In this document: in pieces, positions 1-39,429 of the stretch
Layout: every line of letters starts with the position of its first letter
How positions within the stretch are numbered: the first letter of the stretch is position 1
The notes under the pieces: model-generated
Told to the model about the DNA's origin: nothing
Database searches by the model: none
The model's input: the letters and a program-made list of their open reading frames with translations, nothing else
NCBI GenBank assembly: GCA_003155655.1
Contig: PMDS01000096.1
Span: 1 to 39,429, forward strand
DNA length: 39,429 nucleotides
Origin: Melioribacter sp.
GTDB lineage: Bacteria; Bacteroidota; Ignavibacteria; Ignavibacteriales; Melioribacteraceae
Direction: 5' to 3'
Made by a program: the position numbers and the translations under genes

Positions 1-352
1 AGCTTGTTGTACTTGTGTTAATTTAATAAATCTTTTATCTTTTCGCTTCTTTTTAACTTTTTGCTTCTAGGCTGTCAACTTGAGTAAATTATTTATTAAT
101 ATCTTGATTTATAATTTTTTTTATAGTTATATTATTTTATAAAATTATCAGATTATTGTTGGCGGCAGGATGGTAATAAATTGTTTTTAGTGGGCTCGCA
201 GCATTTCTCTTGCGAATATTATAAAGATTTTCAAATAAATCACTGTTAAATATTCTTAACATTATTATCCATAATCTAATTGGTATATAATGTGGAATAT
301 ATAAATATAGAACTCTTAATAATATTCAAAAGGTGTCCAAGTATTAACAGCC
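1..352. other. AT-rich stretch without a recognisable gene
   Basis: This stretch is very A+T rich with stop codons in every frame. I see no conserved protein motif, RNA gene or repeat array. It precedes a decayed gene and probably holds more of its degraded 5' part or an old intergenic region, but nothing in it can be named. Confidence 0.6.
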
Positions 353-698
353 TATCTATTAAAACCTTTCATTTCAGGTTGTGGCGGGTTTTTAGTTTAT
401 TTTGCAGGGTTGTCAGTAAAAAGTATTTTATGGGATTTCCATATCAAAAAAAATAGTTGCAGATGATTATGAAATGGCCGTGAAGACTAAATGTTGAATA
501 TAAAATTTGAAAAATCATCCAGAATCTAGGATTATAAGATCTTATTGGCAAAAGGATAATTTTTCCAAATGGAAAAAGTTAAGGAGTTGGTATGTTGCTG
601 GAAGTCACTTTTTCTGGGAGTTTATCTTAGCAAATATTTTTAAAAAAAACTATATTCGTGATAAGATATTAGAATTAAATCATCCTGCATTTTTTTAA
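353..698 (+). pseudogene. Decayed gene, possibly a family-2 glycosyltransferase
   Basis: Protein-like sequence runs through two or three reading frames. One frame (353-463) reads PFISGCGGFLVYFAG. Another (from 453) reads IVADDYEMAVKTKC, then hits TGA at 495 and TAA at 501, and continues in the same frame as NHPESRIIRSYWQKDNFSKW and KKLRSWYVAGSHFFWEF to a stop at 696-698. The frame change falls on an A-run around 446-453. The order 'SGxxGF ... DDYE ... KLRSWY' resembles the SGxxGxF, (E/D)DxD and QxxRW-like segments of membrane-associated GT2 enzymes, but the last motif is not exact, so the family is tentative. An open piece at 507-698 has a possible TTG start, but it is more likely the tail of this broken gene than a real small protein. 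Confidence 0.4.
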
Positions 699-854
699 AG
701 ACTAGAATTCAGGGCGTAAGTATTTCGTTCAAGGGAACGCAAATAGATTAAGTATTAAACAATAGAAGATGTAATATCTTTTTAACATTTATATAAGCTC
801 TTAGGTAACGGTGTTTATTTATCGTCTAGAATATTTTTTATCAGGATAGTATTC

Positions 855-860
855 TAAATA
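855..860. repeat. Left target-site duplication TAAATA
   Basis: TAAATA directly abuts the left terminal inverted repeat and is repeated exactly at 2361-2366 next to the right one. The match extends to CTAAATA (854-860 and 2360-2366) if the last C of the right terminus is counted. Preserved duplications suggest the insertion is fairly recent. Confidence 0.75.
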
Positions 861-877
861 GTCGATCCTTAAAAAGT
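861..877 (+). repeat. Left terminal inverted repeat of the IS
   Basis: GTCGATCCTTAAAAAGT is the exact reverse complement of 2344-2360. The match extends by the palindromic TA into the duplicated target (859-877 against 2344-2362), so the exact boundary is uncertain by two bases. Confidence 0.9.
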
Positions 878-938
878 ATAAAAAGTATGAGAAATAAGTA
901 AAAAATGAAATAAAAAGAGAAAAAAGAGTTGTTAGATA

Positions 939-976
939 TTGCAAGATTTAAATAAATTGTAATGAAAATCTTGCAA
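939..976 (+). promoter_or_regulatory. Stem-loop in the transposase leader
   Basis: TTGCAAGATTT (939-949) and AAATCTTGCAA (966-976) form a perfect 11-bp stem with a 16-nt loop. The hairpin lies between the left terminus and the transposase ribosome-binding site at 991-998. No T-run follows, so it does not look like an intrinsic terminator. Leader hairpins in some IS elements limit transposase translation from read-through mRNA; a similar role here is inference. Confidence 0.55.
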
Positions 977-1005
977 AATAATTCAATGAAAAAGGAAGCA
1001 ACTCG

Positions 1006-2352
1006 ATGAAAAGCAGGTCACCAAATCAAGATCAGGAGAGTTTTTTGTATAAAGGACTCAGAGAGATTCTAAACCCCAAAGAGCCATTGTATCAGTTAGC
1101 AGAAAATATTCCGTGGTTAGAATTAGAAAAAGAATTAACAAAATATTACGTAGAATTTGGTCGACCAGCAAAACCAATTCGGTTGATGGTATCATTGATA
1201 CTACTGAAACAGATGTACAACTTAGGAGATGAAACAGTAATAGAACATTGGGTTCAAAATCCGTATTGGCAATATTTTAGTGGTGAAAAAGAATTTCAGT
1301 GGAAATTCCCTGTAGAGCCAAGTGACATGGTGCACTTTAGAAAAAGAATAGGAGATGTCGGAATAACCAAGATATTAAAGATGTCAATAGCCGTACACGG
1401 AAAAGAAGCTCTTGAAAAAGAAGTAGTTGTAGATACGACGGTACAAGAGAAAAATATTACATACCCCACAGACGTAAAACTTCACAAAAGAATCATCGAG
1501 CAATGTAGAAAGATAACAGAAGAAGAAGGAATCCAACAGCGTCAGAGTTATAAGCGAACGGTAAAGAAATTAATAATGGCGCAACGATTTAGGAATCATC
1601 CAAAGAATAAAAAGAAAGCGCTTCAAGCAGCAAGGAAGCTGAAAACCATCGCAGGACGTATGGTACGGGAGATTGAACGAAAAATAACGACAGAACAAAA
1701 ACAGAAATATTCATCAAGCCTGGAGATTTACAATAAAATATTAAGGCAGAAAAAAGACGACAAAGAAAAAATCTACAGTATCCACGAACCGAAAGTATAT
1801 TGTATCTCGAAGGGTAAAGAGCACAAGAAATATGAGTTCGGATCGAAGGTGTCAATTGTAGTAACAAAGCAGAGTGGAATAATAGTTGGGGCCTATAATT
1901 TAAAGAAAAATGCATATGACGGCCATACATTGCCGAAGGCATTAGATCAATGTGAACAATTACGAGAAGAAAGACCGACAGTTGCCATAGTAGACAGAGG
2001 ATATAAAGGAAGTTCAAGAATCGGAGGAACAGAAATATTGCTGCCGAAACCTCCGAAGAAAAACAGTACTGAGTATGAAAAGAAAAAAGCGAAAGCAAGA
2101 TTTAGAAGACGAGCAGCAATAGAGCCGGTGATTGGTCATTTAAAAACAGATAACCGATTAAGCAAAAACTTCTTAAAGGGAGTCTTTGGCGATGAAATAA
2201 ATGTAATGTTAGCTGCTGCAGCATTTAACTTACGAAAGTGGATGCGTAAAGCAGAAACTTTTTTTGGCTCATTTTACAAAAGCATTGAAATACACATTTA
2301 CAGATTTTTGGAATCGGTTTTATCAAATCCAAATCTAAAAATGACTTTTTAA
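1006..2352 (+). CDS. IS5-family DDE transposase
   Basis: The 448-residue transposase catalyses cut-and-paste movement of the surrounding element. The N-terminal third (about residues 15-120) matches the DUF772-type DNA-binding region of IS5 proteins, including the SDMVHFRKRIG segment. The RNase-H-like catalytic domain follows: D143 in VVVDTTVQEKNI, D330 in AIVDRGYKG and E373 in AAIEPVIGHLKTDNRL form the DDE triad. A lysine-rich insertion (about residues 170-260) separates the first two aspartates. The ATG at 1006 is preceded by AAAGGAAG at 991-998, a strong ribosome-binding site. The reading frame is uninterrupted, so the enzyme may be active. The antisense strand also has an open frame, but it encodes nothing recognisable. 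Confidence 0.95.
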   Translation: MKSRSPNQDQESFLYKGLREILNPKEPLYQLAENIPWLELEKELTKYYVEFGRPAKPIRLMVSLILLKQMYNLGDETVIEHWVQNPYWQYFSGEKEFQWKFPVEPSDMVHFRKRIGDVGITKILKMSIAVHGKEALEKEVVVDTTVQEKNITYPTDVKLHKRIIEQCRKITEEEGIQQRQSYKRTVKKLIMAQRFRNHPKNKKKALQAARKLKTIAGRMVREIERKITTEQKQKYSSSLEIYNKILRQKKDDKEKIYSIHEPKVYCISKGKEHKKYEFGSKVSIVVTKQSGIIVGAYNLKKNAYDGHTLPKALDQCEQLREERPTVAIVDRGYKGSSRIGGTEILLPKPPKKNSTEYEKKKAKARFRRRAAIEPVIGHLKTDNRLSKNFLKGVFGDEINVMLAAAAFNLRKWMRKAETFFGSFYKSIEIHIYRFLESVLSNPNLKMTF

Positions 2353-2360
2353 GGATCGAC
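2344..2360 (-). repeat. Right terminal inverted repeat of the IS
   Basis: ACTTTTTAAGGATCGAC is the exact reverse complement of 861-877. It overlaps the transposase TAA stop at 2350-2352, so the gene ends inside the terminus. Confidence 0.9.
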
Positions 2361-2366
2361 TAAATA
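2361..2366. repeat. Right target-site duplication TAAATA
   Basis: This hexamer repeats 855-860 exactly and directly follows the right terminal inverted repeat. Confidence 0.75.
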
Positions 2367-2432
2367 AATTATTGTCGCACTGTACTTTAAGTAAAATATT
2401 GTCGATTTATATATTGCCACAAGAAGAAATCA

Positions 2433-2663
2433 CTAATTGGTTTTAGAATTTTTAACAATTATGTGACTCACGTGGCGGAGCTGTGTTTGGAGTGGGGGAA
2501 GATAGAAAAAGTTAATTACCGGGCGGGAAAAAAGGTAAATTAAGTATATCGAAGTAAAAGTTTTTATAGAAAAACTCCCTCATTTTATGTAATAGAAACT
2601 TGCTTTTTAACATAAAAGAAGCTTTTAAGAATGAATTTAAATTTACACGGGTAATAGAATGAA
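2433..2663 (+). pseudogene. Decayed 3' end of an SDR sugar dehydratase/epimerase
   Basis: One frame reads FNNYVTHVAELCLEWGK, then GKLSISK, TAA (2556), KFL, TAG (2568), and further on LLFNIKEAFKNEFKF, ending at TGA 2661-2663. The order 'NN-x-T-V-x-E-L ... WGK ... L-x-ISK-x-K-x-L ... I-x-EA' matches the C-terminal part of extended SDR enzymes of the CDP-glucose 4,6-dehydratase (RfbG) type, where substrate contacts and the SKA-x-x-LGW segment lie. Two in-frame stops and the missing N-terminal two thirds make it non-functional. The original stop overlaps the next remnant's ATG (ATGA at 2659-2662), as in a former operon. The assignment rests on pattern memory of a short segment; the exact SDR subfamily is uncertain. 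Confidence 0.45.
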
Positions 2664-2730
2664 AGTGATAATCTTATGCGGTGGAATATGAACACGTTTG
2701 AGCAAAAAAAAGTACATAACCAAATCATAG
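2659..2730 (+). pseudogene. Remnant of a sugar-1-phosphate nucleotidyltransferase start (RfbF-like)
   Basis: From ATG 2659 the frame reads MKVIILCGGI, then TGA (2689-2691), then TRLSKKK and a TAG at 2728. This is the N-terminal signature of NTP-transferases (MKVIILCGG-x-GTRL), with the second glycine codon changed to TGA, consistent with one GGA-to-TGA substitution. The 'ILCGGxGTRL' form, with Cys before the glycines, is typical of glucose-1-phosphate cytidylyltransferase RfbF. Nothing recognisable of the remaining 200-plus residues survives before the next gene at 2789. With the preceding SDR remnant it suggests a lost CDP-sugar pathway. Confidence 0.6.
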
Positions 2731-2788
2731 AGTGGACTGGAGTTGGATCATTTGCCTCATCTCAAAATTAAATTTCAAAGAATAATCA

Positions 2789-3310
2789 ATGTCAATAACA
2801 GTTGAAAAAACAAACTTAGATGGAGTACTATTAATTAAACCATCTAAACATGAAGATTACCGTGGAACATTTGTAGAATTATACAACGAGGATGAGTATT
2901 TTCAAAATGGGATAAAAATCAAATTTTTAAGAGACGATATCTCTACTTCAAGTAAGAATGTACTACGAGGAATCCATTATGACAATAAAACATGGAAATT
3001 AATTCAATGTTTATACGGTAAATTTTATTTTATTGTCATTGATATGCGTAAGGATTCAAATGATTATTTAAAGTGGGAAGCATTTATTTTAAGCAGTGAA
3101 AATAGGCATCAGGTTTTAGTACCTCCAAATTTTGGAAATGCTCATCTTGTATTAAGTGATGGGTGTATTTTCCATTATAAAATGTCGGAATATTATAATC
3201 CAGAGAGCGAAAAATGTGTAAGTTGGAACGATCCAAAGGCAAATATATTTTGGCCAATTAATGATCCAATATTGTCACAAAAAGACTCATCAACTGCATT
3301 TATTAAATAG
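2789..3310 (+). CDS. dTDP-4-dehydrorhamnose 3,5-epimerase-like protein
   Basis: This 173-residue RmlC/RfbC-family cupin would epimerise C3 and/or C5 of a nucleotide-linked 4-keto-6-deoxyhexose in the cytoplasm. Family landmarks are DYRGTFVELYN (residues 23-33), VLRGIHYD with the catalytic histidine H63, VPPNFGNAHLVLSD (111-124), HYKMSEYYNPESE with the conserved tyrosines (129-141), and SWNDPKANIFWP (145-156), where the aspartate of the catalytic dyad is expected. The usual GFAHGF segment is replaced by NFGNAH, so it may be a paralogue acting on a sugar other than dTDP-4-keto-rhamnose. No other dTDP-rhamnose gene is nearby. The length is close to the usual 180-190 residues. The aminotransferase starts 9 bp downstream. 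Confidence 0.85.
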   Translation: MSITVEKTNLDGVLLIKPSKHEDYRGTFVELYNEDEYFQNGIKIKFLRDDISTSSKNVLRGIHYDNKTWKLIQCLYGKFYFIVIDMRKDSNDYLKWEAFILSSENRHQVLVPPNFGNAHLVLSDGCIFHYKMSEYYNPESEKCVSWNDPKANIFWPINDPILSQKDSSTAFIK

Positions 3311-3319
3311 GGAAATTAC

Positions 3320-4495
3320 ATGGATATACGAAAAGATTTTTTATCACTAGCTGTACCTGATATTGGTGAAGATGAAATAAATGAAGTTGTTGATGCATTA
3401 AAATCTGGCTGGATAAGTGTTGGACCTAAAGTAAAGAAATTTGAGGAAGAATTCGCCAAATACCATAATGTTAAACATGCGGTTGCTAACGCAAATTGTA
3501 CAACAGCTCTATTTATATCTGCAAAAGTTTTGGGAATTAAAAAGGACGACTATGTTATTGTTCCTACAATAACCTGGCAATCCACAGCAAATATAGTAGA
3601 ACAACTTGATGCTATACCGCTTTTTACAGATGTTGAAAAAGATACAATGAATATTAATTTGGAGGATGTTGAAGCATATATAAAGAAATATGGAAGTAAA
3701 ATTAAAGCAATTATACCAGTACATATTTCTGGTCTGCCTGTTAATATTGATTGGTTCACTGAAATTTCTAATAAATATGGAATACCAATAATTTATGATG
3801 CGGCGCATGCTGTATTTTCTTCCTACAAAGAAAAAATGGTAGGTCAGTTTGGTGAAATGTCCTGTTTTAGTTTTTACGCAACAAAAAATATTACTACTGG
3901 TGACGGTGGAATGATAACAACTAATAATGATGAACTGGCCGAACAATGTAGGATATGGTCGTACCATGGTCTGCCAAAAGATTCTTGGAAAAGATATTCT
4001 GCTGAAAATGCAAGTCCGCATGTCCAAAGTATTGTGCCTGGATACAAATTTAATCTTACCGATTTACAAGCTGCTTTAGGACTTGCACAATTAAAAAGAA
4101 AAGAAAAATTTATTGGGATAAGGAATGAGCTGATTGGATATTATAATACATTATTAAAAGATTTGGATTATTTGGAAACGCCTGTTTTTGAAACAAGCAG
4201 TGGAAAATGGGGCAACCATGTGTATGTTATCAAATTCCTGGATAATGATATAAACCGCGATAAATTTATGCTGGAATTACGCAAATTTAATATTGGTACA
4301 AATCTTCATTTTTATCCCGTGCATAAAAACATTTATTACCAAAAGAAGTATCCAAATATCAATTTGCCAAACGCGGAATGGTTAATGGATAGAATATTAA
4401 CTTTACCACTTTGTACAAAATACTCTCAACTAGATCTCGAATACGTAACGGATGCTATTCAATATATTTATGAGAATAATTTAGCTGTTAAATAA
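3320..4495 (+). CDS. DegT/DnrJ/EryC1/StrS-family sugar aminotransferase
   Basis: This 391-residue fold-type I PLP enzyme would transfer an amino group, usually from glutamate, to a keto group of a nucleotide sugar. D160 (IYDAAHA) should contact the PLP ring nitrogen. K189 in FYATKNITTGDGGMI is the Schiff-base lysine, so this is a true aminotransferase and not an RfbH-type dehydrase, where that residue is histidine. The N-terminal GWISVGPKVKKFEEEFA and the ANANCTTALF loop are typical of the ArnB/PseC/RfbE branch. The ATG follows GGGAAA. The gene follows the 3,5-epimerase-like gene closely, so both probably act on the same keto sugar; the exact substrate cannot be read from the sequence. Confidence 0.92.
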   Translation: MDIRKDFLSLAVPDIGEDEINEVVDALKSGWISVGPKVKKFEEEFAKYHNVKHAVANANCTTALFISAKVLGIKKDDYVIVPTITWQSTANIVEQLDAIPLFTDVEKDTMNINLEDVEAYIKKYGSKIKAIIPVHISGLPVNIDWFTEISNKYGIPIIYDAAHAVFSSYKEKMVGQFGEMSCFSFYATKNITTGDGGMITTNNDELAEQCRIWSYHGLPKDSWKRYSAENASPHVQSIVPGYKFNLTDLQAALGLAQLKRKEKFIGIRNELIGYYNTLLKDLDYLETPVFETSSGKWGNHVYVIKFLDNDINRDKFMLELRKFNIGTNLHFYPVHKNIYYQKKYPNINLPNAEWLMDRILTLPLCTKYSQLDLEYVTDAIQYIYENNLAVK

Positions 4496-4536
4496 TGATA
4501 TAGTAATAATTTTTTTCTTTTTAATTTATTAAAGAT

Positions 4537-5643
4537 ATGAATAATACAAATACTTATTTATATAGTGAAGAGATAAAAAAATTTTTCGATAAAGGAGAAA
4601 TTAAAAATGAATATAAACTCGAGTTGGAAAATTGCCCTGTGTGTAATAACAAAAAGGTAGATATTATATTTAAGCATTATAATTTTTATTATAAAAGATG
4701 TAAAAAGTGTTCATTTGTATTCGCTAATCCTAGACTTAATGACCGAGGAAGTGATATTTGGTATAATAGCAATTTCTATAATGCGGCGGTAGAAACAGAA
4801 TATTTTCAAGTGAAAAATGGTAATAGGTTTTTAGCCTCCTTGACTTTAGAATTTTTTGAAATAGCTCTGACGATTCTAAAAAAATTGAGTTTAACTAAAT
4901 CCAGTCGGATTCTTGATATAGGATGCGGAGGCGGAGCTTTTCTTAATTATTTAAAGGAAATGGGAGGATTTTTAAATTTGGCAGGTATAGACTTAAACGA
5001 AAAAGCTGTATTATTTGCTAGAAAATTTAGAGGATTAAATGTAGAAAGAATAAATGCTAATAGCTTGAGTACAAATGAGAAATATGATCTTGTCATTTCA
5101 ATGGAAAGTATTGAACATGCCAATAATATTAATATGTTTATGAATATTCTAAAAGAATTTATGACTAAAAATAGTTACATCTTAATCACTACTCCATACA
5201 ACGATAAAAAAGCGACATTACTCGGCGGTATTTGGGGTGATCATTATATGGCTCCAAATCATATTAATTTTTTTAACTTAAAATCTATTAGTCTTCTCCT
5301 TGCTAAATATAGGCTTGAGATAATAGACTATCAAATTATTCGCGGAAATCTTGGGATAGGCTTAATTAAAAATAGACTTCTAAATAAAAGGGATTGGGCA
5401 ACACACTACCCACCAATTTCAGTCGAACATGGTGTTACAATTCCTAAATCATCAAATAATCATATCGATTATGTAAAATATATTTCTTCAGACGCAAAGA
5501 AGACTAACCTACAAAAAAGTAATAATGGAGAAATGGTCTCACCATTTTATTCTACGGCAAGGAAAGTTTATCGTTTATTAAGCGAACACATAAATTTGAA
5601 ATGCAAAACACATATGATGATAGTTGCAAAGGAGGCTAATTAA
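4537..5643 (+). CDS. Class I SAM-dependent methyltransferase with N-terminal zinc ribbon
   Basis: The 368-residue protein carries a four-cysteine zinc-binding site, CPVC (C33, C36) and CKKC (C55, C58), followed by a FVFANPRL segment typical of sugar methyltransferases with an N-terminal zinc ribbon. The Rossmann-fold SAM site is ILDIGCGGGAFL (about residues 125-136), with the acidic motif II residue in GIDLNEKA. EHANN and the TTPYND strand fit later motifs. It probably methylates a sugar or sugar nucleotide, either C-methylation as in branched deoxysugars or O-methylation of the finished glycan; the substrate is unknown. The C-terminal 100 residues (after GIGLIKNR) are not assigned. A strong ribosome-binding site for the next gene lies inside its last codons. 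Confidence 0.85.
   Translation: MNNTNTYLYSEEIKKFFDKGEIKNEYKLELENCPVCNNKKVDIIFKHYNFYYKRCKKCSFVFANPRLNDRGSDIWYNSNFYNAAVETEYFQVKNGNRFLASLTLEFFEIALTILKKLSLTKSSRILDIGCGGGAFLNYLKEMGGFLNLAGIDLNEKAVLFARKFRGLNVERINANSLSTNEKYDLVISMESIEHANNINMFMNILKEFMTKNSYILITTPYNDKKATLLGGIWGDHYMAPNHINFFNLKSISLLLAKYRLEIIDYQIIRGNLGIGLIKNRLLNKRDWATHYPPISVEHGVTIPKSSNNHIDYVKYISSDAKKTNLQKSNNGEMVSPFYSTARKVYRLLSEHINLKCKTHMMIVAKEAN
5628..5635 (+). promoter_or_regulatory. Strong ribosome-binding site fixing a TTG start
   Basis: AAAGGAGG lies 9 nt before TTG 5645, ideal Shine-Dalgarno spacing. The upstream TTG at 5624 lies before this site, so 5645 is the better start for the SDR gene. Such a site is unusual in this cluster. 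Confidence 0.8.
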
Positions 5644-5644
5644 C

Positions 5645-6592
5645 TTGTCAAAAGTTTTAGTTACTGGTGGTGCAGGAAATATTGGTTCTTTTATAGTAGA
5701 TCAATTGATTGAATTAGGTCATCAGGTTGTTGTAATTGATAATTTTTATAACGGAAAGTTTAGAAATGTTGCTGATCATTTAGCAAATAATAGGATAGAT
5801 TTGGAAACTGCTGACATTGGCAGTTATGAAATGGTTAAATATGTTTTTGATAAATATAAACCTGAATATGTTTCTCATCAGGCATCTTTAATGATTATGG
5901 ATTCAAACAAATTTCCACATAAAGCAATAGAAACAAATATAACAGGTACTTTTAATATTATTCAGGCATGTAATGAATTTGGCGTAAAAAAACTGACTTA
6001 CGGCTCTTCTTCGTCTGTTTATGGAAATCCAAGATATATACCGGTAGACGAAAATCACCCATTTGATCAGCAAAATTTATACGGGGCCACAAAAGTTGCT
6101 AAAGAAGCTTTGATGCATTCATGGGCTTATTCCCATAATGTACCTTACGTAGGCTTTAGATATTTTAATATTTATAGTGAACGGCAGGGTATTGGGGCCT
6201 TTTATACACAGGTATTTCAAAAATGGATTCATGGAATTAATGATGGACAGGAAATAGTGATGTATGGAGACGGGGAACAAACGATGGATCTGGTACATTC
6301 TTATGATGCTGCAAAAGCAAATATATTAGCAATGTTTAATGATAATGTTAAAAACGAACATTTTAATATTGGCAGCGGACAGGAGACAAAAGTTAAAGAT
6401 TTACTTGCATTGATAGAAAAAATGCTTGGTAAAAAAGCGCTGGTAAAACATGTTGAAAGCGATCCGCATTTAGTAAGACGCAGATGTGCATCTATTGAAA
6501 AAGCAAAAAAGATGCTTGGTTTTGAACCAACCATTTCAGTTGAAGAAGGAACAAAAAGATATATTGATTATTTATTAAAAGGAAAAATTTAA
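5645..6592 (+). CDS. NAD-dependent epimerase/dehydratase (extended SDR, UDP-glucose 4-epimerase-like)
   Basis: With the TTG start at 5645 the protein has 315 residues beginning MSKVLVTGGAGNIGS, which places the NAD-binding GGxGxxG loop at residues 8-14 as in typical SDRs. The longer version from TTG 5624 would add seven residues, start before the ribosome-binding site, and is less likely. The catalytic pair is Y146 and K150 (YGATK), with the supporting serine run SSSSVYG just before. GVRYFNIYS and the GDGEQTMDLVHSYD segment are typical of nucleotide-sugar 4-epimerases. It probably interconverts or oxidises a nucleotide-activated sugar made by the kinase and nucleotidyltransferase that follow. 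It overlaps the kinase gene by one base (TAATG). Confidence 0.9.
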   Translation: MSKVLVTGGAGNIGSFIVDQLIELGHQVVVIDNFYNGKFRNVADHLANNRIDLETADIGSYEMVKYVFDKYKPEYVSHQASLMIMDSNKFPHKAIETNITGTFNIIQACNEFGVKKLTYGSSSSVYGNPRYIPVDENHPFDQQNLYGATKVAKEALMHSWAYSHNVPYVGFRYFNIYSERQGIGAFYTQVFQKWIHGINDGQEIVMYGDGEQTMDLVHSYDAAKANILAMFNDNVKNEHFNIGSGQETKVKDLLALIEKMLGKKALVKHVESDPHLVRRRCASIEKAKKMLGFEPTISVEEGTKRYIDYLLKGKI

Positions 6593-7602
6593 TGCTTTAT
6601 AACAAAAAGCATATTTATTTACGCGCTCCAATGAGGATAAGTTTTGCTGGAGGAGGAACTGATTTAGAATCTTACTATTCTCAAGGTAAAAAAGGGCATG
6701 TTGTTTCTGCAACTATTGATTTGTATTCATACGTTTCAATAAAAGACATGTTTGATTCAAATGTTCGTGTTCATCATGCCGAAATTGAAACGGAAGCAAT
6801 TACTAGTCGTATTAAGCATCCATATGCAAGAATTGTATTGGAACACTTTGGTATGTTTAAAGGGGCTGAAGTTGTATTAACTTCAGATGTAATGACAACC
6901 GGCAGCGGGCTGGGAGCTTCTTCTGCAGTGATGAGTGCTTTAATAATGGGATGTAGTGAGATACATAACAAAAAGATTAACGATAAATATGAATTAGCAG
7001 AATTCACGTATAAATTGGAACACGAAGCTGGAACAGTTGGCGGGAAACAGGATCAGTATGCAGCAATATTCGGAGGTCTAAATTCAATTAATTTTTCACC
7101 GAAGGAAATCAAAGTTAATCCAGTCAAAATATCTGATGCAAGACTAAAAGAATTTGAAGATAGATTGTTTCTTGTTTTTACAAATATTGCCAGAGAATCA
7201 AAAAGTATTCAATTAAAATTAAATGATAATATTGCAAACAATGAAATCAAGGGGCAATTTGATTTTGTTCAGCAACTATCTTATGAATTTTTAAATGTAC
7301 TCGAATCCCCTAATACAGATATTTGCGAATTAGGCAAATTATTGCATCAAGGCTGGGAACTTAAAAAATCAACTAACGGAATTTCATCGAATCCATATAT
7401 CGATCAACTTTATGAAACATTGCTGAAAAAAGGAATTATTGGCGGGAAAATACTGGGTGCTGGCGGCGGAGGCTTTTTCCTGGCTTTTGCAAAAGATCCT
7501 GATATTAAACAGAAGATAAAATATGATCTTTTCCCAAACTTTATTGCCCTTGATGTTAAATTTAGTTCTGGCGGTACGGAAATATTATGGAAAAATTTCT
7601 AG
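6592..7602 (+). CDS. GHMP-family sugar kinase (D-glycero-D-manno-heptose 7-phosphate kinase-like)
   Basis: The 336-residue GHMP kinase phosphorylates a sugar at the anomeric carbon using ATP. The N-terminal RAPMRISFAGGGTDLESYY (residues 11-29) is the hallmark of the HddA/heptose-kinase and fucokinase-like branch. The phosphate-binding loop GSGLGASSA lies at 104-112, and the C-terminal GGKILGAGGGGFFL is GHMP motif 3. Together with the following nucleotidyltransferase it resembles the HddA/HddC pair that makes GDP-heptose. However, no GmhA isomerase or GmhB phosphatase is in the window, so heptose is only one candidate; galactose- or fucose-like sugars are alternatives. It overlaps the next gene by 16 bp. 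Confidence 0.88.
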   Translation: MLYNKKHIYLRAPMRISFAGGGTDLESYYSQGKKGHVVSATIDLYSYVSIKDMFDSNVRVHHAEIETEAITSRIKHPYARIVLEHFGMFKGAEVVLTSDVMTTGSGLGASSAVMSALIMGCSEIHNKKINDKYELAEFTYKLEHEAGTVGGKQDQYAAIFGGLNSINFSPKEIKVNPVKISDARLKEFEDRLFLVFTNIARESKSIQLKLNDNIANNEIKGQFDFVQQLSYEFLNVLESPNTDICELGKLLHQGWELKKSTNGISSNPYIDQLYETLLKKGIIGGKILGAGGGGFFLAFAKDPDIKQKIKYDLFPNFIALDVKFSSGGTEILWKNF

Positions 7603-8249
7603 GCGTTTTATTTTGTGGCGGTAAGGGAAAGCGTTTAGGTGAAATAACAAAGTATATCTCCAAATCATTTATACCAATATATAACAAACCTGCTTTTAAA
7701 TACGGACTTAACCTGCTCCAAAATTCAAAAATAGTTGATGAAATAATTATTTTAACAAATAAAGACAATGATCAAATAATTAAGAAAGAAGGATATAAAA
7801 CAATTATTCAAAATGACAGGTATGTGTCTGACATGTTCTCTGGCTGGGAATTTATTAAAAAAAAAACTGGGACTAAAAAAAATGGGGTTTTAGTTCCTAG
7901 TGATAATGTAAGTGACATAAAGGTTGATGAATTAATTAAAAAATTTATTAGTGAATATGTTGAATTAGTTTTTTCGATAACAAAAATTGATGATGTGCCT
8001 AAATTATCACAAATGGGAGTTTATGATTTGGATATGAAGAAATTTTCTTATAAACCAAAAAAACCGGCTTCAAAATATGGGGTTATAGCACCCTACATTA
8101 TTTCAAATAAACTTAATTGCGTTGATGGCGAGAATGTCCTCAATCATAAAAATTCAAGTTTTCTTAAATGTTCAAGCTTTTGGTTTGATATTGGAGATAT
8201 TGAAAGTTTGTTAAATGCGTCAATTTATATTTCTAAAAGGAAAATTTAA
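7587..8249 (+). CDS. Sugar-1-phosphate nucleotidyltransferase
   Basis: The 220-residue NTP-transferase would activate the sugar 1-phosphate made by the preceding kinase as an NDP-sugar. The signature loop is CGGKGKRLGEITKYISK (residues 10-26), binding the nucleoside triphosphate. The usual proline-lysine-proline after it is replaced by YISKSFIPI, with K26 the likely catalytic lysine. VPSDN (103-107) carries the metal-binding aspartate, and SSFWFDIGDIESLLNA near the end is the typical DxGxxxxY-like tail. At 220 residues it is slightly short, with no left-handed beta-helix extension. It starts inside the kinase gene, which implies translational coupling. The nucleotide (GDP, UDP or dTDP) cannot be told. 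Confidence 0.87.
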   Translation: MEKFLGVLFCGGKGKRLGEITKYISKSFIPIYNKPAFKYGLNLLQNSKIVDEIIILTNKDNDQIIKKEGYKTIIQNDRYVSDMFSGWEFIKKKTGTKKNGVLVPSDNVSDIKVDELIKKFISEYVELVFSITKIDDVPKLSQMGVYDLDMKKFSYKPKKPASKYGVIAPYIISNKLNCVDGENVLNHKNSSFLKCSSFWFDIGDIESLLNASIYISKRKI

Positions 8250-8791
8250 TGATGATTGATGGCAAAAAAATTTATTTAAGGACTATCCTGCAAAGTGATG
8301 CTGAAGACACATTAGCAATTCATCAGGATTTTGAAGGAATAAAATCTCTGATGGGGTTTATTCAACCAGTTAACATGGAAAATGAAAAAGTTTGGCTTAG
8401 TAGTTTATATCCTACTGAGAATCGAGATAAAATTTATTTTGGGATTATTGAAAAAGAAGGGAATAAATTTGCAGGATATGTAAGCGCCAAATACATAAAC
8501 AATATTGATAGAACTTGTGAATTTGGCATTATTATCAAAAAAGAATTTAGAGGCAACGCCTACTCAAAAGAAGTTTTACAATTGTTTTTCGATTATTTAT
8601 TTAATCAACTAAACATCAGGAAAATTAATTTAAAAGTTTTAACTGATAATGTTTTCGCAATAGCATTATATAAAAAATATGGCTTTGAAGAAGAAGGAAA
8701 ATTAAAAGAGCAGGTATGGCAGGATGGTTATTATAAAGATTTGATTGTTATGAGCTTGTTTTCCGAAAAATATAAATCGGCTGTTAAATGA
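8249..8791 (+). CDS. GNAT-family N-acetyltransferase (RimJ/RimL or PseH type)
   Basis: The 180-residue single-domain GNAT has an IYLRTILQSDAEDTLAIHQ N-terminus, an acetyl-CoA-binding segment EFRGNAYSKEVLQLFFDY (Q/RxxGxG/A-like), and the NVFAIALYKKYGFEEEGKLK ending typical of RimJ/RimL-like and PseH-like proteins. In a cluster with a sugar aminotransferase (3320-4495), the likely acceptor is the 4-amino group of a nucleotide sugar. It overlaps the preceding gene by one base (TAATG) and the next by four (ATGA). Confidence 0.87.
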   Translation: MMIDGKKIYLRTILQSDAEDTLAIHQDFEGIKSLMGFIQPVNMENEKVWLSSLYPTENRDKIYFGIIEKEGNKFAGYVSAKYINNIDRTCEFGIIIKKEFRGNAYSKEVLQLFFDYLFNQLNIRKINLKVLTDNVFAIALYKKYGFEEEGKLKEQVWQDGYYKDLIVMSLFSEKYKSAVK

Positions 8792-9477
8792 ATGTTGCAA
8801 TCATGCAGCCCTTTTATTTGTTTCTAAGAAAACATTTCCATCTCTTAAAGAGGGCGGATATTTATGTGTTTATGGACGATACCCAATTTGTTAAAAATAG
8901 TCATCATAACAGAAATAGAATTAAAAGTTCTCAAGGTTATACCTGGTTAACAGTACCTGTATTACACCGTTTTGGACAGTTAATATTTGAAGTTGAACTG
9001 GACAATAAAAAAAACTGGAGAAAAAAACACTGGGAAAGTATTAAACAAGCTTATTCAAAAGCTCCATATTTCAGCCAATATAAAAATTTTTTTGAAGAAG
9101 TTTACAGCAAAGAGTGGGATAAACTATCAAGTCTGAATATTTTTTTAATTAAAGAGATTTCAAAGTTTTTGAATATTTGTAATACAAAATTTATAAATCT
9201 TTCAGAATTGAATATTCTAAATGATAACCCCACTCAAAGATTAATTGATATTTGTGAAAATCTTGGCGCTACTAATTACATAATAGGAACCAAGGCAAAA
9301 GATTATATGGAAGAATGGCGTTGGGAAAAAACTAACGTCAACCTTGAGTATTATGAACCTGAATATAAGCCATATCCGCAATTGCATGGCAATTTTTTGG
9401 ATAATTGCGCCATAATTGATTTACTTTTCAATTGCGGCCCGGAATCCGGAAAATATATCTGGGGAAACGATAATTAA
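8788..9477 (+). CDS. WbqC-like family protein
   Basis: The 229-residue protein shows the WbqC family pattern: MNVAIMQPFYLFLRKHFHLL, then KRADIYVFMDDTQFVKNSHH with the invariant aspartate pair and asparagine-histidine segment, SQGYTWLTVPVL, and the C-terminal SIIDLL-like IIDLLFNCGPES. WbqC proteins are cytoplasmic and occur in O-antigen and capsule clusters, often beside aminotransferases and acyl-transferring genes; their reaction is not established as far as I know. The usual HQPxYxPWxGFF N-terminal motif is changed to MQPFYLFLRKHF, losing the tryptophan. It is coupled to the GNAT gene by ATGA and to the next glycosyltransferase by TAATG, so it is co-translated with both. Confidence 0.85.
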   Translation: MNVAIMQPFYLFLRKHFHLLKRADIYVFMDDTQFVKNSHHNRNRIKSSQGYTWLTVPVLHRFGQLIFEVELDNKKNWRKKHWESIKQAYSKAPYFSQYKNFFEEVYSKEWDKLSSLNIFLIKEISKFLNICNTKFINLSELNILNDNPTQRLIDICENLGATNYIIGTKAKDYMEEWRWEKTNVNLEYYEPEYKPYPQLHGNFLDNCAIIDLLFNCGPESGKYIWGNDN

Positions 9478-10550
9478 TGGGGAATATTGATTTTTCAAAA
9501 TTAAAGATCTATTTGATTAATCAAGGTTGGTCTGGTGGTACATTTTCCTTTTTTGAACAAGAATTTATTGACTTTGGATGTCAATTAAAGGTATATAGAA
9601 TACCAGGGTGGAACTTTTTTAGACAAAGATTCATACCAACAAAACTGCTTACAATTGATTTTACAAAAAAACGTTTGGATAGATATTACAGAGAAACTAT
9701 AAATAAGGATATTCTTAATGAGGTAAAAAGCTTTAAACCGGATATATTTTTTGTTCAAAATGAATCTGATTTATTGCCGGAAACTATCTGCGAAATAAAA
9801 AATTTAGGCGTAATAACAGTCAATCTGAACGGAGATTATGCATTTGATTCTTCCAGGTTCAAATATTTCCCAATAATGTTAAAATACTATGATTTTGTGT
9901 TCTACGGTGAAAAGATATGGATTGATAATTATTTGAGAGTTGCGCCAAATACTAAATTTATTAAGACAGTAGGGGCTTACTGTGAAAAATATTTTTTCCC
10001 TTTAGATAAAGAAATCTTAAGTAAAAGTGATATTAAGGCAGATATTTCATTTGCGGGTACAGCATATGGATTTAAAGCTGAAGGTCAGTACAGGGCGGAA
10101 ATATTAAATTCAGTAGCTGATTTAGGTTTGAAGATTTGGGGCAGTGACGCATGGGAAAGATATTTCGGCTATTTCCCAAAACTTAAAAATTGCTATGTGG
10201 GAAAAACTCTTCCTTTTCAAGATTTGAATATTTTATATCAAAATTCAATAATAAACCTAAATATAACAAACCCGCAGTGTTTGACTGCCTTTCAACAGCG
10301 CACCTTTGAAATAGCAACAGCTGGAGCATTCCAAATTGCTGATTATAAGGAAGAAATATTTGAATATTTTAATACGGATGAGATAGAAACATTTAAGATA
10401 GTAGAAGAACTAAAAGATAAACTAAAATTTTATATTAATAATCCTCTTAAAAGGATCCCGTTTATAGATAAAAGTTATGCAAGAGTACAATCATCTAAGA
10501 ACACTTATAAAGACAAAATCCTTGAATATTTAAATACAATTTTATTATGA
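9477..10550 (+). CDS. CgeB-like glycosyltransferase
   Basis: The 357-residue protein resembles the CgeB/spore-maturation-type glycosyltransferase group (GT-B fold, DUF3880-like N-terminus plus Glyco_trans_1_2-like C-terminus). Evidence is IFFVQNESDLLPETI, NLNGDYAFDSSRF, DISFAGTAYG and, most telling, QQRTFEIATAGAFQIADYKE, the conserved 'RxFEiaaaGaf' segment where the nucleotide sugar binds. It would transfer a sugar to a lipid-linked oligosaccharide at the cytoplasmic face. It ends the first tightly coupled run of genes: 171 bp without a gene follow, including a terminator-like hairpin. Confidence 0.8.
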   Translation: MGNIDFSKLKIYLINQGWSGGTFSFFEQEFIDFGCQLKVYRIPGWNFFRQRFIPTKLLTIDFTKKRLDRYYRETINKDILNEVKSFKPDIFFVQNESDLLPETICEIKNLGVITVNLNGDYAFDSSRFKYFPIMLKYYDFVFYGEKIWIDNYLRVAPNTKFIKTVGAYCEKYFFPLDKEILSKSDIKADISFAGTAYGFKAEGQYRAEILNSVADLGLKIWGSDAWERYFGYFPKLKNCYVGKTLPFQDLNILYQNSIINLNITNPQCLTAFQQRTFEIATAGAFQIADYKEEIFEYFNTDEIETFKIVEELKDKLKFYINNPLKRIPFIDKSYARVQSSKNTYKDKILEYLNTILL

Positions 10551-10641
10551 GAGAAGTTACTAATCCTATTCAATTTATTATTCCCCGCTCCAAATAAACA
10601 CAATCTAATAAAGATTCATAATCTAAAATATTTTTATATTG

Positions 10642-10674
10642 TTCGAAGAAAAGAGCCAAAATCTTCGAATTTTT
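10642..10674 (+). terminator. Terminator-like hairpin with T-run
   Basis: TTCGAAGA (10642-10649) and TCTTCGAA (10662-10669) form a perfect 8-bp stem with a 12-nt loop, followed by TTTTT (10670-10674). It lies 92 bp after the CgeB-like gene and 48 bp before the polymerase gene. The stem has only three G-C pairs, so termination may be weak, with partial read-through into the next block. The 171-bp gap around it holds no gene. Confidence 0.55.
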
Positions 10675-10721
10675 CAAATGATTTTTGATTTTATAAAGAA
10701 ATTCATAATGGAAATTGAATA

Positions 10722-12206
10722 ATGATAATAAATTCAATAGATAATAGATTTAATGTCGAGGAAATAGATATTTGGGATTTTAAGGAAATTAAATTCGTCG
10801 AAATCTTGTTTAGCACAGCAATTTATTCACTTTTAATAATCTCCATACTTTTTTTAAAAACCATTGGACTTATTGTTCTTTTTGTCTATATCTTTTTTTC
10901 ATTATATTTTAATAAAGGCAATCTTGAATTTATTGTTGTAGCTATTTTAGTTATTAGTACTAATGTTCTTGAGTTCGCGCAAATTGATTCGTTACCTTAT
11001 TTGCAAATAATACCAGGGGTAAGATTTAATGCACTTGATTTATTAATCATACCTGTTTCTATATCGGCCTTTTTAAAAATATCTAAACAAAAAAATAATA
11101 AGTATCCTTCTGAATGGATTATTCAATTTATGGTTGTGTTGGCTATTATTTATTTCTTCGTGGGGGTTCTACTTAATAAAGGAGACTGGAGAGAAGCAGG
11201 TTCGAACTATTTAAGGTATTTAGTTTATCCGGCTGCTTATTATATATTTTTGAATTACTTTCAAAAAAAAGAAAATATTTTAAGATTATTTTACATCCTA
11301 GGTATATTTGTCTTTATTGGGTTAGTGATTCAGCTATATGAAAGTTTTCTTGATCATAGATTAGTAATTCCTGGATTGGCTCCATTAGGAGCTGGATTTG
11401 AGGAAAAAGGTCTTAGGATTATGACTAGCGGTGGGAAAAAATTATACCTATTATCCAGAGTAACACTTTTTGCTTATTTTGTTGATGCTATTGGGGTTTC
11501 TTTAATATTTAATAAAAATAATATCAACAGAATATATTATTTATTTGTGTTAAGTGGTATTTTGACATTCTTAATAGCGGGAGTTAGAATTTGGATGGTG
11601 ATTATATTTTGCCTGGTTCTAATAATTTATCTTGCCAGTCATTCTTCCGGAAAAAAAAGAAGAGGTTATTTAATTATTCCATTATTTATTGTCTTAATTT
11701 ATTTGATTCTATCTAGCATTGATAATAATTTAGCTAAAGTATCGTTTATTGACATGTTGCAGGGGAGAATTAATTCAATATTTTCATTAGGGAATACGTA
11801 TGGAGAACAAGATACATTTACAGTAAGAGTATTAATTACGCAGGTTTTATTTGATAAGATTCTTCAATCACCAATAGTAGGGTGGGGTTTTGGGGAGAAT
11901 ATTATTGGTTATTATTATAATAGTGATGTAGGAATGATTAATCGTTTTTTAATGTTTGGTTTGTTAGGAGGGATTCCGCTATTAATTTACTTCTTTAAAT
12001 ATTCTATAAAATTAGTCAAGAATATTAGAAAAAATTATCATTTCTCCAGTATTGTTCTAATATCTGTATTGGGATTTGTTATTTCTCACTTTATTGGGTA
12101 CTGTTTTCAAATTGACTTTTGGACACGAGAATGGGTAATAAGTTCAGTTTTATTCATTGCAGCAGGTGATCGTATCCTTTATCTAAAACTCTATTCTAGC
12201 TGTTAG
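10722..12206 (+). CDS. O-antigen polymerase/ligase family protein (Wzy- or WaaL-like)
   Basis: This 494-residue integral membrane protein has about 10-12 hydrophobic segments. After the transmembrane run, GVRIWMVIIFC and a long extracytoplasmic region containing LQGRINSIFSLG are followed by SPIVGWGFGENIIG, the 'hPxxGxGxG' pattern of the Wzy_C/O-antigen ligase family (PF04932). With an adjacent flippase it most likely polymerises repeat units in the periplasm (Wzy), though a ligase cannot be excluded. The first 25 residues are polar. The gene follows the terminator-like hairpin and may start a second transcription unit. Confidence 0.82.
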   Translation: MIINSIDNRFNVEEIDIWDFKEIKFVEILFSTAIYSLLIISILFLKTIGLIVLFVYIFFSLYFNKGNLEFIVVAILVISTNVLEFAQIDSLPYLQIIPGVRFNALDLLIIPVSISAFLKISKQKNNKYPSEWIIQFMVVLAIIYFFVGVLLNKGDWREAGSNYLRYLVYPAAYYIFLNYFQKKENILRLFYILGIFVFIGLVIQLYESFLDHRLVIPGLAPLGAGFEEKGLRIMTSGGKKLYLLSRVTLFAYFVDAIGVSLIFNKNNINRIYYLFVLSGILTFLIAGVRIWMVIIFCLVLIIYLASHSSGKKRRGYLIIPLFIVLIYLILSSIDNNLAKVSFIDMLQGRINSIFSLGNTYGEQDTFTVRVLITQVLFDKILQSPIVGWGFGENIIGYYYNSDVGMINRFLMFGLLGGIPLLIYFFKYSIKLVKNIRKNYHFSSIVLISVLGFVISHFIGYCFQIDFWTREWVISSVLFIAAGDRILYLKLYSSC

Positions 12207-12211
12207 ATCAT

Positions 12212-13702
12212 ATGCTTTCTCAAAAGGTATTTACTGGATATTTTGGTAAGCTAATTGCACTTTTCATAAATCTTGTTGGCGGGATGATAGTTGCACGTCT
12301 AGTCGGTCCATCAGAATTAGGGAAAGTGGCATTTGCGCTTTCTTTCATTTCTATATTTACTTTTCTATGCGATTTTGGTACTGGAACTGTACATTTGACA
12401 ATAATACCCCAAAAAGAAAATTATTCGGATTATTTAGGAACGTTTGTTTTTCTAAAAATATTATTTATTATTCTTTTTTCAGTCTTTTCATTCGCAAGTT
12501 TAATAATATTTAAAAATACGATATTCCATAACCTGAGTAGTGATTATTATATTATTTCTCTTATCACATTAATCTCAGTTATATTTTCACAATTAAACGA
12601 AATTGCCAACTCGCATTTTATAGCAAAAACCGAGCAAGCGAAGCAGGAAGTTATTAGGATATCATCTTCAGGAATAAACCAGTTTTTACGTCTTACTTTT
12701 TCCGCAGTAGGTTTTAAGGCGATTGGATTAAGTATCGCATATATGTTTAGCTTATTCTTCACAATACCTCTATCAATTAAATGGCTGGTAAAGGAGAAAA
12801 TTGGAATATTTCAATTAAAGAAAGCTAAAGAGTATTTAATTTTAGGACTCCCTATTTTATTTATATCTATATTTTCTACGGGTACAGAATATCTGGATAA
12901 AGTGATAATTCAATTTTATGCGTCTTCATACGAATTAGGGCTCTATTCATTTAGCCAAAATATTTCTTCAATGATTAAAATGGGGATTCAGTCTGCAGGG
13001 TTGTTATTTATTCCTACTTTCTCATTTTGTTTAGTAAAAAATAATTATGATGATATTTTTGGAATAATCAAAAAATTTGAAAAGTTTATAGTTTTTATAG
13101 CTATGCCGCTATTATTTTCTTTTTTCCATCTCTCAAATGAAATATGTTTAATACTTGGAGGGAAAAAATTTTATGATGCTGGTCCGGTGATGGGTTTTTT
13201 AATTTTATCAATTTTAATATTTGGATTAAATCATCCATTTGATAATTTGTTGGCAGCTCAAAAAAGATTTACGACCGTTGCGGTAATTGCATTTTTTAGA
13301 AATGGATTCTTCCTTTTGCTTTTATTTGCATCAATTAAATATATCAGTATCCAACCATCCTTAATAGCTTCAATTTGTATTCTAATTACAAATATTATTT
13401 TTGGCTTTTTTTCTAGATTTATTGTTTATAAATCCTTACAGCGGAGAAATAAATTATATTTGTTTTTTGGAAAAGAATTTTTTGTAATACAGCTTATTTT
13501 TATGTTATCTCTTTGTATTTCTTTTATATTAACTTTAATTTATCATTCATTATTTTCACGAATAGTAGGTCTATTTTCATTTCTTATTCTGGTACTACCT
13601 TACCTATTTGTTAAAAAAAAATTATTTCTTACTGATACAATTTTAGTGTTCAAAAATATATTACCTAATAAATTAATAAAGTATATCAAATCAGAGCTTT
13701 AG
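12212..13702 (+). CDS. Oligosaccharide flippase (Wzx-like, MOP superfamily)
   Basis: The 496-residue membrane protein opens with FTGYFGKLIALFINLVGG and MIVARLVGPSELGKVAFALS, the standard N-terminus of the polysaccharide biosynthesis/Wzx family. It has about 12-14 hydrophobic segments. It would flip undecaprenyl-diphosphate-linked repeat units across the inner membrane. The central GTEYLDKVIIQFYASSYELG segment is the conserved repeat between helices 7 and 8. It lies 5 bp after the polymerase gene, the usual Wzx/Wzy pairing. Confidence 0.9.
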   Translation: MLSQKVFTGYFGKLIALFINLVGGMIVARLVGPSELGKVAFALSFISIFTFLCDFGTGTVHLTIIPQKENYSDYLGTFVFLKILFIILFSVFSFASLIIFKNTIFHNLSSDYYIISLITLISVIFSQLNEIANSHFIAKTEQAKQEVIRISSSGINQFLRLTFSAVGFKAIGLSIAYMFSLFFTIPLSIKWLVKEKIGIFQLKKAKEYLILGLPILFISIFSTGTEYLDKVIIQFYASSYELGLYSFSQNISSMIKMGIQSAGLLFIPTFSFCLVKNNYDDIFGIIKKFEKFIVFIAMPLLFSFFHLSNEICLILGGKKFYDAGPVMGFLILSILIFGLNHPFDNLLAAQKRFTTVAVIAFFRNGFFLLLLFASIKYISIQPSLIASICILITNIIFGFFSRFIVYKSLQRRNKLYLFFGKEFFVIQLIFMLSLCISFILTLIYHSLFSRIVGLFSFLILVLPYLFVKKKLFLTDTILVFKNILPNKLIKYIKSEL

Positions 13703-13712
13703 TAAAATATTT

Positions 13713-14984
13713 ATGATTAAATTCCGGATAGTCAATATTCTTTCGCATCCGCCAGCATATGATTTATATGTAAGCCAGCCTAAACCGAAAATAAATTTTA
13801 ATACATTGAACGGTTCCTGGGTTGGAATCTGGGGATATGACTGGCCGGACCAGCTTGGAAACGAAATATTAAAAAGAACTGATGAATTTGATTATGAAGT
13901 ATGGCAGCCGGATACGAGAGCAAACAAAATATATTCACATACATTTGAAAATGGTTTAATACATAGGTTATTTCCTGCAGAAATAAAAAATTTTCCTTTC
14001 AGCTTTGGAAGGAAAAAAGAAATTATATCACAACAAATTGTTAATTCAATTATAGAAAGAGCAAAGGAAGAAAATCTTTTAATTCAAATAAATAATTACC
14101 GTGGTTTAATCACATATGATGTTTTAAAGAAATTGACAGGTACGAAAATACCAATTATTATAACGGGGCATGGTTCATTTTTAACGCCACTTGATGAACT
14201 GAAAAAAATGGCAAGACATCCATATTCGATCTTTAGTCTATTATATGAAAGTTCTTTTTTGTTTAGAAATACCAACCGTATAAATATTGCCGCTGACGAG
14301 AATAATATTTTAATCAGGTATATAAGTGAAAAAATTAGAAAAGATACCTTCTATTTAACTATGGGCATTGATTATGATTATTGGAATCGACGCGAAAATG
14401 TAATTGACAAACAGATTAGTTTAATAAAAGAAAAACAAAAAAAAATATTTTTAACTGTAGCTTTTATTATCCCACGTAAAAGAATTCTCGAGTTGATAGG
14501 TACTTTTAATAAATTAAAAAGATATAACAATTATTGCCTGATAATTGTCGGAACTGGTGAGAAAAAATATTATAAGCAGGTTAGAGAGAAAGCTGGAGAT
14601 CTGGAAAAAGAAGGGAAAATAATATTTAAAGATTATATGAGGGGTGAAGATTTAAAAAGAATGTACAGTGCCAGTGATTATTTCATAACAGTATCAAAAT
14701 CGGAAGGAACGCAGGTTGCTGCAATGAATGCTTCCGCAATGGGAATTCCTATTATATCCACAAAGAATAACGGAATTGCTGACATTATGCTGGAAACAAA
14801 GAGCGGTTTGATTTTAGATGAGAATGTTAATTTGTGGCCAAATTATTTGGAAAAAGTTCTTCAAGGTGAGAAAATAACTCCTATTCCACAAAAAATTGTA
14901 TTTGAAAAATATGATTGGAAAAATGTTGCAGATAAATATATTGAAACTTACAAAAATCTTTTTAGTAAAACAGAGATACAATGA
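13713..14984 (+). CDS. Family 4-like glycosyltransferase
   Basis: The 423-residue GT-B glycosyltransferase has a C-terminal Glycos_transf_1 domain. Visible are IPIIITGHGSF, LTVAFIIPRKRILELIGTF (start of the nucleotide-sugar-binding domain), IIVGTGEKKYY and SASDYFITVSKSEGTQVAAM. In the last, the usual EX7E second glutamate is an asparagine (E-G-T-Q-V-A-A-M-N). This departure is seen in some GT4 groups and does not by itself mean loss of activity. The N-terminal NGSWVGIWGYDWPDQLGNE is distinctive but unassigned. Donor and acceptor are unknown. Its stop overlaps the next start (ATGA). Confidence 0.85.
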   Translation: MIKFRIVNILSHPPAYDLYVSQPKPKINFNTLNGSWVGIWGYDWPDQLGNEILKRTDEFDYEVWQPDTRANKIYSHTFENGLIHRLFPAEIKNFPFSFGRKKEIISQQIVNSIIERAKEENLLIQINNYRGLITYDVLKKLTGTKIPIIITGHGSFLTPLDELKKMARHPYSIFSLLYESSFLFRNTNRINIAADENNILIRYISEKIRKDTFYLTMGIDYDYWNRRENVIDKQISLIKEKQKKIFLTVAFIIPRKRILELIGTFNKLKRYNNYCLIIVGTGEKKYYKQVREKAGDLEKEGKIIFKDYMRGEDLKRMYSASDYFITVSKSEGTQVAAMNASAMGIPIISTKNNGIADIMLETKSGLILDENVNLWPNYLEKVLQGEKITPIPQKIVFEKYDWKNVADKYIETYKNLFSKTEIQ

Positions 14985-15991
14985 CCTTCTCAAATGAAAA
15001 TTTAAGAGATTATTTAGTAAATAAAAAGATTTTGATAACCGGTGGAGCAGGATTTATTGGCTCAAATATTACAAGTGCTTTGTCTCAATATAATTGCCAT
15101 ACATATATTCTTGATAATTTCAATAAAAATTACGGCGGAAATAAATATAACTTTACTGGAATTTCAGCCGAGAAATATTCGATAATTGAGGACAGCGTTC
15201 TTAATATTTCGAAATATGAAGATTTGATCAAAAAAACTGATTGTATTATTCATCTTGCCGCTCAAGTAAGCTATATTGATAGTCTTAATTATCCTGACGA
15301 TGATTATGATTTAACAGCAAAATCAACTTTGAATTTATTGGAATTACTTAGGAAACATAATTTAAAACCAAAAATTCTATTTTCTAGTTCAAGAATGGTT
15401 TTGGGTAAATCGCAATATTCACCAATTGATGAGAACCATCCAACAAATCCTTTGACTATATACGGTGTACATAAATTAACATCTGAAAAATATTTAGAAA
15501 TTTATGGTAGGGAATTTGGAATTCCATACACTATTTTCAGAATAACAAATCCATATGGGATAAAGCAACAGGTTAAACATTCAAAATATTCTTTAGTAGG
15601 CTGGTTCATCAGACAGGCAATTGAAGGAAAAACAATCAAAATATTTGGTGAAGGAGAGCAAAAAAGAGATTACATTTATATTGATGATGTAGTCAATGCT
15701 TTTGTGAAAGCAATAACAAACGAAAAAGTTTCTTTTCAAAGATATAATCTTGGAAGAGGGAATTCTGAAAAATTCAGTGATATGGTAAAGAAAATTGTTT
15801 CTATCGTGCCAGGTTCTAAATATGAATTTAATGAATGGCCAAGTAATTATGAAAAAATAGAAACAGGTGATCTTGAAATAGACATATCAAAAATTACCAA
15901 TGACTTATCGTGGGAAGCTAAAGTTACTTTGGATGAAGGTATACGAAAAACTTATAATTATTTTAAAGATAATATGAAGTATTATATATAA
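14981..15991 (+). CDS. NAD-dependent epimerase/dehydratase (extended SDR)
   Basis: The 336-residue SDR has the NAD-binding loop ILITGGAGFIGSN (residues 17-29), HLAAQVSYIDSL, the catalytic pair Y161/K165 (YGVHK) and the GEGEQKRDYIYIDDVVNAF segment common to nucleotide-sugar epimerases and dehydratases. The stretch usually reading S-S-x-x-V-Y-G before the catalytic tyrosine is SSSRMVLGK, so the conserved Tyr-Gly is changed. It could be a UDP-glucose/GlcNAc 4-epimerase, a decarboxylase-like enzyme or another NDP-sugar SDR; the sequence alone does not settle it. It is coupled to the preceding glycosyltransferase by ATGA, so its product may be that enzyme's donor. Confidence 0.88.
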   Translation: MTFSNENLRDYLVNKKILITGGAGFIGSNITSALSQYNCHTYILDNFNKNYGGNKYNFTGISAEKYSIIEDSVLNISKYEDLIKKTDCIIHLAAQVSYIDSLNYPDDDYDLTAKSTLNLLELLRKHNLKPKILFSSSRMVLGKSQYSPIDENHPTNPLTIYGVHKLTSEKYLEIYGREFGIPYTIFRITNPYGIKQQVKHSKYSLVGWFIRQAIEGKTIKIFGEGEQKRDYIYIDDVVNAFVKAITNEKVSFQRYNLGRGNSEKFSDMVKKIVSIVPGSKYEFNEWPSNYEKIETGDLEIDISKITNDLSWEAKVTLDEGIRKTYNYFKDNMKYYI

Positions 15992-15998
15992 TTAAAAT

Positions 15999-16832
15999 AT
16001 GATAACTATAAAAGATATTTGCAATATCGAAGAATATGAGAAAATGCCATGGTCATTACACGGTGGCAGTCATTTTACAAAACCTCCATACATGGATATT
16101 GAAAAATTATCTAAAGTACCTTATGGAAATAGATCTCAAAATTATGGTGAGTTTTATGAATTGACTGAATACCTTAAAATAGTTGGTTCAATAAAGAGTA
16201 AAGGGAAATTGTTAGACGCAGGAGCCGGATGCGGGTCATTATCTTTTTTATTTTCAAAATTAGGTTGGAAGGTTACTGCTTTTGACTGGGATAAGAACGC
16301 GTTTCAATTTAATCAAGGAATATTTTTTCAAGGAAATCTAAATCAACTATTACCTTTTAATGAAAATGAATTTGATTGCATAACATGCAAGCAGACAATA
16401 GAGCATTTAGAAAACCCGAATCATTTAGCTAGGGAATTTAGCAGGATATTGAAGCCAGGAGGAATAGTTATAATTTCAACGCCTAATACAATTTCAATTA
16501 AGTCCAGGGTTCAATTTCTTCTTAAAGGTTATCCAGCATTTTTTAGTGATGAGTATTGGAACGAACATAGAACAATTATCCATTTTAGGCAATTGGCAAA
16601 TATGTTAGAAGGGAACGGATTTGATCAATTCCGATATAACACAAACAGGTATGAATGGTTTAATTTTAGTTCTGCTGCTAATGGAAAAAGAATGAAATTT
16701 ATTGCTCCGCTTTCGAGATTATTTATTAGAGATAATTTCCCTGATTCTATGAGATATGGGCAGTTTCTAATACTTTCCTCAATTAAAAAGAATATCGAGA
16801 TTGAACCTTCCATGCTTCAATTGGAAGTATAA
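15999..16832 (+). CDS. Class I SAM-dependent methyltransferase
   Basis: The 277-residue methyltransferase carries the SAM-binding motif LLDAGAGCGSLSFLF (about residues 70-84) and the motif II acid in VTAFDWDKNA. FDCITCKQTIEHLENPN and LAREFSRILKPGGIVIISTP give the standard Methyltransf_11-type later motifs. Unlike the methyltransferase at 4537-5643 it has no cysteine-rich N-terminus. It may methylate a sugar hydroxyl on the glycan or cap the chain; this is inference from location. It starts 7 bp after the SDR gene, and a 70-bp gap without a visible gene follows. Confidence 0.88.
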   Translation: MITIKDICNIEEYEKMPWSLHGGSHFTKPPYMDIEKLSKVPYGNRSQNYGEFYELTEYLKIVGSIKSKGKLLDAGAGCGSLSFLFSKLGWKVTAFDWDKNAFQFNQGIFFQGNLNQLLPFNENEFDCITCKQTIEHLENPNHLAREFSRILKPGGIVIISTPNTISIKSRVQFLLKGYPAFFSDEYWNEHRTIIHFRQLANMLEGNGFDQFRYNTNRYEWFNFSSAANGKRMKFIAPLSRLFIRDNFPDSMRYGQFLILSSIKKNIEIEPSMLQLEV

Positions 16833-16902
16833 ATGAAACTGTAGTCCAACCTATACATAGAATATTAATTTTTAAATCTCATACCAATTAAGACTAAAAA
16901 TT

Positions 16903-18030
16903 ATGCAAAAAGAAATTACGATAAAAATAAATAACGATTGTTACTTTTATAAAGGCAACATGCCTTGCAGTTTTCATAAAATTGACGGTCGATTATGTGA
17001 TAATTGCGGCAATTATATTAAAACTGAGAAGAGAATCATTATTGTTAAATTAGGCGCAGCTGGTGATGTATTAAGGACAACTTCAATATTACCTGCATTA
17101 AAGAATATTTATCCTAATTCGCATATAACCTGGATTACACAATTAGATGCAGGGCCTTTACTTAATAATAACTATATCAATCGTGTTTTATTTGTAGAAC
17201 GGAATTATTTTGAATTTATTCAAAATGAGCATTATGATATAGCTATCTGTTTAGATGTTGATCAGTTGGGAGCAACGATTTTAAGTCTAATCAAAGCCGA
17301 TAAAAAACAGGGTTTTATATGTAATGAAAAAGGATGTATTGTACCTGTTGACGATTACGCGGAAGAATGGTGGCTTATGGGATTAAATGATAAATTGAAA
17401 AGAGATAATAGAAAAACATATTATGAACACATTTATAAAATATGTAATCTGCCTGAACCTGTAAACAAACCGATTATTAATGTAAATGGTGGTAGTAAAA
17501 AAAACGCGGAAAATTTTTACAGAAAAAATAATTTAATGAATTACAGAAAGATTATAGGCATAAATACAGGCGGTGGCTTAAGATGGCAGTATAAAAAATG
17601 GATTAAGAAAAATTATGCTGAATTAATAAACGTGCTGAATGAAAAATATAAAGATGTGGGTGTTTTATTATTCGGGGGACCGGATGAAAAGGAATATAAT
17701 GAAGAAATTAAGGAAATGATAAAGGTCCCGATTATAGACACTGGTACAGACAATATTATTGAAGACTTTATTGCATTAGTGAACTTAACTGATATATTTT
17801 TTACACCTGATAGTCTAGGAATGCATATTGCTATCGCTTTAGACAAAAATGTTCTTGTTACGGTCGGTCCTACCTCTCCATGGGAACTGGATGTATTTGG
17901 AAAAGGAGAAATAATCTTTTCTCAAATGGAATGTATTTCATGTTATTTATCGAAATGTCCTAAGGAAATTAATTGCATGAATTCGCTTGATGTAAATTAT
18001 GTTTTAGAAAAAATTTCGAAATATTTATGA
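16903..18030 (+). CDS. Glycosyltransferase family 9 (heptosyltransferase-like)
   Basis: The 375-residue GT9 enzyme has IIIVKLGAAGDVLRTTSILP (residues 46-64), the family's 'K-G-x-G-D-x-L-x-x-T/P' start, GINTGGGLRWQYKKW at the domain boundary, and FFTPDSLGMHIAIALDKNVLV-TVGPT, the ADP-heptose-binding segment. Before the GT9 fold is a cysteine cluster (C13, C22, C32, C35). Near the end is a second cluster, CISCYLSKC followed by two more cysteines, which suggests metal binding. GT9 enzymes usually add heptose to lipid A core, but relatives in O-antigen clusters use other sugars. The heptose-kinase-like gene at 6592 makes a heptose donor conceivable. It overlaps the next gene by four bases. Confidence 0.9.
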   Translation: MQKEITIKINNDCYFYKGNMPCSFHKIDGRLCDNCGNYIKTEKRIIIVKLGAAGDVLRTTSILPALKNIYPNSHITWITQLDAGPLLNNNYINRVLFVERNYFEFIQNEHYDIAICLDVDQLGATILSLIKADKKQGFICNEKGCIVPVDDYAEEWWLMGLNDKLKRDNRKTYYEHIYKICNLPEPVNKPIINVNGGSKKNAENFYRKNNLMNYRKIIGINTGGGLRWQYKKWIKKNYAELINVLNEKYKDVGVLLFGGPDEKEYNEEIKEMIKVPIIDTGTDNIIEDFIALVNLTDIFFTPDSLGMHIAIALDKNVLVTVGPTSPWELDVFGKGEIIFSQMECISCYLSKCPKEINCMNSLDVNYVLEKISKYL

Positions 18031-19187
18031 AAGTTCTGTTTGTATGCTACGGACATTTTGACAGTGGTTTAGAACTTTATAATGCAATAGCGGAAAAAAT
18101 AGAATGTCAGTTATTAATTCAGATGCATGAAAATCATATAAACCAAAGTATAATAGATGTTAATACATCCGATATTCCCTTAGGACTGATGAAGAATGTT
18201 GAAAAAACAAAGTTATTTAAATCTATAACTTCATTTTTTAATTTTGATCACAACTCCGTCAAATTTGTAAAATACAATTCTTTATCTTTAAGAGATTTTA
18301 GAAATTTTAAAATTTCAAAAATTGTAACAGACTGGATAAAAGAAACAGGATTCGATGTAGTACATTATTATGGTTCATCACTAACTTGGCTTCAGCAGGT
18401 CATTTTCCTAAGAGGTATAAGAAGAATTTATACCGTTCATGATTATTTGCCTCATTCGGGTGAAGGGGAAGGATCTTGCCAGTACAAGTTTTACATGAAA
18501 GCGATTATATCTATCAGAAAAAATAATTTTCTGCTACTTTCGAAAAAAATGATGACGGAATTTACCGGTTATTATAATATAGATGAAAATAGATGTGGCT
18601 TTGTGAGATTTGGAAGTTTTGAAAGTTATACCAAATATGGGACTAAGAAAATAGAGCAAAATAACCAAACAATACTTTTCTTTGGAAGAATTTCGCCTTA
18701 CAAGGGTATTAAATATTTAATAAATGCAGCTGATAAAATAAAAGCTGAATTACCTGGAATGAAAGTTATTATAGCAGGTTCAGGAAATTTTGATATTGAT
18801 ATAGGAAAATTAATCTCCGATTCCACTTATGAGATTCACAATAAATATATTACAAATGAATTTCTTGCTAAACTTTTGCAAAGATGTTCATTTGTTGTAT
18901 GTCCTTATACTGACGCAACACAAAGCGGCGTGGTTATGACGGCTTACGCGTTTAATAAACCGGTGATAGCTACAGACGTAGGCTCATTTAAGGAATATAT
19001 TGACGATGGAAAAACAGGATTAATTGTTGAACCTAAAGATTCAGGCTCTTTATCAGAAGTATTTAGAAAGTTATTAACTAATTCTGAATTATTAAAAAAA
19101 ATGTCTGATAATATTGAAAAATTAAAAGGAACTGAATTTAGTTGGAAAAAAGCTGCGTTAAAATGTATTCATCTATATAAAAATTGA
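18027..19187 (+). CDS. Family 4 glycosyltransferase
   Basis: The 386-residue GT-B protein starts with KVLFVCYGHFDSGLELYNA. HYYGSSLTWLQQVIFLRG and IYTVHDYLPHSGEGEG resemble the acceptor-binding N-domain of GT4 enzymes. The C-terminal Glycos_transf_1 domain reads ILFFGRISPYKGIKYLINAA, VIIAGSGN and VVCPYTDATQSGVVMTAYAF, then KPVIATDVGSFKEYI. The first glutamate of EX7E is replaced in the TDATQSG loop, as in a known GT4 subgroup. It probably adds one sugar of the repeat unit at the cytoplasmic membrane face. The gene is followed after 10 bp by a methyltransferase pseudogene. Confidence 0.9.
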   Translation: MKVLFVCYGHFDSGLELYNAIAEKIECQLLIQMHENHINQSIIDVNTSDIPLGLMKNVEKTKLFKSITSFFNFDHNSVKFVKYNSLSLRDFRNFKISKIVTDWIKETGFDVVHYYGSSLTWLQQVIFLRGIRRIYTVHDYLPHSGEGEGSCQYKFYMKAIISIRKNNFLLLSKKMMTEFTGYYNIDENRCGFVRFGSFESYTKYGTKKIEQNNQTILFFGRISPYKGIKYLINAADKIKAELPGMKVIIAGSGNFDIDIGKLISDSTYEIHNKYITNEFLAKLLQRCSFVVCPYTDATQSGVVMTAYAFNKPVIATDVGSFKEYIDDGKTGLIVEPKDSGSLSEVFRKLLTNSELLKKMSDNIEKLKGTEFSWKKAALKCIHLYKN

Positions 19188-19197
19188 GGATATTATA

Positions 19198-19849
19198 ATG
19201 CCGTGGCTTAAATCCGGAATAAATAAAATAATCCCTTCTACTATCTGACAATCCTATCCGCCAATTAATGAAACTCTTAAAATGCTTGGAGAAGATGACA
19301 TTATCATTGATGTTGGGGCGGGAGGAAGACAAATTACACCTAAAACTATGAGTATTGACTTCATTCCTTTTGAAAATACAGATCTTGTATGCGATTTACA
19401 CTCAATTAATTTTAAAGATAATACTTTAGATTGCATTTTTTTACATGGGAACTTTTGAACATATACATATTTCTGAAATAGCATTAAAGGAATTTTTTAG
19501 AGTTTAAAAAAAATAATGGAATTATTCACATAGAAATTCCTTTCATGCAGCCGTATCATGCTGACCCTGTTGATTATTACCGTTGGACTGAATCGAGTCT
19601 ACAATTGTTCTGTGAAAAGTATGGATTCGAAAAAATAAAATGTGGTATCCATTTGGGTCCAATCTTTGCAATGAACGTGCTAATTATTCAACTCTTTCAA
19701 AGTTTTTTTGAGACCAAAATTATTAGTTTTATTTTTTTCATACTTATTATTTCCATTTAAGTATTTGGATTATTTTTAAATCAAAAGGAAAAGTTCTTTC
19801 TTCTTAGCTTCCGGGGGTTTATTTTGTTGGGAAAAAAAGTTCTGTTTAA
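19198..19849 (+). pseudogene. Broken class I SAM methyltransferase gene
   Basis: From ATG 19198 the frame reads MPWLKSGINKIIPSTI and hits TGA (19246-19248). It continues in frame as QSYPPINETLKML, DDIIIDVGAGGR (the SAM motif) and NFKDNTLDCIF until a one-base shift in the seven-T run at 19436-19442. The next frame gives MGTFEHIHISEIALKEFFRV. A second shift in the A-run near 19504-19512 leads to GIIHIEIPFMQPYHADPVDY and YRWTESSLQLFCEKYGFEKI. Further shifts near the end are needed to recover FPFKYLDYF, then ASG, then VYFVGKK, ending at 19847-19849. The order of motifs is that of one complete methyltransferase of about 215 residues. At least one stop and three to four indels, mostly in homopolymer runs, break it. 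Confidence 0.85.
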
Positions 19850-19871
19850 TAGTTAAAGGCATAAATAAGTT

Positions 19872-20573
19872 ATGAAAGCAATCATTTTAGCTGGTGGATT
19901 AGGTACAAGATTAAAACCTTTCACCGAAATAATTCCCAAACCCTTATTACCGATTGGTGAAAAATCTGTTTTAGAAATTCAAATTGAACATCTTAGAGCA
20001 AGCGGATTTGACGAAATTTTCCTTGCTACAAATTATAAATCTGAGTATATCAAAAATTTTTTCGGCGACGGTTCTAGATATGGAGTTAGATTAAAAATAA
20101 GTAAAGAAGAAAAACCCCTGGGTACTGTTGGACCAATTTCTCTTCTTAAAAATGAATTTAGGGAACCTTTTCTTTTAATGAATGGTGATATATTAACGCT
20201 TCTCAATTTTCAAGAATTATATAATTTCGCAGTCCTTCAAGATTCACTTCTAACAGTTTCCATTAAAGAAATTATTACTCCTTTTCAATTTGGCAATATT
20301 TATTTTGAAGGAGATTTTGTTATACGAATTGAAGAAAAGCCAAATATAAAAACAAATATTCTTGCAGGAATTTATATTTTAAAACCAGAAATATTTCAGA
20401 TTATTCCAGAAAATAAATACTTCGGAATGGATATGTTGATTAACAAAATGCTTGAAATGAAAATGCCTATTACGAAATTCCATCTAAACAATTATTGGCT
20501 AGATATTGGGCAAGTCGATGATTATCAAAAAGCGCAGGAAATTTATAAAAATCATTTTGAAACAAGTGTATAA
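19872..20573 (+). CDS. NDP-sugar nucleotidyltransferase
   Basis: The 233-residue enzyme shows the full nucleotidyltransferase signature MKAIILAGGLGTRLKPFTEI followed by IPKPLLPIGEKSVLE, with the catalytic arginine and lysine intact. NGD (residues 104-106) supplies the metal-binding aspartate. KEEKPLGTVGPISLL binds the sugar phosphate, and NNYWLDIGQVDDYQKAQEIY is the usual tail. It would activate a hexose or N-acetylhexosamine 1-phosphate, giving the substrate for the following 4,6-dehydratase. In legionaminic-acid clusters a similar enzyme (PtmE) makes GDP-GlcNAc for LegB, so GDP is one possible nucleotide here. The next gene starts immediately after its stop. Confidence 0.92.
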   Translation: MKAIILAGGLGTRLKPFTEIIPKPLLPIGEKSVLEIQIEHLRASGFDEIFLATNYKSEYIKNFFGDGSRYGVRLKISKEEKPLGTVGPISLLKNEFREPFLLMNGDILTLLNFQELYNFAVLQDSLLTVSIKEIITPFQFGNIYFEGDFVIRIEEKPNIKTNILAGIYILKPEIFQIIPENKYFGMDMLINKMLEMKMPITKFHLNNYWLDIGQVDDYQKAQEIYKNHFETSV

Positions 20574-21548
20574 ATGAAAAAAATTTTAGTAACAGGTGCC
20601 GCTGGATTTATCGGTTCACATTTGACAGAATATTTAGTTCAAAATGGTCTTAACGTAAAGGCATTCGTCCATTATAATTCCCAAAATGATTGGAGATGGA
20701 TTGATAATTCAGTTGTTAAAGACGAGATCGAAATAATTTCCGGTGATATTAGAGATTTTGATTCTGTATTCAATTCGATGAAGGAGTGCTATGTAGTTTT
20801 TCATCTTGCTGCTTTGATTGGTATACCTTATTCATATATTTCACCTAAAGCTTATATTGATACTAATATTATCGGTACTTATAATATTTTGCAATCTGCC
20901 AGAGAACAATCTTTAGAACAAATTTTAATTACGTCAACTAGTGAAACTTATGGTACTGCACAGTATGTACCAATTGATGAGAAACATCCTATGGTTGGGC
21001 AATCACCCTATTCTGCTTCCAAAATATCAGCGGACCAGCTTGCATGTAGTTATTATCGTTCATTTAATTTACCTGTAAAAATTGTTAGACCATTTAATAC
21101 TTATGGACCAAGACAATCTGCCAGAGCGATTATTCCAACAATAATATCGCAGATTCTAAAAGGAAAAATGGAGTTAAAACTTGGTAATGTTAAACCAACT
21201 AGAGATTTAACTTTTGTAAAAGATACTTGCATGGGTTTTTATGAAATATACAAATCAGATAAACTTTTTGGTGAGATAACAAATATTGGGATGAAAAACG
21301 AGATATCTATTGGAGAATTAGTAGAAAAAATCGCTTCCATACTTAATAAAAAAATTAATATTATAACCGATTGGGAAAGAGTGCGACCTGAAAAAAGTGA
21401 AGTTGACAGATTGCTTTGTGAAAACAAAAAATTAATTGAAAGCACAAATTGGGAACCAGTATACAATCTTCATAAAGGATTAATTGAGACCATTAGCTGG
21501 ATGGAAAAGAATATTGATCTATATAAAACTAACTTGTATAATCTCTAA
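20574..21548 (+). CDS. legB: NAD-dependent 4,6-dehydratase, LegB type
   Basis: The 324-residue extended SDR would dehydrate a nucleotide-linked GlcNAc to its 4-keto-6-deoxy form. It matches LegB-type sequences closely: ILVTGAAGFIGSHLTEYLVQ (residues 4-23), VKAFVHYNSQNDWRWID, VFHLAALIGIPYSYISP, TSTSETYGTAQYVPIDEKHP, the catalytic Y146/K150 (SPYSASK), IVRPFNTYGPRQSARAIIPT and GNVKPTRDLTFVKDT. In legionaminic acid synthesis LegB acts on GDP-GlcNAc; related enzymes use UDP-GlcNAc. The neighbours fit: a nucleotidyltransferase upstream and a LegC-type aminotransferase downstream. No NeuB-like synthase or NeuC-like epimerase occurs in the window, so the end product here need not be a nonulosonic acid. 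Confidence 0.9.
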   Translation: MKKILVTGAAGFIGSHLTEYLVQNGLNVKAFVHYNSQNDWRWIDNSVVKDEIEIISGDIRDFDSVFNSMKECYVVFHLAALIGIPYSYISPKAYIDTNIIGTYNILQSAREQSLEQILITSTSETYGTAQYVPIDEKHPMVGQSPYSASKISADQLACSYYRSFNLPVKIVRPFNTYGPRQSARAIIPTIISQILKGKMELKLGNVKPTRDLTFVKDTCMGFYEIYKSDKLFGEITNIGMKNEISIGELVEKIASILNKKINIITDWERVRPEKSEVDRLLCENKKLIESTNWEPVYNLHKGLIETISWMEKNIDLYKTNLYNL

Positions 21549-21655
21549 AAAGTCTCTGAAAAAAATCTATGTTCTAACAAATTTAGTAACTTTATTTTAA
21601 AAATATAAATTATGGACAAGATCATACGAAATATAAAACGATAATTTTATAATTA

Positions 21656-22816
21656 GTGAATAAATATCTGAAAGTAACGAAATTTATTAAATCTCTTTAT
21701 CCTGGTCAAAATCCTGTCCCACTTCACGCACCAGTGTTTTTAGGAAAGGAAAAAGAATACCTGATGGAGTGTATTGATTCTACTTTTGTCTCCTATGTTG
21801 GTAAATATGTAACCAAATTTGAAGAAATGACTGCTGAATTTACCGGAGCCAAATATGCTGTTGCTATTGTAAACGGCACAGCAGCTTTGCATATAGCATT
21901 AAGAATTGCTGGTGTTCAGTATGGTGATGAAGTAATAACTCAACCTCTTACATTTGTAGCAACGGCAAATGCAATCGTTCATTGCGGAGCAAAACCAATT
22001 TTCGTTGATGTTGATTTGGACACAATGGGAATGTCTCCGGAAAAACTAAATGACTGGATTTCAAAAAACGTAGAATATAATCATTCAACCAAGCGTACCA
22101 TTAACAAAACTACTGGATGCCATATCTCTGCTATTGTCCCAATGCATACTTTCGGATTTCCGTGCAGAATAGATGATATAGTAAAAATTGGGAGTAAGTT
22201 TAACATACCAGTTATTGAAGATTCCGCTGAATCAATTGGTTCTTTTTATAAAGGAAAACATACAGGGACTTTCGGCTTAGCAGGAGTTTTAAGTTATAAT
22301 GGGAATAAAACTATCACAACAGGTGGTGGTGGTATGATAATAACAGATGATGAAAGTTTTGCTAGAAACGTAAAACATTTGACAACTACAGCTAAAATTC
22401 CTCATAGATGGGAATTCGTTCACGATGAAGTTGCATATAATTATAGACTAACAAATTTAAGTGCAGCTGTGGGTGTAGCTCAAATGGAATATATAGATAA
22501 AATTTTACTTAACAAGAGAAATACAGCTGAAAGGTATAAGCAATTTTTTGAATCATCAGATATTGAATTTTTAAGGGAACCAAGGAATTCAATTTCTAAC
22601 TACTGGCTGAATTCAATAAAATTGAAAAATAGAGAAGCAAGAGATAATTTTTTAGAATATGTAAATAATAATGGTGTAATGGCCAGACCAATTTGGCGAT
22701 TAATGAATAAACTAGAAATGTACACACATTGTCAGTGTAGTGATATTGAAAATTCAGAATTATTAGAAAATTGTGTCATTAGTATTCCAAGTAGTGTTAT
22801 AAGCAATTTATCATGA
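21656..22816 (+). CDS. legC: LegC-family sugar aminotransferase
   Basis: The 386-residue DegT/DnrJ/EryC1/StrS enzyme is unmistakably LegC-like: DSTFVSYVGKYVTKFEEM, NGTAALHIAL, QPLTFVATANAI, VPMHTFGFPCRIDDI, D189 in IEDSAESIG, GVLSYNGNKTITTGGGGMI with Schiff-base lysine K218, and HLTTTAKIPHRWEFVHDE. It would transaminate the 4-keto product of the preceding dehydratase to a 4-amino-4,6-dideoxy sugar. The start is GTG 21656; no ATG fits the frame and no good ribosome-binding site is visible. A 107-bp AT-rich gap separates it from legB. It is coupled to the next gene by ATGA. Confidence 0.93.
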   Translation: MNKYLKVTKFIKSLYPGQNPVPLHAPVFLGKEKEYLMECIDSTFVSYVGKYVTKFEEMTAEFTGAKYAVAIVNGTAALHIALRIAGVQYGDEVITQPLTFVATANAIVHCGAKPIFVDVDLDTMGMSPEKLNDWISKNVEYNHSTKRTINKTTGCHISAIVPMHTFGFPCRIDDIVKIGSKFNIPVIEDSAESIGSFYKGKHTGTFGLAGVLSYNGNKTITTGGGGMIITDDESFARNVKHLTTTAKIPHRWEFVHDEVAYNYRLTNLSAAVGVAQMEYIDKILLNKRNTAERYKQFFESSDIEFLREPRNSISNYWLNSIKLKNREARDNFLEYVNNNGVMARPIWRLMNKLEMYTHCQCSDIENSELLENCVISIPSSVISNLS

Positions 22817-23850
22817 AAGGAACCAAATCAATAAAAATTGGGGGTGAATTTGAAATTAATCCAATTTCACTTAGCGGATTGTCAAAATTCATCCCAGATA
22901 TCAAAAATTGTTTATATGCAAGTGGTAGTATAGCATTAATGGCTATTTTGAATTTTATTGGTAAAAGGAACAAGAAAATTATTTATATTCCCTTCTATAT
23001 CTGTAAATCAGTTTTTAATGCTTGTGAAAAATCTGGTTTTGTTACCCGTTTTTATGAATTAGATACTCAATTCCTTTTTCCTTTTAATGAAATTGACAAA
23101 ATTGAAAGGAATGCGACATTATTATTTGTTAATTATTTCGGATTTATTGATGCTTCTGATATAATTTCTAAGGTAAAAGCTAACAGACCTGATATAATAA
23201 CCATATATGATAATGTTCAATCATACTGGACATATAAAAATACACCCGCAGATTTTTCTTTTACAAGTTTGAGAAAACATATAGCAACACCTGATGGTGC
23301 ATTAATTGATAGTAAAGATCCAGATTTTTATAATTATTCAAATTTGGATGAGAATAATTTTTATTGGGCGAAATTAACAGCTTCATTATTGAAATATGAA
23401 CAAATAAATAATGAAGTTTATTTAAATTTATTTGAAGAAGGAGAAAATCAATTATATAATGCTAATAATATTACTAAGGCATCAATATTTGGAAATTATT
23501 TTTATAAAAATGCTGACTGGAATAAAATTAAAGAAAGAAGAAAACTAAATTATCGGAAAGTGTATGAAATTGGATATAATGAGGGTATTGAATTTTTATT
23601 TAGTTATAAAGAAGGAATAATACCATTGAATGTTCCCATCCTAATAAATAAAAGGGATAATATTAGGCGAATGCTTTTTGACATGAATATTTTTTTGCCG
23701 GTTCATTGGCCTCCAGAAGATTTCAATAAAAATTCAAAGAATATAAATGCCTTAATTAATAATGAATTATCATTAATTATTGACCAAAGATATACTGTCA
23801 AACAAATTGAATTTCAAATGAAAAAGTTGTTGTCAGTATTGGAAATCTAA
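22813..23850 (+). CDS. Divergent DegT-like PLP-dependent protein
   Basis: The 345-residue protein has the outline of a fold-type I PLP enzyme but is far from standard sugar aminotransferases. ASGSIALMAIL (36-46) fits the cofactor phosphate loop, TIYDNVQSYW gives D133 for the PLP ring, and SFTSLRKHIATPDGALI places the expected lysine at K155. A normal sugar aminotransferase has this lysine near 185-220 and is about 380 residues long, so this is a compact relative. The C-terminal half, including LPVHWPPEDF, fits the substrate domain seen in related 'DegT-like' proteins of polysaccharide clusters. The reaction is unknown. It may place a second amino group, or use PLP for another step on the LegB/LegC product. 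Confidence 0.7.
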   Translation: MKGTKSIKIGGEFEINPISLSGLSKFIPDIKNCLYASGSIALMAILNFIGKRNKKIIYIPFYICKSVFNACEKSGFVTRFYELDTQFLFPFNEIDKIERNATLLFVNYFGFIDASDIISKVKANRPDIITIYDNVQSYWTYKNTPADFSFTSLRKHIATPDGALIDSKDPDFYNYSNLDENNFYWAKLTASLLKYEQINNEVYLNLFEEGENQLYNANNITKASIFGNYFYKNADWNKIKERRKLNYRKVYEIGYNEGIEFLFSYKEGIIPLNVPILINKRDNIRRMLFDMNIFLPVHWPPEDFNKNSKNINALINNELSLIIDQRYTVKQIEFQMKKLLSVLEI

Positions 23851-23852
23851 AA

Positions 23853-24401
23853 ATGAATACTTTATTTATTGGTACTCGAGTTGAAGCTTTAAAAGCTTTT
23901 AATATTCATTGCATTAGCCATTTTCAAGAGAGAACTGATATAATGTCTTTTCATGATACAAGACTTAAATCTTATTTGGAAATAACAAAATATCCAGTTT
24001 CTCATTTTATTTTAATCGATAAAGGCAAAACAAATGCATTACATGAACTTGATAACATTCTGACAAAGAAACATTATGAAATATTACTTTCTGTAGGCTT
24101 CCCATATATCATACCTCAAGAAATATTTCGAAATCATTCACGTACCTTGTTTCTGAACCTTCATCCACATATCTTACCTAAATGGAAAGGTTTTAATTCA
24201 ATTAAAGAAAGCTTTGCCAAAGGAGAAAAATCTTTTGGGGCTAGCCTACATTATATGATTCCTGAAATGGATAGTGGAAAAATAATATATCAACTTGAAT
24301 ACAATATGGAAAATCAACCCCTTGATTTCATTTATGAATCAGTGTTTTCCATAATAGAACCAATTGTATTGTTACGGGGACTGGGGAAAAAAATCTTTTA
24401 A
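23853..24401 (+). CDS. Formyltransferase-family protein (possible sugar N-formyltransferase)
   Basis: The 182-residue protein has the formyl_transferase core (PF00551): LNLHPHILPKWKGFNSIKES with N102 and H104, GASLHYMIPEMDSGKIIYQ with D140. These are the Asn, His and Asp that transfer formyl from N10-formyltetrahydrofolate in GART and the sugar N-formyltransferases. It follows LegB/LegC-type genes that would make a 4-amino sugar, so N-formylation of that amine is the best guess. It is shorter than usual sugar N-formyltransferases, which often carry an extra C-terminal domain, and the N-terminal nucleotide-fold part is compact. It starts 2 bp after the preceding stop. Confidence 0.8.
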   Translation: MNTLFIGTRVEALKAFNIHCISHFQERTDIMSFHDTRLKSYLEITKYPVSHFILIDKGKTNALHELDNILTKKHYEILLSVGFPYIIPQEIFRNHSRTLFLNLHPHILPKWKGFNSIKESFAKGEKSFGASLHYMIPEMDSGKIIYQLEYNMENQPLDFIYESVFSIIEPIVLLRGLGKKIF

Positions 24402-24432
24402 TTGATTTTAAATCTCTTTTAAATATTTTATC

Positions 24433-25491
24433 ATGATTTTTACCTTAAATGAGGGAAATTTAATTAAACGATATTTGAAGAAAATATCTTCTAGTCAAAT
24501 AGATATTTACTTTACTCCAGAATATTATTATTTATATGAGAACTATAATGATGGCAAAGCATTATTTTTTGTATTTGAAAAAAATGATGAAATTGCGCTA
24601 TATCCCTTTTTATTAAATCCAATCAATGAATTAGGATATAACTTAGACAATCTTTATTCTGATATTCAAGGAGCTTATGGCTATAACGGTGTAATATCGT
24701 CTACTGAAGATAAAGCATTCATTGAAAAGTTTTATAATGAATTTAATTTGTATTGTACTAGAAATAATATAATTTCTGAATTTACAAGATTTCATCCAAT
24801 ATTAAATAATCACGTATTCTCTAAGGATTATTTAGAAGTAATTTATGATAGAGAAACTGTTATATTAGATCTAACAAAATCATTTAATGAAATTTGGAAA
24901 AACGAATATAGCGGAACTAACAGAAACATGATCAGAAAAGCAAAAGATAATGAGGTAATAATTGAGTTTAATGAATCTTTAAATGGCTTATTAAAATTTG
25001 CTGATCTATATCGCGAAACGATGGATGATTTGAATTCTGACAATTATTATAAATTTGATAATAGTTATTTTGAGAATATTTTCCATCTCTTAAAAAGTAA
25101 TTACGATTTGGTAATGGCATATAAAAACGATGAATTAATAGCAGCTTCATTGTTTTTGTACTATGGTAACTTTTACCACTATCATTTATCAGCACGCAAT
25201 CGTGAATATCAAAAGTATGCTGCGAATAATCTAATACTTGATAAAGCGATAAAAAAAGCTCAAGAAAGAGGTTGTAAAAAATTCCATTTTGGTGGTGGTT
25301 TTGATAAAATTCCTCAAAATAGTTTGCTCAAGTTTAAGAGTAATTTTTCAAGTCAAAGAGGAAAATTTTATATTGGTAAAAAGATCCATAATAAAGAAGT
25401 ATATAACAAAGTAATAAAACAATGGGCAGAAAAAAATCCAAATTATGAAGGGAACAATAATCAAATATTACTTAGGTATAGAAATCATTAA
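24433..25491 (+). CDS. FemAB/GNAT-like acyl- or aminoacyltransferase
   Basis: The 352-residue protein shows the double-GNAT layout of the FemAB/FemX and CelD-like (Acetyltransf_6) families. The first domain runs to about residue 150. The bridging region is ILDLTKSFNEIWKNEYSGTN followed by RNMIRKAKDNEV, equivalent to the 'W...LRxxxRRxIRKA' element of FemX proteins. The second domain has LVMAYKNDELIAASLFLYYG, YHYHLSARN and KFHFGGGFD. FemAB members add amino acids from aminoacyl-tRNA to peptidoglycan; cluster-linked relatives are thought to acylate sugar amines. Beside the LegC and formyltransferase genes it may decorate the same amino sugar. The substrate is not known. GT2 starts 6 bp downstream. 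Confidence 0.75.
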   Translation: MIFTLNEGNLIKRYLKKISSSQIDIYFTPEYYYLYENYNDGKALFFVFEKNDEIALYPFLLNPINELGYNLDNLYSDIQGAYGYNGVISSTEDKAFIEKFYNEFNLYCTRNNIISEFTRFHPILNNHVFSKDYLEVIYDRETVILDLTKSFNEIWKNEYSGTNRNMIRKAKDNEVIIEFNESLNGLLKFADLYRETMDDLNSDNYYKFDNSYFENIFHLLKSNYDLVMAYKNDELIAASLFLYYGNFYHYHLSARNREYQKYAANNLILDKAIKKAQERGCKKFHFGGGFDKIPQNSLLKFKSNFSSQRGKFYIGKKIHNKEVYNKVIKQWAEKNPNYEGNNNQILLRYRNH

Positions 25492-25497
25492 AGTGTT

Positions 25498-26217
25498 ATG
25501 AAGATTTTAGTTGCTGTTATTGCATTTAATGAAGAGAAAAACATAGATCTCGTAATTAATGATCTAATCGTTCACAATAAGTATAATTATGATATAGTTG
25601 TGATTGATAATGGCTCCAATGATAATACACGGAATATTGCTGAAGAAAAAGGCATTACAGTATTAAGCCACCCAATTAATTCCGGTCATTCAGGGGGAAC
25701 TGCCATTACTTATTTTAATTATGCATTTTATAACAATTATGATTTATTAATTCAATTTGATGGTGACGGACAACATGTCGCTGCTGAAATCGGCAAAATT
25801 GTCGAAGTTTTTTCTAAGAGTAATTGTGATTATATAATTGGTTCGAGGTTTTTGGATAAAAATGGGTTCCAATCTTCATTCATTAGAAGAATAGGTATAA
25901 ATATGTTTTCTGTTATTTCTTCATATATAATTAAGAATCGAGTAACTGATGCAACCTCTGGTTTCAGAGGGTATAGCCGTCTTATAATGGAAGTCTTTTC
26001 AAAAAAATTTCAGCATGAGATAAATGATCCAATGCAAGTGCTCATGATATCTTATTATGCTGGTGCAAAAATTTCTGAGGTACCTGTCAAAATGACGGTA
26101 AGATTACATGGGAAATCAGAATTTACTTTTTTACCATCTATAAGTTTTGTATTGAACGGACTAATGAATTTATTTGGGATTTTACTCCAAAAAAAAACAA
26201 TAAAGAAATATTTTTAA
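25498..26217 (+). CDS. Family 2 glycosyltransferase (polyprenyl-phosphate sugar synthase-like)
   Basis: The 239-residue GT-A enzyme resembles DPM1/GtrB-type synthases that load one sugar onto undecaprenyl phosphate. Landmarks are VAVIAFNEEKNID, VVIDNGSNDNT, IQFDGDGQH with the metal-binding DGDG (residues 88-91), YIIGSRF, and VTDATSGFRGYSR, the conserved acceptor-loop motif. The C-terminal tail is weakly hydrophobic but lacks the two clear membrane helices of GtrB proteins. Immediately downstream are a DUF2304 membrane protein, a small EmrE-like transporter and a GT-C-like protein. This is the usual company of enzymes feeding periplasmic glycosylation. Confidence 0.9.
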   Translation: MKILVAVIAFNEEKNIDLVINDLIVHNKYNYDIVVIDNGSNDNTRNIAEEKGITVLSHPINSGHSGGTAITYFNYAFYNNYDLLIQFDGDGQHVAAEIGKIVEVFSKSNCDYIIGSRFLDKNGFQSSFIRRIGINMFSVISSYIIKNRVTDATSGFRGYSRLIMEVFSKKFQHEINDPMQVLMISYYAGAKISEVPVKMTVRLHGKSEFTFLPSISFVLNGLMNLFGILLQKKTIKKYF

Positions 26218-26218
26218 T

Positions 26219-26572
26219 ATGGGCATCGAAATTAAATTAATTACCCTTTGTTTAGGTCTTATTTTTCTATTTAATATTTTAAGATCCTTAAGAAAAAATT
26301 TATTTAAACCTTCATATGCATTACTCTGGATACTTGTTTCTTCTTTTTTAATTTCTATTCCTATCCTAGAACCTGTTTATAAATTTATTGCCACTGATAT
26401 AATAGGAATATCCGATGCACGACATATTATTTATATTGTCCTTATTGGATTTTTGATTGTTTTTAATTTTAATATAACATCTAAAATCAGTCTTCTGACT
26501 GACCAAGTACAAAAATTAATTAGTATCGTTGCAATTCTTGAAAATGAAATAAAAAAGAGAAATGAAGAGTAA
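26219..26572 (+). CDS. DUF2304 family membrane protein
   Basis: The 117-residue protein has three hydrophobic segments (about residues 5-18, 33-50 and 68-85) and an acidic/basic C-terminal tail with a short helical stretch, ISLLTDQVQKLISIVAILEN. The pattern 'SLRKNLFKPSYALLWILVS' followed by a hydrophobic loop ending GISDARHIIYIVLIGF matches DUF2304, which very often lies directly after a DPM1-like GT2 gene. Its function is not established; a role in anchoring or assisting the lipid-phosphate glycosyltransferase is inference. It starts 1 bp after the GT2 stop and overlaps the next gene by 11 bp. Confidence 0.8.
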   Translation: MGIEIKLITLCLGLIFLFNILRSLRKNLFKPSYALLWILVSSFLISIPILEPVYKFIATDIIGISDARHIIYIVLIGFLIVFNFNITSKISLLTDQVQKLISIVAILENEIKKRNEE

Positions 26573-27050
26573 ATATTATAAAAACCTCAACTTTATAATA
26601 AAGGGTATATTAGGCTATATTGCATATATCACCATATTCCCTTTATGGTTAAGCCCACTATTGCACAGGTGGCGTGGAGTAAAAATAAAAAATATTCACA
26701 ACATCTATATTGCCCCAAATGTTTTGATAGATTCTATTTTCCCTGAAATTGTTACTATTGAAGATGACGTTTATTTAACACGTGGAGTAAAAATAATCTC
26801 TCATTTTAATCCAACTGATGCAATAAAAAAAATATTAAATAAAGAAACGCTAAAAGGTAAAGTTGTTTTAAAGCAAGGAGCATTTATTGGTGTAAACGCA
26901 ATTATTCTTCCAAATGTTGTAATAGGAAAGTGTGCTGTGGTTGGAGCAGGTTCTGTAGTTACAAAGGATGTACCAGATTATTCAATTGTAGGTGGTAATC
27001 CTGCTATTATTATTGGTGATATAAGAACTCATAATTGGAAAAACTCGTGA
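26562..27050 (+). CDS. Hexapeptide-repeat acyltransferase (WbbJ-like)
   Basis: The 162-residue protein has a left-handed beta-helix signature from about residue 45: IYIAPNVLIDS, VTIEDDVYLTRGVKI, VVLKQGAFIGVNAIILPNVV and IGKCAVVGAGSVVTKDVPDY, ending IVGGNPAIIIG. This is the standard O-acetyltransferase pattern of the maa/WbbJ group. H82 in IISHFNPT may be the catalytic histidine. An N-terminal hydrophobic stretch (IIKGILGYIAYITIFPLWLS) suggests membrane association. It would acetylate a sugar hydroxyl, probably on the side-branch sugar, as it is embedded between the GT2/DUF2304 pair and the flippase-like gene. Confidence 0.85.
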   Translation: MKSKYYKNLNFIIKGILGYIAYITIFPLWLSPLLHRWRGVKIKNIHNIYIAPNVLIDSIFPEIVTIEDDVYLTRGVKIISHFNPTDAIKKILNKETLKGKVVLKQGAFIGVNAIILPNVVIGKCAVVGAGSVVTKDVPDYSIVGGNPAIIIGDIRTHNWKNS

Positions 27051-27403
27051 TTAAGTTAATATTCTTAATGACAATTCAATGTATATTTTTAGTTTCAGCT
27101 CAAGTTTTTTTAAAATTAGGATTAACTAAATTTCAATTTGAGGGAATAAATATCAATCTAATAAAATCATTAATAAAAAATCCACTTATTTGGATATGCT
27201 TTCTTTGTATGGGATTATCAGGGATAGTTTGGTTTTACGTAATAAAAAATTATAGAATAAGTCTGGCTTATCCACTAGTTAGTATTAGCTATATATTCAT
27301 GCTGATTGCAGCTATATACGTATTTCATGAAACAGTGCCATTCATTAGGTGGATTGGGGTAATTATTATAATAGTTGGTATAATATTAGTTTGTCAAAAA
27401 TGA
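27047..27403 (+). CDS. Small EmrE/ArnE-like membrane transporter
   Basis: The protein has four predicted hydrophobic helices, the size and layout of the SMR/EamA half-transporters such as EmrE and the undecaprenyl-phosphate-aminoarabinose flippase subunits ArnE/ArnF. SAQVFLKLGL in helix 1, IVWFYVIKNYRISLAYPLVS and WIGVIIIIVGIIL fit this family. It would move a lipid-linked sugar across the inner membrane. I choose GTG 27047 (118 residues), which gives a four-base GTGA overlap with the preceding stop; a TTG at 27035 would add four residues. Only one copy is present, so it would act as a homodimer. Confidence 0.82.
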   Translation: MIKLIFLMTIQCIFLVSAQVFLKLGLTKFQFEGININLIKSLIKNPLIWICFLCMGLSGIVWFYVIKNYRISLAYPLVSISYIFMLIAAIYVFHETVPFIRWIGVIIIIVGIILVCQK

Positions 27404-27444
27404 TTTATTACTGATAATATTTAATATAAAAGGAATATCTTTTA

Positions 27445-28689
27445 ATGAAGTCACTAATATTAAAATTTGAGAAATATTTTTGTAATGGTAATCTAGTTTT
27501 AAGAGTTTTTTTATTCCATTTATTAATAATGTTATCAATTGTGATGGTGCTAATTTTTTATTTCAATGTTAATACAAATTTTTTTTTGGAAGATGACGGA
27601 TATTATAATTTAGGAAAACTTTTTTTTCATGGGAAAATTGGTTTAACAAATCAATATATCGGGCCTGGTTTACCATTAATCATGTCTGTAATAAATATTT
27701 TCCCGGAGAAAATTCATTTTTTAGTTAGGATTATTTTCACTGAATTATTTACCCTAGGGAATATTTATTTAGTTTACAAAATATTTAATACTCTAATTAA
27801 TAAAAGAGAAATATTCTGGGGCTTGATTACAGGATTATTCAACCCATTATATCTAAGGTTTATACTTAAGCCAGTTATTGAGATATATGTTGCGTTCTTT
27901 TTAGGCTTAGTGATTTATTCTCTGATCTTCTACGAAAGAAAAAGAATAATAATGTTTTTACTATTATTACTAGTACTGTTTGTCGGGACCTATTTTAAAC
28001 CAATTTTTTTATTTATTCCTTTTGGAATATTTTTATTTGCTCTAACAACAAAATATAAAAATTATTTGTTGCTGTCAGGAATCTTATTATTGTTTATTAT
28101 GATAACTTTTTATTCATTTATAAACTTTACAAAAATAAAAGAACCAGGTGAAGGTTTGTATACAACTCCTTATGGCACTAATGACTTTATAGCATCTGTA
28201 TTTTTTATTCAAGCAATTCACCAAACTAATAATATTAGTTTAGGATCTAAATTAATAGAGGTAGCGCCCTTGAATTCTAACATTTACCTTGCTAGAAAAT
28301 ATACTATTGATTGGAAGGATAATTATCATAAGCTTGGAGGCAGTGAAAATCTAATTATAATGAATAGTGAATTTATATTACAAAAATTTGGTTCGGTAAT
28401 TATTGCTAAACTTTTAGCTCCTGTTTTTTTTATTTCTTTGTCTGATACATTCCAAGAAACAATTATTCATTTGTTCATAAATATTTTTATTCTATTAATT
28501 GCTTACAGATCGATCAAAAAACTTTATCGCTACAATAAAAAACAAATATTATTAATTGTGATAATTCTTTTCAGTTATGCATCAATTTTTTTTATCACTT
28601 TTAGCTATGTACGGTATTCGTTGCCCTTTATATTTTACATGTCAATTTTTACCGGACACTCAATATGTGGCTGGTTGAAAATTCAATAG
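27445..28689 (+). CDS. GT-C-like membrane glycosyltransferase
   Basis: The 414-residue protein has roughly 9-11 hydrophobic segments. The first extracytoplasmic loop contains FFLEDDGYYNLG with D50/D51, the acidic pair expected for GT-C enzymes (PMT/ArnT type) that use lipid-phosphate sugars. A soluble stretch (about residues 230-310, containing LYTTPYGTND) lies outside the membrane bundle. The overall sequence is poorly conserved, and I cannot assign a Pfam family with certainty. Its position after GT2, DUF2304 and a small flippase supports a role in transferring one sugar from undecaprenyl phosphate to the glycan in the periplasm. Unlike typical GtrC-type enzymes it carries an acyltransferase gene in its operon. 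Confidence 0.72.
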   Translation: MKSLILKFEKYFCNGNLVLRVFLFHLLIMLSIVMVLIFYFNVNTNFFLEDDGYYNLGKLFFHGKIGLTNQYIGPGLPLIMSVINIFPEKIHFLVRIIFTELFTLGNIYLVYKIFNTLINKREIFWGLITGLFNPLYLRFILKPVIEIYVAFFLGLVIYSLIFYERKRIIMFLLLLLVLFVGTYFKPIFLFIPFGIFLFALTTKYKNYLLLSGILLLFIMITFYSFINFTKIKEPGEGLYTTPYGTNDFIASVFFIQAIHQTNNISLGSKLIEVAPLNSNIYLARKYTIDWKDNYHKLGGSENLIIMNSEFILQKFGSVIIAKLLAPVFFISLSDTFQETIIHLFINIFILLIAYRSIKKLYRYNKKQILLIVIILFSYASIFFITFSYVRYSLPFIFYMSIFTGHSICGWLKIQ

Positions 28690-29026
28690 TAATATAAATA
28701 ATTTGTCAAATGCTTTCCCTTATTTTATTTGTAAATTTTACAATCTGTTATTATGTTTCTTGAAATATATTGAAATGAAAATTACTACTGATAAAGTTAT
28801 TATCTAATTATTACAGTAATGGTTTTCAAAATGATCTGTTTTACTACATTCCTAAATTATTCATATATTGTAAAACATATCGGTTCGAAGGAATAAAAGG
28901 CGGAATGCAATTAAGTTCAGTTTAAATAATGAATATTATAGTTATTCTGCTTTTCAAGAGTTATTTTAATAAATGATTATCATCTAAAAATAGGATATTT
29001 ATTCCTTCTAAATATATTATTCCTCA
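28690..29026. other. 337-bp gap without a recognisable gene
   Basis: The stretch is very A+T rich. It contains a 15-bp palindrome (TTGTAAA-T-TTTACAA, 28729-28743) without a following T-run, and short open frames of fewer than 35 codons that resemble nothing I know. It separates the side-branch glycosylation genes from the ATP-grasp operon, so it is the natural place for a terminator and a promoter. No clear example of either is visible. Confidence 0.5.
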
Positions 29027-30223
29027 TTGTTAAGTAAAAATAGACATTCAAAATTGAATATCGCGATTGTTCTTAATCTTGATTCGAACGGATTAGGAGT
29101 AATGCGAAGTCTTGGAAGATTAGGAATCGAAGTTCATGGGATCGACTATAAGAAAAACGCTGTTGGGTTAAGCTCAAAGTACTGCAAAAAAAAATATATT
29201 TTTTCGAGTCCAATACTAAAAAGAAAAGAGTGTTTAACTGAATTAATCGAACTTGGCAAATCTTTTAACTTGAAGCCGGTACTTATACCTTCAGCAGATT
29301 ATTATGTCACTCTAATTTCGGAATATCAGAAAGAGCTTTCAAAATATTACCTGTTCAACATTCCTGAGCCTGAAGTACTTGCAAGCATTGTTGATAAAAG
29401 AAAGCAATATAAATGTGCCGAGGAACTAAGGATATTAACCGCTAAAACATTTTACCCAAAATCTTTTGATGAAATTAGAAATAGTGATTTTAAATTCCCG
29501 GTTTTTATTAAAGGAGTAAGTGGTTATAAGTGGGCTTCTGTTTTTAATAACAAAGGCTTTGTTACTAATAATCAAGATGAGCTGGAGAAGTATTACATGA
29601 GTGCTGATAATGAAAATGTAGAAACAATAATCCAGGAAATTATAACGGGACCAAATAAGAATCATTTTAAAGTCTGCGCTTATTACAATAAAAAAAGAGA
29701 ACTGCTTGCAATATTTTCAACTCAGAAAACAAGGCAATTCCCGGTGGATTTCGGAGTAGGGAGTTACATGATCTCAGGTCATTACCCGGAATTAATTAAA
29801 GAAGCAAGAAATTTTTTTGAAGGAATAAAATATACAGGCATCGGGTCAATTGAATTTAAAAAAGACGATATGGACGGTAAGTATAAACTCATAGAACTTA
29901 ATCCAAGATTATGGCAGCAGAATATTCAAGCGACATACGCAGGGATTAATTTTGCATATATAAATTATCTTGACTGTATTGGGGAAGATGTAAAACCAAT
30001 ATTGGATTTTAAAGACGATATTAGATGGCTGGATGCAATCCAGGATTTTCAATCATTTCTTGGTAACAATAAAAAAGGGGATGTTAAGTTCTATGAATGG
30101 ATTAAGTCTGTTTTTAAGACAGATTGTTGCGCATATTTTGCATTAGATGATGTTAAACCTGGATTGGAAAATTCGCATTATTTTACTAAATATCTGAAAT
30201 TACCACTTAAAATATTGAGATGA
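29027..30223 (+). CDS. ATP-grasp ligase-family protein
   Basis: The 398-residue protein is an ATP-grasp enzyme of the carbamoyl-phosphate-synthase-like group, which activates a carboxylate as acyl phosphate and joins it to an amine or thiol. The N-terminal NIAIVLNLDSNGLGVMRSLG and the SAD-YYVT segment form the pre-ATP-grasp domain. K162 in FIKGVSG and the EFKKDD-DGKYKLIELNPRL stretch (E276, E290, N292, R294) supply ATP and magnesium contacts. The start is TTG 29027; no ribosome-binding site is visible, and a start slightly downstream at the TTG of LNIAIV is possible. It is coupled by ATGA to the next gene. The substrate is unknown. Confidence 0.85.
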   Translation: MLSKNRHSKLNIAIVLNLDSNGLGVMRSLGRLGIEVHGIDYKKNAVGLSSKYCKKKYIFSSPILKRKECLTELIELGKSFNLKPVLIPSADYYVTLISEYQKELSKYYLFNIPEPEVLASIVDKRKQYKCAEELRILTAKTFYPKSFDEIRNSDFKFPVFIKGVSGYKWASVFNNKGFVTNNQDELEKYYMSADNENVETIIQEIITGPNKNHFKVCAYYNKKRELLAIFSTQKTRQFPVDFGVGSYMISGHYPELIKEARNFFEGIKYTGIGSIEFKKDDMDGKYKLIELNPRLWQQNIQATYAGINFAYINYLDCIGEDVKPILDFKDDIRWLDAIQDFQSFLGNNKKGDVKFYEWIKSVFKTDCCAYFALDDVKPGLENSHYFTKYLKLPLKILR

Positions 30224-31248
30224 ATTACATTAATAAAACAGCAAAAATATTATTATCGAATTCTTTGAATCGTTTTTCGGCTTGGAATGATGACAGGAAA
30301 ATAAAAGTATTGGTAAAAACATGGGATGGATTTGACAACGCTTTATGGTCGAATATAACCGGAGAAAAAATAGCAAAATTAGAAAAATATGCTCAATTCA
30401 TTTTTACTTTCAATAAATTGGATTTCATAAAAAATATTAAAAATGCGGACATAGTATTTTCCGATTCAATCGAAACTAGTGTAAATAACAAAAAAATTAA
30501 ATTCATCCAGGTTCCATTATCCGGTGTTGATTATATCGAAAAATATAAGTCATTAAAAGGAAAGATCGTTACTTCAAGAGGCTTATCTTCGGATTTAATC
30601 TCAGAATATGTGCTGACATTTATATTACTCCAAAGCAAGAGAATTAATATAATTGAAGATAACATGAAGAATCAAAAATGGGAACAATCCGCATTGCTGA
30701 AAGAAATGAAAAAAAATAGTGATGTAAAAATATGTGTTTATGGATTTGGGAGTGTTGGGAAGAAAATTGTTGAAAATCTATCTCAATTAGGTTTTATTAT
30801 TTACATAATAGATGAGAACTACAACAATAAAATTAAAAATGATACAAAAATTCATTTTATTAAAAATTTATCTGAAATAAATGGAAATATTGATTTTATT
30901 GTTTTAGCTGTTCCATTAACTAAAAAAACAAAAAAAATGGTTGACTCTAAATTCATTGAAAATATTGGTGAAAATTGTTGCCTTATAAACATTTCAAGAG
31001 GAGAAATTATTAACGAAAAAGATTTGATATATGCGTTAAAAAATAATTTGTTAAAAAGTGCAGTCCTGGATGTAGTCAGCAATGAACCTTTACTTCCAAG
31101 TTCAGAATTATGGAATTGCCCAAATCTTATTATTACACCACACGTTGCTGGTAATATTAACTTAATCAAAGAACAAATACTGGAAAGATTTATTAACAAT
31201 GTCTGGGCTGTAATTAAAGGGTCTTCTTTAATTGATGGTAGTATTTGA
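30220..31248 (+). CDS. D-isomer-specific 2-hydroxyacid dehydrogenase
   Basis: The 342-residue NAD-dependent dehydrogenase interconverts a 2-keto acid and a D-2-hydroxy acid. The Rossmann loop is VYGFGSVGKKIVENL (G175, G177, G180), followed by an acidic residue in IYIIDE that favours NAD over NADP. The catalytic set is complete: R260 in NISRGE, E289 in SNEPL and H308 in TPHVAG. The N-terminal half is divergent, with IQVPLSGVDYIEKY as the conserved substrate-loop segment. Its tight coupling to an ATP-grasp ligase upstream and an asparagine-synthetase-like protein downstream suggests that its hydroxy-acid product is attached to something, probably the glycan or a sugar precursor. Confidence 0.9.
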   Translation: MNYINKTAKILLSNSLNRFSAWNDDRKIKVLVKTWDGFDNALWSNITGEKIAKLEKYAQFIFTFNKLDFIKNIKNADIVFSDSIETSVNNKKIKFIQVPLSGVDYIEKYKSLKGKIVTSRGLSSDLISEYVLTFILLQSKRINIIEDNMKNQKWEQSALLKEMKKNSDVKICVYGFGSVGKKIVENLSQLGFIIYIIDENYNNKIKNDTKIHFIKNLSEINGNIDFIVLAVPLTKKTKKMVDSKFIENIGENCCLINISRGEIINEKDLIYALKNNLLKSAVLDVVSNEPLLPSSELWNCPNLIITPHVAGNINLIKEQILERFINNVWAVIKGSSLIDGSI

Positions 31249-33080
31249 TGTTTGATTTATTACTTGCCTTCAGTAAAAATGAAATAAATACTTCTATTAG
31301 AGAAAAAATATCTAATTCTTTTAGCAAATATGATCTCTATAAAAATATAGAATATCTATGTAAACGGTTCAGCAGCGATTCTTTTTGTTTTACATATTAT
31401 TCTAGAGAAAATGATAATTCGAATCTTTCAGAAGATAATAGTTATAAGATACTAGTTGTTGGGGAACCATTCATATCAGATTATGGCGCTGAAAAGTATA
31501 ATTTAAAAAAGTGGTTGCATAACGCTTCAGATCTGTTAAAAATATACCAAAAAAGTGGCGATGATTTCCCTGAATGTCTAAAGGGGAACTATTCTTTAAT
31601 TATACTCGAAAATAAGTTTAATAGATTAAAAGTAATAAACAGCAAATATGGTATTTCTCCTATTTACTATGCTCTTCAAAATGATATATTATATTTATCA
31701 ACTTCATTAATAATACTACGGGAACTTGATAAAAGTTTAGAAGAAATTGATGAAACGGCATTATTAGAGAGAGAAATATTTAATTATCCGCTTGGCAGAA
31801 AGACCTTACTAAAAAATGTATTTTCTCTACTTCCAACAGAGATTGTTACGTATGATAAATCCGGAATAAACCGAAAAACTTATTGGAGTCTGAAAGAACT
31901 GTACTCATCAAAATTATTAGATGAAAAAGAAGCAGTTGAAATTGGAGAAAAGATATTTAAGGATAGTGTTAGAATTAGAACAGAGGATAAAGAAAAGATA
32001 TGCGCGTCATTAACGGGAGGTTTTGACGGGAGGACAAATTTATCTGTACTGAATAAATCAAAAGACGATCTTTTGCTGTATTCATTTGGCATAAAAGGCA
32101 GCCTGAATATTGAGATACCGCTTAAAATATCTGAAGAACTTGGTTATAAATATGAGCCAATATATTTAGAAAAAGAATATGAGGAAGTTTACAATCAATT
32201 CGCTGAAGAAGCTGTAATACAGTCGGATTGTTTAAGAACAATAGAAAGCGCTAATTACCCATTTGCATTTAAACAGCTGTCAAAATTTTCTGATGTAGTG
32301 ATAACAGGGATATTCGGCAGCGAGTTACTAAGGACATTCCAGAATGTAGGTTTGATGGTTAAAAAGGAGTTTGTCGATTTAAACAATTCAAATAATTCCG
32401 AAAATACCTGGAATAACATTAAAAACAATTTACTAACGAATTCTTATTTAGATAAACAGTTAATTGAAAACAATTTTGAGGAAGTGAAGAACCATTTTAA
32501 TGAAGTAATATGGTCGAATATAAAAGAGTTAACTACAAATCAAAGATTTTATATTTACCTAATATCAGCCGGATTAAAAAATTATTTCGGCGGCGAAGTG
32601 CATTCTGAAAGGATTTATGCTACAAACAGGTTCCCATATTTAGATGAAGATTTTGTAAAGTTCATATTTCAATCTCCGTTTGCGGGAATATACTCAACAG
32701 CACTTAATCCAACAGCAAACCAAAGATTCAGATCTCAATATTTTTACGCTAAGATAATAGAGATGAACAAACCTGAATTATTGAAATACCAGACTGATCA
32801 TGGGTTCCCCGCGGATTATGTGTTATCAAAATTCCCTTTATTAAAAATTTCTTTGCCTTATTTTATTAATAGGAGAAAGAAAAAGAGAACCAGATACGTT
32901 GAGTTTAAACCTGTTGATTGGGGAGAAAAATATTTTAATAATACTGATTTAAATTTGTTCCTAAGATCGTCATATCTTAATGAAAAATATAAGGGTGATT
33001 ATATCACTGGCCGTTGGAAGAATAATTATTCTGCTTTTTTTAAACATGCCTCTTTTAATATCTGGATGAATATTAGCTGA
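31248..33080 (+). CDS. Asparagine-synthetase-like amidotransferase without the glutaminase cysteine
   Basis: The protein (610 residues from ATG 31248; a TTG three bases earlier adds one) has an N-terminal Ntn-like domain with CLKGNYSLIILENKFNRLKV and SKYGISPIYYALQN, matching GATase_7. However, it begins MFDLLLAF with no catalytic Cys2, so it cannot release ammonia from glutamine in the usual way. The C-terminal synthetase domain has the PP-loop LTGGFDGR (255-262), where the usual SGGxDS serine is glycine. It would adenylate a carboxylate, like beta-lactam synthetase or asparagine synthetase, and couple it to an amine or free ammonia. The start overlaps the previous stop (TGATG). Confidence 0.85.
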   Translation: MFDLLLAFSKNEINTSIREKISNSFSKYDLYKNIEYLCKRFSSDSFCFTYYSRENDNSNLSEDNSYKILVVGEPFISDYGAEKYNLKKWLHNASDLLKIYQKSGDDFPECLKGNYSLIILENKFNRLKVINSKYGISPIYYALQNDILYLSTSLIILRELDKSLEEIDETALLEREIFNYPLGRKTLLKNVFSLLPTEIVTYDKSGINRKTYWSLKELYSSKLLDEKEAVEIGEKIFKDSVRIRTEDKEKICASLTGGFDGRTNLSVLNKSKDDLLLYSFGIKGSLNIEIPLKISEELGYKYEPIYLEKEYEEVYNQFAEEAVIQSDCLRTIESANYPFAFKQLSKFSDVVITGIFGSELLRTFQNVGLMVKKEFVDLNNSNNSENTWNNIKNNLLTNSYLDKQLIENNFEEVKNHFNEVIWSNIKELTTNQRFYIYLISAGLKNYFGGEVHSERIYATNRFPYLDEDFVKFIFQSPFAGIYSTALNPTANQRFRSQYFYAKIIEMNKPELLKYQTDHGFPADYVLSKFPLLKISLPYFINRRKKKRTRYVEFKPVDWGEKYFNNTDLNLFLRSSYLNEKYKGDYITGRWKNNYSAFFKHASFNIWMNIS

Positions 33081-33088
33081 TTTGAGAT

Positions 33089-34219
33089 TTGTTGAAACGA
33101 AAAATTCTTATACTTACAAATTATCCCTCTGATCTGTCATCGTTTTCCGGTGGAGTTGAAACAGCAACTGCTTCATTGTTGGAAGGATTGAAACAATATT
33201 TTACTGAATTCGAATTTTCGATTGCAGCTATAGATCTTAAGGCAGAAGAAGATAGAAGAATTGTTAAAGACGGTTACACATTTTATTTTTTTGCGCCATT
33301 TGGACGTCATTTCAGGCCACATTCTTTATGGAGTGGGTTAAAAATATTCAAAATAGTAAAAACCTTAAACCCGGACATAATTCATGTAAATGGGAATGTT
33401 ATTCTAGGATTTTGGACATCATTCTGCAAACAAAGAAAAATATACACAATTCACGGTATACCAAAGAAGGAGAGAAAAGTATGGTCAGGCATAGGTTATT
33501 GGGGTATACTGCTCGAAAGTTTACTGCAGAATTATGTTTTTTTAAGGTTTAAGCACATAATCACTCTTACTAAAGAAAATGCTATTCACTTTACAAAACA
33601 TCAAATTATTTATAATGTGCCTAATTCTGTTAGAAGTAAATTTCTTCTTGATACTAACAATAAAGAACGAAACAGAATATTGTTTGTAGGAGGGTTAACA
33701 AGGATGAAAGGAGTAGATATGCTCCTGGAAGCTTATAATGACCTGGATGACAAGGAAGAGGTTAAACTGACTTTAGTAGGTGAAATGAAAGAAATAAATC
33801 TAAAAAATAAAATTGATGAGTATAAATTTAAGTATGGAAATAAAATTGAAGTTATTGAAAATGCCGGTATCGAAAAATTGACTGAATTATTTTATTCATC
33901 AAAATTATTCATACTGCTTTCCCGTCAGGAAAATATGCCAATTGTATTATTGGAAGCAATGGCTTGCGGTGTACCGGTAATTGCTTCTGATGTAGGCGCC
34001 ATACCGGAAATGATTGAGGATGGAGTTGACGGGTATATATTTAAAAATGGTGATGTTGCCTCACTGAAAAACATTCTTAAAAATATTTTATATAATCAGA
34101 ACAAATTGGAAAATATTGGCGAAGCTGCCAGAAGGAAAGTTCTTAAGTATTATACTCCTGATGTTATTTCGGCAAAAACTGTAGGAGTGTATAAAACTTT
34201 GCTGAATGAGAAAAATTGA
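33089..34219 (+). CDS. Family 4 glycosyltransferase
   Basis: The 376-residue GT-B enzyme starts at TTG 33089 or the next codon, TTG 33092, giving KRKILILTNYPSDLSSFSGG with the N-terminal glycine-rich loop and GVETAT. IYTIHGIPKKER lies in the acceptor domain. The donor domain reads ILFVGGLTRMKGVDMLLEAY, LVGEMKEI, and SRQENMPIVLLEAMACGVP, with a complete EX7E motif, then VIASDVGAIPEMI. It is a fully canonical retaining GT4 and most likely adds an internal sugar of the repeat unit. It begins 8 bp after the asparagine-synthetase-like gene. Confidence 0.92.
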   Translation: MLKRKILILTNYPSDLSSFSGGVETATASLLEGLKQYFTEFEFSIAAIDLKAEEDRRIVKDGYTFYFFAPFGRHFRPHSLWSGLKIFKIVKTLNPDIIHVNGNVILGFWTSFCKQRKIYTIHGIPKKERKVWSGIGYWGILLESLLQNYVFLRFKHIITLTKENAIHFTKHQIIYNVPNSVRSKFLLDTNNKERNRILFVGGLTRMKGVDMLLEAYNDLDDKEEVKLTLVGEMKEINLKNKIDEYKFKYGNKIEVIENAGIEKLTELFYSSKLFILLSRQENMPIVLLEAMACGVPVIASDVGAIPEMIEDGVDGYIFKNGDVASLKNILKNILYNQNKLENIGEAARRKVLKYYTPDVISAKTVGVYKTLLNEKN

Positions 34220-34220
34220 A

Positions 34221-35363
34221 ATGAAAACAGTATTACATCTTGAAAGAAAATTTACTTCAAATACAGAAACTTTTATAATAAATCAGGTAAATCTGATTGC
34301 AAAATACAATGTAATTGTTGTTACTATAAGGTCGCTTAATAATTTTGAATGCAATAAAAAAATTATTACGCCAAATAAAAGAAGCGCAATTTCAAATACA
34401 GCTAAAGTACTCTCTAAAAGTACATGTGAATCACTTTTTAACCAATTAAAGGATTATAAAATTGATTTAATTCATGTTCATTATCTTGTTGACGCATTGT
34501 ATTTCAAAAAACTTGTAGAAAAATTCAATGTTCCTAAAATTGTTTCAAGCTATGGTTATGATGTAACAAGCTTTCCGAATATATTTTTTGGTTTTGGACG
34601 ACTATTGTTGAAAACTGTATTTAGACACTATGATTATTTCTTTGCCATGAGCCAGGACATGAAAACCGACTTGGTAAAATTAGGATGTAAAAATGAAAAA
34701 ATAATGGTTCATTATTACGGTACAGAAACAAGCAAATTCAACAATACCAGTAGAGATTATAAACGTGGAAATAAAATAAAAATACTAAGTGTCGGAACTT
34801 TAGAAGAAAAAAAAGCGCAGCTGCTTGTTATCGAGGCTTTGTACCTACTTGAGAAAAAACATCCAAATGTAAATTATGAATACCATATTATTGGCGGTGG
34901 CCCTGATGAAAATAAAATTATGGAAAAATGTATTAAATACAATATGACGAACAAAGTATTTATTCATGGTTATATTCATCATCATTCCAAGGAACTTAAA
35001 AAATTCTATGATGATTGTAATATTTTTATACTTCCGAGCATAACTACAAAAAGTGGTGAAAAGGAGGGAATACCGGGAACAATAGTTGAAGCCATGAGCA
35101 ATGGTTTGCCTGTTATAAGTACATATCATGCGGGAATTCCTTCTATTATTGAAAATGTAGTACACGGATTACTTGTAAAAGAAAGGGATATACAAGCATT
35201 GGAAGAAGCAATTTACAGTCTTATTTCAAATATTGAGTTGTGTAGAAAAATTGGGCAAAACGCTCAAACCAGAGCAATAAATGAATTGGATCTAAAAGCT
35301 AAAACAATAGAACTCGAAAATATTTACAAAAATATTATAGATAATGATCAAAAAAATTTATAA
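34221..35363 (+). CDS. Family 4 glycosyltransferase
   Basis: I take ATG 34221, one base after the preceding stop, giving MKTVLHLERKFTSNTETFI. It has GAGA in a better position for ribosome binding than ATG 34206, which would add five residues. The roughly 380-residue GT-B protein has FIINQVNLIAKYNVIVVTIR and a HVHYLVDALYF acceptor-domain segment. ILSVGTLEEKKAQLLVIEAL, HIIGGGPDEN and KEGIPGTIVEAMSNGLPVIS carry an intact EX7E pattern (E-G-I-P-G-T-I-V-E). The SFPN and ETFI features resemble colanic-acid WcaL/AmsK-like transferases. It overlaps the deacetylase gene by 20 bp, so the two are translationally coupled. Confidence 0.92.
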   Translation: MKTVLHLERKFTSNTETFIINQVNLIAKYNVIVVTIRSLNNFECNKKIITPNKRSAISNTAKVLSKSTCESLFNQLKDYKIDLIHVHYLVDALYFKKLVEKFNVPKIVSSYGYDVTSFPNIFFGFGRLLLKTVFRHYDYFFAMSQDMKTDLVKLGCKNEKIMVHYYGTETSKFNNTSRDYKRGNKIKILSVGTLEEKKAQLLVIEALYLLEKKHPNVNYEYHIIGGGPDENKIMEKCIKYNMTNKVFIHGYIHHHSKELKKFYDDCNIFILPSITTKSGEKEGIPGTIVEAMSNGLPVISTYHAGIPSIIENVVHGLLVKERDIQALEEAIYSLISNIELCRKIGQNAQTRAINELDLKAKTIELENIYKNIIDNDQKNL

Positions 35364-36345
35364 TCAAATTCGATCTTCACTTCCGCAAAAATATCAAATT
35401 GAATTATCAAAATTTGTTTTTAGAATTACCGATAAACCCTTTTTTGTAAATGACGAGAATTATGACCTGAAAAAGGGGATTGTTGTAGTATCTGCGGATT
35501 TTGAATTAGCGTGGGCCTGGAGGTATTCAAAAAAGAAAATAAATATTTCGGAAATTGCTGAAAGAGAAAGAAATAATTTCCATATCATTATAAATAGATT
35601 AAATGAATTGGATATACCTATTACATGGGCAACAGTTGGCCATTTATTTCTTGATTCATGCAAAAGAGAAAACGGAAAAGCCCACTGGGATATGTATAGA
35701 CCGAATTACTTCGAAAATGAATATTGGAAATATAAGTATGGCGATTGGTTTGACATTGATCCGTGTGGGAATTATAAGTCTGATCCCGGATTTTATGCTC
35801 CAGATTTAATTGAGATAATTTTAAATTCTAAGACAAACCATGAAATTGCATGCCATAGTTTTTCCCATTGCGATTTCTCTGAAAGGAACAGCTATTCCAA
35901 ATTGATTGATGCAGAATTGAGTGAATGCAGAAAATCAATGGATAAATTTGGAATTAGACCTGTTTCATTTGTTTTTCCTGGCAACCTATATGGAAGTTTT
36001 GATCATCTTAAAAAAGCAGGGTTCAAAATTATAAGATATAAAGCAAATGATTCAAAAGAATTAGGATACCCTGAAATATTAAAGAATGGCTTGATGGCAA
36101 TTCATGATTCTATTGCGCTTGATGTTTATGAAGATGGATGGGATAATAATTATTTACTATGGAAGTATAAAAAATATATTGATAAAGCTATTGATAAAAA
36201 AGCAATTTGCCATTTTTGGTTTCATCCTTCCTTGCAATACAAACAACTTGAAGAGTATTTTCTTCCTATCCTGAATTATATTCATTCTCAAAGAGAAAAT
36301 GGGAAATTAGAAGTATTAACAATGGAACAGTTAATAACATTATAG
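35344..36345 (+). CDS. Polysaccharide deacetylase (NodB homology domain)
   Basis: The 333-residue protein has the NodB-type catalytic motifs: VVSADFELAWAW with the metal- and base-providing aspartate D52, HEIACHSFSHCDF with the metal-binding H171 and H175, and RPVSFVFPGN as motif 3. HFWFHPSLQ near the C-terminus provides the late catalytic histidine. It would remove N-acetyl (or O-acetyl) groups from the glycan. No signal peptide is evident, so it may act on a lipid-linked intermediate in the cytoplasm, as seen in related cluster-borne deacetylases. An unusual insertion between residues 105 and 150 (WDMYRPNYFENEYWKY) is rich in aromatic residues. It starts inside the preceding glycosyltransferase gene. 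Confidence 0.9.
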   Translation: MIKKIYNQIRSSLPQKYQIELSKFVFRITDKPFFVNDENYDLKKGIVVVSADFELAWAWRYSKKKINISEIAERERNNFHIIINRLNELDIPITWATVGHLFLDSCKRENGKAHWDMYRPNYFENEYWKYKYGDWFDIDPCGNYKSDPGFYAPDLIEIILNSKTNHEIACHSFSHCDFSERNSYSKLIDAELSECRKSMDKFGIRPVSFVFPGNLYGSFDHLKKAGFKIIRYKANDSKELGYPEILKNGLMAIHDSIALDVYEDGWDNNYLLWKYKKYIDKAIDKKAICHFWFHPSLQYKQLEEYFLPILNYIHSQRENGKLEVLTMEQLITL

Positions 36346-36385
36346 TCTTCATTCCCAAAATTAGACAAAAGAAAACGAGTTATTT

Positions 36386-38263
36386 ATGTGTGGAATAATA
36401 GGAGTATTTAACTTTCGCAATTGTGAACCAATTGATAGAGCTAAGTTAAAAGAATCTACAAATTTAATGCAGCACAGGGGTCCTGACGCAGAAGGTTATT
36501 ATTATGACGATCAAAATGGTATAGGATTTGGGCAGAGGAGATTATCTATTATTGACCTTGTAACCGGCGATCAACCTATATCGAATGAAAATAAATCAGT
36601 TTGGATTAACTATAATGGGGAACTTTATAACTATAAAGAACTTAGAAATTATCTATTAAATAAAGGACATATTTTTAAAACTCAGTCTGATACTGAAGTT
36701 ATTGTTCATGCATACGAAGAGTTTGGATTTGACTGTGTAAAAAAATTCAATGGCATATTCGCATTTTCAATCTGGGATTCAAATAAAAAGTTAATTTTTC
36801 TTACCCGAGATCACTTCGGAGTTAAGCCGGTATATTATTATCAAGATTCTGAAAAATTTATATTTGCTTCGGAATATAAGTCTATTCTTAATTATGCTAA
36901 TCCTGTTAAAGAAATTGATATAGAAGCATTAAATAAATGCCTGATTTACAGGCACACACCTGCGCCCGATACATTGATAAAATCAATAAAAAAACTTCCA
37001 GCTTCTCATTATTTGATTTTTGAATCATCTGGCAATTATAAACTGATTAATTATTGGAATAAACATATTACAACTGATTATAGCAAAACGAAAGAATACT
37101 GGCAGGAAAAGTTAAAAGATCAAATAGAGTCTGCCGTGAAAAGACAAATGATTTCTGATGTGCCAATTGGATTATCTCTAAGTGGTGGTGTTGATTCAGC
37201 CTTAATTTTGGCTCTTATGACAAAATTTACAAGGATGAATGTACATACATTTACAGTTGGTTTCGAAGGAGGGAGAGGAAAAGATAACGAAATTGAAAAA
37301 GCGAGAGAATTATCAAATACTTTCGGTGCAGATTTTCATTCATATGACATCTTAGAATCCGACTATTTGAATTTTTTTGATAAATATTTATATCATCTAG
37401 AAGAACCGGTGGGGAATGAATCTGCTGCTGCGTATTACTTTGTAGCAAATCTTGCTAAAGGTAATGTAAAAGTATTGTTAAATGGGCAAGGTGCAGACGA
37501 ACCATTTGCGGGTTATGATAGATATATAGGTTTATATTATTCCGAAAAATATCCTAAGCTATTAAAAATGTTATCTTCTGTCTTATATAAAGTTAATCCG
37601 TTTGTTAGAAGGAAAATGCAATTTGAAAAATTGCATGATCATTTCAAAATTAATAACACAAATGAAAAAATTTTTAGCGCTTCAACTGTTTTAAATAGAA
37701 AAATAAAAGAAGCATTTTTTGCTGACACCATATTCAATTCCAATAATATTAATATTCTGGAAGATGTTTCAAAAATTATTGATAATAAAATTTCTGGCAA
37801 TGTTCTAGAGAAACTTCTTTTTTACGATATGTTTTCTTCTTTACCAGAAAATTTACTTTTATGTGAAGATAAAATGGCAATGGCTGCAAGTATTGAAGCC
37901 AGGGTGCCGTTTTTAGATATCGATCTAGTCGAAACTGTTCTTTCCATACCTGTAAAATATAAAGTGCGTATGTTCACTGGAAAAATGATTCACAAAGAAG
38001 TTAGCGAAAAATATTTACCAAAAAAATATGTTTACCAGAGGAAAATTGGATATGATTGCCCGGTAGCTGATTGGTTAAGGAACTCGCTGGGCGAAATGTT
38101 GATGGATTATATAAATTCAAAGAATTCAATTACTAACCAGTATTTGAATGTCAAAAGTGTTAATAGCATAATCAATGAACATAGGCTGTCAAAAGCAAAT
38201 AATGAAAAATTTCTTTTCCTTTTATTATCAATTGAAAAATGGAATAGTATTTTCATAAAATGA
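36386..38263 (+). CDS. asnB: Asparagine synthetase, glutamine-hydrolysing (AsnB type)
   Basis: The 625-residue class-II amidotransferase has both halves complete. MCGIIGVFNF supplies the nucleophilic Cys2. HRGPDAEGYY and RLSIIDLVTGDQPISNE form the glutaminase pocket. The synthetase domain starts near residue 240, with SLSGGVDSALIL (264-275) as the ATP PP-loop, and later ARVPFLDIDLVE and YKVRMFTGKMIHKEV. It converts aspartate to asparagine with glutamine as nitrogen donor. In polysaccharide clusters relatives often amidate uronic acids or amino-acid substituents (WbpS/AsnB-like), so the real substrate may be a sugar carboxylate. It contrasts with the Cys-less relative at 31248. It overlaps the last gene by four bases. 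Confidence 0.95.
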   Translation: MCGIIGVFNFRNCEPIDRAKLKESTNLMQHRGPDAEGYYYDDQNGIGFGQRRLSIIDLVTGDQPISNENKSVWINYNGELYNYKELRNYLLNKGHIFKTQSDTEVIVHAYEEFGFDCVKKFNGIFAFSIWDSNKKLIFLTRDHFGVKPVYYYQDSEKFIFASEYKSILNYANPVKEIDIEALNKCLIYRHTPAPDTLIKSIKKLPASHYLIFESSGNYKLINYWNKHITTDYSKTKEYWQEKLKDQIESAVKRQMISDVPIGLSLSGGVDSALILALMTKFTRMNVHTFTVGFEGGRGKDNEIEKARELSNTFGADFHSYDILESDYLNFFDKYLYHLEEPVGNESAAAYYFVANLAKGNVKVLLNGQGADEPFAGYDRYIGLYYSEKYPKLLKMLSSVLYKVNPFVRRKMQFEKLHDHFKINNTNEKIFSASTVLNRKIKEAFFADTIFNSNNINILEDVSKIIDNKISGNVLEKLLFYDMFSSLPENLLLCEDKMAMAASIEARVPFLDIDLVETVLSIPVKYKVRMFTGKMIHKEVSEKYLPKKYVYQRKIGYDCPVADWLRNSLGEMLMDYINSKNSITNQYLNVKSVNSIINEHRLSKANNEKFLFLLLSIEKWNSIFIK

Positions 38264-39429
38264 GAAAAAATGTATGTATGCTTGCATATGCGGAATATTA
38301 TACTGATGCAAGGATTAAATCTTATGTTGATATTCTGATTGAGGCAAAAGTGCATGTTGATATAATCTGTCTTTATGATAATTATTCAGCTTCACTAAAA
38401 GGGAATGAATCTTTAAATCTTATTTTTGCTGGAAAAAAATATCAAGGCAATAGTAAATCTATCTATTTATCTAATTATTTATTCTTTTTCATAAAAGCAT
38501 TCTTTATTCTTTCTTTCCTGCAATTACTTAAAAAATATAAGTTTATTCACGTTCATAATCAGCCAGATTTTCTAGTGTTTTGTGCTGTATTGCCAAAAGT
38601 TCTTGGAGTAAAAATAATACTAGATATGCATGATATAATGATTGCAGGTGTCATTAGTAAGTTCAAATCTAAGACTAATAGCCTATTGTATAGATTGACC
38701 AAATTGCAAACTACTTTATCAGTTAAGTTTTGCAATATTTTAATATGTGCTGATCATTCACAAAAAGAATATCTAATTTCAAATGGTATTAATAATAGGA
38801 ATATTGATGTACTATTAAATTTACCTTATGATAAATATTTCCATTTAAGAAATAATGAACCAGCGGGAAACATTAAAATTATATACCATGGAACTGTTTC
38901 AAGTAGATTAGGATTGGACATAGCTATAAAAGCTGTAGAAGCTGCGTGCGCGGAAATAAATCTTACATTTACAATAGTCGGGAATGGAGAAGATAAAAAG
39001 AGATTAGTTCAATATTGTCATGAAAAAAAAATAATTGATAGAATAATCTATTTTAAACCTTTCATTCCCGTTGAAAATCTCCAAAAGGAAATAGAAAAGT
39101 ATCATATTGGTATTGTTGCAAATAGAAAGACAATCATCGGCGATAAATGTATGCTCCCTGTAAAATTAATAGAATATATTGCCATTGGTTTACCTGTAAT
39201 TGTGCCTAAGCTGGAGGTAATTAAAATGTATTTTAATGAAGATATGGTTTATTATTATGAACCTGAGGATATAAATGAATTAAAGAAGGCCATAGTTGAT
39301 CTAGCTGGTTCTGCAGAACTTAGAAGAATTATCTCCAATAACAGCAGAATATTTTTCAATTCATATAATTGGAATATTCAAAAAGAAAAGTATTTATATA
39401 TGATTAACTCACCTTACGCAAACAGATGA
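38260..39429 (+). CDS. Family 4-like glycosyltransferase
   Basis: The 389-residue GT-B protein ends with TGA at 39427-39429, the last three bases of the window, so it is complete. The N-domain includes CMLAYAEYYTDARIKSYVDI, FIHVHNQPDF and ILDMHDIM, typical of GT4 enzymes with a glycosyl-transferase 4-type N-terminal fold. The donor domain has IYHGTVSSRLGLDIAIKAVE, FTIVGNGEDKK and GDKCMLPVKLIEYIAIGLP followed by VIVPKLEVI. In this loop the usual first glutamate of EX7E is missing, but the KLIEYIAIGLPVI stretch is well conserved. It is coupled by ATGA to asnB. Its sugar is unknown; the cluster probably continues beyond the window. Confidence 0.88.
   Translation: MRKNVCMLAYAEYYTDARIKSYVDILIEAKVHVDIICLYDNYSASLKGNESLNLIFAGKKYQGNSKSIYLSNYLFFFIKAFFILSFLQLLKKYKFIHVHNQPDFLVFCAVLPKVLGVKIILDMHDIMIAGVISKFKSKTNSLLYRLTKLQTTLSVKFCNILICADHSQKEYLISNGINNRNIDVLLNLPYDKYFHLRNNEPAGNIKIIYHGTVSSRLGLDIAIKAVEAACAEINLTFTIVGNGEDKKRLVQYCHEKKIIDRIIYFKPFIPVENLQKEIEKYHIGIVANRKTIIGDKCMLPVKLIEYIAIGLPVIVPKLEVIKMYFNEDMVYYYEPEDINELKKAIVDLAGSAELRRIISNNSRIFFNSYNWNIQKEKYLYMINSPYANR

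Follow-up and report, generated by a model that had tools for sequence, protein, structure and literature searches.

The window, a stretch of 39,429 nucleotides of Melioribacter sp. DNA, contains three overlapping genes on the forward strand:

29027..30223, + strand, ATP-grasp ligase, 398 amino acids
30220..30223, + strand, ATGA overlap of the ATP-grasp stop and the dehydrogenase start (junction DNA; 4 bases shared)
30220..31248, + strand, D-2-hydroxyacid dehydrogenase (HADH) of a cassette-specific clade, 342 amino acids
31246..31250, + strand, TGATG overlap of the HADH stop and the AsnB-like start (junction DNA; 1 base shared)
31248..33080, + strand, Cys-less AsnB-like ligase with the PP-loop LTGGFDGR, 610 amino acids (ORF-finder start 31245)

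The ORF list and the junction DNA place all three genes and both overlaps where the initial annotation had put them. For the AsnB-like gene, the ATG at 31248 is a likelier start than the TTG at 31245 given by the ORF finder; the TTG at 29027 is the earliest possible start of the ATP-grasp gene and is uncertain. A promoter scan of positions 28400-33400 found 26 sites, compared to 30.5 in shuffled sequences, and we thus assign no promoter to the 337 bases between the trio and the gene 5' of it.

The trio is surrounded by glycosyltransferases, a deacetylase, Wzx- and Wzy-like genes, and nucleotide-sugar genes – bearing out the glycan-cluster setting that had been proposed for it. The following neighbors are relevant to its interpretation:

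20574..21548, + strand, LegB-type 4,6-dehydratase (479.8 bits, cut-off 475)
21656..22816, + strand, LegC-type aminotransferase (524.4 bits, cut-off 420)
33089..34219, + strand, GT4 glycosyltransferase
34206..35363, + strand, GT4 glycosyltransferase (homologues at 37-38% directly after the AsnB-like gene in loci L030, L033, and L035)
35344..36345, + strand, NodB-like (CE4) deacetylase (homologues at 35-43%, upstream in trio and related loci)
36386..38263, + strand, canonical AsnB-type amidotransferase with an N-terminal Cys (homologues at 31-32% after the GT4 gene in L030, L033, and L035)

The LegB-type and LegC-type genes are possibly acceptor-sugar genes. The NodB-like protein scores 19.9 bits against PF01522, under the cut-off of 23.1, and its L033 homologue scores 28.2 bits, over the cut-off. 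Its D52, H171, and H175 are invariant in 14 of 14 sequences, and the NodB alignment, used as a profile against the PDB, gave no match at E 0.01. The protein at 22813-23850 has no Pfam match and no useful PDB match. The window also encodes hexapeptide and FemAB-type acyltransferases, which could perform a PglD-like acyl transfer.

We observed the ATP-grasp, HADH, AsnB-like gene order in four further loci (L032-L035; 28-39% protein identity), which come from Ignavibacteria and Bacteroidia MAGs and in each of which a NodB-like deacetylase precedes the trio. This repeated order rules out a chance neighborhood and confirms the conserved co-occurrence anticipated for these genes. The trio is nevertheless not the natural unit that it had been taken for – the recurring unit includes the deacetylase, and the HADH is replaceable by a short-chain dehydrogenase (SDR) or missing. 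Within five ORFs of the AsnB-like gene, 43 of 51 distinct loci encode an ATP-grasp, 36 a NodB, and 32 both; where at least three ORFs are available on each side (29 loci), the corresponding numbers are 27, 27, and 25. These 51 loci include the weaker relatives L010 and L011 and leave out L007, L008, and L009 (sequences identical to L029, L056, and L057) as well as L047, where the ORF filter kept no AsnB-like ORF. The NodB gene occupies the -1 position in 27 of 45 loci, glycosyltransferase genes are frequent neighbors, and two loci (L036 and L072) have a NodB with no ATP-grasp within five ORFs. The wider unit is a deacetylase, a Cys-less AsnB-like protein, and an ATP-grasp; in the window itself, the NodB homologue lies three genes downstream of the trio rather than adjacent to it.

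The oxidoreductase is the changeable component of these loci. The closest relative of the window, L026, has ligases that are 55-61% identical and an SDR in the HADH place, and L071 likewise has an SDR there. Both ligase trees pair the window (HADH) with L026 (SDR) as sisters, at 100/100 and 98/94 (the AsnB-like tree contains the window and 22 loci). The ATP-grasp tree does the same for L033 (HADH) and L071 (SDR), at 100/98, and the ligase trees require at least two oxidoreductase changes. An HADH is found within five ORFs of the AsnB-like gene in 4 of the 51 loci and an SDR in 3. The place is sometimes empty, and L046 has a GNAT protein separating NodB from ATP-grasp. Because the place holds an SDR (L026, L071) or nothing, a D-hydroxy acid is not the product of every version.

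The HADH of the window matches the NAD-binding domain PF02826 (E 2.2e-42; 144.8 bits, cut-off 25.1) and contains Arg260, Glu289, and His308, presumably the catalytic residues, as well as GxGxxG, whose role we presume likewise. In the L035 HADH the catalytic Arg is replaced by Ser. The five trio-locus HADHs (window and L032-L035) form a single clade (94/94; 95% of bootstrap trees); in a search of 146 relatives at E<=1e-45, the remaining 145 gave no sign of it. We rejected a phosphoglycerate dehydrogenase (SerA) identity: the PGDH NCBIfam model gives 107 bits versus 454, and a different protein of the same genome clusters with Escherichia coli SerA (100/100). The earlier interpretation is partly supported: it stands in the co-occurrence of the genes and the non-SerA identity of the HADH, and gives way in that the trio represents a single form of a wider cassette. 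D-2-hydroxyacid dehydrogenases are D-specific; the 2-hydroxyglutaryl group of Flexibacter maritimus, by contrast, is (S).

The initial annotation had also compared the locus with VanH, an HADH encoded beside the D-Ala-D-Lac ligase, which is an ATP-grasp enzyme. In both systems the HADH adjoins an ATP-grasp, and the window adds an AsnB-like enzyme. The likeness holds at the family level and goes no further: VanH itself is rejected as an identity by its NCBIfam model (72.2 bits, cut-off 540), which scores lower than the PGDH model, and none of the 35 window ORFs scanned has a VanX-type match.

The ATP-grasp protein has weak Pfam matches, and its best hits to PRK12767-type NCBIfam models (E 5e-14) fall far short of their cut-offs. 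Its predicted fold nonetheless places it within the ATP-grasp superfamily (2pn1; Z 29.2, rmsd 2.6 over 290), and E276, E290, N292, and R294, which we take to be metal/ATP residues, are invariant in 9 of 9 homologues (alignment A3: 9 of 12 cluster members, omitting the duplicate L007, the second L035 copy, and L040). Further fold matches at a Z of about 26 include an L-amino-acid ligase (3vot) and PylC (4ffr, 4ffl), each of which links a carboxylate to an amine; the fold is shared at 12-14% identity. The fold alone does not point to a particular reaction, however, because PurK, PurT, and biotin carboxylase fit the model about as well as peptide-type ligases.

The AsnB-like protein slightly exceeds the Pfam cut-offs for GATase_7 and Asn_synthase, and its fold – an Ntn-type N-terminal domain and a PP-loop synthetase domain – is that of the two-domain asparagine synthetases (Z 22-25 over 428-513 residues). 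Residue 2 is never Cys in the window protein and 54 related ORFs, several of which end at a contig edge. In an alignment of 37 (A2: the window and 36 of 54 locus sequences), the Cys1 column contains two C, both misplaced residues from further in, and the Cys is present in 12 of 12 aligned canonical AsnBs. The glutamine site of the window protein is also altered, with Asn74 changed to Val and Asp98 to Asn, and Arg49, Gly75, and Glu76 retained. A glutamine-dependent asparagine synthetase is therefore excluded, in agreement with the original claim that this enzyme cannot use glutamine. SGGxDS is the motif of PP-loop ATP pyrophosphatases; in TGGFDGR the Gly-Gly and Asp are retained and both Ser are replaced. 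The position of AsnB Ser239 is Gly in 34 of 37 aligned sequences, and adenylation is therefore not assured. The N-terminal Cys is likewise missing from the beta-lactam and carbapenam synthetases, which belong to the AsnB-type ligases and are among the fold matches together with TsnB9 and AsnB. The window protein shares only 12-13% identity with these synthetases and TsnB9, and differs from them in its TGGFDGR PP-loop and its glycan setting.

In the reading that we favor, and to which we give about even chances, these genes are one version of a surface-glycan N-acylation cassette found chiefly in Bacteroidota-type genomes. In the scheme that we infer – including its reactions, the acid, the acceptor, and the amide nature of the bond – the NodB-like deacetylase would remove an N-acetyl group, freeing the amine of an amino sugar. 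The HADH would produce a D-2-hydroxy acid by reducing a 2-keto acid; some versions have an SDR instead, and those with neither would draw on acids already present. The ATP-grasp, by way of an acyl phosphate, and the AsnB-like protein, by way of an acyl adenylate, would then couple carboxylates with amines, probably one after the other – the hydroxy acid might first be coupled to an amino acid, for instance, and that product to the sugar amine. Counterpoints to such a cassette include the substituted Arg of the L035 HADH, the non-adjacent NodB of the window, the lack of a nearby ATP-grasp in L036 and L072, the (S) form of the F. maritimus group, and the window's own hexapeptide and FemAB-type acyltransferases.

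Products of this kind have precedents. According to the accessible text of PMC3210612, O-antigen amino sugars carry hydroxy-acyl amides, including 2-hydroxyglutaryl and 3-hydroxybutyryl groups in F. maritimus and N-(3-hydroxybutyryl)-alanyl groups in other organisms. In Bacteroidota, the known hydroxy-acyl pathway for which genes have been proposed is that of the Flavobacterium psychrophilum O-antigen (Qui2NAc4NR), where exchangeable R-group cassettes that include a ketoacyl reductase are predicted to set the hydroxy-acyl group; the accessible text, which counts against our reading, proposes a PglD-type acyltransferase working with an acyl carrier protein rather than ATP-dependent ligases (PMC6519341). 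Surface-glycan N-acyl groups help define serotype (same text) and, in type IX secretion, anchor cargo proteins. For some of these sugars, such as the N-alanyl deoxyhexose of Prevotella intermedia (accessible text of PMC11969387), it is not settled how their amino- or hydroxy-acyl groups are installed. This compact, recurring gene set, which combines a deacetylase with two dissimilar ATP-dependent ligases and a reductase that varies among relatives, provides a testable candidate and a search signature. We found no description of the combination in the open-licence literature searched, which does not imply its absence elsewhere; Iyer et al. 2009, on amidoligases, may include related predictions. 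A stronger claim, which we consider unlikely to hold, is that the cassette represents a hitherto undescribed way of making acylated amino sugars for Bacteroidota surface glycans (in some lineages, the type IX linking sugar), in which exchange of HADH and SDR would reset the acid and the remodelled TGGFDGR PP-loop would serve ligation, not amidation.

It is also improbable, in our estimation, that the cassette makes the linking sugar for PorU-mediated attachment of cargo to LPS. Here the deacetylase would free an amine, and the ligases, replacing VimA, would add an amino acid whose own amine takes the cargo C-terminus. The accessible text of PMC7468200 describes a comparable Wbp/Vim pathway in Porphyromonas gingivalis and Tannerella forsythia, in which a CE4-type deacetylase would, as here, expose an amine for later aminoacylation; VimE (CE4-type) and VimA of P. 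gingivalis are proposed to exchange N-acetyl for serine. Aminoacylation is credited in that text to VimA, of acetyltransferase/FemAB type, no ATP-grasp is named (0 occurrences), and the AsnB-type gene of the pathway, WbpS, is an amidating one. The window has CE4-like and FemAB-like genes, a likeness drawn from the description rather than from P. gingivalis sequences. The P. intermedia pathway mentioned above is called unknown, with VimA and VimE lacking (PMC11969387, accessible text). C25 peptidases are present in 47 of 48 genomes bearing the AsnB-like gene (12 of 12 and 35 of 36) – a count that omits the genomes of L047, L049, and L050, and from which G418/L076 was dropped as a chance match in an unrelated region – and the two also co-occur in MAGs named WOR-3, TA06, and Cloacimonetes. 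However, C25 peptidases are found in 274 of 395 phylum genomes and 155 of 170 genera, and the association (Fisher p = 2e-6 by genome) has a p of 0.2 by genus. We rejected it as proof of type IX involvement, since counting by genus removes the difference from background. Moreover, C25 covers proteases besides PorU, the AsnB-like gene is rare whereas C25 is common, the sole genome without C25 (that of L068) still has the AsnB-like gene, and a hydroxy-acyl group has no amine for cargo linkage.

Rather unlikely is a model in which the AsnB-like protein makes a primary amide, such as a uronamide, from free ammonia, with the ATP-grasp and HADH each acting at another step in the making of that glycan. 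Uronamide formation is indeed described for AsnB-type proteins encoded in glycan clusters, WbpS being an example (PMC7468200, accessible text), but the canonical, Cys-bearing AsnB at 36386-38263 means that a glutamine-using copy is at hand in the same cluster, and the Cys-less family retains its ATP-grasp and NodB neighbors. We consider it quite improbable that the HADH is a metabolic passenger (in keto-acid recycling, for example) and that the deacetylase and ligases cooperate alone. Most of the 51 loci have no HADH or SDR within five ORFs and the L035 HADH has lost its Arg, yet the genes overlap in a tight, conserved order, the HADH clade is confined to trio loci, and in L026 and L071, whose ligases are related, we directly observe an SDR where the HADH would be. 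Finally, AsnB-type and ATP-grasp enzymes together make the osmolyte N-acetylglutaminylglutamine amide, but it is very improbable that the trio makes a small pseudopeptide with no connection to the surface glycan – the AsnB-like protein scores 48.9 bits against that osmolyte's AsnB model (TIGR03104), far below its cut-off of 570, glycan genes surround the trio, and glycosyltransferase genes are common neighbors in the other loci.

The three overlapping open reading frames of the initial annotation are real, with ATGA and TGATG junctions:

29027-30223, + strand, ATP-grasp ligase; ATGA overlap with the next gene; weak Pfam and NCBIfam signal, clear fold
30220-31248, + strand, D-2-hydroxyacid dehydrogenase (HADH) by Pfam and NCBIfam
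31248-33080, + strand, asparagine synthetase (AsnB)-like ligase; TGATG overlap with the HADH gene; weak Pfam and NCBIfam signal, clear fold

The weak signals of the outer two proteins lie towards ATP-grasp and asparagine synthetase, and predicted structures make the superfamily of both clear. With Z of 22-25 across 428-513 residues, the AsnB-like model (pLDDT 91.3) matched TsnB9, AsnB, human asparagine synthetase, and the beta-lactam and carbapenam synthetases. For the ATP-grasp model (pLDDT 88.7), the closest structure was a CPSase-like protein (Z 29.2); next came PurK, an L-amino-acid ligase and PylC (Z 26-27), and biotin carboxylase and PurT scored a little lower. This modelled fold cannot pick one reaction among those of the matched enzymes.

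A profile search of genome contigs, with an alignment of four members as query, gave 50 AsnB-like loci (designated by L numbers). Two peptide patterns were also used, one of them the PP-loop, so conservation of TGGFDGR partly reflects selection; variants are TGGFDSR (L042 and L073), TSGFDGR (L056) and TGGGDTR (L010, which came from a separate search of relatives). Aligned with E. coli AsnB (whose numbering we use), 37 members all lacked the N-terminal cysteine. Asn74 was replaced in at least 24, at least 33 had another residue or a gap at Asp98, Ser239 was glycine in 34, and Asp238 and Glu352 were kept in 37 and 36, respectively. All these glutamine-site residues and Ser239 were kept in 12 of 12 canonical AsnBs; the window protein still has Arg49, Gly75 and Glu76. 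The family is rare: at E ≤ 1e-20 it occurred in 1 of 395 genomes of a phylum sample, and its motif in two, one a chance match in unrelated genes. Of 146 relatives, 59 had weaker matches (E ≤ 0.001), which for the most part are probably ordinary relatives of AsnB.

The trio is more general than initially reported. The order NodB-like deacetylase, ATP-grasp, HADH, AsnB-like recurs in L032, L033, L034 and L035, with the HADH/AsnB-like overlap in all four and the ATP-grasp/HADH overlap in three (L033 has a 2-base gap). In L030, L033 and L035 the next genes are homologues of the window's second GT4 glycosyltransferase and of its canonical AsnB. The window's NodB homologue lies at 35344-36345, and the window is therefore a rearranged version. 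Of 51 distinct loci, 43 had an ATP-grasp gene within five ORFs of the AsnB-like gene, belonging either to the window's type or to a second one that is partly RimK-like, and 36 had a NodB gene within that distance. Where at least three ORFs were available on both sides (29 loci), 27 had ATP-grasp, 27 NodB and 25 both; NodB was at position -1 in 27 of 45 loci. L046 has a GNAT protein between NodB and ATP-grasp. At L038:6190-7362 an ATPase-looking gene sits between NodB and AsnB-like, as if inserted.

The strongest pointer to function is that unlike reductases occupy the same place beside related ligases. L026, whose ATP-grasp and AsnB-like proteins are 60-61% and 55-57% identical to those of the window, has a short-chain dehydrogenase (SDR) as middle gene, as does L071; L029 has a related SDR before ATP-grasp. 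The window is sister to L026 in both the ATP-grasp (100/100) and AsnB-like (98/94) trees. L033 is sister to L071 in the former (100/98), and L071 (a partial sequence) to L030, not L033, in the latter. On the well-supported branches, the HADH label must have changed at least three times in the ATP-grasp tree and at least twice in the AsnB-like tree, gain and loss being indistinguishable. The reductase place is likely to provide an acid for the ligases. The L035 HADH, with serine for the catalytic arginine, is a caution against this reading, and most AsnB-like loci have neither HADH nor SDR.

Two predictions made from the sequence were borne out: co-occurrence elsewhere (L032-L035), and an HADH distinct from the genome's SerA. 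The five trio HADHs group as a single clade (94/94, and in 95% of bootstrap trees). Among the four closest paralogues in the genome, three are paired with SerA, PdxB and GhrB of E. coli at 98-100 and the fourth lies near SerA. E. coli GhrA falls beside the trio clade on a very long branch; the window branch is also long, which leaves the placement outside the clade uncertain. Searching 146 relatives with a profile built on these five HADHs gave no match at E ≤ 1e-45 in the other 145.

As families, ATP-grasp ligases work through acyl phosphates, whereas AsnB-type enzymes work through acyl adenylates; an AsnB-like enzyme without a glutaminase site would take its amine from elsewhere. According to a paper on ATP-grasp enzymes, linked ligases often work in succession, with O-antigen among the products (PMC4431377). 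Known glycans carry malyl amides, N-(3-hydroxybutyryl)-alanyl groups and, in Flexibacter maritimus, 2-hydroxyglutaryl and 3-hydroxybutyryl amides (PMC3210612). On the basis of this enzyme-family chemistry, the succession described for linked ligases and the matching amides, we propose that the trio is a version of a glycan N-acylation cassette and infer its product: deacetylation would be followed by assembly of an N-acyl group in one or two parts, containing a D-2-hydroxy acid in the window version. The initial annotation proposed a hydroxy acid attached to an amino sugar or amino acid of the polysaccharide. LegB and LegC, which score above model cut-offs, would provide a 4-amino sugar as acceptor; the deacetylase suggests an N-acetylated one instead, and we do not rank the two. 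L032 encodes close homologues of the window's nucleotidyltransferase (64%) and LegB (61%).

We retain as a rival a role in the type IX secretion linker. The cassette parallels VimE and VimA (PMC7468200), the P. intermedia linker is unexplained (PMC11969387), and a C25 peptidase occurs in 47 of 48 genomes with an AsnB-like gene (12/12 in one set and 35/36 in the other, 36/37 before removal of a chance match). However, the phylum sample has C25 in 274 of its 395 genomes and in 155 of its 170 genera, and Fisher p is 2e-6 by genome but 0.2 by genus. Shared ancestry can account for this; moreover, a hydroxy-acyl group lacks the amine that a linker would need. The genomes of L027, L028 and L069, whose records bear the names WOR-3, TA06 and Cloacimonetes, and that of L075 have 11-15 C25 matches each. 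FemAB-type genes, which recall VimA (itself FemAB-type), follow the AsnB-like gene in 14 of 51 loci, within three ORFs 3' (L044, L048-L050, L053-L055, L058-L062, L066 and L067; mostly Saprospiraceae and relatives).

The window comprises bases 1-39,429 of its contig in a 4.6-Mb genome, and nucleotide-sugar, glycosyltransferase, Wzx-like and Wzy-like genes surround the trio. After LegB/LegC, formyltransferase-like, FemAB-like, polyprenyl-phosphate-sugar-synthase-like, hexapeptide acetyltransferase and ArnE/ArnF-like genes (23853-27403) suggest, from sequence, a lipid-phosphate-linked sugar route. Between LegC and the formyltransferase-like gene, a 345-aa protein (22813-23850) matched nothing in Pfam at E 0.001, and a PDB search of it gave nothing useful; L073 holds an ORF 33% identical to it. 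An HddA-like heptose kinase and a nucleotidyltransferase gene (6592-8249) suggest a putative nucleotide-heptose route within the cluster. Close to the window start (1006-2352), an IS5-family transposase is encoded at full length and scores above the cut-off of its model.
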